The notes under the pieces are model-generated. The model was not told where the DNA came from. It saw only the letters and a list, made by a program, of their open reading frames with translations, and ran no database searches. From Bacillus multifaciens (lineage in GTDB: Bacteria > Bacillota > Bacilli > Bacillales > Bacillaceae_G), in the NCBI RefSeq assembly GCF_030756675.1, contig NZ_JAVBXD010000020.1, positions 1 through 64,000 on the forward strand: a stretch of DNA of 64,000 bases, given 5' to 3'. A program made the translations under genes and the position numbers. Below, in pieces: positions 1-64,000 of this stretch (the stretch's first letter is position 1; each line of letters opens with the position of its first letter).

Positions 1-90
1 ATGAAATATTACAATCACGACAGATGCCAATGGAATTTAAAAAAGATGAGCCCTATTCAATTCAGGAATCATCTTCTTAAAACTGCCTAG
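1..90 (+). CDS. IS3-family transposase, C-terminal end (cut by window edge)
   Basis: The first 29 codons, open from base 1, read as the extreme C-terminus of an IS3/IS150-group transposase (OrfB). The stretch YYNHDRCQWNLKKMSPIQF is the typical ending of these DDE integrases, and a TAG stop lies at 88-90. The ATG at base 1 is only a chance codon; the gene starts left of the window. An IS-end-like sequence follows directly, so this is the right end of an insertion sequence abutting the polysaccharide locus. Whether the element is intact cannot be seen. Confidence 0.8.
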   Translation: MKYYNHDRCQWNLKKMSPIQFRNHLLKTA

Positions 91-123
91 GCTTTTTTTT
101 AAATGTCCTTTACAAAGGGTACA
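1..123 (+). mobile_element. right end of an IS3-family insertion sequence
   Basis: The transposase stop at 88-90 is followed by a T-rich run and then TGTCCTTTACAAAGGGTACA at 104-123. It ends in CA, as the right inverted repeats of IS3-family elements do (the left end would begin TGTACCC). The boundary at 123 is inferred; the left end is outside the window, so the inverted repeat partner and target duplication cannot be checked. Confidence 0.6.
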
Positions 124-228
124 CTTTATACTGGTATCGGGGCTTTTTTTATGGATAAAATACTTTTTAAATGCAATGCCTTTTGAAGGGAATATAATGT
201 TTTGTAGATTAAGTTAGTAATACATAAA

Positions 229-262
229 AAAAGAAGCCCCGGGGTATACGGGACTTCTTAGG
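229..262 (-). terminator. terminator-like hairpin read on the minus strand
   Basis: A GC-rich stem (AGAAGCCCC against GGGACTTCT, one bulge) is preceded on the + strand by seven A residues, giving a T-run on the minus strand. No minus-strand gene ends here, so it may be a relic or part of the repeated leader element. Confidence 0.35.
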
Positions 263-362
263 GTACTTAGTCAAGTAATGGCACACTTGACTAAGTAAAT
301 TTAACATAAACTTTTGAAAAATAATATTGGTAAATGTGTCCAAATGTAAGTGGATAAAGGGG
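250..362. repeat. direct repeat copy 1 with a 12-bp hairpin
   Basis: About 113 bp here recur at 844-956 with roughly nine differences. Inside, ACTTAGTCAAGT (265-276) and ACTTGACTAAGT (285-296) form a perfect 12-bp inverted repeat around the loop AATGGCAC. No coding sequence is apparent. It sits in the long gene-free stretch before the polysaccharide operon. Confidence 0.85.
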
Positions 363-843
363 GCTTAAGTTTTGTACAATTTGAATGTTATTTAGGAAAG
401 TCAACTAGTGGTGTTATTATCAATATAATTACAAAACGTTCTACTTATGATGTTTTATTATTGTTATGGGAACTGAATTTATGTGACAGGTAAGTGTGTT
501 TTGATGAGGAATATGTAAGTTGGCTTAGATAACCAACAAAAAGCCCTGATGAAGTAGGGCATCAGGACTTTTTGTTGTTGTTTGACAAGATGACAGTTTC
601 TTAATCAAACATTTTAATTCTTTAGGTTATGACATTACAAATACAAAAGTAGATATATATTACGATATAAAGATAACATAATATTAAAGGTAGATAATAT
701 GCAATTTTGCATATTGATATTTTGATATTATTTTCCCAGTTTTACAGCATGGTGTGAGAGTGTCTAAAAGGTTAGGTTATATTCAGAATGCGATCAATAT
801 ATGACTCTTTATTAAGGGGGGAATCCTTGATACTACAGGTATC
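363..843. other. gene-free stretch between the two direct repeats
   Basis: No convincing coding frame. It holds a strong hairpin at 534-578. The rest is AT-rich, with stops in all frames, and includes a short GTGTGAGAGTG segment near 752 that faintly resembles part of the structured leader at 3300-3440. Confidence 0.5.
534..578. terminator. strong bidirectional hairpin
   Basis: CAACAAAAAG-c-CCTGATG pairs with CATCAGG-a-CTTTTTGTTG around a short loop. The A-run and T-run flanks make it a plausible intrinsic terminator in either direction. It would end transcription entering from the IS side before the polysaccharide promoter. Confidence 0.65.
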
Positions 844-956
844 GGGGCTTCTTAGGGTACTTAGTCAAGTAATGGCACACTTGACTAAGTAAAATTAACA
901 TAAATTTCCGAAAAATAATATTGGTAAATGTGTCTAAATATAGGTAAATAAAGGGG
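844..956. repeat. direct repeat copy 2 with a 12-bp hairpin
   Basis: Second copy of the 113-bp repeat at 250-362, with the same perfect 12-bp arms at 859-870 and 879-890 and the same loop. The sequence GGTATCGGGGCTT just before it also occurs near 138-150, so part of the flank is repeated as well. Confidence 0.85.
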
Positions 957-1150
957 TTTTATAAATAGTGACTTTTGGAATATATAAAATAATTTGTTTA
1001 GAGAAATTATGATTTAATAATGAGAAAGTTAACGAGATAAAGGAGCAGGACTTGAAAGAACGTTTCCTAATTTAATAGGAAGGGATCGTGTACCGCTATT
1101 TGGTGTGGTTGACGGCTATTCTAATGATGTAAAGAGAATTAGGTCTTGAA

Positions 1151-1236
1151 TGGGGGAAGGAAAAGGCAATGCAGATTCCTTTTTTCTGCATAGTAGTAAT
1201 CTATATGTCGAAAAATCAAAATGGATTTATATAGAT
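1151..1236 (+). repeat. partial bcr1-type repeat (3' half)
   Basis: The segment CTGCATAGTAGTAATCTATA, followed by TGTCGAAAAATCAAAATGG and TTTATATA, matches the 3' half of the other bcr1-type copies in this window (for example 29269-29460 and 61298-61502). The 5' half is missing or unrecognisable. Confidence 0.6.
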
Positions 1237-1371
1237 TGTTATTTGGAGCTTTCGTAGAAGAATTATTAGTATGAAAAGAGGTTTTATTAATTTCAGAACA
1301 ACAATATTGAATAGTAATGGAAAAGAATAAGAATCTGTATAAGAGGGAGAAGTCTATATAGAATATTTATG

Positions 1372-1400
1372 TTGACTTGTTCTGTATAAAGAACTAAAAT
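1372..1400 (+). promoter_or_regulatory. candidate sigma-A promoter of the eps operon with SinR-type operator in its spacer
   Basis: TTGACT (1372-1377) and TAAAAT (1395-1400) are separated by 17 bp. The spacer contains the 16-bp palindrome GTTCTGTATAAAGAAC (1379-1394), which resembles inverted SinR half-sites (known half-site GTTCTYT). A repressor bound there would block polymerase. A further half-site-like ATAGAAC lies at 1410-1416. The first gene starts 132 bp downstream. The promoter call is by inspection only. Confidence 0.55.
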
Positions 1401-1531
1401 TTATTTTAAATAGAACACTTGTGTTTTATTAAGCGATGGTTTTATGCATAATAAACTGTGCATAAAAATGATTTATGAGTGAATTTGGATTAAAAGGTCA
1501 AATTCATTTATAAAAAATGTAGGGGGAAACC

Positions 1532-2272
1532 ATGGAAAAGGAAATAAATCTTAAAAATTTATTTGCTGTGATAAGAAGACGAAAATGGGTAATTATTGTA
1601 GTTACACTAACGATTATGTTAGTGGGAGCGATTTATAGTATCTTCTTAAAAACTCCAGTATACACATCTTCGACTAGAATACTTATTCAAGCAAATAATG
1701 AATCTATGAATACACTAAAAGTATTAGTAAATGAACCTGTTGTGATGGAGAAAGTCGCTGCAGAATTAAATATTAATAGACCAGCAAGTGCGTTAAGTGG
1801 ACAAATAAGCACTGAAAATGTACAAGGTTCGCAAGTTGTGAAGATCAATGTGGTTGATAAGGATCCAGTAATGGCTGCTAAAATTGCAAATGTTACAGCG
1901 GCTGTTTATAAAAAAGAGGCTGCAAGTATATTAAATTTTAATAGTGTTAGCATTTTAACAGAAGCAACAGAACATAAATACTCTGTACCAATAAACATAA
2001 ATCATATTAAAACGATAATGACTGCCTTCATTGTTGGTTTGTTATTAAGTGTTGGTTTTGTTTTTTTACTAGATTCCTTGGATGATACGATTAAGTCAGA
2101 ACGAGCTATTGAAAAATTATTAGATATCCCTACTTTAGGAAGCATTTCTAAAATAAATGAGAGAAGTATGATAGATAAATACAGTGAAAAGAAATTTATA
2201 TCACTAGGGAGGTTAGGCAAATGGTTTTCAAATACAGAAGAAAAAGAGACGAAAGAAAGAAAGAAAGCCTAG
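1532..2272 (+). CDS. epsA: EpsA-like polysaccharide chain-length modulator (Wzz/YveK family)
   Basis: A membrane adaptor that pairs with the tyrosine kinase encoded next to control polymerisation and export of an exopolysaccharide. The 246-residue protein has the family layout: a short cytoplasmic N-terminus, TM1 at about 19-39, an extracytoplasmic domain, a proline before TM2 (SVPININ, 151-157), TM2 at about 161-181 and a cytoplasmic C-terminal tail. The tail in this family activates the partner kinase. The start ATG follows GTAGGGGGAAACC. The gene overlaps the kinase start by 52 bp in another frame, so the two are translationally coupled. It is the first gene of the eps operon. Confidence 0.88.
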   Translation: MEKEINLKNLFAVIRRRKWVIIVVTLTIMLVGAIYSIFLKTPVYTSSTRILIQANNESMNTLKVLVNEPVVMEKVAAELNINRPASALSGQISTENVQGSQVVKINVVDKDPVMAAKIANVTAAVYKKEAASILNFNSVSILTEATEHKYSVPININHIKTIMTAFIVGLLLSVGFVFLLDSLDDTIKSERAIEKLLDIPTLGSISKINERSMIDKYSEKKFISLGRLGKWFSNTEEKETKERKKA

Positions 2273-2883
2273 TTACTAATACTGTGCCAAATTCCAAAAT
2301 TGCTGAAGAATATCGTACAATTCGTACCAATCTTCAGTTTTCATCTATCAATGGTAAAGATAAAACCATAGTTATTACCTCTCCAAGATTTGGGGAAGGA
2401 AAATCAACTATTGCAGCGAATTTGGCTGTTTCCATAGCTCAACAAGGTGAAAAGGTATTAGTAATTGATGCTGATTTACGAAAGCCAACAATTCATGAAA
2501 TATTCCAGCTTGAAAATACAATTGGGTTAACAAGTGTTTTGGGTGGAAAAAAAGTAATGGAGGGGGCTGTAAAGAAAACGGGAATTGGAAGACTACATGT
2601 ATTAACAAGTGGTCCAGTTCCACTTAATCCCGCTGAGTTGCTTGGTTCGGTGGTAATGGAGAATTTAATTCAAAAAGTAATGGATCAGTATGACATCATA
2701 TTAATTGACTCTCCTCCGATTTTAGAGGTAGCAGATACAAGTATTTTAGCTGATCGATGTGACGGGGCACTATTAGTAGTAAACTATAACCGTACTATGA
2801 ATGAGGATGCGATTGAAGCTAAAAGATTACTAAGTTTTACAAAAGGAAAATTAGTAGGAGCTATATTAAACAATAAGAGATAA
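2221..2883 (+). CDS. epsB: EpsB-like capsular tyrosine kinase (BY-kinase, CpsD/CapB family)
   Basis: A cytoplasmic P-loop tyrosine kinase that works with the preceding modulator. The 220 residues show the family order: EYRTIRTNL (30-38), Walker A FGEGKST (57-63, K61), Walker A' VLVIDADLRKP (79-89) and Walker B IILIDSPP (159-166). The ATG at 2221 is preceded by GGGAGG at suitable spacing. The C-terminus stops at GAILNNKR with no tyrosine-rich cluster. Many BY-kinases autophosphorylate on such a cluster, though Bacillus versions often have few tyrosines there. Its end precedes a 645-bp gap with a probable antitermination RNA. Confidence 0.9.
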   Translation: MVFKYRRKRDERKKESLVTNTVPNSKIAEEYRTIRTNLQFSSINGKDKTIVITSPRFGEGKSTIAANLAVSIAQQGEKVLVIDADLRKPTIHEIFQLENTIGLTSVLGGKKVMEGAVKKTGIGRLHVLTSGPVPLNPAELLGSVVMENLIQKVMDQYDIILIDSPPILEVADTSILADRCDGALLVVNYNRTMNEDAIEAKRLLSFTKGKLVGAILNNKR

Positions 2884-2892
2884 ATTTTTTTG

Positions 2893-3084
2893 TATATAGA
2901 TATATGAATTAAAAAGACAAAAAACCATTCTTTTTTAGGCAGGGGAGAGCACTGGCTATGCATCGTAGCAGTTGGAGCTTTTTTCTACTACAACATAGTG
3001 GAAATTAGAGAGAAAAGCAAGTGCAGGTCACTTTTTCTGCATAGTAGAGACTTGTATATTGAAAAATCAAAATGAGATTATATA
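2893..3084 (+). repeat. bcr1-type repeat within the eps operon
   Basis: Near full-length copy with the recurrent blocks: AAACCATTCTTTTTTAGG, GGCTATGCAT, AAGTGCAGGTC, TTTTTCTGCATAG and GAAAAATCAAAATGAG. It is degenerate in the middle. It lies between epsB and the leader RNA, so it is probably transcribed with the operon. Confidence 0.75.
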
Positions 3085-3275
3085 AGTTGAATGAAATGTC
3101 TTTTACAAGTCACTCATCGGCAAATTCTATAAAATACAGTATCTTATAAAGGAAATTCGAATGATAATTAGTTGCTCAATTGAGAAGTGTAAAAATGAAT
3201 GTTAACTAATATATAAGAGTATCCTGTAAATATAAAGATTATTTGTTTAACGAGATAAAAAGATTTCACATCATC

Positions 3276-3440
3276 TTGTTCTTTATAAAGTACAAGATGG
3301 TTCTTTTGAAAGGTTAAATATGGTGATGTCTCCTTACCAATATCAATGGAGGTACTCGGCTATACTGTGGGTTGAAATAAACCTTAGATGCTAGTCGTCA
3401 AGAGTGTGGTGTGAGGGTGGGTTAAATGCCCAAATTTTAT
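3276..3440 (+). ncRNA. probable EAR (eps-associated, epsC-type) antitermination RNA
   Basis: The sequence between the epsB- and epsC-like genes is dense in short complementary blocks. These include CATCTTGT/ACAAGATG (3273-3300), TGTCTCC/GGAGG with ACTCGGCTATACTGTGGG, a GGGTT/AAACC hairpin, and GTGTGGTGTGAGGGTGGG. In B. subtilis the EAR element sits at exactly this place, between the second and third eps genes, and lets RNA polymerase read through terminators. A terminator follows immediately here (3447-3500). Identification rests on position and remembered sequence character; no covariance search was run, and the ends are approximate. Confidence 0.65.
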
Positions 3441-3446
3441 TAAAGG

Positions 3447-3500
3447 TTTTAACTATGGGGTTTTTGAAAAGATCTCATAGTTAAAAGTTTTAATTTTTTT
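3447..3500 (+). terminator. intrinsic terminator between the leader RNA and epsC
   Basis: TTTTAACTATG (3447-3457) pairs perfectly with CATAGTTAAAA (3476-3486) and is followed by a T-rich run to 3500. It lies 28 bp before the epsC start, so full expression of all downstream eps genes would require read-through. Confidence 0.8.
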
Positions 3501-3528
3501 AAGTAATGATTAAAAAGGTGGGAATTAT

Positions 3529-5355
3529 ATGACGTACCGGCAAAGGCTGCCGTTATTGCTTTTGATGGATTCACTTATAGTGTTGAGTGCGATATTTTTT
3601 AGTTATTTTTTTGTAAATGGTAGTTTTCGAGTTATTACATTAACATCTGTAATTAGTTCAATAACTTTACTCTTTAGCCATCATTTTTTTGCTTTTATTT
3701 ATAAGTTGTATAAAAAGGCATGGGAATATGCAAGTATAGGGGAATTATTAATTATTTTTAAAGCTATTACATTTTCTGTAGTTACTACAGCTTTGGTACA
3801 AAAAGTAGTGATACACGAAGTCTATTTTCGATTACTTGCTATAACTTGGATGATACATATTTTGTTAATTGGCGGGTCCCGTTTTATTTGGCGGATGTTT
3901 CGGGATGCGTATTTTAAAAATGGTGATATGAAAAAGAGAACCTTAATTATTGGAGCTGGTTCTGCTGGGACAATGGTTGTAAGACAATTGCTACAGAACA
4001 ATGATACAGAATTATTACCTGTTGCATTTATTGATGATAATGTGAAGAAGCATAACCTTGATATTCTAGGAATTCCAGTCGTTGGGGGAGTAAATCAAAT
4101 TGAGCGCGTTGTTCAAGAACTTAATATTGAGAGTATTATAATTGCGATCCCTTCGCTTAGAAAAAAAGGATTGAACGCCATTTTTAAAGAGTGCTCAAAA
4201 ACAAAAGCAAAGACGCAAATCCTTCCTATGCTAGAAGATTTAGTAACAGGGAAAGTTTCAGTTAATGAATTCCGAGATGTTCAAGTGGAAGACTTGTTAG
4301 GACGTAGTCTGGTTGAACTGGATATGAATAGCATTTCTGAATACATTACTGACAAAGTGATTTTAGTGACTGGTGCTGGTGGTTCAATTGGTTCAGAGAT
4401 TTGTAGACAAGTGGCGAAATTTAATCCAAAGCAGTTGATTTTATTAGGCCATGGTGAAAATAGCATTTACTCCATTGAAATGGAGCTGAGAGAGCTATAT
4501 GGCAATACGGAGATTACATTTATTCCGGAAATTGCGGATATACAAGATAGTAAGAAAATGATGTCAGTGATGAATAAATATCGTCCACATGTTGTCTATC
4601 ACGCTGCTGCACATAAACATGTCCCATTAATGGAATATAATCCAGAAGAAGCTGTAAAAAATAACTTGATGGGAACGATGAATGTTGCAAAAGCAGCAAG
4701 TTGGCACGATATTGAGACGTTTGTTATGATTTCTTCTGATAAAGCAGTAAATCCAACAAATGTCATGGGAGCAACGAAAAGATTGGCTGAAATGATTGTT
4801 CAATATACAAATAAAATAAGTCAAACAAAGTTTGTTGCCGTTCGCTTTGGAAATGTATTAGGAAGTAGAGGTAGTGTAATCCCATTATTCAAGAAGCAAA
4901 TTCAAAATGGCGGACCAGTTACAGTTACGCATCCTGATATGGTTCGTTACTTTATGACCATTCCAGAAGCATCAAGACTAGTTATGCAGGCGGGAGCATT
5001 AGCTAAGGGCGGAGAAATTTTCGTATTAGATATGGGAGAACCAGTAAAAATTGTCGATTTGGCAAAAAATTTAATTAAGTTATCAGGAAATTCTGTTGAA
5101 GAAGTTGGAATAGAATTTACCGGAATGAGACCGGGAGAAAAGCTTTTTGAAGAGCTATTAAAAGATGATGAAATGATTGAACAACAAATTTATCCGAGAA
5201 TTTATGTAGGAAAAGAAACTAATATTTATATAGAAGAAATCGAAAAGATTATCTCTACACACTCTAATTTGGATAAAGAAGAATTACGAAACATATTATT
5301 AGATCTGGCTAATAGACATAACGCTTCGAAAGTATTAGTGCCAACATTGAATTAA
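3529..5355 (+). CDS. epsC: EpsC-like membrane UDP-GlcNAc 4,6-dehydratase (WbpM/PglF/CapD family)
   Basis: It converts UDP-GlcNAc to the 4-keto-6-deoxy sugar, the first step toward UDP-bacillosamine-type residues made with the EpsN and EpsM homologues downstream. The 608 residues comprise about four N-terminal membrane helices (first ~115), a first nucleotide-binding fold (LIIGAGSAGTMVVRQ), and a catalytic SDR domain with VTGAGGSIGSEI near 276-290. SDKAVNPTNVMGATKR lies near 403-418 and carries the family's catalytic lysine. The ATG follows AAGGTGGGAATTAT. Full length for the family. It lies directly downstream of the terminator at 3447-3500. Confidence 0.92.
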   Translation: MTYRQRLPLLLLMDSLIVLSAIFFSYFFVNGSFRVITLTSVISSITLLFSHHFFAFIYKLYKKAWEYASIGELLIIFKAITFSVVTTALVQKVVIHEVYFRLLAITWMIHILLIGGSRFIWRMFRDAYFKNGDMKKRTLIIGAGSAGTMVVRQLLQNNDTELLPVAFIDDNVKKHNLDILGIPVVGGVNQIERVVQELNIESIIIAIPSLRKKGLNAIFKECSKTKAKTQILPMLEDLVTGKVSVNEFRDVQVEDLLGRSLVELDMNSISEYITDKVILVTGAGGSIGSEICRQVAKFNPKQLILLGHGENSIYSIEMELRELYGNTEITFIPEIADIQDSKKMMSVMNKYRPHVVYHAAAHKHVPLMEYNPEEAVKNNLMGTMNVAKAASWHDIETFVMISSDKAVNPTNVMGATKRLAEMIVQYTNKISQTKFVAVRFGNVLGSRGSVIPLFKKQIQNGGPVTVTHPDMVRYFMTIPEASRLVMQAGALAKGGEIFVLDMGEPVKIVDLAKNLIKLSGNSVEEVGIEFTGMRPGEKLFEELLKDDEMIEQQIYPRIYVGKETNIYIEEIEKIISTHSNLDKEELRNILLDLANRHNASKVLVPTLN

Positions 5356-5403
5356 CGATTTGAAGAAGCTGTACTTGAATCAAAAATATAGTTAAATGGG
5401 TGT

Positions 5404-6579
5404 GTGATTGAATTGCCTAAGAAAGTGTTGTTTTGTGCAACAGTAGATTACCATTTTAAAGCATTTCATTTACCATATATGAAATGGTTTGCAGAGCAGG
5501 GATGGGAGGTACATGTTGCTGCAAGTGGTAACATGCACCTTCCATACGTACATAAAAAATATGATATTCCTATTCAGAGATCACCTTTTAAACTGCAAAA
5601 TTTCGAGGCATATAAGAAGCTTTCATCAATTATCAATAAAAATAAGTACAGCATTATTCATTGTCATACACCTATGGGAGGAGTTCTTGCCCGCTTAGCT
5701 GCAAGAAAAGCAAGAAGACAAGGAACAAAGGTGATTTACACAGCTCATGGATTTCATTTTTGTAAGGGCGCTCCCCTTATAAATTGGCTTGCATATTATC
5801 CAATTGAAAGAGGATTAGCTTCTTATACAGATTGTCTCATAACAATCAATACGGAAGATTACAATCTTGCAGTGAAACATCGATTTAAAGCAAATTGCAT
5901 TGAACATGTTCATGGAATAGGTGTAGATACAAAACAATTTAAATTGGTACAAGAAGAATATAAACAAGATTTAAAGATGAAATTTGGTTACAAACCAAAT
6001 GATTTCCTAATGTTTTATGCTGCTGAATTTAACACAAATAAAAATCAGCAATTTTTACTTCATTCGTTAGCCCTACTAAAGGATGAGGCACCTAATGCAA
6101 AGCTCTTACTTGCGGGAAATGGTCCATTAATGGAAGATTGTAAGAACTTGGCTATTGAGCTTGGAATTGCTGAGATGGTTCATTTTCTTGGATATCGAAC
6201 AGATATTGCTAAATTATTACCAATATGTGATGTTGCTGTTGCATCTAGTCTTCGAGAAGGTTTGCCTGTTAACATTATGGAAGCTATGGCTTGCGGTCTT
6301 CCAGTTATAGCTACTTATAATAGAGGGCATAGGGAGCTTATAATGGATACAATAAATGGTTATCTTGTATCACCTACAGAGGTAGAGCTTTTTGCCTCAC
6401 GAATACTAGAGTGTATTCATTCAAGGGCACTGCGTGAAAAGATTGGGATTGAAAATGTAAATGGAGTAAAAAAATACTCGATCGACCAAGTAAGTAATGA
6501 ATTGAATAATATTTATACACAATATATGTTGAGGGATGTAGATGAAACCAAAAATAAGTGTGATAGTTCCTATATATAA
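5404..6579 (+). CDS. GT4-family glycosyltransferase (EpsD-like)
   Basis: A cytoplasmic retaining glycosyltransferase of the GT-B fold that probably adds one sugar to the lipid-linked repeat unit. The 391 residues open with a strand KVLFCATVDYHFKAFH, typical of EpsD-type enzymes. The C-terminal donor-binding motif SLREGLPVNIMEAMACGLPV carries the conserved E-x7-E. The GTG at 5404 is used here; an in-frame TTG at 5413 lies at good spacing from GGGTGTG and could be the real start. The 3' end overlaps the next start by 38 bp, indicating coupling. Sugar specificity cannot be read. Confidence 0.85.
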   Translation: MIELPKKVLFCATVDYHFKAFHLPYMKWFAEQGWEVHVAASGNMHLPYVHKKYDIPIQRSPFKLQNFEAYKKLSSIINKNKYSIIHCHTPMGGVLARLAARKARRQGTKVIYTAHGFHFCKGAPLINWLAYYPIERGLASYTDCLITINTEDYNLAVKHRFKANCIEHVHGIGVDTKQFKLVQEEYKQDLKMKFGYKPNDFLMFYAAEFNTNKNQQFLLHSLALLKDEAPNAKLLLAGNGPLMEDCKNLAIELGIAEMVHFLGYRTDIAKLLPICDVAVASSLREGLPVNIMEAMACGLPVIATYNRGHRELIMDTINGYLVSPTEVELFASRILECIHSRALREKIGIENVNGVKKYSIDQVSNELNNIYTQYMLRDVDETKNKCDSSYI

Positions 6580-7609
6580 TGTTGAACAATACTTAAGTAG
6601 ATGTTTGGATAGTTTATTATCACAAAATTTTAATGATATAGAAATTATAGCTGTAAATGATGGTTCAACAGACGGAAGTGCAAAAATACTTTATGATTAT
6701 GCAAAAAAAGATAGTCGTATTGTGACGATAGACAAGAAAAATGGAGGAGTTTCTTCAGCTAGGAATGAGGGGATACGCGCGGCAAACGGGGAATATATTG
6801 GTTTTGTTGATCCAGATGATTGGGTAGATAAAGATATGTATGAGTCAATGTATAAAAGCGCTGTTGATGAAAAAGCTGATATTGTTATGTGTACATATGT
6901 TCGAGAGTTTGGTAGTCATTCAAAGATAAAAGAGTTCAACCTTCCTGAAAAGGTGTGTTATCACAATAAAGAAGTTCAATTAAAAGTTATGAGACGTTTG
7001 ATTGGTCCTTTAAATGAAGAAATAGCAAATCCAGAACTTCTCGATGCATGGGGAACAGTGTGGTCAAAGCTATATCGCTTAGATATTCTTAAAGAAAATA
7101 ATCTTGAATTTGTAGATCTTAGCAAAATAGGGACTAATGAGGATTCTCTCTTTAATATATACGCTTTTTATTATGCAAACACTTTTGTTTTTATAAATAA
7201 ACCTTATTATCATTATTGGAGGGTAAACACTACATCAGTTACATCGTCTTATAAGCCTAATTTAATGAATCAGTGGTTTAATCTTTACGGTATAATTGAA
7301 AGCTTCTTAGATAATAAAGAAATGGAAAAAGATTTTTATATAGCCTTAAATAATCGCATATGTCTTAGTACATTAGGGCTTGGCTTAAACACAATAAGCA
7401 AAGAAAATAAGGGATCTACTTTGATGAAAATCAGTAGGTTACATTCAATATTAAAGGATAAACGCATCAAACAATCCTTTAGGCAATTTGAAATTAAATA
7501 TTTTTCAATTGCTTGGAGGGTATTTTATTTTTGTGCAAAATTCCGATTCACGCTAGGATTTTATTTTATTTTAGTAGTAATTGATAAACTTAGAAAAATA
7601 GTTAGATAA
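6542..7609 (+). CDS. GT2-family glycosyltransferase
   Basis: An inverting GT-A glycosyltransferase using a UDP-sugar. It shows the N-terminal GT2 signature ISVIVPIYNVEQYLSRCLDS, the NDGSTDGS loop, NGGVSSARNEG and the metal-binding region GFVDPDDW near residue 95. Usual length for the family (355 residues), with a C-terminal hydrophobic stretch near 335-350 that may contact the membrane. ATG follows GAGGGATGTAG and overlaps the preceding gene. Likely one step in repeat-unit assembly; substrate unknown. Confidence 0.87.
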   Translation: MKPKISVIVPIYNVEQYLSRCLDSLLSQNFNDIEIIAVNDGSTDGSAKILYDYAKKDSRIVTIDKKNGGVSSARNEGIRAANGEYIGFVDPDDWVDKDMYESMYKSAVDEKADIVMCTYVREFGSHSKIKEFNLPEKVCYHNKEVQLKVMRRLIGPLNEEIANPELLDAWGTVWSKLYRLDILKENNLEFVDLSKIGTNEDSLFNIYAFYYANTFVFINKPYYHYWRVNTTSVTSSYKPNLMNQWFNLYGIIESFLDNKEMEKDFYIALNNRICLSTLGLGLNTISKENKGSTLMKISRLHSILKDKRIKQSFRQFEIKYFSIAWRVFYFCAKFRFTLGFYFILVVIDKLRKIVR

Positions 7610-7620
7610 GGGGGAGAATA

Positions 7621-8724
7621 TTGGAACCTAATCGTATATTGCAAGTAGTAACAATCATGAATCGTGGCGGGCTTGAAACGATGTTAATGAATTATTATCG
7701 AAAGCTTGATCGCAATAAGATACAGTTTGATTTCATGGTACATAGAGAAGAAAAAGGGCATTATGATGATGAGATATTGAGTCTTGGTGGAAGAATTTAT
7801 CGAATGCCGCAAATAAGGCCTGGTAATTATCGTTTATATTTCAAATTACTCGATAAATTCTTTCTTGCTCATCCTGAATATAAAGTAGTACATTCTCACA
7901 TTAACGAAAATAGTAGTTTTGTACTTGGAGCAGCCAAACGTGCGGGTGTTCCTTGCCGTATTGCGCATAGTCATTTAAGTGATTTGGGTATAGATATAAA
8001 GCTACCTTTTCGTTTGTATGCGAGATTTTCTATGAAGGATAATCCTACCAAGTATTTTGCATGTTCAAAAAATGCAGGACAATGGTTATTTGGACGAAAG
8101 GTATGTGAATCTGAGGAAGTAACCGTTCTGAACAATGCAGTTAATGTAGAGGAGTTTAAATATGATGAAGAAATTAGGGAGCAAATAAGGCAAGAAATAG
8201 GTGCAGAAGATAAATTAGTATTAGGACATATCGGAAGATTTAATAAGCAAAAAAATCATGATTTCCTAATTGATGTGTTTAAAGCTGTGCACGATAAGAA
8301 TCCTAATTCCCTGCTTGTTATGGTAGGGGATGGTCAATTACGACCATTGATAGAAAAGAAGGTGGCTGCCTTAGGTTTATCGTCTCATGTGAGGTTCTTA
8401 GGGGTTAGAGGAGATATATCGTACCTTATGCAAGGGTTCGATTTATTTCTGTTTCCTTCGCTTTTTGAAGGGTTACCTGTTGTATTGGTTGAAGCGCAGG
8501 CTGCCGGCTTAAAATGTGTTGCATCCGATTCGATAACAGATGAAACAGATGTGTCAGGTCGAATAGAATTTGTAAGTTTAAAGGAAACGCCAGAAGTGTG
8601 GGCAAAAAAAATTCTTACTTCATCATATGAACATGAAGATACATCTGATTTATTAAGTAAAAACGGATATGATACCGCTACGATGGCGAAATGGCTAACG
8701 GATTATTATTTAATTCATAGTTAA
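7621..8724 (+). CDS. epsF: EpsF-like GT4 glycosyltransferase
   Basis: The opening RILQVVTIMNRGGLETMLMN is the hallmark of the EpsF/CapM-type GT-B transferases of Bacillus eps loci. The donor-binding end has FPSLFEGLPVVLVEAQAAGL with the E-x7-E pair. 367 residues, normal length. The start is TTG at 7621 with AAGGGGGAG just upstream, and no better in-frame ATG exists. It lies between a GT2 gene (11-bp gap) and another GT2 gene, consistent with one transcript. Acceptor and donor are unknown. Confidence 0.85.
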   Translation: MEPNRILQVVTIMNRGGLETMLMNYYRKLDRNKIQFDFMVHREEKGHYDDEILSLGGRIYRMPQIRPGNYRLYFKLLDKFFLAHPEYKVVHSHINENSSFVLGAAKRAGVPCRIAHSHLSDLGIDIKLPFRLYARFSMKDNPTKYFACSKNAGQWLFGRKVCESEEVTVLNNAVNVEEFKYDEEIREQIRQEIGAEDKLVLGHIGRFNKQKNHDFLIDVFKAVHDKNPNSLLVMVGDGQLRPLIEKKVAALGLSSHVRFLGVRGDISYLMQGFDLFLFPSLFEGLPVVLVEAQAAGLKCVASDSITDETDVSGRIEFVSLKETPEVWAKKILTSSYEHEDTSDLLSKNGYDTATMAKWLTDYYLIHS

Positions 8725-8760
8725 ATGTAAAACAAACTTAGATTTCTGGAGGTTTTTTTG

Positions 8761-9663
8761 ATGGGTCCTACTTTAACGGTCTTTACACCTACGTTTAATC
8801 GTGCATATACACTACATCTATGTTATGACAGTTTGAAAAGACAGACTTCTAAAGACTTTATTTGGTTAATCATTGATGATGGATCTACAGATAACACAAA
8901 AGAACTTGTGGAAAAGTGGATTTCAGAGGACTTAGTTCCAATTCGTTATCACTATCAAGAAAATCAAGGAATGCACGGGGCTCACAATACAGCTTATGAA
9001 TTAATTAACACAGAACTAAATGTTTGTATAGACTCTGATGATTATATGGCTGATGATGCTGTGGAGAAAATTCTTTCGTTTTGGGAACAAAACGGAAGTG
9101 ATCGTTATGCTGGTATAGTTGGATTGGATGCAAATCAGAATGGAAATATTATTGGAACAAAGATGCCGTCTGATTTAAGAACATCTAAACTTTCAGATTT
9201 ATATGTGAAACATAAAGTAAAAGGTGATAAAAAACTTGTATATCGATCCGAACTTACACGTAACTCCCCGCCTTATCCAATATTTCCAGGGGAAAAGTAT
9301 TGTCCACTTAGTTATAAGTATATTGTTATTGATCAAGAATGTCCTTTACTTATTATGAATGAAGTGTTGTGCTTTGTAGAATATTTAGATGATGGATCAA
9401 GTATGAACATTATTAAGCAGTATAAGAAAAATCCACGTGGTTTTTCTTTTTTTAGAAAAATTGCTATGCGATATGCACCTTCATTTAAAGACAGGTTTCG
9501 AGAGTGTATGCATTATGTGTCTAGTAATTTGATAATAAAAAACTATAGGTTTTTAAAAGAGTCACCGTGTAAATGGACTACTTTTCTAGCAACGCCATTT
9601 GGTTTTTTACTTTATTGTTATATTCTGAACACAGATAGAGCTACTGTTTTGAAGAGTAAATAA
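8761..9663 (+). CDS. GT2-family glycosyltransferase
   Basis: A GT-A transferase with LTVFTPTFNRAYTLHLCYDS, the IIDDGSTDNT loop, and CIDSDDYM as the DXD-like metal site near residue 84. 300 residues from ATG 8761; a TTG three bases earlier is possible, but ATG has better spacing to GGAGGT. The motif GMHGAHNTAYE in place of the usual SSARN segment marks a distinct GT2 subgroup common in Firmicute capsule loci. Role: adds a sugar to the repeat unit; which one is unknown. Confidence 0.85.
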   Translation: MGPTLTVFTPTFNRAYTLHLCYDSLKRQTSKDFIWLIIDDGSTDNTKELVEKWISEDLVPIRYHYQENQGMHGAHNTAYELINTELNVCIDSDDYMADDAVEKILSFWEQNGSDRYAGIVGLDANQNGNIIGTKMPSDLRTSKLSDLYVKHKVKGDKKLVYRSELTRNSPPYPIFPGEKYCPLSYKYIVIDQECPLLIMNEVLCFVEYLDDGSSMNIIKQYKKNPRGFSFFRKIAMRYAPSFKDRFRECMHYVSSNLIIKNYRFLKESPCKWTTFLATPFGFLLYCYILNTDRATVLKSK

Positions 9664-9735
9664 AACAAAGAGAAGTATAAATAAAAAGAATAGGAATGTA
9701 GTAATATATGCTTAAGATGTGGAAGTGATTGGTAA

Positions 9736-10806
9736 ATGAAAGTGTTATGGGTGAATCTTGCTTTAGTTTATTTTTTCTCTTTTTTTGCAAGGTATTTTTC
9801 TAGACCGGCTGTTACGGTAGAATCTTTTGTCCAACCGAATAAATTTTTAGCATTTTGCGCTACGACAATTTTAATATTAGTATCTGGTCTTCGTAATAAT
9901 ATTGGAGATACTTTTGCCTATATGCATTCATATGCTACTTTGAATTTTAGCTGGGAAACTATTAAGTCGGAAAAGGACATTGGATTTAATATTTATCAAA
10001 TGTTTTTACAAAATTTTTCCCATGATCCGCAACTTCTGATTTTTGTAACAGCATTAATTACAAATGTATTAATCGTGCTTGTTTTATATAAATATGCAAG
10101 AATGTTTGAGTTAAGTTTATATGTCTATGTAACAGGTGGTATGTATTTAACTTCAATGAATGGGATAAGGCAATTTTTGGCAGCTGCAATTGTATTTGCT
10201 GCAACAAAATATATATTTGAAGGTAATTGGAAAAAGTATATTTTAATTATCCTACTTGCATCAACTGTACACCAGACTGCACTTATCCTCATTCCTATTT
10301 ATTTTATAGTTAGGAAAGAAGCCTGGTCAAAGCAAACGTATATTCTTCTCGTTTGTGCGGTACTTATCGTAATAGGATTTAATCAATTTATGGATGCTTT
10401 ATTTACGGTTATAGAAAATAGTCAATATAGTGAGTATAAAAACTTTTCTGAGGGCGGTGCCAATATAGTCAGGGTTATTGTTTATGCTGCACCAATTCTT
10501 CTCGCTTACTTAGGGAAAGAAAGATTAAGAGAGTTGTTTCCCGAAAGTGATGCTGTTGTAAATATGTCTATATTAGGGCTTGTCTTTATGATTATCTCAA
10601 CACAAAACTGGATATTTGCTAGATTTTCTATTTATTTTGGATTGTATCAATTAATATTGATTTCTTGGGTTGTAAAATTATTTACGAAAAAAGATCAAAA
10701 GCTTATTTATTATGCTATTTTATTATTCTATCTTATGTATTTCTACTATGAATGTGTAGTAAGCCTTACAGGCGTTGGATATGGAAGTAATTTCATAAAA
10801 CTTTAG
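9736..10806 (+). CDS. epsG: EpsG-family polysaccharide polymerase
   Basis: A multi-pass membrane protein of 356 residues with about ten hydrophobic segments. The N-terminal motif SGLRNNIGDTFAYMHSY is characteristic of the EpsG family, thought to polymerise repeat units in Wzx/Wzy-like systems. NGIRQFLAAAIVF and STVHQTALILIP are further family-type motifs. It follows the glycosyltransferases and is the only polymerase candidate seen, so together with the flippase at 22589 it completes a Wzx/Wzy-type pathway. ATG 9736 is preceded by GGAAGTG. Confidence 0.87.
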   Translation: MKVLWVNLALVYFFSFFARYFSRPAVTVESFVQPNKFLAFCATTILILVSGLRNNIGDTFAYMHSYATLNFSWETIKSEKDIGFNIYQMFLQNFSHDPQLLIFVTALITNVLIVLVLYKYARMFELSLYVYVTGGMYLTSMNGIRQFLAAAIVFAATKYIFEGNWKKYILIILLASTVHQTALILIPIYFIVRKEAWSKQTYILLVCAVLIVIGFNQFMDALFTVIENSQYSEYKNFSEGGANIVRVIVYAAPILLAYLGKERLRELFPESDAVVNMSILGLVFMIISTQNWIFARFSIYFGLYQLILISWVVKLFTKKDQKLIYYAILLFYLMYFYYECVVSLTGVGYGSNFIKL

Positions 10807-10879
10807 AATTATATTCGAATAAGTATAACAAATGGAGCATAAAAAAGGGGACTTCCTACTTTAAAGAGGAGGCTTTAAA

Positions 10880-11647
10880 GTGAAAAAACTTAAAAAAATA
10901 CCAAGGACTATACATTATTGCTGGTTTGGAGGAAAAGACAAACCTGATATTGTCAAAAGATGTATAAAGAGTTGGAAAAAGAATCTACCAGAATATGAAA
11001 TAATAGAATGGAATGAAGATAATTTTGATATAAACTGTAATTTATATGTAAAAGAGGCATACAAAGCTGGCAAATTTGCATTTGTAAGTGATTATGTTAG
11101 AGTGCATGCTTTATATTCTTATGGCGGTATTTATTTGGATACTGATGTGGAGGTATTTAAATCTTTTAATGATCTATTATATCTTGATTCATTTTGGGGA
11201 TTTGAACAAGAAAATTACATAGCTACAAGCACAATAGGAGCGGCTAAAGAAAATAAGCTTATAAAAACATTTCTAGATTCATATGAAGAGAAGGACTTTA
11301 TTAAAGAGGATGGTAGCTATGATGATTTGACGAATGTAGCTATTGTGACAAAGATATTAAAAAATCTAGGATTAGAAACAAACGGAGAGTATCAAGAAAT
11401 AGAAGGGATGGGAACTTTCTACCCACAAACATATTTCTCACCATATGACTATATTAATTGCAGAAAATTTATAACGGAAAATACATATGCTATGCATCAT
11501 TTTTATAAGAGCTGGTTACCACCTAAAGCGCGGATGAAGAGTAAAATAAAATTAATTTTAGCAAAAATCATAGGTGGGGATAATATTGCTAAGTTAAGAA
11601 AACATGTGGGGCAAAAAGAAGTTTTTAAGGAGAAAATGCATGATTAA
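10880..11647 (+). CDS. DXD-containing capsular glycosyltransferase (GT32-like)
   Basis: The 255 residues begin with IPRTIHYCWFGGKDKPD and contain SDYVRVHALYSYGGIYLDTD. This is the signature of the sugar-binding DXD glycosyltransferase family (Och1/GT32-like), common in Gram-positive capsule loci. YLDTDVEV near residues 91-98 is the DXD metal site. Start is GTG at 10880 after AAGAGGAGG. The 3' end overlaps the next gene by 8 bp. A cytoplasmic transferase acting on the growing repeat unit is inferred; sugar unknown. Confidence 0.85.
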   Translation: MKKLKKIPRTIHYCWFGGKDKPDIVKRCIKSWKKNLPEYEIIEWNEDNFDINCNLYVKEAYKAGKFAFVSDYVRVHALYSYGGIYLDTDVEVFKSFNDLLYLDSFWGFEQENYIATSTIGAAKENKLIKTFLDSYEEKDFIKEDGSYDDLTNVAIVTKILKNLGLETNGEYQEIEGMGTFYPQTYFSPYDYINCRKFITENTYAMHHFYKSWLPPKARMKSKIKLILAKIIGGDNIAKLRKHVGQKEVFKEKMHD

Positions 11648-12248
11648 TATACTTAAAAAAATATTCCAGACGCTAGTTACAGAAAGTCGTAACAGAGGGT
11701 TATACTTTGCGGTGTTAATGAATATTTCACACTTAATCGGTGTATTAAGAGGCGCTTTCTATAAGTTAATATACTTCCGTAATATAAATTGCTCAATCTT
11801 TGCACTCCAAACCAAAAGTAGGATAGAGATTTTTAATAAGCATTCAAAAATTAATATTGGAAAATTTGTGTTTGTTCGAAGAAATACGAGTATTCGTATT
11901 GATTTTAATGGGGTACTAGATATAGGTGAGAAAGTATTCATTAATGATAACTGTAACATTAATTGTATAAATAAAATATCAATTGGAAGAAATACAAAGA
12001 TAGCTCCAAATGTAAGTATTAATGACCATGATCATAATTATAAGAACATTGAAGATAGTCACTTAATAAAAGGTGAAGTAAAGATTGGAGAGAATGTGTG
12101 GATTGGTTCTAATGTAGTTATATTGAGAGATACGTTTATAGGTGATAATACTGTGATAGCCGCTGGAAGTGTTGTAAAAGGACAGATTCCTTCAAATACA
12201 CTGTTTGTAAATAAACGAGAAAACGTATGTATCAATCGCACTAGTTGA
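11640..12248 (+). CDS. hexapeptide-repeat acyltransferase
   Basis: A left-handed beta-helix O-acetyltransferase, probably acetylating a sugar of the polymer. Imperfect hexapeptide repeats run from about residue 55 to the C-terminus, with the active-site-type segment NDHDHNYKNIED and the final IGENVWIGSNVVILRDTFIG and IAAGSVV turns of the maltose/galactoside acetyltransferase group. I choose ATG 11640 because AAGGAG lies 8 bp upstream; a longer frame opens 36 bp earlier but has no ribosome site. 202 residues. It overlaps the preceding glycosyltransferase by 8 bp. Confidence 0.85.
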   Translation: MINILKKIFQTLVTESRNRGLYFAVLMNISHLIGVLRGAFYKLIYFRNINCSIFALQTKSRIEIFNKHSKINIGKFVFVRRNTSIRIDFNGVLDIGEKVFINDNCNINCINKISIGRNTKIAPNVSINDHDHNYKNIEDSHLIKGEVKIGENVWIGSNVVILRDTFIGDNTVIAAGSVVKGQIPSNTLFVNKRENVCINRTS

Positions 12249-12339
12249 AGCGGTTCATGTGAAAGTGTCGTCTATAAAATTTCATAATGTATAATGATTT
12301 CACTCATATAAAGAACAAAATATGAACGCGGGGAATTAC

Positions 12340-13542
12340 ATGAAGAAAAATATTTTAATTTCTATTTATGATATGGAAATTGGCGGTGCGGAAAGAAGCT
12401 TAATTAATATGCTAGAAACCTTTGACTACAACACATATAACGTAGATTTACTAATATTAAATCACACAGGAGATTTCATTCATTTAATCCCTGATAAAGT
12501 TAATGTGTTACCGCAAATAGGTAAATACACCGTATTTAGAAAATCCATTAGGCAATGTATACAAGAAGGTTATTTTTTAGCATCAATTATAAGAATAGTA
12601 AGCAAGTATATCGCAGGTAGAAAATCAAAACAAAGGCAATTAAAAGAAGGATCCGGATACATTCAGATGCAGCTTGTTTCAAAATATGTATCATACTTCT
12701 TGCCTAAACAGAAAAAAAAGTATGACTTTGCAATTAGTTATGCATGGCCACACGATATTTTAGCTGATAATGTAAATGCTGATAAAAAGATAGCTTGGAT
12801 CCATACAGATTACAGTACGTTAGAAATTGATAATGAAATAGATCTTACTATGTGGAGTAAGTTTGATTATATTGCATCTATATCAGATGAATGCACAAAA
12901 GCGTTCTTGACTGTATATCCATCATTGAAAGAGAAAATCTTGATTATAGAAAATATTACTTCACCAGAGTTTATTCGGAAAATGGCTACTAATGTTGTAG
13001 ATTTTAATAAGGAAGATAATTGTACTTTTAATATCGTATCGGTTGGAAGATTATCGTATGCCAAAGGGTTTGATCGTGCTATAAAAGCACTTAGAATGTT
13101 ACATGATAAGGGATTTAATAATATAAAGTGGTATGTGATAGGATATGGCTCAGATGAAGCTACTCTTAAAGAACTAATAGAAAAGAACAATTTAGAAGAT
13201 AGCTTTATATTATTAGGCAAGCAAACCAATCCATATCCGTATATGAAGGCATGCGATTTATACGTACAACCGTCTAGATATGAGGGAAAAGCAGTTACAG
13301 TTACAGAGGCTAAAATACTTGAGAGACCTATATTGATTACGAATTATCCTACTGCAGCTAGTCAGTTAGAAGATGGGGTTGAAGGTGTAATATGTGATTC
13401 AAGTATTGAAGGGTTAGTTAAAGGAATTGAAACTCTATATAAAGATGATAAACTCAGAAATACATTGATTCATCATTTAAAAAGTAGGGATTATAGTAAT
13501 AGTTATGAGTTAAATAAGTTATATAAAGTTATAGAAACCTAA
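12340..13542 (+). CDS. GT4-family glycosyltransferase (paralogue 1 of 3)
   Basis: A GT-B transferase of 400 residues opening KKNILISIYDMEIGGAERSL. The donor-binding C-terminal segment reads NPYPYMKACDLYVQPSRYEG followed by KAVTVTEAKIL, carrying the conserved glutamates. It is clearly paralogous to the products at 15836 and 17039, sharing the GGAE-SL opening, the NVDL segment, the AWIHTDYS motif and the VQPSRYEGK block. ATG 12340 follows GCGGGGAATTAC; a longer frame starts 18 bp upstream with no better site. Substrate unknown. Confidence 0.85.
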   Translation: MKKNILISIYDMEIGGAERSLINMLETFDYNTYNVDLLILNHTGDFIHLIPDKVNVLPQIGKYTVFRKSIRQCIQEGYFLASIIRIVSKYIAGRKSKQRQLKEGSGYIQMQLVSKYVSYFLPKQKKKYDFAISYAWPHDILADNVNADKKIAWIHTDYSTLEIDNEIDLTMWSKFDYIASISDECTKAFLTVYPSLKEKILIIENITSPEFIRKMATNVVDFNKEDNCTFNIVSVGRLSYAKGFDRAIKALRMLHDKGFNNIKWYVIGYGSDEATLKELIEKNNLEDSFILLGKQTNPYPYMKACDLYVQPSRYEGKAVTVTEAKILERPILITNYPTAASQLEDGVEGVICDSSIEGLVKGIETLYKDDKLRNTLIHHLKSRDYSNSYELNKLYKVIET

Positions 13543-13612
13543 AACAAATTATTTAGGAGATAATAATTTGTTATTATAATGCAGGGTTTCCTGATAGAGG
13601 CGGGATTTAGGC

Positions 13613-14644
13613 ATGAGCATAAAAGTAAGTGTAATAATACCGGTTTATAATGCAGGAAAATATATTACACAATGTGTAGAATCACTTTTAAATCAAACAC
13701 TTCAACAGTGTGAATTTATATTTATTAATGATGGTTCGAAGGACAATAGTAGAGAAGTTATTGAGAGTTATAAAGAACTAGATCATAGAATAATACTTAT
13801 AAATCAAGAAAATCAGGGTGTAAGTATTGCAAGGAATAAAGGGTTGAGTGTAGCAACTGGGGAATATGTTGGATTTGTTGATGCTGATGATTACATAGAG
13901 AGAGAGATGTATGAAATATTGTATAACTCTGCAAAGCAAGATGATTGTGATGTAGTTATTTCAAATATTAACGGCGAAATGGAAGGACATAAGGTAGCAA
14001 TAAAATATCCATTTCCGGTAGATACTGTTCTTAAAAATGAATATATAGATCAAGAGCTATTGCCTTATTTTCTTAAGACAGATCATTTAAATACTGCTGT
14101 GAATAAAATTTATAAAAATAAAATAATAAATGAAAATGATGTGAAATTTCCGGAGAAAGTTACATTAGGAGAAGACGGAATGTTTAACATTGAATTCTTT
14201 AGTAATGCAACTAGTATGAAATATATAAATTATGCTGGATACCATTATAGAGAGGTAACAGGCAGTGCTACTAGAAACATAGTAGAAAAAGATTATTTTA
14301 AGAGAGCTCTAGAAGTGTATACTATGGAATTGCCGAGGGTGTATATTGATAAAATTGACAAGTTAAAGGTACGTCAACTGAAATCAATAAAGTTTATAAA
14401 CAGTGTACTTTCCTACATCTATATTTATTTTGAACCATCTAAAGATATGAGTTTTAGCAAGAGATATAAATACGTAAAAAGTATGATACGAAATAAATAT
14501 GTTAGAGAAGCATTACCACTATACTGTGAGGCAGTTTATGATACTCTCGGAAGATATGAGAAATTTTTAATACGTATGATTAAAAGAAAATTTATTATAG
14601 GATTATACGTTGTAACTTTTTATAGTAGATTTAGAAATAGATAA
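13613..14644 (+). CDS. GT2-family glycosyltransferase
   Basis: A GT-A enzyme of 343 residues with VSVIIPVYNAGKYITQCVES, FINDGSKDNS, QGVSIARNKG and the metal site GFVDADDYI near 88. GEDGMFNIEF near 183 is the conserved acidic catalytic region of EpsJ/CpsJ-type GT2 enzymes. ATG 13613 is preceded by GAGGCGGGATTTAG. It is followed after 17 bp by the pyruvyltransferase. It probably transfers a hexose or HexNAc to the lipid-linked unit. Confidence 0.86.
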   Translation: MSIKVSVIIPVYNAGKYITQCVESLLNQTLQQCEFIFINDGSKDNSREVIESYKELDHRIILINQENQGVSIARNKGLSVATGEYVGFVDADDYIEREMYEILYNSAKQDDCDVVISNINGEMEGHKVAIKYPFPVDTVLKNEYIDQELLPYFLKTDHLNTAVNKIYKNKIINENDVKFPEKVTLGEDGMFNIEFFSNATSMKYINYAGYHYREVTGSATRNIVEKDYFKRALEVYTMELPRVYIDKIDKLKVRQLKSIKFINSVLSYIYIYFEPSKDMSFSKRYKYVKSMIRNKYVREALPLYCEAVYDTLGRYEKFLIRMIKRKFIIGLYVVTFYSRFRNR

Positions 14645-14661
14645 AATTGGAGGAATTTAGT

Positions 14662-15822
14662 GTGAAGATTATGATGTTTGCTCATGGTGGCAGCCTAAAT
14701 AGAGGATGTGAAGCGATTGTTCGATCTTCTACGAATATTATAAAAGAAAAAATAGATGGGGTGAAAGTGTATTTAGCATCAGATAGACCTGAAACAGACA
14801 AGATAATAAATAAACTAGATAGTATATATGATGGCTCTAGCCGCAGCTTGAAAAAGTATTCATATGATTGGTTGGTATCATCATTGAAAGTAAAGTTTTT
14901 CAATGATGAGTCTTATGCATTAGGAAAAATCCATCATAGCATTATAAAGCATATAGAGGATACAGATGTATGTTTGTCTATAGGCGGGGATAACTATTGT
15001 TATGGGGAACAACCGGGAATGTATGAGATTGATAAAAGAATAAAAACGCAGGGGAAGAAGCTTGTATTATGGGGATGTTCTATAGGTGAAGAGGATATGT
15101 CTGAACGAAAGTTGGAAGATTTAAAACTGTTCGATTTAATACTGGCACGTGAAAGTCTTACATATCATATGTTGAAAAATAAGGGCTTGAATAATGTTAA
15201 ATTATGTGCAGATCCTGCCTTTACAATGGAAAAAGAGGAATTAGAATTACCTCATGGATGGCAAGAAGGGAACACAATAGGTCTCAACTTTAGTCCGCTT
15301 ATCTGGAATAGAAATAAAGATTCCCAAGTTGCTGTAAGAGAGTTAATGAATCACATCTTAAATACCACAGATATGACAATTGCCCTCACCCCTCATGTTA
15401 TTGAAGCTGGGAACAATGATTACGAAGTTCTTTCCAAATATTATGAAGAATTTAAGGATACCGGCAGAGTTATTCTGTTACCGGATAACTTAAACGCGAT
15501 CCAATATAAGGGATATATAGCTAGAATGCGTTTCTTCATAGGAGCTAGAACGCATGCAACGATAGCAGCTTACTCTAACTTCGTTCCGACTATGGTATTA
15601 GGGTATAGTGTAAAATCGAAAGGAATAGCTAAAGATTTATTTGGAGAAGAGAAATTGGTTTTAGGTATAAAAGAAATATCTGATAGCAATAAATTAAAAG
15701 CGAAATTTGATGAAATGGTTAGAGAAGAAAAGGAATTAAGACATACATTACAACAATCTATCCCAAATATAAAACAGATGTCTTATAAAGCAGTAGAATA
15801 TTTAAAAGAATTGGATAAGTAA
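14662..15822 (+). CDS. polysaccharide pyruvyl transferase family protein
   Basis: It likely transfers pyruvate from PEP to a sugar of the polymer to form a ketal, adding negative charge (family of CsaB/EpsI/EpsO). Landmarks are AHGGSLNRGCEAIVRSS at the N-terminus, IGGDNYCYGEQPG in the middle and FIGARTHATIAAYSNFVP near the C-terminus, a typical donor-binding histidine region. The start is GTG 14662, 8 bp after GGAGG; the frame is open upstream but lacks a ribosome site. 386 residues. Substrate sugar unknown. Confidence 0.85.
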   Translation: MKIMMFAHGGSLNRGCEAIVRSSTNIIKEKIDGVKVYLASDRPETDKIINKLDSIYDGSSRSLKKYSYDWLVSSLKVKFFNDESYALGKIHHSIIKHIEDTDVCLSIGGDNYCYGEQPGMYEIDKRIKTQGKKLVLWGCSIGEEDMSERKLEDLKLFDLILARESLTYHMLKNKGLNNVKLCADPAFTMEKEELELPHGWQEGNTIGLNFSPLIWNRNKDSQVAVRELMNHILNTTDMTIALTPHVIEAGNNDYEVLSKYYEEFKDTGRVILLPDNLNAIQYKGYIARMRFFIGARTHATIAAYSNFVPTMVLGYSVKSKGIAKDLFGEEKLVLGIKEISDSNKLKAKFDEMVREEKELRHTLQQSIPNIKQMSYKAVEYLKELDK

Positions 15823-15835
15823 TTTGAGGTACATT

Positions 15836-17026
15836 ATGAAAAAAAATCTACTGTTTGTTATGCCTAGTTTATCTGCTGGTGGTGGGGAAAAAAGCTTAGT
15901 AAATTTGCTATCTCAAATAGACTACAGTTTGTATAATGTGGATTTATTTCTATTCAGTAAAACAGGGATATTTATAAATTCACTACCGAAGGAAGTAACT
16001 ATATTAGATCTGCCAAGTGATTATCAGATATTTGCACGTGGATTCCAACATTCAATAGGGAACTTCTTAAAGAATGGAAAAGTTAACTTGGCGTATGCAA
16101 GATTGATGTTCGCTATTAAGAATAGATTAATAAAGGAAGCTGCCATTTCAGAACAGTATACGTGGAAATATCAAAGCAAATCATTTGGAACTTTAGAAAA
16201 AGAGTATGATGCAGCAATAGGATATCTTGAAAAATCCTCCATATATTTTGTGATTGATAAAGTGCGGGCCAAAAAGAAAATCGGATGGATTCATACAAAC
16301 TATTCAGATTCAGGAATGGATTATAAATTTGATACTGCCTATTTTGAACGACTTGATCATATCATAACAGTTTCAGATGAGTGTGCAAAATCATTACAAG
16401 ACAATTTTCCACATCTGACAAATAAAATTGCGGTTATACACAATATAGTAGCACCCCAGATGATACACAATTTATCTAAAAGGGCTACAAAAGATGATGG
16501 CTTATTTGATAACAATTATACAAGCATAATAACTGTTGCCAGATTAAGCCGCGAAAAAGGCATAGATTTAGCAGTGAAATCTTGTAAGCTACTTCTTGAT
16601 AAAGGGTACAGGATTAAATGGTATGTGCTAGGAGACGGGGATGACCGGGATATATTAGAAAGGTTGATAGAAGACTATCATTTATCAAATCATTTTAAGC
16701 TATTAGGAGTTAAAGAAAATCCATATCCTTATATAAGAAAAGCAGATATATATGTACAACCATCTAGATATGAAGGGAAGTCTATTGCAATCGATGAAGC
16801 AAAAATACTGCATAAACCAATAGTAGTAACTAAATTTGAAACTGCAAAAGATCAAATTCATCATGGAATTAATGGAATCATTGCTCATATGTCCGAGGAA
16901 GGGATAGCAACTGAAATTGAAAATCTCATTAAAAACATAGAATTGCGAGAAAGACTCATAAACTATTTATCTACAGAAACATTAGGGACCGAAACAGAAA
17001 TAAACAAGCTCTACGGAATTCTATAA
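15836..17026 (+). CDS. GT4-family glycosyltransferase (paralogue 2 of 3)
   Basis: A GT-B transferase of 396 residues opening KKNLLFVMPSLSAGGGEKSL, with donor-binding ENPYPYIRKADIYVQPSRYE and GKSIAIDEAKILHKPIVVT. The next gene has an almost identical C-terminal half, so the two look like a tandem duplication that diverged mainly in the acceptor-binding N-terminal half. ATG 15836 follows TTGAGGT. Only 12 bp separate it from the next start, consistent with translational coupling. Specific sugar unknown. Confidence 0.86.
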   Translation: MKKNLLFVMPSLSAGGGEKSLVNLLSQIDYSLYNVDLFLFSKTGIFINSLPKEVTILDLPSDYQIFARGFQHSIGNFLKNGKVNLAYARLMFAIKNRLIKEAAISEQYTWKYQSKSFGTLEKEYDAAIGYLEKSSIYFVIDKVRAKKKIGWIHTNYSDSGMDYKFDTAYFERLDHIITVSDECAKSLQDNFPHLTNKIAVIHNIVAPQMIHNLSKRATKDDGLFDNNYTSIITVARLSREKGIDLAVKSCKLLLDKGYRIKWYVLGDGDDRDILERLIEDYHLSNHFKLLGVKENPYPYIRKADIYVQPSRYEGKSIAIDEAKILHKPIVVTKFETAKDQIHHGINGIIAHMSEEGIATEIENLIKNIELRERLINYLSTETLGTETEINKLYGIL

Positions 17027-17038
17027 AAGGTGATTAGC

Positions 17039-18220
17039 ATGAAAAAAGACATATTATTTGTTATTAATAATTTGAACTGCGGTGGAGCTGAGAAGTCGTT
17101 AATTTCTCTATTGAATACGATTGATTACTCTCGTTATAATGTAGATTTATTTCTATTTAAGCACGAAGGTTTATTCTTTAATAAAATACCTACCCAAGTA
17201 AATATATTAGAAGAACCTTCTGAGTATCGGTTGTTTGATATGTCCATAAAAGCAGCTACTATGCAATGCTTGCGGCAAGGGAAAATCAATATCGCCTTAT
17301 CGAGGGTTTGTGCAGGCTACATATTTAAAAGTGAGAAAAACAGTGCTCGTTGCGAACAAAGGGTCTGGCGTTATTTATCCCAATCTTTGCAAACTCTTCA
17401 TAAAACATATGATGTAGCAATTGGGTACTTAGAAAAGAACCCCGTTTACTTTTGTGTAGATAAGGTAAAGGCAAACAAAAAAATTGGCTTTATCCATACC
17501 GACTATGATAAGTTCGGAATGGATTCTAACCTTGACATGCAGTATTTTCGTTCATTAGATCATATCGTAACAGTGTCAGAAGAATGCGCGAATGTTTTAA
17601 AACAAAGATTTCCTATATACAAGGATAAGATTGGTGTTATTCATAACATAGTATCTCCAAGTATGATTTATAAAATGTCGCAAGAAAAAGCAGCTATAAA
17701 GCATAAGGGGATAAAACTTGTTTCTGTAGGGAGGTTAAGCAATGAAAAAGGATTCGATTTTGCTGTAAAGGCATGTAAGAATCTTGTTCAAAATGGATAT
17801 GAAATAAAGTGGTATATCATTGGCGAAGGCGAGGAACGGAATAAGCTAGCAAGAATGATAGAAGAGAACCATCTCCAAGAGCATTTTTTTCTGTTAGGAA
17901 TGAAAGAAAATCCATATCCATATATAAAAGAAGCCGATATATATGTTCAATCATCTAGATTTGAAGGGAAATCGATTGCAATAGACGAAGCAAAAATACT
18001 ACATAAACCAATAGTGGTAACAAACTTCAGTACAGCTAAAGATCAAATAAAACATGAAGAAAACGGGATTATAGTAGAGATGAACGGTAATGCAATTGCA
18101 GAAGGAATTCAAAAATTGATACATGATGAAAAGTTAAGGAATAAGTTAATACAGAATTTATCAAATGAAGAGCTGGGAACCGAGTCGGAGATAGAAAAAT
18201 TATACACATTATTGAAGTAG
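17039..18220 (+). CDS. GT4-family glycosyltransferase (paralogue 3 of 3)
   Basis: A GT-B transferase of 393 residues, the closest relative of its upstream neighbour. It has KKDILFVINNLNCGGAEKSL at the start and MKENPYPYIKEADIYVQSSR, then FEGKSIAIDEAKILHKPI, near 300-330. It shares the NVDLFLF and IGYLEK segments with that neighbour. ATG 17039 follows AAAAGGTGATTAGC. A tandem pair may add two like residues in different linkages; this is inference. Confidence 0.86.
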   Translation: MKKDILFVINNLNCGGAEKSLISLLNTIDYSRYNVDLFLFKHEGLFFNKIPTQVNILEEPSEYRLFDMSIKAATMQCLRQGKINIALSRVCAGYIFKSEKNSARCEQRVWRYLSQSLQTLHKTYDVAIGYLEKNPVYFCVDKVKANKKIGFIHTDYDKFGMDSNLDMQYFRSLDHIVTVSEECANVLKQRFPIYKDKIGVIHNIVSPSMIYKMSQEKAAIKHKGIKLVSVGRLSNEKGFDFAVKACKNLVQNGYEIKWYIIGEGEERNKLARMIEENHLQEHFFLLGMKENPYPYIKEADIYVQSSRFEGKSIAIDEAKILHKPIVVTNFSTAKDQIKHEENGIIVEMNGNAIAEGIQKLIHDEKLRNKLIQNLSNEELGTESEIEKLYTLLK

Positions 18221-18240
18221 TATAGAAAGGGCATAATCAT

Positions 18241-19428
18241 ATGATTATACAAGCAGTAGCTTTTACATTACTTGTTGTAATAGCAATTATCATATTGATT
18301 GATTTAGTTCCTATATGTAAAGCTTGGATAAGCAGAATAAAAATAGGAAGATATACGAATCAAAATGTATGGAATCAATCAATTACTAATATAGGTGTGA
18401 AATGGCTAAATAAAACGCCAAAAATTAAAGTAACGGATAATACGAGATTAATAGCCATTGATATGCTGAAAGGGAACTATACAGAACGTGCTATACAGCA
18501 CTGGCAAGAAGCAGCTTTACTACTGGGATTGGCAGAATATTTGAAGTGTAACGACGATAAAGAAGTGAAGCATGAAATTACGAAATTTTTAGATTCGAAA
18601 TTCGATCGTAATGGGCAATGGATAAATAAGCCTCAATATGTAGATGGTGCAATACTTGCCTATGCTGTTATGAAACTGAATTTTGTAGACATAGATACAT
18701 ACAAACAAGCATTAGATACTGTTTGGGAAATGATCCAAGGCCATATAGGAGAAGACGGCACTGTACAATATAGAAAGTTCATGAAGCATTATAGATATGT
18801 AGATACTATCGGTTTCATATGCCCGTTTTTAGTTTCTTATGGTGTCCGATATAAAAAAGCTGAATGTATAAACTTAGCAGTAAAGCAGATTAAGGAGTAT
18901 GAACAGTACGGTATGTTGAAGCAATATAATATACCGTGTCATGCTTATGATCTGAAGAGTAAAACGCCTCTTGGATTATATGGGTGGGGAAGAGGGCTTG
19001 GTTGGTTTGCTATAGGTCTTATCGATGCTTGGAATGAACTTCCAGAAAATAGTGAGTACAAATACGAGCTAGAAGAAAGCGTCAAACGATTTGCCAAAGC
19101 TGCCCAGGGTTTTCAGCAAAATAACGGAAACTGGAACTGGATGGTAACGAGGGCAGAATGTACACCAGATTCTTCTACAACAGCAACATTATGCTGGTTT
19201 ATGCTTCAGGCAGCAAAAATAGAAGAGATTTCAGAAGAATGCTTAAAAAGTGGAGAAAAGGCTATTCATTATTTAATGAAAGTGACGAGAAGGAATGGAG
19301 CAGTAGATTTTTCACAAGGCGACACAAAGGACATAGGTGTATATTCTATGCGGTTTGATATACTTCCCTTTACGCAAGGGTTCTGTATTAGAATGATAAA
19401 TTCATCTAACAATTCTAAGGTTGTGTGA
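18241..19428 (+). CDS. membrane-anchored glycoside hydrolase, GH88/GH105-like
   Basis: Resembles unsaturated-glycuronyl hydrolases with an (alpha/alpha)6 barrel. After a single N-terminal membrane segment (4-25), which would place the domain outside the cell, there is YVDGAILAYAV (near 130), MKHYRYVDTIGFICPFL (near 182) and YGWGRGLGWFAIGLID (near 245), and DSSTTAT (near 310). The last two are GH88/105-type motifs. 395 residues. Within a biosynthetic operon it may trim or edit the polymer or help release biofilm. If the activity is true GH105, the substrate would carry an unsaturated uronic acid. ATG 18241 follows AAAGGGCATAATCAT. Confidence 0.7.
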   Translation: MIIQAVAFTLLVVIAIIILIDLVPICKAWISRIKIGRYTNQNVWNQSITNIGVKWLNKTPKIKVTDNTRLIAIDMLKGNYTERAIQHWQEAALLLGLAEYLKCNDDKEVKHEITKFLDSKFDRNGQWINKPQYVDGAILAYAVMKLNFVDIDTYKQALDTVWEMIQGHIGEDGTVQYRKFMKHYRYVDTIGFICPFLVSYGVRYKKAECINLAVKQIKEYEQYGMLKQYNIPCHAYDLKSKTPLGLYGWGRGLGWFAIGLIDAWNELPENSEYKYELEESVKRFAKAAQGFQQNNGNWNWMVTRAECTPDSSTTATLCWFMLQAAKIEEISEECLKSGEKAIHYLMKVTRRNGAVDFSQGDTKDIGVYSMRFDILPFTQGFCIRMINSSNNSKVV

Positions 19429-19995
19429 TTGAGTATGATAAAAAGACTGGTCAATTTTTTAAAGGCTAGATTGAAAAAGTTTGTACTAGATGAAATATGG
19501 TTAGAAGATTATATAAAGCTGGGAATGAAGATAGGAAATAATTGTTCTATCCAACCAGGAGTAATATTTGACTACTCTCATTGCTGGTTAATAAGGATAG
19601 GTAACAATGTTACTATAGCACCACAAGCGTATTTATTAGCCCATGATGCTAGTACAAAAAGATTAAATGGTTATACGAAAGTCGCTAGTATTACTATAGA
19701 AGATAATGTGTTTATTGGTGCAAGAGCTTTAATTATGCCAGGGGTTACTGTAGGTAAGAACTCAATAGTTGCAGCTGGAAGTATAGTAACAAAATCCGTA
19801 CCAGAAGGAAGTATAGTAGCTGGCAATCCGGCAAAAGTCATATCTACGGTAGAGAGCTACATAGAAAAGAATAGAACATTAAGTAGTGTTGCTAAAATTT
19901 ATGATAGCAGCTTCACTATTCAAGGGAATATATCCCATTCTGATAAGGAAAAAATGTATGAAGAACTAGTGAATGGCATAGGCTTTATCGAATAA
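19429..19995 (+). CDS. hexapeptide-repeat acyltransferase
   Basis: A left-handed beta-helix O-acetyltransferase of 188 residues. It has hexapeptide turns from about 30 to 145, the active-site-type AHDAST segment, and the C-terminal [17 protein letters not shown] and [14 protein letters not shown] blocks. This is the second such enzyme in the operon (compare 11640). The likely start is TTG 19429, immediately after the previous stop and 8 bp from AAGG; ATG 19435 is the alternative. A short hairpin terminator follows the stop. Confidence 0.83.
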
Positions 19996-19997
19996 GG

Positions 19998-20021
19998 ACC
20001 TTTCGCAAAAGGTTATTTTTA
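19998..20021 (+). terminator. short intrinsic terminator
   Basis: ACCTTT-CGCA-AAAGGT directly after the acyltransferase stop, followed by TATTTTTAT. The stem is only 6 bp, so attenuation rather than a full stop is possible. Confidence 0.5.
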
Positions 20022-20031
20022 TAAGGAATTT

Positions 20032-20140
20032 TGGGATGGAAACGTGTAGCTTACTATGTGTATAGCAGAGCTACTCTTTTTTTCGTCCTATTTTAATATA
20101 CATGGTAGAGCAGGTGCAAGCGGAATGTATTAAGAATATG
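20032..20140 (+). repeat. possible degenerate bcr1-type repeat
   Basis: Blocks ACTATGTGTATAG, GAGCTACTCTTTTTTTCG and GAGCAGGTGCAAG keep the order of the central part of better bcr1-type copies but are strongly diverged. It lies in the 397-bp gap before the next intact gene. Confidence 0.35.
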
Positions 20141-20196
20141 AATTTACAAAATAGATCTGATTTAGTGGAAAGTATTTTTTTAGAGAGGGAGAAATC

Positions 20197-20289
20197 ATGA
20201 TAAAACGTTATAAAGAGCTAGACTCTCTTAGGGGCATTGCTGCAGCAAATAATAGAATTGTTATTCCATGGAGAAAAAAGGTCAGTTGA
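20197..20289 (+). pseudogene. N-terminal remnant of an acyltransferase-3 (OafA/YrhL) gene
   Basis: ATG 20197, with a good ribosome site (GAGAGGGAGAAATC), opens KRYKELDSLRGIAA. This is the diagnostic first helix of membrane O-acetyltransferases of the acyltransferase-3 family, normally about 350 residues long. The similarity stops after about 17 residues and a TGA follows at 20287-20289. The rest of the gene has been deleted, so this is a decayed gene and not a functional small protein. Confidence 0.75.
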
Positions 20290-20392
20290 AGAATAGAAAA
20301 TAATGAAGAGAACTACCTAACCTAAGGATAGCAGGAGAAAAATTATTTTATGGACTATCCAATTGAAGGAAATACTTAGAAGGGGGTTCGGT

Positions 20393-21319
20393 ATGGGACA
20401 AATAAAGGTAAAAAGCACGTTGGTTTTTGTTTGGAACACATTGGTTGATATAAAAATTCAAGGCTTGAATAGAGCGCTTATTATGAAAGATTGGTTTATG
20501 AAAAAATTGTTTAGACCGCCTATCATTCAGTCTATAGACGACACTCTAGCCAAAATAATTTATAATAAGGCTTCTATAGCTAGGTACGGTGATGGTGAGT
20601 TTAAATTAATTCAGAATCGAGATATAACATTTCAACAAGCTGATCATTTGTTGTCCAAAAGGTTAAGAGAAATATTGTTAAGCGAAGATCATCATTTCTT
20701 AGTTTGTTTGCCAGATGTCTTTCAAGACCTAACAAAATATGCAGATGAACCAAGGGATTATTGGAGTCTCCATATCGCGAAATTTAGATTAAAGTGGTAC
20801 AAAAATTTTAAAAAAGGAAAAATATATTACAATTCTTTTATATCGAGAATTTATTATCCTTTCCGTGATAAATCAAAATGTAAAGATTGGTTTATGTTAT
20901 TAAAATTAATATGGAAGGACAGAGATGTAGTTGTAATAGAAGGAAATAAGAGTAGATTAGGTGTTGGAAATAACTTGTTTGATAATGTTAAATCGCTTGA
21001 AAGAATTTTAGTACCAGAGGAACATGCATTTTCACATTATAATAAAATCTTAACAGCAGCTAAACAAACTGATCCATCTAAATTAATTCTATTAGCAGTT
21101 GGACCTACCGCCACTGTATTGGCATACGATTTATATAAGGCGGGATATCAAGCCGTCGATATAGGACATGTAGATATTGAATACGAATGGTTTTTAAGAC
21201 AAGCAAAAACAAAAATTAAAATTGAAAATAAATACGTATGCGAAGCAGGGGCCGGACAAGGTGTAGGAGATATTCAAGATGAAAAATATTTGAGTGAAAT
21301 TAAAGCTGTAATAAGATAA
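20393..21319 (+). CDS. GT-D fold glycosyltransferase (SP_1767/DUF1792 family)
   Basis: A 308-residue protein whose motif ASIARYGDGEFKLI (near 60-73; D67-G68-E69) is the DxE nucleotide-sugar site of the GT-D family, first seen in glycosylation of streptococcal serine-rich adhesins. NKSRLGVGNNLFDNVKSLER and LLAVGPTATVLAYDLYKAGY are further family blocks. ATG 20393 is chosen because AGAAGGGGGTT lies 7 bp upstream. It restarts the operon after the acyltransferase remnant. It could add a sugar to the repeat unit or to a protein. Confidence 0.82.
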   Translation: MGQIKVKSTLVFVWNTLVDIKIQGLNRALIMKDWFMKKLFRPPIIQSIDDTLAKIIYNKASIARYGDGEFKLIQNRDITFQQADHLLSKRLREILLSEDHHFLVCLPDVFQDLTKYADEPRDYWSLHIAKFRLKWYKNFKKGKIYYNSFISRIYYPFRDKSKCKDWFMLLKLIWKDRDVVVIEGNKSRLGVGNNLFDNVKSLERILVPEEHAFSHYNKILTAAKQTDPSKLILLAVGPTATVLAYDLYKAGYQAVDIGHVDIEYEWFLRQAKTKIKIENKYVCEAGAGQGVGDIQDEKYLSEIKAVIR

Positions 21320-21354
21320 GCATAAAGGATGTAGCAGATGGGAGTAATGTAGAG

Positions 21355-22371
21355 GTGAAAAGATTGTGCGAATTAATAAGTGTGATTGTTCCCATATACA
21401 ATGTGGAAAAATGGCTACCTCGATGTATTGAAGGCATTTTAAATCAGCCGTTTACCAATATTGAATTAATTCTTGTTAATGATGGTTCGTCAGATAAATG
21501 TGGTAAAATATGCGAGGAATATGCAAAAAAAGATAATAGAATTAAAGTAATACATAAAGAAAACAAAGGGGTGAGCAGCGCAAGAAATGCAGGGATTGAA
21601 GTTGCCACAGGAAAGTATATAGTGTTTATTGATCCTGACGATGAGATAAGTAAAAGCTATTTTACTAAATTATATAGCACTGCGGAAAATTATAACTGTG
21701 ATGCGGTAATATGCGGATACGAAACAATTCCTAACCATAGTATAATCACTCCTAATTTTAAGTTAAATACTGTTATGAATGGGAGGGACTTTGTATTAAG
21801 TTCTTCAAATATTCATTCTAGTAATGATCTGTGTTTCTCATGGAGATATATGTATAATTTAAGCACTATAAAAGACAAAAACATCAGATTCAATGAACAA
21901 GTGTTTATTGGAGAAGATGTTATTTTTAATTTGGAGTTTCTACTGAAGTCACAAAGAGTATGTGCGCTATCAGAAATTCTATATTTTTATAATGTAAATA
22001 ATGTAAATAGTTTAATGAGAGCTCCGTTTAAACCAAATTTAGAGGGAAGTTTAGTTTTACAATATAAAATAAGAAAACAGCTTTCCAAAGAATTTAGTTT
22101 ATTACAAGAGAAACATTTTAGAAAAGATATGGCAAATTACTATATAAACAACATATATAGGCTATTAATTAATAATTTAAAAAGCGATCCTTATGCGAAT
22201 GTGAATAGTGCGTTTCGTAGGATTGTAAATTATGAGATGTTCTCTGATAGTTTCAAGGAAATCGGCTTTTCATATCAATGTAATAATTTTAAAGAGTATC
22301 TTTATTATTTAGCTTTAAAATTTAAGGTGTACCCATTAATTATTCAAGCATATAAAAGAGAAATGATATAA
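21355..22371 (+). CDS. GT2-family glycosyltransferase
   Basis: A GT-A transferase of about 338 residues with ISVIVPIYNVEKWLPRCIEG, VNDGSSDKCG, KGVSSARNAG, the metal site FIDPDDEI, and GEDVIFNLEF as the acidic catalytic region. Start uncertain: GTG 21355 is used, while an in-frame TTG at 21364 has GAGGTG 6 bp upstream and would remove three residues. It is downstream of the GT-D gene by 35 bp. Specificity unknown. Confidence 0.85.
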   Translation: MKRLCELISVIVPIYNVEKWLPRCIEGILNQPFTNIELILVNDGSSDKCGKICEEYAKKDNRIKVIHKENKGVSSARNAGIEVATGKYIVFIDPDDEISKSYFTKLYSTAENYNCDAVICGYETIPNHSIITPNFKLNTVMNGRDFVLSSSNIHSSNDLCFSWRYMYNLSTIKDKNIRFNEQVFIGEDVIFNLEFLLKSQRVCALSEILYFYNVNNVNSLMRAPFKPNLEGSLVLQYKIRKQLSKEFSLLQEKHFRKDMANYYINNIYRLLINNLKSDPYANVNSAFRRIVNYEMFSDSFKEIGFSYQCNNFKEYLYYLALKFKVYPLIIQAYKREMI

Positions 22372-22395
22372 ATCGCAATTAAAAACATGATATAA

Positions 22396-22532
22396 AGATT
22401 TTGGAAGAAAAGCCTAGATAGCTGTGTATAGAGGCATTCAACTGTAATCCAAAAGGAGAGAGCGGGTGCAGGTCGTTATTTATTCTACATAGCAGCAGCG
22501 ACTTGTATGTCGGAAAATTAAAATAGCTTTAT
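22396..22532 (+). repeat. bcr1-type repeat (degenerate)
   Basis: Recognisable by GAGAGCGGGTGCAGGTCG, TTCTACATAGCAGCAGCGAC, TTGTATGTCGGAAAATTAAA and a terminal TTTAT. The 5' third is diverged. It lies in the gap between a GT2 gene and the flippase, inside the operon. Confidence 0.6.
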
Positions 22533-22588
22533 AGAGATAGTATCTTTCAATGAAAAGTGGTTCTATATTTTTGGAAGCAGGGGGAAAA

Positions 22589-24136
22589 ATGAGAGTTAGA
22601 AATTCAATTATCAATATATCAGCCGGCATAGGTAGTCAAGTTATTATTACAATATTAAGTTTTGTCTCAAGAACAATGTTCATTACTTACTTAGGAGTTG
22701 AGTACTTAGGGGTAAATGGACTATTTACAAATGTATTAGGAATGTTATCTTTAGCTGAGGCAGGAATAGGATCTGCTATTATATATAATCTTTATAAACC
22801 AGTAGCAGATAATGATGAAGAAAGAATCAATGTGCTAATGAAATTTTATAAAAAGGCATATATGGTAATCGCCTTAATCGTCTTACTGTTGGGATTAGCG
22901 CTTCTTCCTTTTCTTGGATATATTGCTAAAGATGCAAAAGTTGAAAATATTCATGTGATTTACATCATTTTTTTACTGAATACGGCTTCGTCGTATTTAT
23001 TTTCTTATAAAAGCTCATTTTTAAATGTTTGTCAAAAGGGATATATTGTTACAGGAGTTTACTCTATTTCATCCATTGTGTCTACTTGTATTAAGCTGGG
23101 AATTTTATATTTTACACACAGTTATATTTTATATCTCATAATAGATATTGTGATAACAATTACTACCGCTGCAGGTTTGGCAGTGATGGTAGATAAAATG
23201 TACCCATTCTTAAAAAACAAAACAGCAAGTAAATTAGATGATGAAACAAAAAGTAATATTGTAAAAAATGTAAAAGCCTTAATATTACATAATATAGGTG
23301 GATACGCTGTTTTTGGTACTGATAACATGTTGATTGCTTTTTTTGTCAGTGTGAAAGCTGTCGGTTTGTATTCTAATTATTATATGTTAATCAATATTTG
23401 CAGGACGTTTATAAATCAAGTTTTTGATAATATGAATCATAGTGTAGGAAACTTAGTAGCAAAAGAAAGCGATGATAAAATTTATAGCGTATTTAAGGTT
23501 ACTATGTTTTGTAACTTTTGGATCTACTCATTCTTTACGATATCTTTGTATGTTCTAATGGAACCATTCATTACCTTGTGGATTGGTTCAAAATTTATAA
23601 TGGATACAAGTGTATTGATAATATTGATAATTAATTTTTATGTGTCAGGAATGAGACGTTCTATATCTATGGTGAAAACAACATCCGGAATTTTTCATGA
23701 AGACCGATACGCTCCCTTTTTAGAGGCTACTGTGAATCTTGGTATTTCTATTATTTTAGTTCAATATATGGGCATAACAGGTGTTTTCATCGGAACGCTT
23801 ATAAGCACCTTGGCAGTTCCATTTTGGATTGCACCTTATTTAGTATATAAAAAGGTATTTCATCAACCAGTAAGGAATTACTTTTTAAAATATGCGTATT
23901 ATGCAGCAATAGGAATTGGAACCTGTCTGATAACAAGTTTTGTATGTAGTCTCATTTCATATGGGGGTTTTTTACAATTAATCGTAAGAGTGGTTGTTTG
24001 TTTAATTATTCCAAATATACTGTATACACTTATTTTTTATAAAACAGATGAGTTTAAATATTTATTTGGAATTGTAAAAAAAATAATAGGAATGCTTATT
24101 GGTAAATTAGGAATAAACAAGAAAATCACCTTTTAA
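22589..24136 (+). CDS. Wzx-like polysaccharide flippase (MATE/PST family)
   Basis: It moves lipid-linked repeat units across the membrane for polymerisation by the EpsG-like protein. The 515-residue protein has 12-14 hydrophobic segments and the conserved N-terminal block RTMFITYLGVEYLGVNGLFT with LSLAEAGIGSAIIYNLYKP, typical of O-unit flippases. ATG 22589 is chosen because CAGGGGGAAAA lies just before it; a frame opening 39 bp earlier lacks a ribosome site. It is followed by the beta-helix protein gene after 92 bp. Confidence 0.88.
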   Translation: MRVRNSIINISAGIGSQVIITILSFVSRTMFITYLGVEYLGVNGLFTNVLGMLSLAEAGIGSAIIYNLYKPVADNDEERINVLMKFYKKAYMVIALIVLLLGLALLPFLGYIAKDAKVENIHVIYIIFLLNTASSYLFSYKSSFLNVCQKGYIVTGVYSISSIVSTCIKLGILYFTHSYILYLIIDIVITITTAAGLAVMVDKMYPFLKNKTASKLDDETKSNIVKNVKALILHNIGGYAVFGTDNMLIAFFVSVKAVGLYSNYYMLINICRTFINQVFDNMNHSVGNLVAKESDDKIYSVFKVTMFCNFWIYSFFTISLYVLMEPFITLWIGSKFIMDTSVLIILIINFYVSGMRRSISMVKTTSGIFHEDRYAPFLEATVNLGISIILVQYMGITGVFIGTLISTLAVPFWIAPYLVYKKVFHQPVRNYFLKYAYYAAIGIGTCLITSFVCSLISYGGFLQLIVRVVVCLIIPNILYTLIFYKTDEFKYLFGIVKKIIGMLIGKLGINKKITF

Positions 24137-24228
24137 CCTAGATAATATAATTTTACAATATCGTTAACATATCCAATCCCTTGCCTTTATATAGCATAAT
24201 ATATAGAAAAATGAAAAGGTGTGATTGG

Positions 24229-27200
24229 ATGGAGACATATGTAATAGAGTTAGATAGGTGGAATATTAAAAACAATGGGACAAATTCCTTTGCTACTACA
24301 AAGGGAATAAATGATGCGTTAGTGTGGGCTAAATCTGAAGGCTATAATCATATTATATTACCAGGCGGCACATATAAGTTAAAAATCGACAGTACAACTT
24401 TTTCATGTATTGTTATGCAAAGTAATATGCATTTTGAAATGGCGGATGGATGTATATTGCAGTTAGAAGCGAATTCATCGCCTTGGTATAGGATATTTGA
24501 AGTCAAAGGAATTAAAAATACAAAGATTAGCGGTGGGAAAATAGCTGGAGATAAAAACATACACATATATGAATTAGGAGTAAAATTTGTAAGAGGAGGC
24601 GTCAATGCTGACGGTTCATTGAATAATCAATCAAACTTTATTCGCAGTGAAATAATAGATAGATATAAAGATCCAGGATTGTTGAAATCTTTTAGACTAT
24701 GGTCTATTTCGGGTTTGGCTGCCAAAGTATATAGTTTTTATCAGTATAAAGATACGGTTTCTGCTAGTACGCTGGCCGGTTTTAGAACAAATGTACAATT
24801 TGCCCCGACGGAGTCAACAGGAAGAGGGTGGTTTGCACCAATAGCCAATGCTAATAAGATGGTTTTTGTGATTGACATTACCTCAACGCCGTTAAGTGAT
24901 ACTCAAATTGCTCAACTTACTGCTACAGTTACTAGTGAAAACTATACCCATGAGTGGGGACAAGGCATAGAAATAACTGGTTCAAATAATATTGAGATAA
25001 ATAATGTAGAGGTATGCGAATGTACTGGGGATGCTATTTCTACGGGATGGCTGCAATATAGAGTTAACCCGGATGAGTATACGCAAGAAGAAATGGGGTC
25101 ACATATCTATATTAACGATTGTGATCTTCATCATTGCAGAAGACAAGGAATTACCCTTGGTGGCTCAAATGATATTTATATTTATAATAATAAAATACAT
25201 CATATCGGAAAAGCGAGTGATAATGTTTCATCGGATTTTCGTAATGGGACTGCTCCAATGTTCGGGATAGATATTGAGTCTCTGGTCAGTGAAAGCAATA
25301 TACCATATAAATCTCCTTACTACGGAAAAGATGGATTAGAATTAAATTTTAGAATCTATATTTACAAAAACTATATTTATAATAACGAAAGAGGACATTT
25401 TGTAAACGCAGACGGTAACAATATAACAATAGAAGATAATACTTTTGAGAGTCGCAATGTTGGAGGCATTAGTTCGTATCCGACAAATATGTATGTAAAA
25501 TATCTTAATAATATTTTTATTAGATGCGAGCTTTGGGTTGAGGGAGATAATTTTGTTAACGGGGTAATTGGAAACAATGCAAACGTAAAACTAGCCGACA
25601 TAAGAGGAGCCACAATACAAAATGTTCGCTTAAAAGACGGGATATTTTATGGCAATGGTAGTTATGGATACTTGGGAACACCTGCTGTAGATGTTGAAAA
25701 CAGCACATTTTCTTTTAAAACGGCTCATGGTATGGGGAATTCTGCTCAAATATGTTTTGAAGAATGGGTAGGCAAAGTTCCTGCTGGAATTAGTGTAGAT
25801 AAAGTATATTATGTAGTAAATCGAACGGACTATAGCTTCCGGGTTTCTGAAAAGATAAATGGTGAACCTGTAGCGATTTATGATTCAGGAGAATGGGGAT
25901 TTAATGTAAGTAGATATAATTACGGGAGATGCTATATCTCAGATGTTGTAGTGGAAAGAGATTGGAATAATGACAGTTCACCAGGGTTTTCCCCTATTCT
26001 GACAGGGGGGGTTATGAAGAATGTCGTAGTTAAGAATTACAATGTAGATATTAAGCCATTTGATAATTATGTGGGAAGACCGAATATAATAGACGGTTTA
26101 ACTATAGTGGGAGCAGGCGGTAATATAAGTTCCTGCAATATAAGCGATAGTAAATTTATAACAGGAACGTATCGAGATATTACGCTAGGTTCTACGCAAA
26201 ATCCTTATGTAGGTGTCTATGCAGAGAGTTGTTTATTTGAAAACATGGGTGTAAATCTTATTAACGCCGTCTTAAGTAATAGTAAGTTTATTAATAATTG
26301 TACAGTTTATAAAAGCGATAATGTTCTACAGGCAATGTTAACTAATAGTTATTTAGAAAATAGTAAAATATTTCTTCACTGGCTGAGTTTACAAAAGGGA
26401 GTGCTCATAGCAAAATGTCTATTTAATAATGTAACTACGGACGTTAGTCCAAATACGATTATGATAGATAACTTAGATATAACTAACTCTTTAGCTGACT
26501 TGAAAGCGCCTGTTGTTACAGCTACTCCAGGTGGAGGTGTATTTAGCGCTTCTCAAAAAGTAACACTAACTACGAATGAACCAGCTAACATGTATTATAC
26601 CCTTGATGGAACAACACCTACCACATCCAGTGCTTTATATACGGGAGGATTGACAATTTCACAATCCACTACATTAAAAGTTCTTGCAGTTGATAACGCA
26701 GGAAATCAAAGTAAGGTAAAAGCATTTAGATATATAATTAAAACGGCTGCTCCGGCTGATGTCACAAATTTAATTGTTTCTGCTGTAAGGAATTCTAGTA
26801 TTGATTTATCATGGACGAAAAGTACGTCTAAGGATGTTGTGATATACGATGTTTATAAAGGGGCAACTTTGTTAGGAAGTGTTACAGGAACAACATATAC
26901 TGCTACAGGGCTTGCTCCAGCAACTCTGTATACATTTACTGTAAAAGCGGTAGATAAGTTCGGGGTTGCTTCAAGCGGTGTATCAGTAACAGCTACTACT
27001 ACTAATGACAATACTCCGCCAAGTGATATAACAAATCTAGTTGCAAGCAGCATTTCAGTTAATACAGTTGGTTTAACTTGGACAAAGAGCGTATCCTCTA
27101 ATGTTCAGTCATACGAGGTGTATCAAGGAGCTACTTTAATCAATTCTGTTACGACGCCTTACTATATTGTACCAGGATTGAAAGCTGCTACGGAATATTC

Positions 27201-27798
27201 GTTCACTGTTAAAACAAAAGATCTAAATGGTAACCTTTCAAGCGGTGTAAATGTAAAGGTAATAACACAGACAACAGCAGCAAATTATGTAACAGACGGA
27301 CTTCTTTTATACCAAGAAAATCCTGTGAACAATTCAACTATTTTAAATCCGGACAGTTATTTTATAACAAATAAGCCATTTACAATTTCTCTCACAGTTC
27401 AATGTCCTATATCATCTTCTTTATTAAGAAGATTTGGCGGTTCAGATAATAAGTTTAAAATTGAACGAAATACGAATAACCAATTTGCAGCACAGTTTTG
27501 GGCTAAAAATATAAATACGGGCAGTAATGATTATCCTTCAGTTAGTTCAAGTGTTTATACTGATGAAACAGCCTATTATCAGGTGGTTGTCTTGCGAAAT
27601 AGCGCAAATCTTATTATGTATGTTAATAATGTAGAAGCAGCTAGGTATATGATGGGAAGTGATAAGGTGATTAACGAATCCACACTGCCAATGCTTTTAG
27701 GTACAAGTGCAAAAACAATAGTATTTAAGAATATTGCTTATTATATCCGAGCGTTAACAACTGCTGAATTAACGCAAAATTATAATGCTTTAAAATAG
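24229..27798 (+). CDS. phage-tailspike-like beta-helix protein with chitobiase-type, FN3 and LamG-like domains
   Basis: 1189 residues from ATG 24229 (AAAGGTG upstream). The start resembles phage pre-neck appendage and tailspike depolymerases: WNIKNNGTNSFATTKGIND, then WAKSEGYNHIILPGGTYKL. A long right-handed beta-helix region (about 70-750) has many N-rich turns. It is followed by a chitobiase C-terminal-like domain (about 757-845, YYTLDGTTPTTSSALYTGG), two fibronectin-III domains (about 842-924 and 930-1014) and a LamG-like carbohydrate-binding domain (about 1024-1189). No signal peptide is visible, so its export route is unclear. As the last gene before a terminator in the eps block, a role in cutting or binding the polymer is inferred. 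Confidence 0.75.
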   Translation: METYVIELDRWNIKNNGTNSFATTKGINDALVWAKSEGYNHIILPGGTYKLKIDSTTFSCIVMQSNMHFEMADGCILQLEANSSPWYRIFEVKGIKNTKISGGKIAGDKNIHIYELGVKFVRGGVNADGSLNNQSNFIRSEIIDRYKDPGLLKSFRLWSISGLAAKVYSFYQYKDTVSASTLAGFRTNVQFAPTESTGRGWFAPIANANKMVFVIDITSTPLSDTQIAQLTATVTSENYTHEWGQGIEITGSNNIEINNVEVCECTGDAISTGWLQYRVNPDEYTQEEMGSHIYINDCDLHHCRRQGITLGGSNDIYIYNNKIHHIGKASDNVSSDFRNGTAPMFGIDIESLVSESNIPYKSPYYGKDGLELNFRIYIYKNYIYNNERGHFVNADGNNITIEDNTFESRNVGGISSYPTNMYVKYLNNIFIRCELWVEGDNFVNGVIGNNANVKLADIRGATIQNVRLKDGIFYGNGSYGYLGTPAVDVENSTFSFKTAHGMGNSAQICFEEWVGKVPAGISVDKVYYVVNRTDYSFRVSEKINGEPVAIYDSGEWGFNVSRYNYGRCYISDVVVERDWNNDSSPGFSPILTGGVMKNVVVKNYNVDIKPFDNYVGRPNIIDGLTIVGAGGNISSCNISDSKFITGTYRDITLGSTQNPYVGVYAESCLFENMGVNLINAVLSNSKFINNCTVYKSDNVLQAMLTNSYLENSKIFLHWLSLQKGVLIAKCLFNNVTTDVSPNTIMIDNLDITNSLADLKAPVVTATPGGGVFSASQKVTLTTNEPANMYYTLDGTTPTTSSALYTGGLTISQSTTLKVLAVDNAGNQSKVKAFRYIIKTAAPADVTNLIVSAVRNSSIDLSWTKSTSKDVVIYDVYKGATLLGSVTGTTYTATGLAPATLYTFTVKAVDKFGVASSGVSVTATTTNDNTPPSDITNLVASSISVNTVGLTWTKSVSSNVQSYEVYQGATLINSVTTPYYIVPGLKAATEYSFTVKTKDLNGNLSSGVNVKVITQTTAANYVTDGLLLYQENPVNNSTILNPDSYFITNKPFTISLTVQCPISSSLLRRFGGSDNKFKIERNTNNQFAAQFWAKNINTGSNDYPSVSSSVYTDETAYYQVVVLRNSANLIMYVNNVEAARYMMGSDKVINESTLPMLLGTSAKTIVFKNIAYYIRALTTAELTQNYNALK

Positions 27799-27830
27799 GA
27801 ACCAATCGTTAAATGGAATAAGGGAATAGA

Positions 27831-27882
27831 AAAAGCATCTCAATTTGTTATGTTAGAACAACGAACTGGTGTGCTTTTTTTT
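27831..27882 (+). terminator. intrinsic terminator ending the main eps block
   Basis: AAAAGCA (27831-27837) pairs with TGCTTTT (27872-27878), with an inner TTGTT/AACAA stem, then a run of T. It separates the beta-helix gene from galE. Confidence 0.7.
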
Positions 27883-27927
27883 ATGTTTTGTGTAAAAAGA
27901 CATATGATAACAAGGAGGAAAAAACAC

Positions 27928-28956
27928 ATGAAAATTTTAGTGACAGGCGGAGCAGGGTATATTGGAACTCATACGTGTGTAGAATTATTAAATGCCGGAT
28001 ATGAGATAATTGTCGTTGATAATTTTTCAAATAGTAAACCAGAAGCTTTAAAACGTGTTCGTGAAATCACAGGGAAAGATTTTACATTTTATCAGGCAGA
28101 TATATTAGATAAAGAGATGTTAGATAGCATTTTTAATGAAAATCAGATTGATGCTGTTATTCATTTTGCAGGACTAAAGGCGGTGGGCGAGTCGGTTGCG
28201 TTACCACTTTGGTATTATCATAATAACATTACAGGTACACTTGTATTATGCGAAGTCATGAAAAAGCATGGTGTAAAGAAAATGGTCTTTAGTTCTTCAG
28301 CGACAGTATATGGAATGGCGGAACAAGTACCGATTTCCGAGAGTTTTGCACTTGGGGCAACGAATCCTTATGGACGCACAAAACAAATAATTGAAGAAAT
28401 ATTACGTGATTTGTATATGTCTGACCATGAGTGGAGCATTTCTCTTTTACGTTATTTTAATCCAATTGGAGCACATAAAAGCGGGCGAATTGGAGAGGAT
28501 CCAAAAGGCATTCCAAATAATCTTATTCCGTACATTACGCAAGTAGCTGTTGGAAAGCTAAGTGAATTAAGCGTTTTTGGGAATGACTATCCAACACAAG
28601 ATGGTACAGCTATGAGAGATTATATACATGTTACAGATCTTGCGATGGGACATTTAAAAGCACTTGAAAAGATATCGAGATCTCAAGGGGTAGAAGCGTA
28701 TAATTTAGGGACAGGATGTGGTTATAGCGTATTGGAAATGGCAGCCGCTTTTGAAAAAGCATCCGGTAGGAAAATTCCTTATAAAATTGTAAATCGTCGT
28801 CCGGGTGATGTAGCTATTTGTTATGCGAATGCAACAAAAGCTAAATTAGAGTTAGGATGGGTTGCTAAAAGAGGAATGAAAGAGATGTGTGAAGATTCAT
28901 GGAGATGGCAGTTCAATAATCCAAATGGTTATGAGGAAAAAAATTATATATTATAA
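27928..28956 (+). CDS. galE: UDP-glucose 4-epimerase
   Basis: Interconverts UDP-glucose and UDP-galactose (or the HexNAc forms), supplying precursors to the EPS enzymes. A 342-residue SDR protein with the NAD-binding [10 protein letters not shown] at 6-15, SSSATVYG near 120, the catalytic YxxxK in NPYGRTKQ near 148-152, and RRPGDVA near 290. The start is ATG 27928 behind AAGGAGG; a longer frame runs through the preceding terminator and is not credible. It begins the second EPS block. Confidence 0.93.
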
Positions 28957-29069
28957 GAGATGTAAGTGAGTAAAAAATTGTTGGTAATAGAGTAGAAAAT
29001 AATACAAATTTTACTTAAAATAGCTAGAATTTGTATATGGAAACAGATTTCCTAAAAGAGGGTTTAAAC

Positions 29070-29225
29070 ATGAACATTTCTGAAAGAATAACTCAGCAGC
29101 AATTTAAAGAGATACTCCTATATATACACAGGAGAGGTCATGAATCAAAAAATGTGGAAGTAAACCATTTAATAGAGGAAATTAAACAATACCTCATTTC
29201 GATTATGTATACATCTAAAAAATAA
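29070..29225 (+). CDS. small protein of unknown function
   Basis: A 51-residue charged protein (opening MNISERITQQQFKEILLYIH), predicted largely helical with no membrane segment. ATG 29070 has AAAGAGGG at good spacing, which supports real translation. It lies 113 bp after galE and before a bcr1-type repeat. The size is similar to small anti-repressors and Spo0E-like proteins, but I see neither the SinI signature nor the Spo0E SxxLD motif, so no function is assigned. Confidence 0.5.
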   Translation: MNISERITQQQFKEILLYIHRRGHESKNVEVNHLIEEIKQYLISIMYTSKK

Positions 29226-29268
29226 ATAGAGATAAAAAATTGATTCTAAGATTTATTGTGAAATGATA

Positions 29269-29460
29269 TTTATATAAATACGAATTGAAAATCGACATAA
29301 AACCGTTCTTTATAATGAACTAGCACCTGTTCATGTGTAGATATGATCAGTACTTTTTCTGACACGTTCAAAGTGAAACAAAAGAGAGAAAACAAGTATA
29401 GGTTCTTTTTTTCTGCATAACGGCAACTTATATGTTGAAAAATCAAAAAGATTTATATAT
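29269..29460 (+). repeat. bcr1-type repeat flanked by TTTAT
   Basis: Nearly full length. It starts TTTATATAAATACGAATTG and ends AAAATCAAAAAGATTTATAT, so TTTAT occurs at both ends as described for bcr1. It fills most of the 307-bp gap before the sugar transferase gene. The segment GTTCTTTATAATGAAC (29305-29320) happens to resemble a SinR operator. Confidence 0.75.
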
Positions 29461-29532
29461 AACGAAAGCCTTTCATACTATCGTTCTGTGAAAAGGTACT
29501 CACAAAAATCTTGGATAGGAGTATGATTATTA

Positions 29533-30123
29533 ATGAAAAGAACTTTTGATTTATTGATTTCTTTGTTTTTGTTATTGTGTTTATCTTTTGTCATCTTTGT
29601 AGTAGCCATTTTGGTTAGATTGAAGTTAGGATCACCTATCATATTTAAACAACAACGTCCAGGACTATATGGCAAACCATTTTATCTTTACAAATTTCGC
29701 ACAATGACTGATGAAAAAGATAATAAGGGTAATCCTTTGTCTGATCAAGTAAGATTAACTACATTTGGTAAGTTTCTTAGGAAATATAGTTTAGATGAAT
29801 TGCCACAACTAATAAATGTTGTGAAAGGTGATATAAGTTTAGTAGGACCGAGACCATTGTTAATGGAATACTTACCTTTATATACTAGTGAACAAGCTAA
29901 AAGACATCATGTAAAACCTGGAATTACTGGCTGGGCACAAGTGAATGGGAGGAACGCAATTACCTGGGAAGAAAAATTTGAATTAGATGTATGGTATGTA
30001 AATAATCAATCTTTCTTAATTGATATGAAAATATTATTTCTTACACTAATAAAAGTGTTTAAATCAGAAGGAATAAATCAGGATGGTCATGTAACAATGG
30101 AACGTTTTAGGGGGATAAGATAG
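29533..30123 (+). CDS. epsL: EpsL-like initiating phosphoglycosyl transferase
   Basis: Transfers a phospho-sugar, probably the bacillosamine-type sugar made by EpsC/EpsN/EpsM, to undecaprenyl phosphate to begin repeat-unit synthesis. 196 residues, the short monotopic form: one N-terminal re-entrant helix (5-30), the [12 protein letters not shown] block, KFRTM, the catalytic Asp-Glu of SLDELPQ near 97, VGPRPLL, and [14 protein letters not shown] near the end. ATG 29533 is about 11 bp after TAGGAG, rather far. epsM and epsN follow closely. Confidence 0.92.
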
Positions 30124-30143
30124 ACTGTGAGGGAAGGTAACAA

Positions 30144-30776
30144 ATGAAAATTATAATGATTGGACAAGGTGGTCACAGTAAAGTTATAAAGGATATTATT
30201 TTGTCAAACAAGACATATGAAATTGTTGGATATTTAGATGATCAATATGAAGATATAACTATAGTAGATAATACTTATTTCGGCCCGATTTCAAGTGTAG
30301 ATGAAATGATTAAAGATTTTAAGCAAGCAAAATTTGTTATTGCCATAGGAAATAATAAAGTTAGAAAAAAAATCGCCGAGAAATTGAATCTGCCTGACAA
30401 TTGTTATGTCACGCTAATACATAAAACAGCCGTTATAAGTCCGAATGCTAAGATAGGGAACGGTACAGTTGTTATGCCCCGTGCAGTGATTAATGCTGAT
30501 ACTCAAATTGGCAATCATTCTATTATCAATACAGGTTCTGTTGTTGAACATGACAATGTACTAGGTGATTTTGTCCATATTTCTCCACATGCCACACTTA
30601 CAGGTTCTATCATCATTGAAAAAGGGGCGCATATAGGGGCAGCGGCTACTCTGATTCCAAGTGTTAAAATTGGAGAATGGTCTGTTATTGGAGCGGGAGC
30701 GGTTGTGATAAAGGACATTCCCCCTAAGTGTACAGCCGTTGGAATTCCTGCCAAAGTAATTAATAAATTGAACTAA
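30144..30776 (+). CDS. epsM: EpsM-like sugar N-acetyltransferase (NeuD/PglD family)
   Basis: Acetylates the UDP-4-amino-4,6-dideoxy sugar from EpsN, the third step of UDP-bacillosamine synthesis. It has a Rossmann-like N-terminal domain (IIMIGQGGHSKVIKDII, 3-19) and a left-handed beta-helix C-terminal domain. The catalytic-type histidine is in GSVVEHDNVLGDFVHISP near 132-149, followed by VGIPAKVI. Length 210 is normal. ATG 30144 follows GAGGGAAGG. It sits between epsL and epsN in the order conserved in B. subtilis. Confidence 0.92.
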   Translation: MKIIMIGQGGHSKVIKDIILSNKTYEIVGYLDDQYEDITIVDNTYFGPISSVDEMIKDFKQAKFVIAIGNNKVRKKIAEKLNLPDNCYVTLIHKTAVISPNAKIGNGTVVMPRAVINADTQIGNHSIINTGSVVEHDNVLGDFVHISPHATLTGSIIIEKGAHIGAAATLIPSVKIGEWSVIGAGAVVIKDIPPKCTAVGIPAKVINKLN

Positions 30777-30790
30777 TAGGAGTGATAAAC

Positions 30791-31942
30791 ATGGTAATAA
30801 CACAACAGAAAAAACGAATCTATCTCTCTACTCCGCATATGAGTGGCAATGAGCAAAAATATATACAAGATGCATTTGATACAAACTGGATTGCTCCTCT
30901 TGGTCCAAATGTAGACGCTTTTGAAAAAGAACTCGCATCATTTGTTGGAGCTAGAGATGCTGCAGCAGTTAGTTCTGGTACTGCAGCTATTCACTTAGCT
31001 CTTCGGTTATTAGGGGTTCAAAAAGGGGATAAAGTGTTTTGTTCAAGTCTTACTTTTATAGCAAGTGCTAATCCAATTGTTTACCTAGGGGCTGAACCAG
31101 TATTTATCGATTCAGAGCCAGAAACATGGAACATGTCGCCGCAGGCTTTAGAACGTGCGTTAATTAATGCTCATAAAAAAGATAAATTGCCAAAAGCTAT
31201 TATCACTGTTAACTTATATGGACAGAGCGCAAAAATGGATGAGATCTGCTCTTTATCTAATCAATATAATGTTCCTATTATTGAGGATGCAGCAGAATCT
31301 TTAGGTTCTACATATAAAGGAAAAGCTAGTGGTACATTTGGTAAATTTGGTATTTATTCATTTAATGGAAACAAAATTATTACAACTTCGGGTGGAGGAA
31401 TGCTTATTTCTGATGACGTTGAGGCATTAGAGAAAGCACGTTTTTTTGCAACCCAAGCAAGGGATGTAGCACCTCATTATCAGCATAGCGAGACGGGATA
31501 TAATTATCGAATGAGTAATATATTAGCTGGTATTGGAAGAGCCCAATTAGAAGTGTTAGAAGGTAGAGTGAAGGCTAGAAGATTAATATTTGAACGGTAT
31601 TATCAAGAATTATCTAGTATACCAGGGTTTTATTTTATGCCTGAATTAGAAAATACTCATTCAAATCGTTGGCTCACAACTTTAACAATTGATGAAAAAG
31701 AAACAGGCATATCTATTCAATCGTTATTGAAGGCTCTAGCTGAAGAAAATATTGAATCTCGTCCTGTGTGGAAGCCGCTTCATATGCAACCGGTTTTTGA
31801 TGGAGTAGAATATTATTCTCATAGTGAAAATCACAATGTGTCTGAACAATTATTTAAAACAGGTATATGTCTTCCCTCTAGTTCAAATATGACAGAGACG
31901 GATCAGCAAAAGGTTATTCAATGTATTAAAAATGCTTTTTAA
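30791..31942 (+). CDS. epsN: EpsN-like PLP-dependent aminotransferase (DegT/DnrJ/EryC1/StrS family)
   Basis: Aminates the 4-keto sugar made by EpsC. 383 residues from ATG 30791, 8 bp after TAGGAG (a GTG 9 bp earlier is weaker). It shows TNWIAPLGPNVDAFEKEL, SSGTAAIHLAL, EDAAESLGSTYKG, the PLP lysine K195 in FNGNKIITTSGGG, and YNYRMSNILAGIG, all diagnostic of this sugar aminotransferase family. It is the last gene of the EPS locus and is followed by a strong terminator. Confidence 0.93.
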   Translation: MVITQQKKRIYLSTPHMSGNEQKYIQDAFDTNWIAPLGPNVDAFEKELASFVGARDAAAVSSGTAAIHLALRLLGVQKGDKVFCSSLTFIASANPIVYLGAEPVFIDSEPETWNMSPQALERALINAHKKDKLPKAIITVNLYGQSAKMDEICSLSNQYNVPIIEDAAESLGSTYKGKASGTFGKFGIYSFNGNKIITTSGGGMLISDDVEALEKARFFATQARDVAPHYQHSETGYNYRMSNILAGIGRAQLEVLEGRVKARRLIFERYYQELSSIPGFYFMPELENTHSNRWLTTLTIDEKETGISIQSLLKALAEENIESRPVWKPLHMQPVFDGVEYYSHSENHNVSEQLFKTGICLPSSSNMTETDQQKVIQCIKNAF

Positions 31943-31947
31943 AATTA

Positions 31948-31994
31948 AAGAGCCTTCTGAATGAGACATGTAAATTCAGAAGGTTCTTTTTATT
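31948..31994 (+). terminator. strong intrinsic terminator after epsN
   Basis: AAGAGCCTTCTGAAT pairs with ATTCAGAAGGTTCTT (one G-T pair) around an 11-base loop and is followed by a T run. It closes the EPS locus before the regulator gene. Confidence 0.9.
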
Positions 31995-32316
31995 TGTAAG
32001 GAGCTTAAATACAAGAAAAAGTAGATGAATCCATTTTATTTCGCAATATTTCCATTTTTTTGTAGAATTTTTCTTTTAATTGAATATCAAGGCAATCCCT
32101 ATAGAGAATATAATTATATGTATATATAGTTTTGTAGAAATTATTCTTTGACTTTTTATATGCACGTGTTAAAAGTAAAAACATAATGCCAAACCGACCC
32201 CCTAATTAAATTGTGTAGGTACAAAGAAGTGTATAATGATATGTAACGCATTATTTATTTTGCATGACTGAGACTTTGGAATTTTAACTATTATGATTAT
32301 ACGATATTATGAGGAA

Positions 32317-32500
32317 TATATAAATACAAGTTGATAAATTGACATGAAACTTTCATTAAGGGGGAGAAAGTATCTGACTATGTATAGAATGAGAGCCTGT
32401 TTCTGTCACGTGCGTAGCTAAAACTAAGAAGAGCACGTGAGTGTAGATTGCTCATTTTTCTACATAATCTGCATGTTAAAAAATCAAAACGAATTTCTAT
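32317..32500 (+). repeat. bcr1-type repeat upstream of the SinR-like gene
   Basis: Blocks TATAAATACAAGTTG, ACATGAAAC, TCTGACTATGTATAGAA, TTTCTGTCACGTGCG, AGCTAAAAC and AAAAAATCAAAACGAATTT follow the bcr1 order. It occupies part of the 629-bp gap 31943-32571; the remainder is AT-rich with no gene seen. Confidence 0.7.
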
Positions 32501-32571
32501 CCCTGTATAGAGAAATATATGATATAGAAAATAGAACTAAGGAACATTTATAAAGGGAGGGCCATAAACGG

Positions 32572-32913
32572 GTGATTGGGAGAAATATTTATCAAATTCG
32601 AAAGAAAAAGGGGTTTACTTTATCTGAATTAGCAGAGAGAGCCGGAATTTCAAAATCCTATTTAAGTAATATTGAAAGAAGTATAAATCAGAATCCGTCT
32701 ATCCAAGTGCTAGAAAAGATAGCATCCGTATTAGAATCAGATCTCAATACGTTACTCGAAGCGAAAACAAATACAGGAACAAAACAGCAGATCGAAAAAG
32801 AGTGGATTGATTTTGTTTATGAATTAAAAAAGGCAGGTATACATACAGAAAAGCTTGGGGATTACAAAATATTAATTGATTTTATTAGGTGGCAGAACTC
32901 TAGGACGAGATAA
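32572..32913 (+). CDS. SinR-like XRE-family repressor
   Basis: A 113-residue paralogue of the biofilm master repressor SinR, colinear over its whole length. The N-terminal HTH (6-62) contains SELAERAGISKSYLSNIERS and NPSIQVLEKIASVL. B. subtilis SinR has AGVAKSYLSSIER in the recognition helix, so the DNA target should be close to GTTCTYT. The C-terminal part (75-110, EWIDFVYELKKAGI and FIRWQ) matches the SinR/SinI dimerisation region, so it may be held by a SinI-type antagonist. None is adjacent. GTG 32572 is 10 bp after GGGAGGG. It lies between the eps and lasso operons, both preceded by SinR-type palindromes. Confidence 0.85.
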   Translation: MIGRNIYQIRKKKGFTLSELAERAGISKSYLSNIERSINQNPSIQVLEKIASVLESDLNTLLEAKTNTGTKQQIEKEWIDFVYELKKAGIHTEKLGDYKILIDFIRWQNSRTR

Positions 32914-33132
32914 GTAAGAGAAAGTATGAAATGTGTTAAGTAGTTTATCCTTGTTTAGAAATTGTACATAAAAAGATTGATTCCTCTTCATTTTCTAATG
33001 TGCTCACTTTATAGAGAAATCAAGACTACCACCATGATCACACAAATTTGTTGTTAGCGTACATTTTAATTATCTTTTCACCTCCATCATTCAGATTAAC
33101 TATAATATATTTTATTTCATTTCATCTAGAAT

Positions 33133-33148
33133 TGTAAGCGTTTTTACA
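33133..33148. promoter_or_regulatory. palindrome resembling a CcpA cre site
   Basis: TGTAAGCGTTTTTACA has 5-bp symmetric ends and matches the cre consensus TGWAARCGYTWNCW except for one position when read from the first base. It is about 900 bp before the lasso cyclase, so its target is unclear. Confidence 0.3.
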
Positions 33149-33495
33149 AAACGTAACAGTAATACCCTACATCTTGAAGTTCGACAAAAAATAAAAAGTT
33201 ATGCAAGAGATAAACTTCTGGTACATTTTTATATAGATATCATTAAGATCCTGTTGAAAAAAGCTTCAGTGCATATTTATCACTCAATACTGTAAAATAG
33301 GGAATTTATTTATGGTATTGAATCTATAATAAAAAATGAAGGAACTAAAGATAAAATTCTAAAAATTATATATAGAAAGTAAAGATTCTCAACATTCAAA
33401 TTACAAAGAGGAAGAATATATCTCTATCCATAAATATTTCAAATTATATAAAAAAACATTTACAAACTGAATATCATTATATAAAATGAAAGCAA

Positions 33496-33511
33496 GTTCG
33501 TTATACAGAAC
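33496..33511. promoter_or_regulatory. SinR-like operator 1 upstream of the lasso operon
   Basis: GTTCGTTATACAGAAC: inverted GTTC/GAAC arms in the same 16-bp geometry as the other sites. The arms differ at the fifth base, so this is a weaker match. Confidence 0.4.
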
Positions 33512-33633
33512 GTTAATAAACTTAAATGTTTACTTTAAGGGAATATGTTTATTTGAATAGTGAAATGTATAATCTTAATTCAATGTAGATTCATTAGGTT
33601 TGGAAATGGATAAAATATACTTTTTCCATTAAA

Positions 33634-33649
33634 ATTCTCTATAAAGAAC
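33634..33649. promoter_or_regulatory. SinR-like operator 2 upstream of the lasso operon
   Basis: ATTCTCTATAAAGAAC: it has TTCTCT in the left arm and AAAGAAC in the right arm, 44 bp before the candidate -35 element. It differs from the optimal inverted GTTCTYT pair mainly at the first base. Confidence 0.5.
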
Positions 33650-33692
33650 TTCAAGGGGAAAACTTTTAAAGTTGAAAATACGCGATATTATA

Positions 33693-33721
33693 TTGACATA
33701 ATAAAATAAGGATGCTAATTT
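33693..33721 (+). promoter_or_regulatory. candidate sigma-A promoter of the lasso operon
   Basis: TTGACA (33693-33698), 17-bp spacer, TAATTT (33716-33721). The perfect SinR-like palindrome at 33735-33750 would lie just after the transcription start, a repressing position. This leaves a leader of roughly 300 bases before the cyclase. Confidence 0.5.
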
Positions 33722-33734
33722 ATATTTTGCGTTT

Positions 33735-33750
33735 GTTCTATTTATAGAAC
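33735..33750. promoter_or_regulatory. SinR-like operator 3, perfect palindrome
   Basis: GTTCTATTTATAGAAC has perfect 7-bp arms (GTTCTAT/ATAGAAC) separated by 2 bp, the spacing of inverted SinR half-sites. Confidence 0.55.
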
Positions 33751-33829
33751 AAAATAGTGATATAAGAAATTATATGTATACAATGATTCGTAGATTTTAT
33801 CTGTTATTTTTGTCAAACAATACAGATTC

Positions 33830-33845
33830 GTTCTTTAAAGAGAAT
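33830..33845. promoter_or_regulatory. SinR-like operator 4, closest to the B. subtilis site
   Basis: GTTCTTTAAAGAGAAT differs at only two positions from the inverted SinR site GTTCTCTAAAGAGAAC as I recall it. It lies about 190 bp before the cyclase start. Confidence 0.55.
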
Positions 33846-34031
33846 GGATAGAATGAATAGTATAGAGAGTTTATTACATATTAGCGGTTATTTATCCTGT
33901 ATTAACGATTAGTAACCCTTACTTTCAGATTCTGAGGAATTAAGAGAAAATAGGTGAAGAAAACCTCTTTGATAATCGTGTCACTTTATCTGATTGGATA
34001 TGACTTATTTGCTGCAAAACGGGAGGGAAAA

Positions 34032-35972
34032 ATGAGTGCTATAACTGGAATTTTACATTTTAACAATGAGTCAATACCGATTGAATACGGTATTAGATTA
34101 ATGAATGATTTGCAAAAATATCCTGCTAATGATATTCAAATATGGCACAAAGAGAACGTTTTCCTCGGCTGTCACGCGCAATGGGTCACACCTGAGTCTG
34201 TTGGTGAACAATTACCTTTTTATGATAACGAAAGAAAATTGGCGATTACAGCAGATGCTATTATCGATAATCGTGAAGAGTTATTTGAGAGGTTGCAAGT
34301 CGATTATGCTGATAGGAAAAGGATAACAGATAGTCAGTTAATTTTGCTCTCCTATCAAAAATGGGGTGAAGAAAGCCCTAAATATTTGGTAGGCGATTTT
34401 ACCTTTATGATTTGGGATGAAAAAAACCAAAAATTATTTGGAGCAAGGGACTTTTCTGGGAGTCGAACTCTATATTATTGTTGTAATCAACAGCAATTAG
34501 CTTTTTGTACGACAATACAACCATTGCTGTCATTACCTTATGTTCGAAAGCAATTAAATGAACAGTGGCTTGCTGAATACTTAGCGATATGTGGAATGGT
34601 TGATGTAGCCGATACCACTATAACGCCTTATAAAAATATAGAACAAGTACCACCATCTCATAGCATTAGGGTAGTTGGGAATAAAGTAACGCTTTCTAGA
34701 TATTGTACGTTAGTTCCAGAAAGAAAGCTTCGCTTAAAGTCAAATGAAGAATATGTAGAAGCATTTCAAGAGGTTTTTCAAGAGGCTGTTACATCTCGAG
34801 TACGAACTTACCGACAAGTTGGAGCACAGCTAAGTGGAGGATTGGATTCGGGTTCTATTGTGAGCTTTGCTGCCAAAGTTTTACGTGAAGAAAACAAACC
34901 ATTACATACATTTAGCTACATACCAACAAATGATTTCGAGGATTTTACACCTAAACATTTAATGCCGAATGAGCGACCGCTTATTAAAGAAACGGTACGA
35001 CATGTAGGAGGTATAGAAGACAATTATTTAGATTTTAAGGGAAGGGATTCCTTTTCTGAAATAACGGATTTCCTCGAAATTATGGAAATACCATATAAAT
35101 TCTTTGAAAATTCTTTTTGGATGAAAGGAATGTTTGAGGAAGGGTACAAGGAAGACGTTGGAGTCCTTTTAAATGGTGGAAGAGGAAATCTATCTATATC
35201 ATGGGGATCAGCTCTGGATTATTATGCTCTTCTTTTAAAAAGGCTAAAGTGGATTCGCCTAGCCCAAGAATTGCATCAATATAGTAAAAATGTAGGTGGA
35301 GCCAGGTTGCGGAGGTTACCATTCATTGCGAGGTTGGCATTTCCGTCTATTGATCGAGCGTTCTCATCAGGTACGCCGTATATATTTCCGATGGTAATTA
35401 ATCCGGATTTTGCAAAAAAGATGGATGTGTTTAATAAACTTAGGGAATATGGAATTGATGAAACGGGATGGTTTTCTGCAGCGAACATATATGAACAAAG
35501 AAAAAGTCACTTTGAAGAGTTGTTTCACTGGAATGCAAGTAATACAGTGGCAACAAAATTATCATTGCACTACTCATTGTGGAAACGCGATCCAAGTAAT
35601 GACATACGTGTGATTCGTTATTGTTTATCTGTACCAGAAGAGCAATATGTACAAAAAGGTGTGGATCGTGCGTTGATTCGTAGATCTACCGAAAAGTATT
35701 TGCCTGATAAAGTACGATTAAATCAACATATTCAAGGTGTACAAGGAGCGGATTGGGTTCATCGAATGAGTCCACACTGGAATATGTTTATAGAAGAGTT
35801 AGAGCAAATGAGTATAGACCAAAGAGCTTTAGAGTTTTTAGATGGTGAAGTAATAAAGCGAGCTCTTCTAAAAGCGAAAGAGGGGCCTCTTTCAGAACGT
35901 GCAATCGATCCTGATTATAAGATTTTAATGCGTAGCTTAATTGTTTATCGATTTATTCAACAATTTAATTGA
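34032..35972 (+). CDS. lasC: lasso peptide isopeptide-bond cyclase (asparagine synthetase-like, LasC)
   Basis: Activates the ring-closing Asp/Glu side chain with ATP and forms the macrolactam of the lasso peptide encoded next. 646 residues from ATG 34032 (ACGGGAGGG upstream). The N-terminal class-II amidotransferase-like domain begins MSAITGI, so the catalytic Cys2 of true asparagine synthetases is Ser and glutaminase activity should be lost, as expected of a cyclase. The synthetase domain has the PP-loop LSGGLDSGSIVSFAAK near 275. It is the first gene of an operon in the order C-A-K-B1-B2-N-D, the arrangement of paeninodin-type clusters. Confidence 0.9.
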   Translation: MSAITGILHFNNESIPIEYGIRLMNDLQKYPANDIQIWHKENVFLGCHAQWVTPESVGEQLPFYDNERKLAITADAIIDNREELFERLQVDYADRKRITDSQLILLSYQKWGEESPKYLVGDFTFMIWDEKNQKLFGARDFSGSRTLYYCCNQQQLAFCTTIQPLLSLPYVRKQLNEQWLAEYLAICGMVDVADTTITPYKNIEQVPPSHSIRVVGNKVTLSRYCTLVPERKLRLKSNEEYVEAFQEVFQEAVTSRVRTYRQVGAQLSGGLDSGSIVSFAAKVLREENKPLHTFSYIPTNDFEDFTPKHLMPNERPLIKETVRHVGGIEDNYLDFKGRDSFSEITDFLEIMEIPYKFFENSFWMKGMFEEGYKEDVGVLLNGGRGNLSISWGSALDYYALLLKRLKWIRLAQELHQYSKNVGGARLRRLPFIARLAFPSIDRAFSSGTPYIFPMVINPDFAKKMDVFNKLREYGIDETGWFSAANIYEQRKSHFEELFHWNASNTVATKLSLHYSLWKRDPSNDIRVIRYCLSVPEEQYVQKGVDRALIRRSTEKYLPDKVRLNQHIQGVQGADWVHRMSPHWNMFIEELEQMSIDQRALEFLDGEVIKRALLKAKEGPLSERAIDPDYKILMRSLIVYRFIQQFN

Positions 35973-35986
35973 AAGGAGGTGAGAAC

Positions 35987-36142
35987 ATGAAAAAGGAATG
36001 GCAACAACCTGTATTAGAAGTACTTGATGTTAACATGACAATGGCTTCAACAGTTTATGGTCCATATACTGACGAAGCATATAATCCTGGTACACCTGTT
36101 GATCCAAATAATCCAAATACTTGGGACCGTTTTACTAGCTGA
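35987..36142 (+). CDS. lasA: paeninodin-type lasso peptide precursor (LasA)
   Basis: A 51-residue precursor behind a strong site (GAAAGGAGGTGAGAAC), 14 bp after the cyclase. The leader MKKEWQQPVLEVLDVNMTMA carries the W-x2-P-x-L recognition motif (YxxPxL type) bound by the RRE protein, and Thr18. The core is STVYGPYTDEAYNPGTPVDP plus NNPNTWDRFTS (31 residues if it starts at Ser21, 32 if at Ala20). Counting from Ser21, Asp29 is position 9, giving a normal 9-residue ring. Counting from Ala20 (Thr at -2) the first acid is position 10. It ends in Ser, the residue phosphorylated in paeninodin. The core is long and Pro/Asn-rich. Confidence 0.9.
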   Translation: MKKEWQQPVLEVLDVNMTMASTVYGPYTDEAYNPGTPVDPNNPNTWDRFTS

Positions 36143-36231
36143 TTGCGAAGTAGCATATACAATTTTTCTTGCTGAATGTATATCTATGAAGCTATGTAAG
36201 ATGTTCTTATTTTTAAGTTTGTATATGCTAA

Positions 36232-36272
36232 AAAGACCTTTATACTTTTTTATTGTATAAAGGTCTTTCATT
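36232..36272 (+). terminator. attenuating terminator after the lasso precursor gene
   Basis: AAAGACCTTTATAC (36232-36245) and GTATAAAGGTCTTT (36255-36268) form a perfect 14-bp stem with a 9-base loop, followed by CATTT. Partial read-through would give much more precursor mRNA than maturation-enzyme mRNA. Confidence 0.85.
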
Positions 36273-36300
36273 TAATCATGGATATATTGGAGTGAAAATA

Positions 36301-37227
36301 ATGCTAGAAACTGAAAAAAAGGTTATGTATAAAGCCTTTGATTTCAAAATTTCAAGTGAAATTCCTTTGCCGGAATTAAATCGAATAAATGAGCAAGAGG
36401 TTTCGATAGACATTGAAATTGAAATTGATAATATGTTAAGTTTTTCCTCTGAATTAGTAGATACACCATTTAAACATGTTGTTAAAGATGATCAAGTGAT
36501 GTTTTATGTTCCTGATGTGGGCTTTTTTTCCGCTCAAGCGGGAAAAAGGATAGCAGTTTGCCCACTCGATGGTGCAGATGATAGTTTGGTCAGGCTATAT
36601 ATTCTTGGAACATGTATGGGTGTAGTATTGATGCAAAAAAAAATACTTCCTTTGCATGGTAGTGCTGTAGTAATTGATGGGAAAGCATATGCTTTTGTAG
36701 GTGATTCAGGTGCTGGAAAGTCGACGTTAGCTTCAGCGTTTTTGAAGAGAGGATATAAACTTGTAAGTGATGATGTAATAGCTGTATCACTTTCTAACGA
36801 TAATGTTCCTATTGTAACACCATCATATCCGCAGCAAAAGTTATGGCAAGAGAGTCTTGAGAATTTTGGTATGGATAAAAGCCAATATAAATCAATATAT
36901 GGTAGAGAAAATAAATACAGTGTGCCAGTTTCTTCTCATTATTTTTCTAAGCCAGTACCACTTGCGGGTGTATTTGAACTAGTAAAGACAGAGAATGAAA
37001 TGATTGAATTACAACAAGTTGAAAAACTTGAGCGTTTACATACCCTCTTCCGTCAAACTTATCGTAATTTTCTCATTCCACGCTTAGGATTAATGGACTG
37101 GCACTTTCACATTTCTACAAATATGATAAACAACCTTGCTGTTTATCGATTATGTCGACCGTTGTCTGGATTTAGTGCTCCGCAACTAGTAGACCTAGTA
37201 ATAAACACTATAAATAAAGGAGAATAA
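36301..37227 (+). CDS. lasK: lasso peptide serine kinase (HPr kinase-like, PadeK/PsmK type)
   Basis: Predicted to phosphorylate the C-terminal Ser of the precursor before cyclisation, as shown for paeninodin-type kinases. 308 residues from ATG 36301 (GGAGTG upstream); an open frame from 36253 lies inside the terminator and is rejected. HPr-kinase features are LPLHGSAVVIDGKAYAF (117-132), the P-loop GDSGAGKST (134-142) and LVSDDVIAV (154-162). The N-terminal region is unlike HprK and fits the peptide-kinase group. It immediately precedes the RRE gene. Confidence 0.88.
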   Translation: MLETEKKVMYKAFDFKISSEIPLPELNRINEQEVSIDIEIEIDNMLSFSSELVDTPFKHVVKDDQVMFYVPDVGFFSAQAGKRIAVCPLDGADDSLVRLYILGTCMGVVLMQKKILPLHGSAVVIDGKAYAFVGDSGAGKSTLASAFLKRGYKLVSDDVIAVSLSNDNVPIVTPSYPQQKLWQESLENFGMDKSQYKSIYGRENKYSVPVSSHYFSKPVPLAGVFELVKTENEMIELQQVEKLERLHTLFRQTYRNFLIPRLGLMDWHFHISTNMINNLAVYRLCRPLSGFSAPQLVDLVINTINKGE

Positions 37228-37230
37228 GTG

Positions 37231-37536
37231 ATGTCGAAAAAGCAGGATATTTCATTAAATCAATTTATTGCACAAGTCCCAGGAAATATCGTAAGTGATA
37301 TGGATGGAGAAAAAGTAATGTTAAGTATTTCTAATGGGAAATACTACAATCTAGGTGCAGTAGGTGGAATTATTTGGGCGCTTATAGAGAAACCAATATC
37401 GGTTACCAAAGTAGTTACTGAACTAATGCAAGAATATGACATTGATCAGTCTACATGTGAAAAGCAAGTTATTTCTTTTTTGGAGCTTTTGTTAGATGAA
37501 GCTTTGATTGAAATCGTAGAAGAGGCAGCCGAGTAA
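37231..37536 (+). CDS. lasB1: lasso RiPP recognition element protein, PqqD-like (LasB1)
   Basis: Binds the W-x2-P-x-L leader motif and delivers the precursor to the leader peptidase and other enzymes. 101 residues from ATG 37231, behind GGAGAATAAGTG. The winged-helix PqqD fold is recognisable from DMDGEKVMLSISNGKYYNLG, then AVGGIIWALIEKP, then a C-terminal helix pair ending FLELLLDEALIEIV. It lies between the kinase and the peptidase, the standard B1-B2 order in Firmicute clusters. Confidence 0.9.
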   Translation: MSKKQDISLNQFIAQVPGNIVSDMDGEKVMLSISNGKYYNLGAVGGIIWALIEKPISVTKVVTELMQEYDIDQSTCEKQVISFLELLLDEALIEIVEEAAE

Positions 37537-37575
37537 TCTAGTATTTTATTCTAGATAAGAAGTAGGGAAGTGTGT

Positions 37576-38028
37576 ATGAATATACTAAAAAAGATACGAA
37601 CGTTTCTTTCATTAGATATGAAAACAATGTTTTTATTAATAGAGGCTTATATTTATTTGGGATGGGCTCGTATTCTTAAAGGTAGGCCATTCTCTAAGGT
37701 TGCTCCTACATTAGGTGTTCCAATGAATGAAACATCTTTAAGTTATAATGAGTCTAATAAATTTGTATTGAGAGATATTTCCGAAGCAATACATATTATG
37801 AGCCGTCATACCTTTTGGGAAAGTAAGTGTCTTGTAAGGGCAATAGCTGGAATGAAAATGCTAGAGAGACGACAAATGGAGAGTACACTATATTTAGGAA
37901 CTGCGAAGGATGAGAACGGAAATATGATTGCTCATGCATGGTTGCGTAGCGGCCCTTTTTATATTACTGGAGCAGAAGAAATGAAGAGGTTCACTGTAGT
38001 TAGTAAATTTGCTAGAAAAATTGGTTAA
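37576..38028 (+). CDS. lasB2: lasso leader peptidase, transglutaminase-like (LasB2)
   Basis: Cleaves the leader so the core N-terminus can attack the activated acid. 150 residues from ATG 37576 (AGGGA upstream). The cysteine-protease core shows Cys85 in ESKCLVRAIAGMKML and His120 in IAHAWLRSGPFYITG, matching LasB2/McjB C-domains. The acidic third member of the triad is not obvious after the histidine. An N-terminal helix bundle precedes it. Stand-alone B2 beside a separate B1 is the Gram-positive form. Confidence 0.9.
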   Translation: MNILKKIRTFLSLDMKTMFLLIEAYIYLGWARILKGRPFSKVAPTLGVPMNETSLSYNESNKFVLRDISEAIHIMSRHTFWESKCLVRAIAGMKMLERRQMESTLYLGTAKDENGNMIAHAWLRSGPFYITGAEEMKRFTVVSKFARKIG

Positions 38029-38049
38029 AAAATCTTGAAGGAGAATATC

Positions 38050-39237
38050 ATGCATAATAGTTTTGGGCTTGATTTAAGATGTGTGCCTAAGGAGCTCAAA
38101 TTGCAGCTTGAAATCATGAAAAGAGAGACTGCTGCGGAGCTACAAGAAATCGATAAGGCTTGGTTTGAAAACATTGATTGGGATAAGTTTCTCGAACTAA
38201 CAATTCATCACCGTGTGTATTCGTTTATTTATCCAAAGATGAAAGTGTTGGATGGGAATTTGGTTCCTGTACATGTCATGCAAACTTTACATCAATATTT
38301 TAAGATGAATACATTTCAAATGCTGCATTTAAGTGCAGAAATGGAACATGTGAGTAAATTGTTTGCTGAAAACGAAATTCGTCTCCTTGTATTAAAAGGT
38401 CCTGTACTTGCTGATGATCTTTATGGTGATATTTCTCTACGTACTTCGAGTGATTTGGATGTTCTCATTCCCTTACATAATCTCGATAGAGCGGAAGAAC
38501 TTTTATTGAACCTTGGCTATGTTAAAGATGATTATATTGTTAGCGTTTTAAATGATTGGAAATGGAGACATCATCATATAACATATATTCATCCTCAGAA
38601 GAACATTAAGATCGAAATTCATTGGAGACTAAATCCTGGTCCAGGAAAGGAACCAAACTTTGAAGAACTATGGAAACGAAAGAGAATAAGTTCACTTACT
38701 AGTAACCCTGTTTACATTTTAGGTAGGGAAGATCTATTTTTATTTCTTGTTTCTCATGGTGCACGTCATGGTTGGTCAAGGCTGCGTTGGTTAGTAGACA
38801 TTAATCAAATTGTAAAGCAACAACTTGATTGGGAAAAAATTATTAAGTTATTGAAGAAATATCATTACCTTCAAATAGGTAGTCAAGCATTGTTTTTAAC
38901 TTCGCAGTTACTAAAAACTCCATTAATTGAAGAAGTGGAACCATTGTTATCTGGAAACCGTCCGAAGATGTTAGCACAAGAAGCAGTATTTTATTTAGAA
39001 AAAATGGTGAACTTACATACAGATCCTGTTCCAGATGACGTAGCGATGTACCATAGTCGTCACTTATTTTCATTAATGTCTTATCAGCAAAAGTTTTTAT
39101 ATCTTGTAAGCTGTCTTTATCCTTATCCAATTGATGCTGAAACATTGCCGTTACCTAAGCAACTTCATATGTTGTACTTTCCTTTACGTCCTATTTTATG
39201 CATCTGGAGAAAAGTAAGAAAGCACGAATTATCATGA
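38050..39237 (+). CDS. nucleotidyltransferase-family tailoring protein (NTP_transf_5, PsmN-like)
   Basis: 395 residues from ATG 38050, 6 bp after AAGGAG. LLVLKGPVLADDLYGD (about 114-130) and RTSSDLDVLIPL (near 132-143) form the pol-beta-type site with the paired Asp of DLDVL. HHITYIHPQKNIKIEIHWRL follows. This uncharacterised nucleotidyltransferase family recurs in kinase-bearing lasso clusters. In the pseudomycoidin cluster, as I recall, the homologue adds further groups to the phosphorylated C-terminus. Here it likely acts after the kinase; the group transferred is unknown. Confidence 0.82.
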   Translation: MHNSFGLDLRCVPKELKLQLEIMKRETAAELQEIDKAWFENIDWDKFLELTIHHRVYSFIYPKMKVLDGNLVPVHVMQTLHQYFKMNTFQMLHLSAEMEHVSKLFAENEIRLLVLKGPVLADDLYGDISLRTSSDLDVLIPLHNLDRAEELLLNLGYVKDDYIVSVLNDWKWRHHHITYIHPQKNIKIEIHWRLNPGPGKEPNFEELWKRKRISSLTSNPVYILGREDLFLFLVSHGARHGWSRLRWLVDINQIVKQQLDWEKIIKLLKKYHYLQIGSQALFLTSQLLKTPLIEEVEPLLSGNRPKMLAQEAVFYLEKMVNLHTDPVPDDVAMYHSRHLFSLMSYQQKFLYLVSCLYPYPIDAETLPLPKQLHMLYFPLRPILCIWRKVRKHELS

Positions 39238-39250
39238 GGAGGACAAAATA

Positions 39251-41053
39251 GTGGAACATCTCTTATATTTTGCAAAGAAGTTACATTCTTTTTCTGGGAA
39301 AATATTGTATATAAATCTATTAGGGATGGCCTTAGTCAGTCTTTTGGAGGGAATAGGAATTCTTTTATTAATTCCTACGATAAGTATCAGTGGAGTTGTA
39401 AAGGTAGATAATGGTTCAACCCCAGTTCCAGAGATGTTAAAATTTCTGCACAATATTCCTGAAACAATAAGTTTGTTGCTTATCTTAGGCATTTATATCT
39501 TTTTGGTAATAGCTCAGTCCCTCTTACAGCAAAATCTTACCCTTCGCAATACAAAAATTCTTATGAATTTTACAAACCATATAAGATTGGAAATTTATCG
39601 TGCTTTATTACAGGCGAATTGGGCTTTTTTTGTGAAAAAGAGGAAGTCTGATCTTATCAATGCGATGACTGAAGAATTAGGACGCGTTATAAATGGAACA
39701 AACTTATTTTTTCAGATGTTAACTGCCCTTATTTTTACACTAATACAGCTTGGAATCGCCTTATGGCTATCTGTAAAAATAACAATTTTTGTACTATTCG
39801 CTGGTTTAGTACTTGCCTATTTTTCTAGACATTTTATAAAAAAGTCAAGAGCGCTAGGAAATCAAACATCTGAGATAGCTAAAAGTTATCTAGGGGGTAT
39901 AACAGACCATTTTAATGGAGTTAAAGATATTAAAAGTAATATGTTGGAAGAATCTAGATATACATGGTTGCACAATTGGTGCCAAAAGATAGAGCGAGAG
40001 CAATTGGCATTTATAAAATTGAAAAATGGCTCACAACTTTTTTATAAAGTTACATCGTCTATTCTAATTGCATTTCTTATTTTTACATCTGTAAAACTAT
40101 TCCAAGCCCAGCCGGGACAATTAATATTAATTATCCTAATTTTTTCTAGGTTATGGCCGCGATTTACAAGTATTCAGTCTAACCTGGAACAACTTGCTGC
40201 AAGTGTTCCTGCTTTTAAGTCTTTAATCGAATTGCAGGAAGACTGTCACAAAGCCGCGGAACTGCAGGATATAGAACGACAATATAAAAATGTAAAGCCA
40301 ATGTCTATAGAAAAGGGGATTGAATGTCGAAATATTTATTTTCGATACAATTCGAAGGAATCCTTATATGCTCTTCAAAATATCAATTTCCAGATACCTT
40401 CCAACTGTATGACAGCTATTGTCGGTCGTTCGGGAGCTGGAAAAAGTACCTTAATTGATATTTTAATGGGACTTATGCAACCAGAAAAAGGACATGTATT
40501 AATAGATGGTACTCCGCTCACAAGTGATAATTTATTGTCATTAAGAAAATCTATTAGCTATGTTCCACAAGATCCATTTTTATTTAATGCAAGCATAAGA
40601 GAAAATTTGTTGATGATTGAACCAAATGCAAGTGAAGAACAAATTTGGGAGGCATTGGAATTTTCGGCAGCTGCTGAATTTGTACGAAGACTTCCGCAAG
40701 GACTTGATACATTCATTGGAGATCGCGGAGTTAGGCTTTCTGGAGGAGAGCGACAACGGCTTGTACTAGCACGAGCTATTTTAAGAAAACCTTCGATTCT
40801 AGTGCTAGATGAAGCGACAAGTGCGTTAGATACGGAAAATGAAGCGAAAATTCAAACTGCTCTAGAAAGATTAAAAGGAAAGATGACCATTATCGTGATT
40901 GCCCATCGTTTATCAACGATACGTAATGCTGATCAAGTAATTGTATTAGATAAGGGAGAAATCGTTCAAAAAGGAGCCTTTGTCCAGTTGGCAAAAGAAA
41001 AAAGAGGTATGTTTAGTAAGCTGTTAGGAAATCAGGTAGAAGTTAGCGTATAG
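39251..41053 (+). CDS. lasD: lasso peptide ABC exporter (LasD)
   Basis: Exports the mature peptide and usually gives self-immunity. A 600-residue half-transporter with fused domains: about six membrane helices (20-310) and an ATPase domain with Walker A VGRSGAGKST near 390, signature LSGGERQR near 496 and Walker B ILVLDEATSALD near 516. There is no N-terminal peptidase (C39) domain, as expected when a LasB2 peptidase is present. GTG 39251 follows GAGGAGGACAAAATA. It is the last gene of the lasso operon. Confidence 0.9.
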   Translation: MEHLLYFAKKLHSFSGKILYINLLGMALVSLLEGIGILLLIPTISISGVVKVDNGSTPVPEMLKFLHNIPETISLLLILGIYIFLVIAQSLLQQNLTLRNTKILMNFTNHIRLEIYRALLQANWAFFVKKRKSDLINAMTEELGRVINGTNLFFQMLTALIFTLIQLGIALWLSVKITIFVLFAGLVLAYFSRHFIKKSRALGNQTSEIAKSYLGGITDHFNGVKDIKSNMLEESRYTWLHNWCQKIEREQLAFIKLKNGSQLFYKVTSSILIAFLIFTSVKLFQAQPGQLILIILIFSRLWPRFTSIQSNLEQLAASVPAFKSLIELQEDCHKAAELQDIERQYKNVKPMSIEKGIECRNIYFRYNSKESLYALQNINFQIPSNCMTAIVGRSGAGKSTLIDILMGLMQPEKGHVLIDGTPLTSDNLLSLRKSISYVPQDPFLFNASIRENLLMIEPNASEEQIWEALEFSAAAEFVRRLPQGLDTFIGDRGVRLSGGERQRLVLARAILRKPSILVLDEATSALDTENEAKIQTALERLKGKMTIIVIAHRLSTIRNADQVIVLDKGEIVQKGAFVQLAKEKRGMFSKLLGNQVEVSV

Positions 41054-41084
41054 AGATAGTAGTGATTTGGAAACCTGCTGGCGG

Positions 41085-41124
41085 GATTTTCATCAGTAGA
41101 GAATGTTCTCTGCTGATGAAAATC
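41085..41124. terminator. bidirectional hairpin between lasD and the deacetylase gene
   Basis: GATTTTCATCAG-tAGAGA pairs with TCTCT-gCTGATGAAAATC in a long stem. The T-run is weak on both sides, but the place between convergent genes fits a shared terminator. Confidence 0.7.
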
Positions 41125-41130
41125 TTCACT

Positions 41131-41961
41131 TTATTGTCTTTGCTTTGTAGTATTAAACATTTTCGGAAGAGTTACGAACCGTGCTCCATTAGATGTAAGA
41201 TCAGGAATAAATCGGTCAAGAGCGTCTACGGAACCTTGTAATTTCCCTCCTGGTGCAGTGTGTTGTAAGAGGATACTTCCAGGAAAAGCATTCCCTAATA
41301 CTTTGTTAGTAATTTCCTGGGCATTTAAGCCTTTCCAATCTAATGTATCTACACTCCATTGAATAATCATAAAGTTCTGTTCAGCAGCCCATTTCATTTG
41401 ATTTTCATTTATAATCCCATAAGGAGGACGGAAGAATTTAGGGGAGTATCCGGTTAGTTTTTGTAATATTTTTTCTGTTTTTAACATCTGCTCATGATAT
41501 TGCTTATCATCTATTTTATTTAAATTAGGATGATTATAAGTATGATTTCCTACGATATGTCCTTCGCTAACAATCCGTTTTACAACTTCAGGATATCTTT
41601 CAGCATTTTCTCCTAATAGAAAAAAAGTCGCCTTTACACCATGTTTTTTCAATTTATTTAATACTTGAGGGGTGTAAACGGGATCTGGACCATCATCGAA
41701 TGTGAGAGCGACTTCGGCCTTATTATAAGGTCCTGCAAACGCATATGCGTATTTTTCTACCCATGAAAAAGGAGTCCATGAGCCTCTAAATGCCGGACTC
41801 GTTTGTAAGATAGGAAAGGTCTCCGCGTAATGTGCAGGATAAAATGTATTATGAACAAGCGGATAAGGAGTCTTAAAAGAGGAAATATCGCGTGGAATAT
41901 TATAATAAGGAACATATTGAAAAGGAACTACTATTTGGGTTGGGTAAAAATCGTATATCAT
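41131..41961 (-). CDS. polysaccharide deacetylase (NodB domain)
   Basis: A carbohydrate esterase family 4 enzyme that probably removes N-acetyl groups from peptidoglycan or a GlcNAc polymer. 276 residues with the metal-binding motif 1 TFDDGPDP (87-94, D89/D90), motif 2 HTYNH (140-144), motif 3 RPPYG (178-182), a conserved DTLDW segment, and LLQHTAPGG near the C-terminus. The first 80 residues are Tyr/Pro-rich and show no typical signal peptide, so localisation is open. On the minus strand, AAGGGGGTATTTTA precedes the ATG. Convergent with the lasso operon. Confidence 0.88.
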   Translation of the reverse strand: MIYDFYPTQIVVPFQYVPYYNIPRDISSFKTPYPLVHNTFYPAHYAETFPILQTSPAFRGSWTPFSWVEKYAYAFAGPYNKAEVALTFDDGPDPVYTPQVLNKLKKHGVKATFFLLGENAERYPEVVKRIVSEGHIVGNHTYNHPNLNKIDDKQYHEQMLKTEKILQKLTGYSPKFFRPPYGIINENQMKWAAEQNFMIIQWSVDTLDWKGLNAQEITNKVLGNAFPGSILLQHTAPGGKLQGSVDALDRFIPDLTSNGARFVTLPKMFNTTKQRQ

Positions 41962-42092
41962 TAAAATACCCCCTTAGAAAAGATAACACTCTCTTTAAAA
42001 CTTTTATATGTTAGTAATTGTAGTTTGGTTAGGAGAGAATGAAGAAGTCCTCAATGAGAAAAATTTTGTTTTAATTTGTAAAAATTGGAACA

Positions 42093-42160
42093 GTACCTTG
42101 TAATATTCAATACTGAATGATATATTATAATTAATAAGGTACCTTGTATTGAATAGTACT
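42093..42160 (+). promoter_or_regulatory. paired 23-bp operator repeats upstream of the PadR operon
   Basis: Copy 1 is at 42093-42115 and copy 2 at 42138-42160. Both start (A/G)GTACCTTGTA and end TACT, and each is an imperfect palindrome; copy 2 includes AAGGTACCTT. PadR repressors bind such dyads upstream of their own gene, so autoregulation is likely. Confidence 0.6.
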
Positions 42161-42181
42161 GGATAGAGAGGAGGATTGCCT

Positions 42182-42493
42182 TTGAATGTTCAATTTAAAA
42201 AAGGGGTATTGGAGCTTTGTGTTCTTGCGCTTGTAAAGAAACGAGATTGCTATGGCTATGAATTAGTTCAGCAAATTTCAAATAAATTTTTAATATCTGA
42301 GGGTTCAGTATATCCTTTGTTACGCCGTTTAACGAAAGAAGGGTACTTCCAGACGTATTTAAAAGAATCTTCGGAAGGGCCTCCGCGTAAATATTATCAG
42401 TTAACAAATCAAGGCGCGGAACAGCTCTATACACTTGTGACAGAGTGGCGTGATTTTGCAAGAGGCGTACAAGAAATTATTGAAGAGGTGTAG
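42182..42493 (+). CDS. PadR-family transcriptional regulator
   Basis: A 103-residue winged-helix repressor: [48 protein letters not shown] and [13 protein letters not shown] are the PadR landmarks. The start is TTG 42182, 7 bp after GAGGAGG; a TTG at 42176 is too close to the ribosome site. It heads a three-gene operon with a HAAS-domain and a DUF4097 membrane protein. This set is common in Firmicutes and often tied to cell-envelope stress. It probably autoregulates through the two dyads just upstream. Confidence 0.9.
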
Positions 42494-42496
42494 AGA

Positions 42497-43042
42497 ATGA
42501 CTAAAGAGAAATTTTTTCAAGAATTATCAGAACACCTTAGGAAACTACCAGAAGAAGAACGAAACGACATTTTATATGATTACGAGGAACATTTTCAATT
42601 CGGAATAGAAGAGGGAAAAACGGAGGAAGAAATTATAAAAGCGCTCGGTTCTCCGAAAGCAATAGCTAAGGAAACGTTAGCGTCTCATCACTTAGAGCTG
42701 GTGAAGCATAATCCAACTCCTTCTAACATAGCAAGAGCAATTGTAGCAATTATTGGACTTAGTTTTTTTAACTTAGTTGTTGTGCTAGGACCGCTCATAG
42801 CAATTGCGAGTCTTATTTTATCACTTTGGATAGTAAGTGCTGTATGTGTTTTCTCACCAATCCTTCTGTTAACAAAAATTGTTTTTGCCCAAATTTTTAT
42901 TTTATCCGATGTATTTGTCGCTATTATACTCTTTGGTATTGGTTTACTTTTAGGGATTGCCGCGTATTATTGTACGATTTGGTTTAAAACGCTTTTTGTT
43001 AAGTACGCCATTTGGAATTTAAAAGTAATTAAAGGGGAGTAG
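42497..43042 (+). CDS. HAAS-domain (DUF1700) membrane protein
   Basis: 181 residues. The N-terminal HAAS signalling domain (about 1-65: FFQELSEHLRKLPEEERNDI, YDYEEHFQFGIEEGKTEEEI) is fused to about four membrane helices (75-170). Such proteins nearly always follow a PadR regulator and are thought to transmit signals at the membrane. ATG 42497 lies three bases after the PadR stop, so translation is coupled. Exact function is unknown. Confidence 0.87.
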   Translation: MTKEKFFQELSEHLRKLPEEERNDILYDYEEHFQFGIEEGKTEEEIIKALGSPKAIAKETLASHHLELVKHNPTPSNIARAIVAIIGLSFFNLVVVLGPLIAIASLILSLWIVSAVCVFSPILLLTKIVFAQIFILSDVFVAIILFGIGLLLGIAAYYCTIWFKTLFVKYAIWNLKVIKGE

Positions 43043-43047
43043 AGAAG

Positions 43048-43866
43048 ATGAGAAAAATGGTGTTGCTAGCAATTATTTGTATTGCAATTGGAGGAATCGG
43101 TTTATTTTTTACAAGTTCAGTCTTTTTTATGAAAACTGCAAATGGATCAGCAGAAACAAAGAAATTGGAACAGAAACAATTTAAAAATGAGCAAATTAAA
43201 AACATTCATGTTGACACAGATGTTGGAGATGTTGTGATTGAAAAAGGTAAGACTGATTTATTTGAAGTTCGGTATAGCGGCAATCAGGAAAAGCGAAAGT
43301 TAGATATAAATGAGAACGGTGAAATGCTACAAGTGGAAGTGAAATCAAAAAAGAAACATATATTTGACTTTTCTTTTTCACCATTTGACTTGAAAGATGA
43401 GAGCTTAACAGTTGTTGTGCCTGAACGTGTATACAATAAAATTGAAGCAGAGACGGCAGCAGGAACGATTCACGTGCAAAATATTCAAAGTGGAGATATA
43501 CTTGCGCATTCAGCAGCGGGCGATGTTGAAATGAAGGAAATGAAAGCGCAGAATGTAAAAGTGTCATCTAGTGCGGGAAATATTGTTCTTTATAAAGTAG
43601 AAGGGAAAGTGCATGCAGAGGTGGCGGCAGGAAGTGTAGAGGTAACGCAGCATAATCCAGAGTATAGTATTGAGGCGGATTCGGCAGCAGGCGATGTTAG
43701 TATTCAGTTGCAGGAAATGCCGAAAGATGCTGTTGTGAAAGGATCTTCTCATGCAGGAGAGGTAAAGATTTTTGGAAAAGAAAATAAAGAAATTACGATA
43801 GGTAACGGAAAGGTGCAGATTAGCGGGGAAACAGCAGCAGGCTCTGTAAAAATCGAGGCGAATTAA
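43048..43866 (+). CDS. DUF4097-family adhesin-like beta-repeat protein
   Basis: A 272-residue envelope protein with one N-terminal membrane segment (5-27). The extracytoplasmic part has about six repeats of the type A-G-x-I/V-x-(I/V), e.g. ETAAGTIHVQNIQ, SAAGDVEMKEM, SSAGNIVLYKV, VAAGSVEVTQ and SAAGDVSIQL. These predict a beta-solenoid. It is the third gene of the PadR-HAAS operon. No enzymatic motif is seen. GGGGAGTAGAGAAG precedes the ATG, and a terminator shared with lexA follows. Confidence 0.87.
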   Translation: MRKMVLLAIICIAIGGIGLFFTSSVFFMKTANGSAETKKLEQKQFKNEQIKNIHVDTDVGDVVIEKGKTDLFEVRYSGNQEKRKLDINENGEMLQVEVKSKKKHIFDFSFSPFDLKDESLTVVVPERVYNKIEAETAAGTIHVQNIQSGDILAHSAAGDVEMKEMKAQNVKVSSSAGNIVLYKVEGKVHAEVAAGSVEVTQHNPEYSIEADSAAGDVSIQLQEMPKDAVVKGSSHAGEVKIFGKENKEITIGNGKVQISGETAAGSVKIEAN

Positions 43867-43897
43867 AAAAACAGACCAAATTTGGTCTGTTTTTTTA
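43864..43897. terminator. bidirectional terminator between the DUF4097 gene and lexA
   Basis: ACAGACCAAATTTGGTCTGT is a perfect palindrome with an A-run before and a T-run after, so it can end transcription from both convergent genes. Confidence 0.9.
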
Positions 43898-44515
43898 ATG
43901 TAAATGGCGATATACACCAATTACTTTTCCAATAACAGAAACGTTATCCAAAATAATAGGTTCTAAAGAAGAGTTTTCTGGCTGTAAGCGGAAATGATCT
44001 TTTTCTTTGTAAAAACGTTTTACCGTAGCTTCATTATCTTCTGTTAAAGCAACAACGATTTCACCATTGTATGCAGATTGCTGCTGGCGAACAACAACTA
44101 AGTCCCCGTCAAAAATACCTGCTTCAATCATACTGTCTCCAGAAATGCGTAACATAAATACTTGATCTGAACCTGAAACGAGATTCGCTGGAAGTGGAAA
44201 ATGTTCTTCTACACTTTCAACTGCTGTAATTGGTAAGCCCGCTGTAACTTTTCCGACAATCGGTACGTGAACGACTGGTTGCGTATCACCTTGGATACTG
44301 TCGTCTCCTAAAATTTCAATTGCTCTCGGTTTTGTAGGATCGCGGCGAATGTATCCTTTTTCCTCTAAGCGAGATAAATGTCCGTGCACAGTAGAGCTAG
44401 AAGCAAGGCCGACTGCTTGACCGATTTCACGTACGGAAGGTGGATAACCTTTTTCTTGTACTTTTTGTTTAATGAAGTCGAGAATGTCTTGTTGTCGTTT
44501 CGTTAACTTCTCCAT
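43895..44515 (-). CDS. lexA: LexA SOS repressor
   Basis: Represses DNA-damage genes and self-cleaves when RecA is activated. 206 residues: winged HTH with [29 protein letters not shown] and [15 protein letters not shown]. The cleavage site is Ala92-Gly93 (KVTAGLPI), the nucleophile Ser128 is in SGDSM, and the general base is Lys166 (ATVKRF). It is divergent from the yneB-type resolvase gene with a LexA box between, as in other Bacillus. Minus-strand promoter TTGTAG-17-TATAAT (44556-44584) overlaps that box. Confidence 0.97.
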
Positions 44516-44555
44516 ATTTTTTCACACCTCGTTTTCTACAAAATTTCTTGTTTTT

Positions 44556-44621
44556 ATTATAACATGCAAGAATCTATTCTACAAACGTAAGTTCGAACAA
44601 AAGCTGGAATTATGTTACACT
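44556..44621. promoter_or_regulatory. divergent lexA / yneB promoters with LexA box
   Basis: The LexA box CAAACGTAAGTTCG (44582-44595) differs at one base from CGAACNNNNGTTCG. On the minus strand the lexA -10 TATAAT (44556-44561) and -35 TTGTAG (44579-44584) overlap it. On the plus strand TCGAAC ... TACACT (44616-44621) with 17-bp spacing could serve yneB. Confidence 0.75.
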
Positions 44622-44642
44622 AAGATGTAAAAAGTGAGATAG

Positions 44643-45314
<672 letters not shown>

Positions 45315-45359
45315 CTATTGTATGATAATAATCAGTTTTTAGTAGAAAGGGGATTCGAG

Positions 45360-45599
45360 ATGCTAAGTCACGAACTCATAGAACGCATTAATTTCTTAGC
45401 GAAAAAAGCAAAAACAGAAGGTTTAACAGAAGAAGAGCAACGTGAGCGTCAATCGCTCCGTGAACAATATTTAAAAGGTTTTCGTCAAAATATGTTAAAC
45501 GAATTGAAATCAATCAAAGTCGTTAACGAAGAAGGTAAGGACGTTACGCCGAAGAAGTTAAAAGAATTAAAAAAGCAAGAGCAAGCAAAGTTAAATTAA
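45360..45599 (+). CDS. ynzC: YnzC/DUF896 small protein
   Basis: A 79-residue helical protein. [20 protein letters not shown] and [20 protein letters not shown] are the DUF896 hairpin signature. The start is ATG 45360 behind AAAGGGG; an open frame 42 bp upstream has no ribosome site. It is the last gene of the SOS-type operon and is followed by a compact terminator. Molecular role unknown. Confidence 0.92.
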
Positions 45600-45624
45600 A
45601 AGATGGGCGCAGCCCATCTTTTTC
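45598..45624 (+). terminator. intrinsic terminator after ynzC
   Basis: AAAGATGGGC-GCA-GCCCATCTTT followed by T residues, directly after the stop. Confidence 0.92.
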
Positions 45625-45644
45625 TAGTTTGTTAGGAAAATGCG

Positions 45645-47228
45645 TTATTTAACAACTTTCCAATTATAATTAGTCGTCGCTTTGATCGTTTTTCGTTCTA
45701 ATATGTAATTTGCAATGAGCTCAGATATATCAATTTGTATATCTTTTATTATGGGCTTATTTTGAAACATAACATAATTTCCACCGCCACTTGCCCGATA
45801 ATTGTTCATGACAACGTCGTACTCTTGATCCAAGTGAAGAGGAGCTTCTTCGTATTGCAAGGAAACAACTCTTTCCCCAACTGGTTTTGAAATGTTTAAT
45901 ATGTATGAAATTCCTTCCCACATATCGTAATGATAATGTTGCGGTTTTGGTTCGATATATGCAGGGTTTACAATGATATTTCCATCTGGATCTAACGAGA
46001 AATATTCAGCAGTTAACTCAAGTGCCTCTTTTATATCTTTTCCTGTAACACGAACAACTTTTAATGTATTTGGATAAATATAATTTGAAACAATATCCCT
46101 CATTGTAATTTCATTTGGAAAGCCGGAAGATTCATTATGAAACAAACTTGTACAAGAAATGTTGGCTCCAGTTACATCCGTCTGTACTTTGTTTATAAAT
46201 TCAATAAAGGCGCAATCTCGCAAGCGAGTCTCCATCGCATCGTGAATCAGCATATCACCGGCAATGGTGCCGATTGGTTTATCTAACCATTCTTGCGTTT
46301 GTTGTTCATATGCTGATACGAGTGAAAGTACTGCCCTATCTGCTGGAATGCCTTCGATAGGCAGTAGTTCAGAATAACATTCTTTTATCATCCATTGATT
46401 TTGTTTCTTTATTAAAGTAACATGAACTTTCCCTAATGAACGGCCGTTGGATCCAGTTTGTAAAACTGTTACACTATTTACCTTTTCATGAGCAATATAG
46501 CGATGTTGATGCCCAGTTAATAATATATCAATTCCTTCAATTTCTTGACACATTGCATATCCTTGATTTTCCCCTGTTAAAATCTCTGTTGGTTCTCCAG
46601 TTTGTAAATCGCATTCAAAACCGCCGTGGTAGGCTACGATTAAAACATGTGGTTGTTCCTGTTCATGAATATAGGTTACCCATTGCCTTGTCGCTTCTAA
46701 TGCATTTTCAAATAGTAAATCTTTAATATGATGCGGCTGTTCCCAATTCGGAATGTAGTGCGTTGTTACTCCTAAAACAGCAATTTTTATATCTGGATGT
46801 ATATGTTTAATTATATATGGCTTCCCAAAGTAAGGTTTCTTAGTTTGTTTATTCATAATATTAGCAGCTAGATAAGGCATATTTGCATAAGCTACAGCTT
46901 TGTTTAATACGTCCATTCCGTAGTTAAATTCGTGATTTCCAATAATCGCTGCATCATAACCGATATGATTGGCGATAATCGACATTGGATTTTCTTCATT
47001 TCGCATATATTTGGCGTAGTAATAAGTAAACGGGGTTCCTTGTATGAAGTCACCGTTATCAATTACGAGTACATGGTCATTATTGGCACGTTCCTGTGCA
47101 ATTTGCGTTGCAACCTTTGCTAGTCCTAGTTCTGCCTTTTCGTTATTTTGATAATGTATCGGATAAACCGCACCATGAATATCACTCGTTAATAAAATAT
47201 TTACATTTACAATGTTATTTTGATTCAA
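45645..47228 (-). CDS. 5'-nucleotidase / cyclic-nucleotide phosphodiesterase family metallophosphoesterase
   Basis: A two-domain UshA/YfkN/YunD-type enzyme. The N-terminal metallophosphatase has ILLTSDIHGAVYP (motif I), DNGDFIQGTP (II), GNHEFNYG (III), AYHGGFE and LLTGHQHR (V); the C-terminal 5'-nucleotidase domain has ISCTSLFHNES and NYRASGGGNY near the end. No signal peptide, so it is probably cytoplasmic. I choose TTG 47228 because AGAAGG lies 9 bp upstream on the minus strand, giving 527 residues; a frame to 47315 exists but is unsupported. Substrate (nucleotide or sugar-nucleotide) is not clear. Confidence 0.85.
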   Translation of the reverse strand: MNQNNIVNVNILLTSDIHGAVYPIHYQNNEKAELGLAKVATQIAQERANNDHVLVIDNGDFIQGTPFTYYYAKYMRNEENPMSIIANHIGYDAAIIGNHEFNYGMDVLNKAVAYANMPYLAANIMNKQTKKPYFGKPYIIKHIHPDIKIAVLGVTTHYIPNWEQPHHIKDLLFENALEATRQWVTYIHEQEQPHVLIVAYHGGFECDLQTGEPTEILTGENQGYAMCQEIEGIDILLTGHQHRYIAHEKVNSVTVLQTGSNGRSLGKVHVTLIKKQNQWMIKECYSELLPIEGIPADRAVLSLVSAYEQQTQEWLDKPIGTIAGDMLIHDAMETRLRDCAFIEFINKVQTDVTGANISCTSLFHNESSGFPNEITMRDIVSNYIYPNTLKVVRVTGKDIKEALELTAEYFSLDPDGNIIVNPAYIEPKPQHYHYDMWEGISYILNISKPVGERVVSLQYEEAPLHLDQEYDVVMNNYRASGGGNYVMFQNKPIIKDIQIDISELIANYILERKTIKATTNYNWKVVK

Positions 47229-47354
47229 TGTTATCAACCTTCTTTTTATATAATCCATTCGTAAGTCATAGCACAGTTTGTTTACATATGTATTATCTAC
47301 ATTTGAATTAAACATATATGCAACTGCTGCTTTAGAAATTTTTTTCTTTTCATG

Positions 47355-47385
47355 TTGACTCTCACGTTACGTTATACTTTATTGT
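47355..47385 (+). promoter_or_regulatory. MerR-type promoter with 19-bp spacer
   Basis: TTGACT (47355-47360) and TATTGT (47380-47385) are separated by 19 bp. The spacer contains the small palindrome ACGTTACGT. Such long spacers are typical of promoters activated by MerR-family proteins, suggesting autoregulation. Confidence 0.5.
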
Positions 47386-47408
47386 ATGAACTAAGGGAGG
47401 GCGAAACA

Positions 47409-48143
47409 ATGACAATGAAAGTGAAAGAAGTAGCAGATTTAGTCGGTATTAGTGTGCGTACGCTGCATCATTATGATGAAATTGGGTTATTAACCCCAGA
47501 GGAGACAACCGAATCTGGTTATCGCCTTTATTCTGATGATAATCTGGAGACTTTGCAACAAATTCTATTTTTTAAAGAACTTGGCTTCCCTTTAAAGAAA
47601 ATTAAAGAAATTATCAATAAACCGTCATTTGATCGAAAAGAGGCGCTTGTTTTACATCGTAAAATGTTGCTTGAGAAGCGTTCTAGATTAGATAAAGTGA
47701 TTGCGACAATTGATAAGACGATTCAATACTCGAAAGGGGAAATTCAAATGACAAACAAAGAAAAATTTGAGGGTTTTGATTTTAGTAAAAATCCGTATGA
47801 GCAAGAAGCGCGTGAAAGATGGGGAAATGAAGCGGTCGATAAGGCTAATAAAACAGCAGCAAACATGACGAAAGAAAAACAAGAAGAATATAATGCGATT
47901 TATAGAAAACTTGCAACACTTCGTCATGATTCTCCTGAATCAGAACAGGCTCAAGAAGCAATTCAAGAATGGTATCGCTATTTACAGAACTTTGGTCATT
48001 ACTCATTAGATGCGTTCAAAGGTCTAGGACAAATGTATGTCGATGATGAGCGATTTACAAAAAATATTGATCAATTCGGTGAAGGATTAGCGAAGTTTAT
48101 GCAGGTTACAATGGCTGTGTATGCTGATCGTAATAAGAAGTAA
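47409..48143 (+). CDS. MerR-family regulator with TipAS drug-sensing domain
   Basis: A 244-residue regulator: N-terminal MerR HTH ([38 protein letters not shown]), then a coiled coil (about 75-110) and a TipAS-type C-terminal domain (about 115-240, including [14 protein letters not shown] and [20 protein letters not shown]). This is the Mta/TipAL pattern, sensing hydrophobic drugs and distorting long-spacer promoters. ATG 47409 follows AGGGAGGGCGAAACA. The only nearby target is its own promoter. Confidence 0.9.
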
Positions 48144-48161
48144 AATGAACGCTTGTAATTT

Positions 48162-48200
48162 AAAAGGCTCTATTCTTCATTTGGAGAATAGGGCCTTTTT
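48162..48200 (+). terminator. intrinsic terminator after the MerR gene
   Basis: AAAGGCTCTATTCT pairs with AGAATAGGGCCTTT (one mismatch) and is followed by TT. Confidence 0.88.
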
Positions 48201-48324
48201 CGTATTTCACGAAAAAGGTGGAGTGTGTAGTTGTGAGGCTGTTAATTATTACACAAATATTGTGTTCTAAACCATGAGCGAAGAAAGAGAGTATAATAAA
48301 ATAAGAAGAGAAAGGGGGGTTATT

Positions 48325-48810
48325 ATGGCGTTACAACATGAATTTGTATTTGTTTCACATGAAAAAGGAGAGTTAAGTTCTAAAGATTTTTCTTGGAATG
48401 ACATGGAGTTTTCTTATAAAGACGGTACAGCTGTTGAAGAATACGTCATTTTAAGTGATGAGTTTATTTTATATATACTAGATTTCTTGCGTTGGATTCC
48501 AACTTATAACCCTTCTAGAAGAGAGAATGGATTTGGTCTTCATTATCATGGCATCACTAAAATTGAGAAAGAAGGAGCAAATATAGCAGTAAATTTATTT
48601 CGTTCACTAATTAATTTGTTTTCATTAGCACCTGAAACGATTGAACTTACAGGGGCATTTCAATGGACTTATAGTACAGATGATCCGAATGGTGAATATG
48701 AAAAACTCTCTTTCAATCGAGATATTCTTTGCGCGCAATTACAATCTTTAGTCACGTTATTTTATAAAGTGAGAAGTGAAAAAGGATATATTTTACATTT
48801 CGGAATTTAA
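48325..48810 (+). CDS. conserved-looking hypothetical protein
   Basis: 161 residues from ATG 48325, behind GAAAGGGGGGTTATT. An open frame 51 bp upstream lacks a site. No membrane segment or signal peptide. Trp/Tyr-rich motifs include FVFVSHEKGELSSKDFSWND, LRWIPTYNPSRRENGFGLHY and GAFQWTYSTDDP. I do not recognise the family. It is a single gene between a terminator and the transketolase promoter, with codon use like its neighbours. Confidence 0.7.
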   Translation: MALQHEFVFVSHEKGELSSKDFSWNDMEFSYKDGTAVEEYVILSDEFILYILDFLRWIPTYNPSRRENGFGLHYHGITKIEKEGANIAVNLFRSLINLFSLAPETIELTGAFQWTYSTDDPNGEYEKLSFNRDILCAQLQSLVTLFYKVRSEKGYILHFGI

Positions 48811-49020
48811 ATTATCTAAAATATTTGTATCATTTCAGACAGAATGTTTAAAGCTAATGAGGAATTATCAATGGCAAGTAATAAAGAAAGGTATAAGATA
48901 AACTTTGGAATGTAAAAAATGAAAAAAGTATAGCGGATTGAAACCCTATACATTGTGGAAAATAGTACGTTTTTTTGAACAAATACGAAAAAACATCAAC
49001 ATATTTGTCGATACATGTTG

Positions 49021-49026
49021 TATAAT
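49021..49026 (+). promoter_or_regulatory. -10 element of the likely tkt promoter
   Basis: A perfect TATAAT 69 bp before the tkt start. The best upstream partner, TCAACA at 48997-49002, has 18-bp spacing and is weak. The 284-bp gap 48811-49094 shows nothing else. Confidence 0.45.
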
Positions 49027-49094
49027 CTTGCAAGGAAAGCTATCATATAAAGGTGTAAAACGTTTACTTTAATATAAGCGAAGGGAAGAATAGC

Positions 49095-51095
49095 ATGACA
49101 CATTCAATCGAACAACTTTCTATCAACACGATTCGCACATTATCCATTGATGCGATTGAAAAATCAAACTCTGGTCATCCAGGAATGCCGATGGGCGCAG
49201 CACCAATGGCGTATACATTATGGACGAAATTTATGAAACATAATCCAAAGAACCCAACGTGGTTTAACCGTGATCGTTTCGTATTATCTGCAGGTCATGG
49301 TTCAATGTTACTATATAGCTTACTGCATTTAGCTGGTTATGATGTAACAATGGATGATTTAAAGAACTTCCGTCAATGGGGAAGTAAAACACCAGGTCAC
49401 CCTGAGTTCGGTCATACACCAGGTGTAGACGCAACAACAGGTCCACTTGGACAAGGTATTGCAACAGCTGTAGGTATGGCGATGGCTGAAAGACACTTAG
49501 CAGCGAAATACAATCGTGATGAGTATAATCTTATTGATCACAATACATACGCAATTTGCGGTGACGGAGACTTAATGGAAGGCGTTTCTGCTGAAGCATC
49601 TTCATTAGCAGCTCATTTAGGATTAGGTCGTCTAGTTGTGCTTTATGATTCTAATGATATTTCATTAGATGGCGATTTAAATCGTTCTTTCTCTGAAAGT
49701 GTAGAAGATCGTTATAAAGCATATGGCTGGCAAGTAATCCGTGTTGAAGATGGAAACGATATCGAGGCAATCGCGAAAGCGCTTGAAGAAGCAAAAGCTG
49801 ACGAAAAACGTCCAACATTAATCGAAGTAAGAACAACAATCGGATTTGGTTCACCAAACAAATCTGGAAAATCAGCTTCACATGGTTCTCCGCTTGGCGT
49901 AGAAGAAACGAAGTTAACAAAAGAAACATATGCTTGGGCATTTGAGCAAGACTTCCATGTACCAGAAGAAGTGTATGAAAACTTCCGTAAAACAGTACAA
50001 GATGCTGGTGAATCAGCACAAGCAGAGTGGAACAACATGCTTGATGCGTATGCGAAAGCGTATCCAGAATTAGCGGCTGAACTGCAAGCAGCAATGAAAG
50101 GTCTTCTTCCAGAAGGTTGGGATAAGAGCTTACCAACATACGAAATCGGTTCAAAAACAGCAACTCGTTCATCTTCTGGACAAATTATTAATGCAATTGC
50201 TGAATCTGTACCGTCATTCTTTGGTGGGTCTGCAGACCTTGCTGGTTCTAACAAAACATATATGAACAAAGAAAAAGACTTCACAAGAGAAGACTATAGC
50301 GGTAAAAATATTTGGTACGGTGTACGTGAGTTCGCAATGGGTGCAGCAATGAACGGTATCGCACTTCATGGCGGTTTAAAAACTTACGGTGGTACGTTCT
50401 TCGTATTCTCTGACTACTTACGTCCAGCAATTCGTCTTGCTGCGTTAATGCAACTGCCAGTAACATATGTATTCACGCATGATAGTATCGCAGTTGGAGA
50501 AGATGGACCAACGCATGAGCCAATCGAACAGCTTGCAGCTCTTCGTGCAATGCCAAATGTAGATGTTATTCGTCCTGCTGACGGTAACGAATCTGTTGCA
50601 GCTTGGAAGTTAGCGTTAGAATCTACAAAAACACCAACTGCATTAATCTTAACTCGTCAAGATCTTCCAACATTAGAAGGTGCAAAAGACGATACGTATG
50701 AAAAAGTTGCTAAAGGTGCATATGTAATTTCTCCAAGTAAGAAAACTACTTCTGATGTAATCTTACTTGCAGCTGGATCTGAAGTAAGCTTAGCAATTGA
50801 AGCGCAAACAGCATTAGCTAAAGATGGTATTGATGCATCTGTTGTAAGTATGCCGTCTATGGATCGCTATGAAGCGCAATCAGCTGAATATAAAGAATCT
50901 GTATTACCAAAAGCAGTAACGAAACGTTTCGCGATTGAAATGGGTGCTTCTTTCGGATGGCATCGTTACGTTGGTCTTGAAGGAGATGTATTAGGTATCG
51001 ATACATTCGGTGCTTCTGCTCCTGGTGAAAAGATTATGGAAGAATACGGATTCACTGTAGAAAACGTTGTTCGCAAAGTAAAAGAAATGCTATAA
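49095..51095 (+). CDS. tkt: transketolase
   Basis: A ThDP-dependent enzyme moving two-carbon units between sugars in the pentose phosphate pathway. 666 residues, full length: [10 protein letters not shown] near 27, the ThDP motif GDGDLMEG near 155, [20 protein letters not shown] near 252, and the transketolase signature [20 protein letters not shown] with [16 protein letters not shown] near 465. Codon use (GCA/GTA/CCA-rich) marks a highly expressed gene. ATG 49095 follows CGAAGGGAAGAATAGC. It is separated from sirA by a terminator. Confidence 0.98.
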
Positions 51096-51102
51096 TGATT
51101 TT

Positions 51103-51134
51103 AGAAAAATCTCTCCAGCATGGAGGGATTTTTC
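51103..51134 (+). terminator. intrinsic terminator after tkt
   Basis: AGAAAAATCTCTCCA-GCA-TGGAGGGATTTTTCT forms a long stem with a T-rich 3' arm. Confidence 0.9.
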
Positions 51135-51304
51135 TATGTAAATGAAATGATCCCGTTAGTTTGAGATAGTAAAATCTTACTGATGATGGAAGTTTCACTT
51201 TATTCGACAGAAAAAGTTTTTTCTTTCTCCGCAGTCAGACAATCATTGCGTATTTATTTCTATATAATGAAAGGAATAAAGTTGTCCAATGCGGGAGGGA
51301 AAAT

Positions 51305-51745
51305 ATGAGAACGTATGAACTATACTTAATTCGAGAAGATATTACGAAGGCGTATTTCGGTCGTGAGTTTTTATTGTTTGATTTGTTTGCTCGTTTTGCA
51401 CAGTCTCGTTCCCTTTCAGAAAAGAAAGTGTTGTATAAACAAATGAAGTATATCACGTTGCCCTTACAAGTAATGAAATTACATCATAAAATGGAACAAG
51501 CGCTGCGGACATATGGGAAATACGAAAGAAATGGGTATATGCACATGGTGTCTAATGAAAATGCGTACGGAGAAGTGCGTATGAAATCACAGTATATCCG
51601 GATGCATACTTCTGAAAATGTTGAACTAGAAACAGCTATTTTTGAAGTGCTTAGAAGATGTGAATTGACATTTCTTGCGATGGATTATGAGAGTAAGCAG
51701 TATGGATGGTTAAATCCTCTCAAACAAGTGCGTACTTATATATAA
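51305..51745 (+). CDS. sirA: SirA, sporulation inhibitor of DNA replication
   Basis: In B. subtilis SirA (YneE) binds DnaA domain I at the onset of sporulation and blocks new replication rounds. This 146-residue protein (opening MRTYELYLIREDITKAYFGR, ending YGWLNPLKQVRTYI) fits in length and lies between tkt and yneF as in B. subtilis. ATG 51305 follows GGGAGGGAAAAT. Upstream is a 170-bp gap, room for a promoter. Function is assigned mainly from synteny and overall resemblance. Confidence 0.88.
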   Translation: MRTYELYLIREDITKAYFGREFLLFDLFARFAQSRSLSEKKVLYKQMKYITLPLQVMKLHHKMEQALRTYGKYERNGYMHMVSNENAYGEVRMKSQYIRMHTSENVELETAIFEVLRRCELTFLAMDYESKQYGWLNPLKQVRTYI

Positions 51746-51823
51746 AAAATGTCGAATACAATCTTGTCTTCTTGAAAATGTTTTAGTACACTGTAAGGTA
51801 GACAACATGAAGGAGGAAAATAT

Positions 51824-52045
51824 ATGTCAATTTGGGTAGTTGTTCTAGTGGGCGTATTAGCACTAGTAGCAGGCGTGGCATTAGGATTTTTTATCGCACG
51901 CAAATATATGATGAACTATTTACAAAAAAATCCACCAATTAACGAACAAATGTTAAAAATGATGATGATGCAAATGGGACAGAAACCATCCCAAAAGAAA
52001 ATCAATCAAATGATGAGCGCAATGAATAAACAACAACTGAAATAA
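51824..52045 (+). CDS. yneF: YneF-family small membrane protein
   Basis: A 73-residue protein with one N-terminal membrane helix (3-26: [20 protein letters not shown]) followed by a cytoplasmic helix rich in Met and Gln ([20 protein letters not shown]). This is the UPF0154/YneF pattern. It follows sirA as in B. subtilis. ATG 51824 is preceded by AAGGAGG. Function unknown. Confidence 0.95.
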
Positions 52046-52050
52046 GCGCT

Positions 52051-52082
52051 AGAAAGGGCACTCCTATACGAGTGCCCTTTCA
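52051..52082 (+). terminator. intrinsic terminator after yneF
   Basis: GAAAGGGCACTC-CTATAC-GAGTGCCCTTTC, a perfect 12-bp stem. Confidence 0.9.
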
Positions 52083-52171
52083 TTTTGCTTCCTTTAAATG
52101 TTTTAAACTTTAAAAAATTCAGTAATTTTGATAAACTGAAAACATCGCTCATTTGGGATAGGAGGTATAAA

Positions 52172-53923
52172 ATGAAAGTTTTTTTAGACTTAGCATGGTT
52201 TTTTAAACAAGAGAAGCGAGCATACATAATGGGGAGTTTTTTATTGTTAGGCGTTGCTCTTCTTGAACTCGTCCCACCTAAAATAATTGGGATCATTGTT
52301 GATGAAATTAGTAATCATTCTTTAACGACTCAGAAGTTATTACAATGGGTAGCAATTTTAGTTGGTGCCGGAGTATTCGTGTATATTTTGCGTTATGCAT
52401 GGCGAATGATGATTTTTGGATCTTCTTTAAAGTTAGCTCGTCAATTACGCAGAAGACTGTATGAACACTTTACGAATATGAGTCCATCATTTTATCAAAA
52501 ACATCGGACTGGTGATTTAATGGCTCACGCAACGAATGATATTCAAGCGGTACAGCAAACAGCTGGTTCTGGAGTATTAACGCTTGTTGATTCGTTAACA
52601 GTTGGCGGATGTGTTCTTTTGGCAATGGGATTTACAATTAGTTGGAAATTAACGCTGATCAGTTTAATTCCAATGCCAATCGTAGCAATCTCGACAAATT
52701 ATTATGGGACTTTATTACATCGTCGCTTTCATAAAGCGCAGCAGGCTTTTTCAGAAATCAATGATAAAGTTCAGGAAAGTATGAGTGGAATGAAGGTAAT
52801 TCGTTCACTTGGTCAAGAAAAGGAAGATTTACAATCATTTCGTAATAAATCGGAAGAAGTGGTACAGAAAAATATTCTCGTTGCCCGCATTGATTCGTTA
52901 TTTGATCCAACAATTTCTTTAATTGTAGGTTTTTCTTTTTTAATTGCAGTATGTTACGGCTCTGTATTGGTTGTTCGGGGAGAGCTTACGATAGGAGAAC
53001 TTATAACATTTACTACTTATTTAGGTACGCTCGTATGGCCGATGTTAGCGTTTGGATGGCTATTTAATATTATGGAGCGTGGCCGCGCGTCTTACGATCG
53101 TATTCAAAATTTATTTATGCAAGTGTCTGATGTGGTGAATAGAGAAGGGGCAAGTGAAGAAGTAGCAAGTGGTGACATCGAGTTTGATATTGACGCATTC
53201 TCATATAAGAAAAATGAAGTAGTAAATCTACAAGACATTCATTTTTCTTTAGGGAAAGGAGAAACTTTAGGGATTGTCGGACGTACGGGAGCAGGGAAAA
53301 CGACATTATTAAAATGTTTAATTCGAGAATATGATCATTTTGATGGGAACATACGAGTTGGGGGAAATGATATTCGGGATTTGACATTACACGCTATTCG
53401 TTCCTCCATTTCATATGTACCACAAGATCATTTCTTATTTTCTGCAAGTATTGGTGAAAATATCGCATTTGGAAAACCTAGTGCTACATATAAAAATATT
53501 GCACATGCAGCTACTATTGCATGTATCCATGAAGATATTACTAAATTTCCAGAAGGATATGAAACGGTAGTTGGTGAACGCGGCGTTTCTTTATCTGGTG
53601 GTCAAAAGCAGCGGATTTCGATTGCACGTGCATTATTAACAAATGCTGAAATTTTAATTTTAGATGACTGCTTATCAGCGGTAGATGCAAAGACAGAAGA
53701 AACGATTTTGACATCATTAAAACGTGAACGTCAAAATAAAACGACTATTATCACAGCTCATCGCTTAAGTGCGATTCAACATGCAAATTTAATTCTTGTT
53801 ATTGATGATGGAAAGATTGTGCAGCGTGGTACGCATGAAAGTTTAATGCAACAAGATGGTTGGTATAAGGACATGTTCGAAAGTCAGCAATTAGAAGCAC
53901 TAGTTGAGAAAGGAGGAGTATGA
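52172..53923 (+). CDS. heterodimeric ABC multidrug exporter subunit, degenerate-site half (BmrC/YheI-like)
   Basis: A 583-residue half-transporter with six membrane helices and an ATPase domain. MSPSFYQKHRTGDLMAHATND is close to the YheI family motif. Walker A is GRTGAGKTT, the signature LSGGQKQR, and Walker B ends ILDDCLSAVD. The residue after the Walker B Asp is Asp instead of Glu, so the ATP site formed by this half is degenerate, as in BmrC. ATG 52172 follows ATAGGAGGTATAAA. It overlaps its partner's start by 4 bp, indicating a coupled heterodimer. Confidence 0.9.
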   Translation: MKVFLDLAWFFKQEKRAYIMGSFLLLGVALLELVPPKIIGIIVDEISNHSLTTQKLLQWVAILVGAGVFVYILRYAWRMMIFGSSLKLARQLRRRLYEHFTNMSPSFYQKHRTGDLMAHATNDIQAVQQTAGSGVLTLVDSLTVGGCVLLAMGFTISWKLTLISLIPMPIVAISTNYYGTLLHRRFHKAQQAFSEINDKVQESMSGMKVIRSLGQEKEDLQSFRNKSEEVVQKNILVARIDSLFDPTISLIVGFSFLIAVCYGSVLVVRGELTIGELITFTTYLGTLVWPMLAFGWLFNIMERGRASYDRIQNLFMQVSDVVNREGASEEVASGDIEFDIDAFSYKKNEVVNLQDIHFSLGKGETLGIVGRTGAGKTTLLKCLIREYDHFDGNIRVGGNDIRDLTLHAIRSSISYVPQDHFLFSASIGENIAFGKPSATYKNIAHAATIACIHEDITKFPEGYETVVGERGVSLSGGQKQRISIARALLTNAEILILDDCLSAVDAKTEETILTSLKRERQNKTTIITAHRLSAIQHANLILVIDDGKIVQRGTHESLMQQDGWYKDMFESQQLEALVEKGGV

Positions 53924-55686
53924 TGCAAGGGAAAAAGAAAAGTGATTTATGGCGTCTATTATCATATTTGAAGCCTTATAAAAAACTGCTCACTTTTGCA
54001 TTTTTATTTTTAGTTGGTGCAACGGTTGCAGAAATGATGGGGCCTTTTTTAATTAAGGTATTTATCGATGAGCACTTAGTCCCAAAAAATTTTGAACAAA
54101 ATGTGTTAGTAACGTTATTTATTGTTTATGTCGTGTTTCATTTATTAAAGGTGTTATTTACGTATTTAAATTTATTGTATTTCCAAAATATAGCCTTCAA
54201 AATTGTGCAAGATCTGCGCATAGAAGTATACGAACATGTACAAAGTTTATCGCTTAGCTTCTTTGATCGTACACCGATTGGAACGCTTGTTTCGCGAATA
54301 ACGAACGACACAGAAGCAATTAAAGATTTCTTTGTAAGTGTACTATCTACCTTTGTAAAGAATATTGTATTTTTAATCGGTATTTTAATATCTATGTTTT
54401 TATTAGATGTGAAGCTTGCACTGTTTTCATTACTCCTTATTCCAATTATGATTGCCATCATGGCTCTTTATCGCCGGAAAAGCTCGGTTTTTTATTTAGA
54501 ACTTCGCAATCAATTAAGTATTTTAAACGCAAAATTGAATGAATCGATTCAAGGGATGAACATTATTCAAGTATTCCGACAAGAGAGACGGATGCGTAAA
54601 GAATTTGAAGAAGTGAATAAAAAACATTATGGAGCGGGGCGCCGCAATTTGAAGTTAGATGCTTTGTTATTGCGGCCAGCAACCGATCTGGTTCATACTT
54701 TAGCAATTGTATTGGTGGTCACGTTGTTTGGGATTGATGCAATGCATAGCCCTGTTGAAGTGGGGGTATTATATGCATTTGTGAACTACATTCATCGTTT
54801 CTTTGAACCAGTAAATGAAATGATGATGAAATTGTCTTTCTTTCAGCAAGCGCTTGTATCTTCATCACGTGTGTTTCATTTAATGGATGAAAAGGATTTA
54901 GCACCAGTGCAACAAGGTAATGCAGCCCCAATAATGACGGAAGGGGAAATTGAGTTTAAAGATGTTACCTTTTCTTATGATGGAAAACGTGATGTGCTAA
55001 AAAATGTGTCTTTCCATGTGAAACCTGGGCAAAACGTTGCTTTCGTTGGGCATACAGGTAGTGGGAAAAGTACAATTATGAACTTATTGATGCGCTTTTA
55101 CCATGTCAATAAAGGGGAAATTGTAATTGATGGGGCACGGTTAGAAAACTTTCAAGAGACGGAGATACGAAAACGTATCGGTCTTGTATTACAAGATGCT
55201 TTTTTATTTGCTGGAACAGTGAAGCAAAACATACGCATGTATGATGAAAGTATTACAGATAAAGAAGTAGAAGAGGCTGCAAAATTTGTGCAGGCAAATA
55301 CATTTATTGAACAGCTACCAAATCAATACGATACAGAAGTAGTTGAGAGAGGAGCGGCGTTTTCAAGTGGTCAAAGACAGCTTGTAGCGTTTGCAAGAAC
55401 GATTGCAACAAATCCGAAAGTATTAGTGTTAGATGAAGCAACGGCAAATATCGATACAGAAACAGAAGAAGCAATTCAAACAGCACTGCAGCATATGCGA
55501 AAAGGAAGAACAACTATCGCAATTGCACACCGCTTATCTACAATTCAAGATGCGGATCAAATCTTTGTAATGCATGACGGACAAATTGTTGAAAGGGGAA
55601 CACATCAAGAATTACTGACTCAACAAGGGCTATATTACAATATGTATTTGTTGCAGAATAAAGGAAGCCTTCAACAAGCCTTGTGA
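53920..55686 (+). CDS. heterodimeric ABC multidrug exporter subunit, catalytic half (BmrD-like)
   Basis: A 588-residue partner of the preceding protein. Walker A is GHTGSGKST and Walker B is VLVLDEATANID with the catalytic Glu. The signature is FSSGQRQL instead of LSGGQ, which contributes the weak half of the degenerate site with the partner's Walker motifs. That pairing is what known heterodimers show. It lacks the extra segment that makes B. subtilis BmrD about 670 residues. ATG 53920 or 53923; both follow GGAGGAG. Substrate unknown, drugs or lipids likely. Confidence 0.88.
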   Translation: MMQGKKKSDLWRLLSYLKPYKKLLTFAFLFLVGATVAEMMGPFLIKVFIDEHLVPKNFEQNVLVTLFIVYVVFHLLKVLFTYLNLLYFQNIAFKIVQDLRIEVYEHVQSLSLSFFDRTPIGTLVSRITNDTEAIKDFFVSVLSTFVKNIVFLIGILISMFLLDVKLALFSLLLIPIMIAIMALYRRKSSVFYLELRNQLSILNAKLNESIQGMNIIQVFRQERRMRKEFEEVNKKHYGAGRRNLKLDALLLRPATDLVHTLAIVLVVTLFGIDAMHSPVEVGVLYAFVNYIHRFFEPVNEMMMKLSFFQQALVSSSRVFHLMDEKDLAPVQQGNAAPIMTEGEIEFKDVTFSYDGKRDVLKNVSFHVKPGQNVAFVGHTGSGKSTIMNLLMRFYHVNKGEIVIDGARLENFQETEIRKRIGLVLQDAFLFAGTVKQNIRMYDESITDKEVEEAAKFVQANTFIEQLPNQYDTEVVERGAAFSSGQRQLVAFARTIATNPKVLVLDEATANIDTETEEAIQTALQHMRKGRTTIAIAHRLSTIQDADQIFVMHDGQIVERGTHQELLTQQGLYYNMYLLQNKGSLQQAL

Positions 55687-55712
55687 GAACAAAGTTTGGA
55701 AGGCTTTTTCTT
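55676..55712 (+). terminator. probable terminator after the ABC exporter genes
   Basis: AAGCCTT (55676-55682) pairs with AAGGCTT near 55700-55706, followed by TTTCTT. The 5' arm lies inside the end of the coding sequence. Confidence 0.6.
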
Positions 55713-55734
55713 AAAAAAGTATAAATAACATGGT

Positions 55735-55910
55735 TATATGTAAATCCATTTTTATCTCTAGACATATAAATGGCTGCTATGCAGAATAAAACAGGGCCTG
55801 CACTTGCTCGCTCCCTTTGGTTTAAACCTAGCACATGGCAGGAAAAGGCTCTGACCACTTCTATGCATGGTCAGATGCTCTCGTCTTCCGCTAAAAGGAG
55901 AGGGTTTTTA
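55735..55910 (-). repeat. bcr1-type repeat, minus orientation
   Basis: The reverse complement shows the full block order: ATGCTCTCG complement, GGTCAGAGCCTTTTCCTGCC, AAAGGGAGCGAGCAAGTGCA, GGCCCTG, TTCTGCATAGCAGCC, TATATGTC. One of the best-preserved copies. It lies downstream of the exporter operon in the 576-bp gap. Confidence 0.85.
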
Positions 55911-55930
55911 ATCTTAGGAATAAGAGATTA

Positions 55931-55967
55931 ATATGTATTACATATTAATTATATATGTAATACATAT
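55931..55967. repeat. perfect 15-bp inverted repeat
   Basis: ATATGTATTACATAT (55931-55945) and ATATGTAATACATAT (55953-55967) are exact reverse complements around a 7-base AT loop. There is no T-run, so it is not a clear terminator. The rest of the gap to 56262 shows no convincing gene. Confidence 0.8.
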
Positions 55968-56244
55968 TTCCGATATGAAGAAGATTAGTATATTATAATA
56001 GATGTAATGTTCGAATGTTTGATGTATTACCGGTAATATCCCTATCCCTTTTCTAAAAATGCGAACTAAACTTCCCTTTTTCTGGATGGTTTGTTGTAGA
56101 TTATACAGAAAATATTGTTCGATATCCATTATGGAACGTACATAATGGAAAGATTCCGATCTCATAGAGGATGCCCCTAATCTTCATGTGATATATGTAC
56201 GGAAAGAAAACGAAAATGTTTTCCCTGTGTATGATCGGAAAACA

Positions 56245-56274
56245 AAAAGCTGACCATTTTGGTCAGCTTTTTGT
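56245..56274 (-). terminator. intrinsic terminator of the small minus-strand gene
   Basis: AAAAAGCTGACCA and its complement TGGTCAGCTTTTT form a stem. On the minus strand the stop codon of the small gene lies inside it and a T-run follows. Confidence 0.85.
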
Positions 56275-56469
56275 TGTTTCTGCTATAAACTCTTCTTTTA
56301 TAACTTCTGTCTTTAATAATAATGCTTTCCCAAAACGTCGCTGACATTCTTCTGTTATTTTTTGAATTGCCAATGTGTTAGAAGAAGCAGCAATAGTTAC
56401 AGTTGCTTGTCTTATTCCTCGATTTTTCTCACAAAATACACAATCCACAACATACTTAGAAATTTTCAC
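56263..56469 (-). CDS. small hypothetical protein with a CxxC-like motif
   Basis: 68 residues starting at GTG 56469, behind GGAAGGATTCT on the minus strand. The sequence has CVFCEKN (10-16), an Arg/Lys-rich middle and a predicted helix (LAIQKITEECQRRFGKALL). One CxxC pair plus a further Cys could bind a metal, but this is only a guess. It ends inside its own terminator. It is divergent from the Nudix gene. Family not recognised. Confidence 0.65.
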   Translation of the reverse strand: MKISKYVVDCVFCEKNRGIRQATVTIAASSNTLAIQKITEECQRRFGKALLLKTEVIKEEFIAETTKS

Positions 56470-56607
56470 AGAATCCTTCCTTTCTGTTTTTAGGAATGCG
56501 CTGTCAATGAAGTTGCTGGATATATTCGATAGATTATAAGTTTTTTCCTCTTTTTTCGAGGGAAAAGTAAGTGAAATACAGAATAGTATGTATGGGAGGG
56601 GAAAGTA

Positions 56608-57009
56608 GTGAAACGTTGGATTGGAGCAGCTGCAATTTGTATTAATGATAATAATGAAGTATTAATGGTACTACAAGGAAAGCCAGAAGAAGAAAAATTT
56701 TGGTCTGTACCTTCAGGTGGATTAGAATATGGAGAAACCCTAGAAGAGTGCTGCATCCGTGAAGTATGGGAAGAAACTGGCTATCGCATTGAAATTATTG
56801 AAAAGGTACATGAAAAAATAGGTGTTACGTTTAATGTCCCTGTGCAAGTACACTATTATGTTGTGAAAATAGTAGGGGGAGAACGGAAAATTCAAGATCC
56901 AGACGGATTAATTTATAAAATTGAGTGGAAACGACTGGATGAACTTCAACACCTTCCGCTCTCATTTCCGGAAGATTATGAGTTGTTGCATCGATGTGTG
57001 ACTATTTAG
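56608..57009 (+). CDS. Nudix hydrolase
   Basis: A 133-residue hydrolase of nucleoside diphosphate derivatives. The full Nudix box GGLEYGETLEECCIREVWEE followed by TGY (37-59) carries the catalytic REVWEE. It begins KRWIGAAAICINDNNEVLMV and lacks extra domains. GTG 56608 follows GGGAGGGGAAAGTA. A terminator hairpin follows at 57084. Substrate cannot be told from the sequence. Confidence 0.92.
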   Translation: MKRWIGAAAICINDNNEVLMVLQGKPEEEKFWSVPSGGLEYGETLEECCIREVWEETGYRIEIIEKVHEKIGVTFNVPVQVHYYVVKIVGGERKIQDPDGLIYKIEWKRLDELQHLPLSFPEDYELLHRCVTI

Positions 57010-57083
57010 TGTTCACTAGGAAATGATTGAGACGAGAAATGTGAAAATGTACATAAACGAATTGAATAGCGAATGAAATAAGA

Positions 57084-57113
57084 GAAAACGCTTTTTGTAT
57101 GCGTTTTCTTTTG
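57084..57113 (+). terminator. intrinsic terminator downstream of the Nudix gene
   Basis: GAAAACGC (57084-57091) pairs with GCGTTTTC (57101-57108) and is followed by TTTTG. Confidence 0.8.
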
Positions 57114-57114
57114 T

Positions 57115-57212
57115 TTTAAATCTGGCATGTAGTAGGAAAAGGCTCTGACCGTTTCTATGCGCGGCCAGTTGCTCTCGTCCTTGGGGTTATGTCGTTTTTT
57201 TACTTATAATTA
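57115..57212 (-). repeat. partial bcr1-type repeat, minus orientation
   Basis: Reverse complement keeps the 5' half only: CGACATAACCCC, GACGAGAGCAACTGGCCGCG, AGAAACGGTCAGAGCCTTTT, CTACATGCCAGA. The 3' half is absent. It lies in the 341-bp gap before the LysR gene, which otherwise shows only AT-rich sequence. Confidence 0.7.
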
Positions 57213-57350
57213 GACCCACTGTAATTGTTAATACCATCAATAAAAATATTTAGGGATATTACCGTAGGAATTCATTAAAAACATTTGTCTAATATATAAT
57301 TCTTATGTTATTAATTTATTATACATATTAATAAAAAAAGGGGGTTCTAT

Positions 57351-58247
57351 ATGGAATTACGGCATTTACAATATTTTATTGTTGTAGCAGAAGAACTTCA
57401 CTTTGGTAGGGCAGCCGCTCGTTTACAGATGACACAGCCACCGCTAAGTCAACAAATTCAACAATTAGAACAAGAGATGGGAGTAACATTATTTTCAAGA
57501 ACGAAACGAAGAGTAGAATTAACAGAAGCAGGGGAATTGTTTTTAAAAGAAGCGAAAAAAGCTTTTATACAAATTGATAAGGCAGTCGAAGTTGCCCAGA
57601 GAGCGCAAAGAGGAGAAATTGGAGAGCTGTCTATTGGGTTTGTTGGTTCAGCGATGTATGATATTTTGCCGCCAATTGTTCGGGAATATCGCAAGAAATT
57701 TCCCAATGTATCTGTTGTATTACATGAATTGTCTACACCAGAACAAGTAGATGCGCTTCATGATAGTCGAATTGATGTCGGGATGTTGCGTCCACCAATT
57801 ACAAGTCAATTATTACAGTTAGAAACAATGCAACATCTTCCTTGTACACTTTGTTTACCGAAAGCACATCCACTTGCGAATAAACAAGCAATATATATTG
57901 AAGACTTGCAAAATGAATCTTTTGTTTTCATAACTCGAAATGTATGGCCGACTTTATATGATAATATTCTTTCTTTATGCCGTGATGCAGGGTTTAGTCC
58001 GCAAATTGTACAAGAGGCGACAGAATATCAAACAGTTATAGGACTTGTTGCTGCTGGAATTGGGCTAACGGTAATACCAGTGTCTGCAAATAAATTATAT
58101 CAATCAGAAGTTGTCTACAAAGAAATACGTGATTCTAAAATTGTTGCGGAACTAGCCGTTGCATACCGAAAAGCAAATATTAACCCAGAATTACAAGAGT
58201 TTTTGAGAATAGCAAGAAGCAATGAAATGAGCAAATTTACAAAATGA
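57351..58247 (+). CDS. LysR-family transcriptional regulator
   Basis: 298 residues: an N-terminal winged HTH (MELRHLQYFIVVAEELHFGR, AAARLQMTQPPLSQQIQQLE) and a periplasmic-binding-like effector domain (about 90-290) with ELSIGFVGSAMYDILPPIVR and ITRNVWPTLYDNIL. The pattern is closest to the BenM/CatM/AlsR type, which bind small organic acids. ATG 57351 follows AAGGGGG. No divergent target gene is adjacent; the upstream gap holds a bcr1 fragment. Regulated genes are unknown. Confidence 0.9.
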   Translation: MELRHLQYFIVVAEELHFGRAAARLQMTQPPLSQQIQQLEQEMGVTLFSRTKRRVELTEAGELFLKEAKKAFIQIDKAVEVAQRAQRGEIGELSIGFVGSAMYDILPPIVREYRKKFPNVSVVLHELSTPEQVDALHDSRIDVGMLRPPITSQLLQLETMQHLPCTLCLPKAHPLANKQAIYIEDLQNESFVFITRNVWPTLYDNILSLCRDAGFSPQIVQEATEYQTVIGLVAAGIGLTVIPVSANKLYQSEVVYKEIRDSKIVAELAVAYRKANINPELQEFLRIARSNEMSKFTK

Positions 58248-58363
58248 CGAGAAAAATGACAAAACTGTAAGAATGCACCTATGTATGTAAGAAAGTTCGA
58301 TGTTTTCCTTTTTCTTTTTTTATTATAGTGAAAAATAAGAAAGAAGAAGGAGATGTCATACTC

Positions 58364-58441
58364 ATGATGATACCTATTTTTATGAAAGTACAAAAAACGT
58401 GGGAGGGGGAGGAAGATGACATTTTCTCAACTCGCGTTTAA
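58364..58441 (+). CDS. possible short upstream ORF overlapping the permease start
   Basis: A 25-codon frame (opening MMIPIFMKVQKTWEGEED) behind GAAGGAGATGTC ends 26 bp inside the permease gene in another frame. The strong ribosome site is the only support. It could be a leader peptide that couples translation, or a relic. Confidence 0.3.
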   Translation: MMIPIFMKVQKTWEGEEDDIFSTRV

Positions 58442-60302
58442 AAATGTTAGTCGAAATATACGTGCGTATGCCGCTTATTTTTTAAGTAGTGCATTTTCAG
58501 TTATGATTTTCTTTTTATATGCTTTATTTATTTATCATCCTGATATAGATGGACAGGGTGCTATTCGGCAAGGAATGCTTGTTGCGGAGTATATTATTTA
58601 TTTCTTTTCTTTTTTCTTTATTTTCTACTCTGTTAGTTCATTTTTAAAGATGAGGAATAAAGAGTTTGGGATTTTTGTTATTCACGGTATTACAAATTGG
58701 CAATTAATACGGATGATTTTCTTTGAAAATATGATAGTTGGCATAAGTGCTCTTATTAGCGGTATTGCTTGCGGATTTTTATTTGGAAAGCTATTTTTTC
58801 TGTTAGCAAGTACAGTAATGGGATTGGGAAGTTTGCCATTTTATATGCCATGGCAAGCAATGAAATTAACAGCCGTTGTGTTTTTAGCATTGTTTTTCTT
58901 TGTTGCTTTTACAACAAGTTTATTTGTGAAAAGTAAAAAAGTAATCGCGTTATTAAAAGGGAATAAGAAGCCAAAACCTGAACCGAAAGCTTCTATTCTT
59001 TTATCTATAGTAGCCGCAACTTTAATAGCTATTGGATATACGTTATCTTTAACAGCAAAGCCTGGCGCTGTCGCATTTTTATTGCTTCCTGTTGCAACCA
59101 TTGTAATTATTGGCACGTATTTTTTATATTCGCAGCTTAGTGTATTTATCATAAAGTTTTTTGAAAAATCGAAGTCTATCTATTGGAAGAAAACGAATTT
59201 ATTATCATTTTCTATGTTAGCATATCGTATGAAAGATAATGCACGTATGTTTTTTATGGTAACGATTGTATCGACAGTTTCTTTTTGTGCCATTGGAACG
59301 TTTGCTGCTTTTATAGAAACGCAAAAGGGCGAGTCGATGAAGAACATTCCATTTGCATTTAGTTTGATTACATATAATGAACACCAAGGCCAGAAAGCAC
59401 AATTTGAAAAGGAGATTGAGGATACTTTTCAAAAGGAAAATGTTATTTTCAAAAAGGTAAGTGCACAGTTGAAAATTCAATCTATTTCTAACGATTCGCA
59501 AGCAGTAATCATAAGTCAGGATCATTATAATAAATTTGCAAAGCGGCTCGGATATGAAACGGTGGTATTAGAGGGAAATAAAGCGATTCGCGTTCCTTCT
59601 TTTGGAATGGAAAGTAGTGTTGTGGATTCTTCTAAAGAATCAGATGTAACATTTCAAGAAAGTGGAAAACAAATTCATGTTTCTTCTATGTTAAAACAGA
59701 ATATTTTTTCAGGCGGTGTATTTCCTGGAAAGATTTTTATTGTTTCCAATGAAATGGACCAGCTGATTACAGGTGGGCAGAAAACAGCGAGTTATACAGG
59801 ATATACAGTAAAGAGTTGGGAAGGGACGACGCAAATAGCAGAGCGGTTAGAAAACCAACTGAATCAAAAAGGGCAGTATGAATTTTCATCACGTGTGATC
59901 ACTTATAATCAGATTAAAAAATTGACGAGCATCATTTTGTTTGTTGGATTGTTTGTCGGAGTTATTTTTTATTTATCTGCTGTAAGCTTTTTGTATTTCC
60001 GATTGTTTACCGATTTGGAAACAGATAAACAATATTATCAATCACTACTGAAACTCGGTATGGATGAAGAGGAAATGAAACAAATTGTAACGGTGCAAAT
60101 GGGCGCGTTATTCTTTGTCCCGATCATTATAGCTGTTTTGCATACGAGTGTTGCCTTGACAACATTACAAACACAATTTACAACACCGATTCTTCGGTCT
60201 TCACTGATTGTCATCGGGTTATTTTTACTCGTTCATATAGGTTACTTTTTATTATTAAGAAGACGATATTTTAAACAATTGAAAAAGCAAATTATGCGAT
60301 GA
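58416..60302 (+). CDS. BceB-like ABC transporter permease (FtsX family), orphan
   Basis: A 628-residue permease of the peptide-antibiotic resistance type (BceB/YxdM/VraG). It has about ten membrane helices, a large extracellular loop (about 310-505) between the seventh and eighth, the opening TFSQLAFKNVSRNIRAYAAY, and KMRNKEFGIFVIHGIT. Such permeases need a BceA ATPase and a BceRS two-component system encoded beside them. None is seen within 2 kb on either side. It may use a distant ATPase or be what remains of a cassette. ATG 58416 follows GGGAGGGGGAGGAAG. Confidence 0.85.
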   Translation: MTFSQLAFKNVSRNIRAYAAYFLSSAFSVMIFFLYALFIYHPDIDGQGAIRQGMLVAEYIIYFFSFFFIFYSVSSFLKMRNKEFGIFVIHGITNWQLIRMIFFENMIVGISALISGIACGFLFGKLFFLLASTVMGLGSLPFYMPWQAMKLTAVVFLALFFFVAFTTSLFVKSKKVIALLKGNKKPKPEPKASILLSIVAATLIAIGYTLSLTAKPGAVAFLLLPVATIVIIGTYFLYSQLSVFIIKFFEKSKSIYWKKTNLLSFSMLAYRMKDNARMFFMVTIVSTVSFCAIGTFAAFIETQKGESMKNIPFAFSLITYNEHQGQKAQFEKEIEDTFQKENVIFKKVSAQLKIQSISNDSQAVIISQDHYNKFAKRLGYETVVLEGNKAIRVPSFGMESSVVDSSKESDVTFQESGKQIHVSSMLKQNIFSGGVFPGKIFIVSNEMDQLITGGQKTASYTGYTVKSWEGTTQIAERLENQLNQKGQYEFSSRVITYNQIKKLTSIILFVGLFVGVIFYLSAVSFLYFRLFTDLETDKQYYQSLLKLGMDEEEMKQIVTVQMGALFFVPIIIAVLHTSVALTTLQTQFTTPILRSSLIVIGLFLLVHIGYFLLLRRRYFKQLKKQIMR

Positions 60303-60339
60303 AAACGGCGATGTTACGTCGAAAGGTAACAGAAAATGA

Positions 60340-60370
60340 AAACCGGACTTCTCTAAGAAGTCCGGTTTGT
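60340..60370. terminator. bidirectional terminator between convergent genes
   Basis: AACCGGACTTCT and AGAAGTCCGGTT form a perfect 12-bp stem between the permease and EamA genes. Confidence 0.92.
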
Positions 60371-61278
60371 TATGCTGCCACTTTTTTATGTGTATGTTGC
60401 CTTCTGTATCGTCCGCGCATTTTATAAGCAATTTGTGGAATGGTAATCCCGATAAGAATAAGAGCAACTCCAAGCCATTGTGAAGTCAGTACGGCTTCTT
60501 TTAAAAGAAGCACTGACATGATTGTTGTAACTGGAAGTTCAGCAGCACCTAAAATTGTTGCTAAACCAGAACCAATCTTAGGAATTCCGATTGTAAAAGT
60601 AATAGTAGGAATGACAATACTAAATGTTCCTAATGCTAATCCATATTTCCATAGTCCACTAGTAAGTGTGCCGTTAAATATAAATGTTGGTGGAAAAGCA
60701 ATCATTACTAATGTTAATGCACCTGCCATGAGCGTTACACCACGAGGCAATGGCGGGACTTCTACTGCTACTCTTCCGCTCACAAAAATATAAAAAGCAA
60801 ATGCTACCGCTGATAATAATCCGAAGAAAATTCCTTTCATGTCAATTGCTCCTGCTGGTTGTTCAAGTAAACCACTTGAAAGAAACGTTCCAACAAGCAA
60901 GAAAAGTACAGAAATCAATTTTTCTCTAGAAGGTAATGTTTTCGTTGCAACTGCTTCAATGATAATGCCGATCCAAACGAATTGAAATAGTAAAACAATA
61001 CCGATTGAAGCAGGTACCGTTTGTAATGAAGCGTAATAAAAAATACCAGTTAAACTAGCTGATGTTCCTGCAATAAATAAAATAATCATTTGTTTAAATG
61101 GTACACGATGTCTAGAAAATAATAATGTAATCGCAAGTAAAATGATCCATCCGAACAAATATTGACTTCCGATTACTTCTCCAAGCGAATATCCTTCGCT
61201 GTATGCAAATTTAACAAAGATTGCTAAAATACCGTAACTACATGCTCCTAATAAAACGAGTAATGAATAACGAAGCAT
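60370..61278 (-). CDS. EamA-family (drug/metabolite) transporter
   Basis: A 302-residue membrane protein with ten predicted helices in two five-helix repeats, as in DMT/EamA carriers: GACSYGILAIFVKFAYSEGY at the start of repeat 1 and IFFGLLSAVAFAFYIFVSG at repeat 2. The cytoplasmic tail is basic with several His. The minus-strand ATG follows GGAGGGATATAG. It probably exports or imports small metabolites; the substrate is unknown. Confidence 0.9.
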   Translation of the reverse strand: MLRYSLLVLLGACSYGILAIFVKFAYSEGYSLGEVIGSQYLFGWIILLAITLLFSRHRVPFKQMIILFIAGTSASLTGIFYYASLQTVPASIGIVLLFQFVWIGIIIEAVATKTLPSREKLISVLFLLVGTFLSSGLLEQPAGAIDMKGIFFGLLSAVAFAFYIFVSGRVAVEVPPLPRGVTLMAGALTLVMIAFPPTFIFNGTLTSGLWKYGLALGTFSIVIPTITFTIGIPKIGSGLATILGAAELPVTTIMSVLLLKEAVLTSQWLGVALILIGITIPQIAYKMRGRYRRQHTHKKVAA

Positions 61279-61297
61279 CTATATCCCTCCGATCTTA

Positions 61298-61502
61298 TCT
61301 ATATAAATCCAAATTAAAAACCTGACATAAACCCCTTTTCTTTTTAGATGGCCCTGAGCGTCTGGCTATGCGTAGAAGCGGTCAGGGTCTCTTTCTGCCA
61401 CATGCGATGTTCAAACAAAGAGAAGAAGAAAGTATTAGGTTACTTTTTGTTCAGTATGGCGGCGACTTGTATATTAGAAAGTCGAGTTGGATTTATATAT
61501 AT
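61298..61502 (+). repeat. bcr1-type repeat (first of a tandem pair)
   Basis: Starts ATATAAATCC and ends GTTGGATTTATATATA. Internal blocks are CTGGCTATGCGTAGAAGCGG, TCAGGGTCTCTTTCTGCCAC, AAACAAAGAGAAGAAG and GGCGACTTGTATATTAGAAA. Two overlapping open frames through it are by-products of the repeat. Confidence 0.85.
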
Positions 61503-61740
61503 GGTAATCCTGTTCAAAAACGAACAAACTTAGCTAGATGGAAGTATACAAAATTAAAAATGGAGGGTCAACTGAAAGAAAAGTGTGACATTTTATAGAA
61601 TAATAATAAAATGATGATATTTATGCATAATGATGAAAAAAGAGAACGAATTCCATGAGAATATAAGGTAAATATGAATATAACTTTCATAATAAAAAAA
61701 TATTTTCTAATAGTAAATGAAGTGAAATATAAACAAAGTA
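61503..61740. other. spacer between two bcr1-type repeats
   Basis: AT-rich, no gene seen. It holds a TGTTCAAAAACGAACA dyad at 61509-61524 and an isolated AGAGAAC (SinR-type half-site) near 61643. Confidence 0.5.
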
Positions 61741-61944
61741 ACTATATAAATACAGATTGAAGAAACGACAAAAAAACCATCTTTTTTTAGGGTGGTCGAG
61801 AGAATCTGGCCATGTATAGAAGCGGTCAAGGCCTTTTTCTGCCACGTGCAAAGCTAAAACAAAGGGAAAAAGCCAGTAGCTGTAGTGTTTTGTTCTGAAT
61901 GACAGCAGTTTATATGTTTGAACATCAAAAAGGACTTATATGTA
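61741..61944 (+). repeat. bcr1-type repeat (second of a tandem pair)
   Basis: Blocks TATATAAATACAGATTG, AAAAAACCATCTTTTTTTAGG, ATCTGGCCATGTATAGAAGC, TTTTTCTGCCACGTGCAAAG and CTAAAACAAAGGG are well kept; the 3' end (TTTATATGTTTGAACATCAA) is diverged. It lies about 100 bp before ccdA, so it could add a structured leader. Confidence 0.85.
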
Positions 61945-62058
61945 AACACGAAGAATAAGATTTCGATATATTCATAGTGATAATAGTAAGTTCACGAATT
62001 ATTCATGGTATTCGCCTTGAATTTTGTTACAATAAGTTGAGAAGAAAGGAGGCATAAT

Positions 62059-62766
62059 ATGCAAGACATTAATATCTTTTTAGCATTTGGAGCAGGTTTT
62101 TTATCGTTCATTTCCCCTTGTTGTTTACCACTTTATCCAGCATTTTTATCGTATATAACAGGAATGTCTATATCTGATTTGAAGGAAGAGAATGCAATGC
62201 TTCGGAAACGGAGTATGTTACATACTGCATTTTTCTTAATTGGATTTTCAATAATTTTTATTGCAATCGGTTTTGGAACAAGCTATATAGGTAAGTTTTT
62301 TGTAGATTATCAAAATTTAATTCGTCAATTAGGAGCGATTTTTATCGTTGCTTTTGGTCTCGTTATAACGGGGGTATTTAAACCAACATTTTTAATGCAA
62401 GATCGCAAAATTACATTTAAAAGCAGACCGAGTGGTTATTTTGGCTCTACACTAATTGGAATTGCATTTGCTGCCGGATGGACTCCTTGTACAGGACCGA
62501 TTTTAGTATCGGTTATTGCGCTTGCTGCAACAAATCCGCAATCGGCAATGTTATATATGATTGCTTACATACTTGGTTTTGCAATTCCATTCTTTATTCT
62601 ATCGTTCTTTATTACAAAAATGACGTGGATTAAAAAACATAGTGCAATGTTCGTTACAATCGGTGGTTATATTATGATTGCGATGGGTGTATTACTATAT
62701 TTTAATGGCCTTACAAAAATTACAATCTTCTTCTCAGATTTATTTGGTGGATTTAAAGGGTTTTAG
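62059..62766 (+). CDS. ccdA: CcdA cytochrome c biogenesis thiol-disulfide transporter
   Basis: Moves reducing power across the membrane to keep apocytochrome c cysteines (and sporulation thioredoxin StoA) reduced. 235 residues with six helices and the two redox cysteines: [13 protein letters not shown] (near 19-31) and [12 protein letters not shown] (near 140). An extra Cys follows the first redox Cys. ATG 62059 is behind AAAGGAGGCATAAT. It is followed by ccdC, but the CheY-like yneI found between them in B. subtilis is absent. Confidence 0.96.
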
Positions 62767-62854
62767 TTTTTTTGTTGAAAAGTTGGAAATACTAACAGAA
62801 ATACATATAATGATACTACATTTTTGATATTTCCAAAACAAAGGGTGAGTACGA

Positions 62855-63361
62855 ATGAATTTAGCTCTTTTATCAAGTATTATGGCAGTTTGTATGGCTG
62901 TTGGAGTCATGTTTATTCGTTTGAAAGCAGCAAAGAAACCAGCAACTTTGAAAAAAATTGTCCTTCCACCAATCTTTATGAGTACAGGAGCATGTATGTA
63001 TCTGCTTCCTGAATTTCGCTTAACAACATCAGAAATATTAGAAGCAATTGCTGTAGGGTTAATTTTTTCTATCTTTCTTATTAAAACATCAAAATTTGAG
63101 ATACGTGGACATGAGGTTTACTTAATACGTTCGAAAGCGTTTATCTTTATTTTAATCGGTTTACTTGTTGTACGTATTGCATTTAAATCATATTTAAGTC
63201 AGTCACTTGAAGTAGGACAATTAAGTGGTATGTTCTTCTTACTTGCGTTTGCAATGATTGTATCTTGGCGCATTGCTATGTATCGTTCCTTTACGAAATT
63301 GCAAAAGGAAATGAAAAAACAAGAAGATTTTTATAATGAAAAAGATATGAAGTTAACGTAA
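62855..63361 (+). CDS. ccdC: CcdC (YneJ) membrane protein
   Basis: A 168-residue protein with five hydrophobic segments. VMFIRLKAAKKPATLKKIVL, PPIFMSTGACMYLLPEFR and FLIKTSKFEIRGHEVYLIRS are the CcdC landmarks. It is encoded after ccdA as in other Bacillus; ccdC in B. subtilis is not essential for cytochrome c synthesis. ATG 62855 follows AAAGGGTGAGTACGA. It is convergent with yneK. Confidence 0.93.
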   Translation: MNLALLSSIMAVCMAVGVMFIRLKAAKKPATLKKIVLPPIFMSTGACMYLLPEFRLTTSEILEAIAVGLIFSIFLIKTSKFEIRGHEVYLIRSKAFIFILIGLLVVRIAFKSYLSQSLEVGQLSGMFFLLAFAMIVSWRIAMYRSFTKLQKEMKKQEDFYNEKDMKLT

Positions 63362-63393
63362 AAAACCTCAAAATGTTTTTGAGGTTTTTTATT
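63362..63393. terminator. bidirectional terminator between ccdC and yneK
   Basis: AAAACCTCAAAA-TGTT-TTTGAGGTTTT with flanking A and T runs. Confidence 0.9.
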
Positions 63394-63820
63394 TTGCTAA
63401 TAACGATTGATAACGTGTGTAATCAATTTGCTTTTCTTTTAACTTTTTAATTAAAAATTTATGATCTCGCTTTGGAGTTGCTACAATATACCCTTTAATA
63501 ATTAAATCTTCAGTTATTTCGGATGCTTTCTCTTCTAAAGCTAACTCTCCGATTTTACCGGCAATTTTTGATTTTGCAACATCGCGGAAAAGTTCAGGGA
63601 CTGGACTGACAAGTTCCTCTAATAATTGTTTTTGCTCTTCATCCCATAAGTGTCGTGTCTTATTAATGTAATGTTCTTCCCAATCTAAAATAGACATGCC
63701 ATCTTCTTTTGGTAATCGTTTTAAGAATTTTCGGAACATAAAATATCCACCAATGGACATCAGCCCTAGTAAAATGACAGTCCAAGTAACAATAAACCAA
63801 CTGAACCACCCTTCGAGCAA
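63389..63820 (-). CDS. yneK: YneK-like DUF2621 membrane protein
   Basis: A 143-residue protein with one N-terminal helix (8-28: FIVTWTVILLGLMSIGGYFM), then a basic cytoplasmic region with MSILDWEEHYINKTRHLWDE and LFRDVAKSKIAGKIGELALE. This is the DUF2621 pattern. In B. subtilis yneK is next to ccdC, matching this place. On the minus strand, AAAGGAGGGGGATCT precedes the start. Function unknown. Confidence 0.88.
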   Translation of the reverse strand: MLEGWFSWFIVTWTVILLGLMSIGGYFMFRKFLKRLPKEDGMSILDWEEHYINKTRHLWDEEQKQLLEELVSPVPELFRDVAKSKIAGKIGELALEEKASEITEDLIIKGYIVATPKRDHKFLIKKLKEKQIDYTRYQSLLAK

Positions 63821-63840
63821 ATAGATCCCCCTCCTTTATG

Positions 63841-64000
63841 TTATATAAATCCATTTTTATTTCTCGACATATAAATCGCTGTTATACAGAACATAACAGG
63901 ACCGCTACTAGCTTTCTCCCTTTGCTTTTAAATTTCGCATGTGGCAGGAAAGGGCACTGACCGTTTCTATGCATGGCCAGATGCTCTCGTCCTCCCTAAA
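63841..64000 (-). repeat. bcr1-type repeat, minus orientation, cut by window end
   Basis: The reverse complement shows GACGAGAGCATCTGGCCATG, AGAAACGGTCAGTGCCCTTT, CCTGCCACATGCG and TATATGTCGAGAAATAAAAA, with TTTATATAA at the 3' end. It is immediately upstream of yneK and runs to the last base. Confidence 0.85.

Follow-up and report, generated by a model that had tools for sequence, protein, structure and literature searches.

Putative SinR-type operators shared by an exopolysaccharide locus and a paeninodin-type lasso peptide operon in Bacillus multifaciens

The 64,000-nucleotide stretch of Bacillus multifaciens DNA analysed here (the window) encodes an exopolysaccharide (EPS) locus, a SinR-like regulator and a lasso peptide operon. 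This arrangement raises the question of whether the two biosynthetic loci share a control and, if so, which protein exerts it. The sequence-only reading had proposed a dedicated SinR-type switch for both. From comparisons within the window and across relatives, we consider it probable that the lasso operon belongs to a SinR-type matrix regulon, in which a SinR-family repressor would act at the eps, epsC, epsL and lasC promoters.

Genes of the EPS and lasso peptide loci

The EPS genes (Table 1) include an epsC RNA that far exceeds its gathering score and identifies an epsC-RNA-controlled eps operon; we take this RNA to be the EAR antitermination element. The hairpin 3' of epsN is missing from the terminator scan because its 11-base loop exceeds the scan's loop limit of 3-8.

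The lasso genes form a paeninodin-type cluster (Table 1). The precursor, B1 and B2 proteins score above their curated cut-offs, and the cyclase falls below that of NF033535, an "exception" model. By reading, the start of lasC is probably ATG 34032 and not GTG 33954. The best matches in each of 78 fetched lasso stretches are 47-69% identical to lasC of the window for the cyclase and 42-60% identical to lasK for the kinase. Such clusters are widespread in Bacillales. Of 299 genomes sampled from a single order, 63 encode a lasso kinase homologue; in the Gottfriedia family, 3 of 19 genomes encode the kinase (best match 59% identical). The gene set (cyclase, precursor, kinase, B1, B2, NTP-transferase-fold protein and exporter) and the C-terminal Ser of the precursor resemble the paeninodin and pseudomycoidin clusters in the accessible part of PMC9266682; the place and fold name of the nucleotidyltransferase-fold protein suggest a PsmN-like protein. 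The precursor of the window differs in its longer ASTVYGPYTDEAYNPG...TWDRFTS form, and in that part of the paper the clusters are described without a SinR-type operator or eps co-control.

Table 1. Features of the window, with the basis of each assignment
Feature	Position	Strand	Basis
Putative SinR-type operator GTTCTGTATAAAGAAC, eps (wzz) promoter region	1379..1394		best PWM match of window, 23.8
EPS biosynthesis genes: Wzz, CapB-type kinase, EpsC-type, glycosyltransferases, EpsG-type, Wzx, GalE	1532..28956	+	ORFs; names from translations; relatives by tblastn
Putative SinR-type operator GTTCTTTATAAAGTAC, before epsC-type gene, just 5' of epsC RNA	3278..3293		PWM 20.5, third best
epsC RNA	3321..3432	+	Rfam RF01735, 108.4 bits, gathering score 42
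Putative SinR-type operator GTTCTTTATAATGAAC, before epsL-epsM-epsN	29305..29320		PWM 21.7, second best
epsL, epsM, epsN homologues	29533..31942	+	ORFs; names by reading; relatives by tblastn
Intrinsic-terminator-like hairpin 3' of epsN	31949..31987	+	by reading
SinR-like regulator, eps-linked (mostly Asn33) branch, 113 aa	32572..32913	+	ORF, profile and structure-database matches, residue 33, tree
Putative lasso operator 1, GTTCGTTATACAGAAC	33496..33511		mismatch search; PWM 19.1
Putative lasso operator 2, ATTCTCTATAAAGAAC	33634..33649		mismatch search; PWM 19.7
Candidate lasso promoter TTGACA, 17 bases, TGC-TAATTT	33693..33721	+	inferred by reading; -10 fits 3/6; absent from promoter scan list
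Putative lasso operator 3, GTTCTATTTATAGAAC, just 3' of inferred start site	33735..33750		mismatch search; PWM 18.9
Putative lasso operator 4, GTTCTTTAAAGAGAAT	33830..33845		mismatch search; PWM 16.9
lasC, lasso macrolactam cyclase	34032..35972	+	NF033535 382.5 bits (cut-off 525); Asn_synthase, GATase_7 over cut-off; ORF listed from 33954
lasA, paeninodin-family precursor, end ...TWDRFTS	35987..36142	+	NF033524 58 bits, cut-off 27
lasK, HPr-kinase-type lasso kinase	36298..37227	+	Hpr_kinase_C 33.8 bits, cut-off 33.3
lasB1, PqqD-like protein	37228..37536	+	NF033536 136.4 bits, cut-off 80
lasB2, leader peptidase	37576..38028	+	NF033537 104.9 bits, cut-off 33
Nucleotidyltransferase-fold protein	38035..39237	+	NTP_transf_5 199.4 bits
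lasD, ABC exporter	39251..41053	+	ABC_tran, ABC_membrane over cut-off

SinR-type operators in the window and in relatives

The motif GTTCTNTNNANAGAAC fits an inverted-repeat oligonucleotide for which the accessible part of PMC3163267 gives a Kd of 300 nM with B. subtilis SinR. With at most two mismatches, it matches 14 times in the window compared with 3.76 ± 1.79 times per dinucleotide shuffle, and none of 100 shuffles reached 14. A position weight matrix (PWM) trained on 85 sites, all from other species, ranked seven intergenic positions highest (1379, 3278, 29305, 33496, 33634, 33735 and 33830; scores 16.9-23.8), and ranks 8-12, with scores from 13.0 down to 9.5, all fall within genes. The inverted repeat of the bound oligonucleotide is exact at 1379 and 33735 and has one mismatch at the other five positions. 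Across the window, 12 PWM matches exceeded the threshold, compared with 0-3 in 15 shuffles; four lie in the 1.1-kb lasso upstream region, a number reached in none of 300 shuffles. The sequence-only reading had named the palindrome at 1379 and the four before the lasso operon, and was prepared to give them up if they proved no more frequent than in shuffled sequence. All five are present where it placed them, the enrichment holds, and the sites at 3278 and 29305 were missing from its list; the operator observation is stronger than that reading supposed.

The operator at 1379 sits in the spacer of a -35-like TTGACT (1372) and a -10-like TAAAAT (to 1400). Promoter scans of the eps and lasso upstream regions gave no excess of matches over the shuffle rate, and the window scan found no PWM match over threshold in front of the regulator gene.

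Sites of this type are also found in other genomes. At most 450 bp before lasC, a site with no more than one mismatch is present in 48 of 60 lasso stretches, and one with no more than two mismatches in 56, counted over an order-wide draw of related genomes that are not independent samples. The stretches represent 59 of the 63 kinase-bearing genomes (G119, G185, G235 and G303 were left out, G157 appears twice and a second G013 copy was omitted), and some end at contig ends. Two of the 12 stretches without a site of at most one mismatch in the searched 450 bp have sites outside it, one inside the estimated start (L171) and one with sites at 468 and 516 bp (L183). In Paenibacillaceae, 16 of 18 cyclase genes, including that of P. 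alginolyticus, are preceded by a site with one mismatch or none, and only 2 of 8 Wzz regions contain one.

In a survey of 350-bp upstream regions, which omitted shorter regions and late-starting matches, sites were found in 51 of 74 lasC regions and, with no more than one mismatch, in 11 of 12 Wzz regions near the cluster, compared with 0.4 and 0.0 in dinucleotide shuffles; most other genes gave 0-2. Of 12 EpsC regions in relatives, 5 carry a site with no more than one mismatch and 7 do not. Scrambling the palindrome in 20 ways gave one version that matched 11 of the 74 lasC regions. Among LPP-type (second) kinases, a set that contains some true lasso kinases, only 5 of 21 are preceded by a site. 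Among regions bearing a site with at most two mismatches, at least two non-overlapping sites occur in 35 of 56 lasC and 10 of 11 Wzz regions (46 of 67 regions if overlaps are counted), and the spacing between non-overlapping sites is 50-100 bp in 32 of 51 cases. Overall, 1.17 Mb of lasso stretches contain 150 sites, compared with 2 in 0.40 Mb of control DNA from 20 fixed positions in 16 genomes. These regions are AT-rich, as a reading of the sites as chance palindromes would have it, but that reading is refuted by the shuffle, conservation and control-DNA results unless the relatives' sites prove to be artefacts, and we give it next to no probability.

Exact sites, mapped in 17 relatives, are rare: 47 were found (0-5 per genome), and a reversed-pattern control gave 4. 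Of these, 37 lie at most 40 kb from a lasso kinase or SinR-like gene and 10 elsewhere. Among the 37, one lies before genes for SipW and a TasA-like protein, next to sinR. The exact site in L231, counted as near a SinR-like gene, is flanked on its other side by chromate-transporter genes.

Ownership of the sites by an unrelated DNA-binding protein with the same half-site is very improbable, as wzz promoters, a SipW/TasA-like operon and the surroundings of SinR-like genes, the known target classes of SinR, carry them too. Sharing of putative SinR-type operators between eps and the lasso operon, conserved in Bacillaceae and Paenibacillaceae, is strongly supported.

The eps-linked regulator and the reader of the sites

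The fold of the regulator is in no doubt. Its best solved relative is B. subtilis SinR (1b0n, E 2e-25), matched over residues 1-111 and thus including the C-terminal oligomerisation part. The sequence-only reading rightly described the recognition helix as almost that of SinR: AGISKSYLSNIER and AGVAKSYLSSIER of SinR differ at three residues, one of them position 33, where Asn replaces Ser. Asn33 is found in 78 of 81 homologue matches of at least 50% identity and Ser33 in 25 of 31 matches below 44%; the 44-50% bin holds two Ser, two Gly and one Asn. In a tree with few columns, rough bootstrap and a midpoint root, where closer homologues are represented by alternate rows, the regulator does not group with SinR and falls on its own branch (support 100/99, 46 rows). 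The genome scan covered the best 80 of 175 relatives. Among 80 loci of relatives, found by means of the regulator itself, EpsN is encoded upstream in 73, and the regulator starts at most 150 bp behind epsN in 50. At those 50 loci, the regulator, if it takes part in controlling eps, would be produced from its own target operon. The copy in the window lies 630 bp behind epsN, with the hairpin between. The pairing of SinR-like gene and lasso cluster that the sequence-only reading proposed to look for recurs: a homologue of at least 47% identity lies at most 40 kb from the lasso kinase in 28 of 30 genomes with both on one contig. These comparisons place the regulator on a separate SinR-like branch whose members often lie immediately 3' of epsN. 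A plasmid search gave three records with weaker regulator matches and three with weaker kinase matches, and no record for the dispersed repeat; matches in PHROGs were limited to general phage regulators and proteins without an assigned function.

We propose that, in planktonic cells, a SinR-family repressor on GTTCTTTATAAAGAAC-type operators would shut the eps, epsC, epsL and lasC promoters, with a SinR-type tetramer perhaps bridging the several operators of a promoter. The onset of matrix production would lift SinR activity, and EPS and a phosphorylated, perhaps hexosylated, lasso peptide would then be produced at the same time. Most likely the eps-linked regulator takes part, either as a second repressor at the same sites or as a SlrR-like partner of SinR.

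The proposed regulon and the two alternatives that give the eps-linked protein a defining role differ only in the protein that reads the sites. Sorted by the best regulator homologue of their genome, the lasso stretches have a site upstream of lasC (one mismatch or none) in 20 of 26 cases at 50% identity or more, in 20 of 21 cases in the 41-49% bin, which is mixed and includes some eps-linked members (e.g., G018, G021), and in 8 of the 13 cases without a match at E ≤ 1e-22. In a hand-made split, which pooled matches of 44-47% with closer ones, the proportions were 27 of 33 and 21 of 27. The site letters, compared descriptively between two hand-made genome classes, show no clear difference. At least one SinR-like match was found in all 26 genomes searched more deeply, and ordinary SinR may read the sites.

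A role of the neighbouring regulator as dedicated repressor of eps and lasso, apart from SinR, is consistent with its separate branch, its Asn33, its tie to epsN and its proximity to the lasso kinase. However, sites persist in 8 of 13 relatives without a close homologue, are at least as frequent in the mixed bin, and have no clear class-specific letters, so a dedicated role does not follow, and we consider it unlikely. Of the original proposal, the operators shared by eps and lasso stand, upheld by the window PWM and by 48 of 60 lasso stretches, and the neighbour as dedicated switch is an unlikely reading.

Alternatively, the eps-linked protein may be a SlrR-like partner that is not mainly a reader of GTTCT and instead binds SinR, turning it off or redirecting it; as a product of the eps operon, such a partner would close a double-negative loop. 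SlrR of B. subtilis also has a changed residue 33 (Lys, where Asn is found here) and lacks the SinR dimer-dimer residues, according to the accessible part of PMC3163267. In the alignment with the regulator, the SinR pair Glu97/Arg105 is matched by Ile/Gln, and the aromatic Tyr101/Trp104 are Phe/Trp. Its score on the SlrR model (NF046032) is, however, 83 bits against a cut-off of 250, about equal to the 80.9 bits of the G018 sinR-locus protein encoded 3' of sipW and a TasA-like gene, and the copy in the window lies beyond the hairpin. We rate this alternative as less likely than not. Decidedly unlikely is a wider scheme across Bacillales in which an eps-encoded, SlrR-like third SinR paralogue (mostly Asn33) would form a self-locking double-negative switch with SinR, and a phospho-hexosyl lasso peptide, perhaps with sugars of the EPS pathway, would be a true matrix component or a cell-to-cell matrix signal only in locked matrix cells.

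Relation to known systems

In B. subtilis, slrR lies beside epsA. The extra SinR-like protein of the window is instead encoded at the 3' end of eps, and the candidate targets extend to a lasso peptide operon. Otherwise the proposed SinR-type regulon resembles the B. subtilis SinR/SinI/SlrR circuit (epsA-O, yqxM/tapA-sipW-tasA) in its inverted-repeat form, eps target, homologous regulator and several sites per promoter, as far as that circuit is set out in the accessible part of PMC3163267.

The sequence-only reading knew of no described system that joins EPS and lasso genes in this way, a claim overtaken by PMC13381572 (2026). In its accessible part, that paper reports that capsular polysaccharide loci of Bacilli harbour paeninodin-type and LPP clusters and, by RT-qPCR, that transcripts of lasso, LPP and eps genes increase jointly in stationary-phase P. 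alginolyticus. SinR, SlrR and TasA do not appear in its main text, where the link to biofilm is speculation. The probable membership of a paeninodin-type lasso operon in a SinR-type matrix regulon is apparently new.

The role of these clusters is stated as unknown in the accessible part of PMC13381572. The conserved operators predict the timing of lasso production and suggest that the peptide is switched on together with the biofilm matrix. Such timing could partly explain why products were not seen in ordinary culture in that study, which itself points to unknown modifications. A little-known regulator branch gains a likely job, and the operators name strains and promoters in which the timing can be tested.

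Predicted operators at the EPS and lasso promoters

The pattern GTTCTNTNNANAGAAC, a SinR-type inverted repeat, occurs 14 times in the window with at most two mismatches, versus 3.76 expected, and none of 100 shuffles reached this number. For independent scoring, a weight matrix was trained on 85 sites before wzz and the lasso cyclase gene (lasC), from other species only, which avoids circularity. Its seven highest-scoring positions (1379, 29305, 3278, 33634, 33496, 33735 and 33830; 23.8 down to 16.9) are all intergenic, each preceding eps, epsC, epsL or the lasso operon; the five matches ranked next (13.0 down to 9.5) lie within genes. The best scores in the eps, epsC, epsL and lasso regions were reached by no shuffle. 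Four matches in the lasso region, where neighboring sites are 95-138 bp apart, were attained in none of 300 shuffles. The site at 1379 fills the gap between TTGACT and TAAAAT, a promoter-like pair; this placement is only suggestive because such pairs are equally common in shuffles.

The SinR-like gene lies 630 bp downstream of epsN, with a hairpin in between, and the 1.1 kb between it and the lasso operon contain no large ORF. Copies of a dispersed repeat, at most about 200 bp long and with aligned pieces 67-84% alike, precede wzz, epsC, epsL and the regulator gene and also occur elsewhere. Its epsL copy contains an operator; the upstream region of the regulator gene has no weight-matrix match. 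A search for this repeat in plasmids returned no matches.

Features of the window, with coordinates
Feature	Position	Remarks
Direct repeat	243-362 and 838-956	two copies of about 120 bp with 91% identity, preceding the EPS locus
EPS locus	wzz 1532 to epsN 31942	30 kb
epsC RNA	3321-3432	
ORF	29070-29225	51 codons, between galE and epsL, noted by eye
Terminator-like hairpin	between epsN and SinR-like gene	identified by reading
SinR-like gene	32572-32913	113 aa
Lasso operon	34032-41053	seven genes: cyclase, precursor, HPr-type kinase, PqqD-like B1, B2, NTP-transferase-fold protein, exporter
Lasso precursor	35987-36142	
Dispersed repeat, copies	29271-29462, 32317-32500, 61296-61516, 61743-61945, 55733-55879, 63842-63985	
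Dispersed repeat, shorter pieces	near 1160-1240, 3007-3084, 22466-22541	

Recurrence of the sites and of the lasso-EPS linkage

The lasso kinase was found in 63 of 299 genomes drawn from the order of Neobacillus novalis without regard to EPS, and 60 stretches spanning the kinase gene, each no longer than 20 kb, cover 59 of these 63. In 48 of the 60 stretches, the 450 bp preceding lasC contain a site with no more than one mismatch; an exact site is present in 24, and 56 have one when two mismatches are allowed. When 350-bp upstream regions were compared, sites preceded lasC in 51/74 (some stretches have two cyclase matches), wzz in 11/12, epsC in 5/12 and the kinase in 9/62; every other gene of the set had 0 to 2. 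Five shuffles per lasC region gave a mean of 0.4, and twenty scrambled palindromes a mean of 0.6, although one of these reached 11. At least two non-overlapping sites (at most two mismatches) occur in 35/56 lasC and 10/11 wzz regions, and spacings in these relatives are 50-100 bp in 32 of 51 cases. Among Paenibacillaceae, 16 of 18 lasC stretches have a site, although their 17 genomes were chosen via regulator loci and do not form an unbiased sample; a site with no more than one mismatch is present in only 2/8 wzz regions. Two predicted operators precede lasC in L284, the P. alginolyticus strain studied in PMC13381572.

Sites with at most one mismatch number 2 in 0.40 Mb of control sequence (20 stretches of 20 kb) versus 150 in 1.17 Mb of lasso stretches. 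The exact pattern occurs 47 times in 17 genomes (0-5 per genome) and the reversed pattern 4 times; a lasso kinase or SinR-like gene is no more than 8 kb away from 33 of the 47, and no more than 40 kb away from 37. One precedes genes for SipW (245.7 bits, cut-off 190) and a TasA-like protein (88.5 bits, under the cut-off of 450), adjoining sinR. In four other stretches (L243, L244, L245 and L248), the sites are followed by a gene with a Pfam Wzz match, which exceeds the cut-off in three of them and falls slightly short of it in the fourth. Counting against specificity, the L231 site that lies near a SinR-like gene is flanked on its opposite side by chromate-transporter genes.

Other exact operators lie between genes for a DUF192 protein and a type IV prepilin peptidase in two genomes (L236 5056, L239 4971), within a gene for a MogR-type protein (L234 5007), and within an ORF of the same size in another genome (L235 5042).

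EPS queries matched 42 of the 60 lasso stretches (at least two different queries in 31, core queries in 27); the corresponding values for 20 control stretches were 1, 0 and 0. In 12/60, wzz is directly behind the exporter gene, and the window's order of epsL-M-N, regulator and lasso operon is repeated in two genomes (G018 and G021; stretches L128 and L134). Kinase and regulator (at least 47% identity) co-occur in 37 genomes, on the same contig in 30, 28 of these within 40 kb. The arrangement had been thought undescribed, but lasso/EPS co-localization is already reported in PMC13381572. There, P. alginolyticus lasso, LPP and eps transcripts rise together in stationary phase, and the roles are left open. 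SinR and SlrR are absent from its main text. In an open-access collection, with few subscription papers and no bioRxiv preprints, SinR and lasso peptide appeared together in a single paper, on an unrelated subject, and no SinR-lasso link was found among the matches listed. The pieces are of known kinds; the joined SinR-type regulon and the regulator branch appear to be new.

The eps-linked regulators and the reader of the sites

The window's regulator and its close homologs (eps-linked regulators) form a single branch of 46 rows apart from SinR (100/99), in a tree that has few columns and an unsettled bootstrap. In 73 of 80 regulator loci, the 4 kb upstream contain an epsN homolog on the same strand (within 150 bp in 50), and none was found in the other 7; as the loci were located via the regulator itself, these values describe the family and are no test of enrichment. 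The window protein scores 83 bits on the SlrR model, versus a cut-off of 250. Residue 33 of the recognition helix is Ser in SinR and Lys in SlrR (PMC3163267). It is Asn in 78/81 matches of at least 50% identity (Tyr in 3), Ser in 25/31 matches below 44%, and Ser (2), Gly (2) or Asn (1) in the five between 44 and 50%. Three Asn33 rows fall outside the eps-linked branch, and G018 and G021, closest to the window in gene order, are within it yet lack Asn33. In two stretches (L160 13263, L173 6721), a SinR-like match (48%) is also present inside the lasso cluster, with the exporter gene on one side and the NTP-transferase gene on the other.

The sites do not strictly track the eps-linked regulator. 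Operators precede lasC in 20/26 stretches from genomes with a best regulator match of at least 50%, in 20/21 at 41-49% (a mixed class that includes some eps-linked regulators) and in 8/13 without a match at E<=1e-22. Since sites also precede lasC where no close regulator was found, and a search of 26 genomes at E<=1e-9 found some SinR-like protein in each, we infer that ordinary SinR is the economical reader. The eps-linked protein may add to repression or act as a partner in the manner of SlrR. Of the proposal that a dedicated SinR-type switch co-controls both operons, the shared predicted operators stand, but a dedicated reader appears less likely.

Precursor forms and second kinase sets

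The window precursor belongs to a form, ASTVxGPYTDEAYxPGx...RFTS or RFDS, that recurs in seven stretches (L128, L134, L136, L140, L141, L157 and L172) and differs from an AGPG...HYS form. An AY.PG....D stretch, with D as ninth residue, could specify a 9-residue ring. Second, diverged sets of kinase and exporter genes, mostly accompanied by an NTP-transferase match, adjoin the lasso cluster in L136, L141, L152 and L153 and in Paenibacillus L284, L288, L291, L296, L298, L299 and L300. These are probably the LPP clusters of PMC13381572. An upstream site is present in 5/21 stretches of the second-kinase type.
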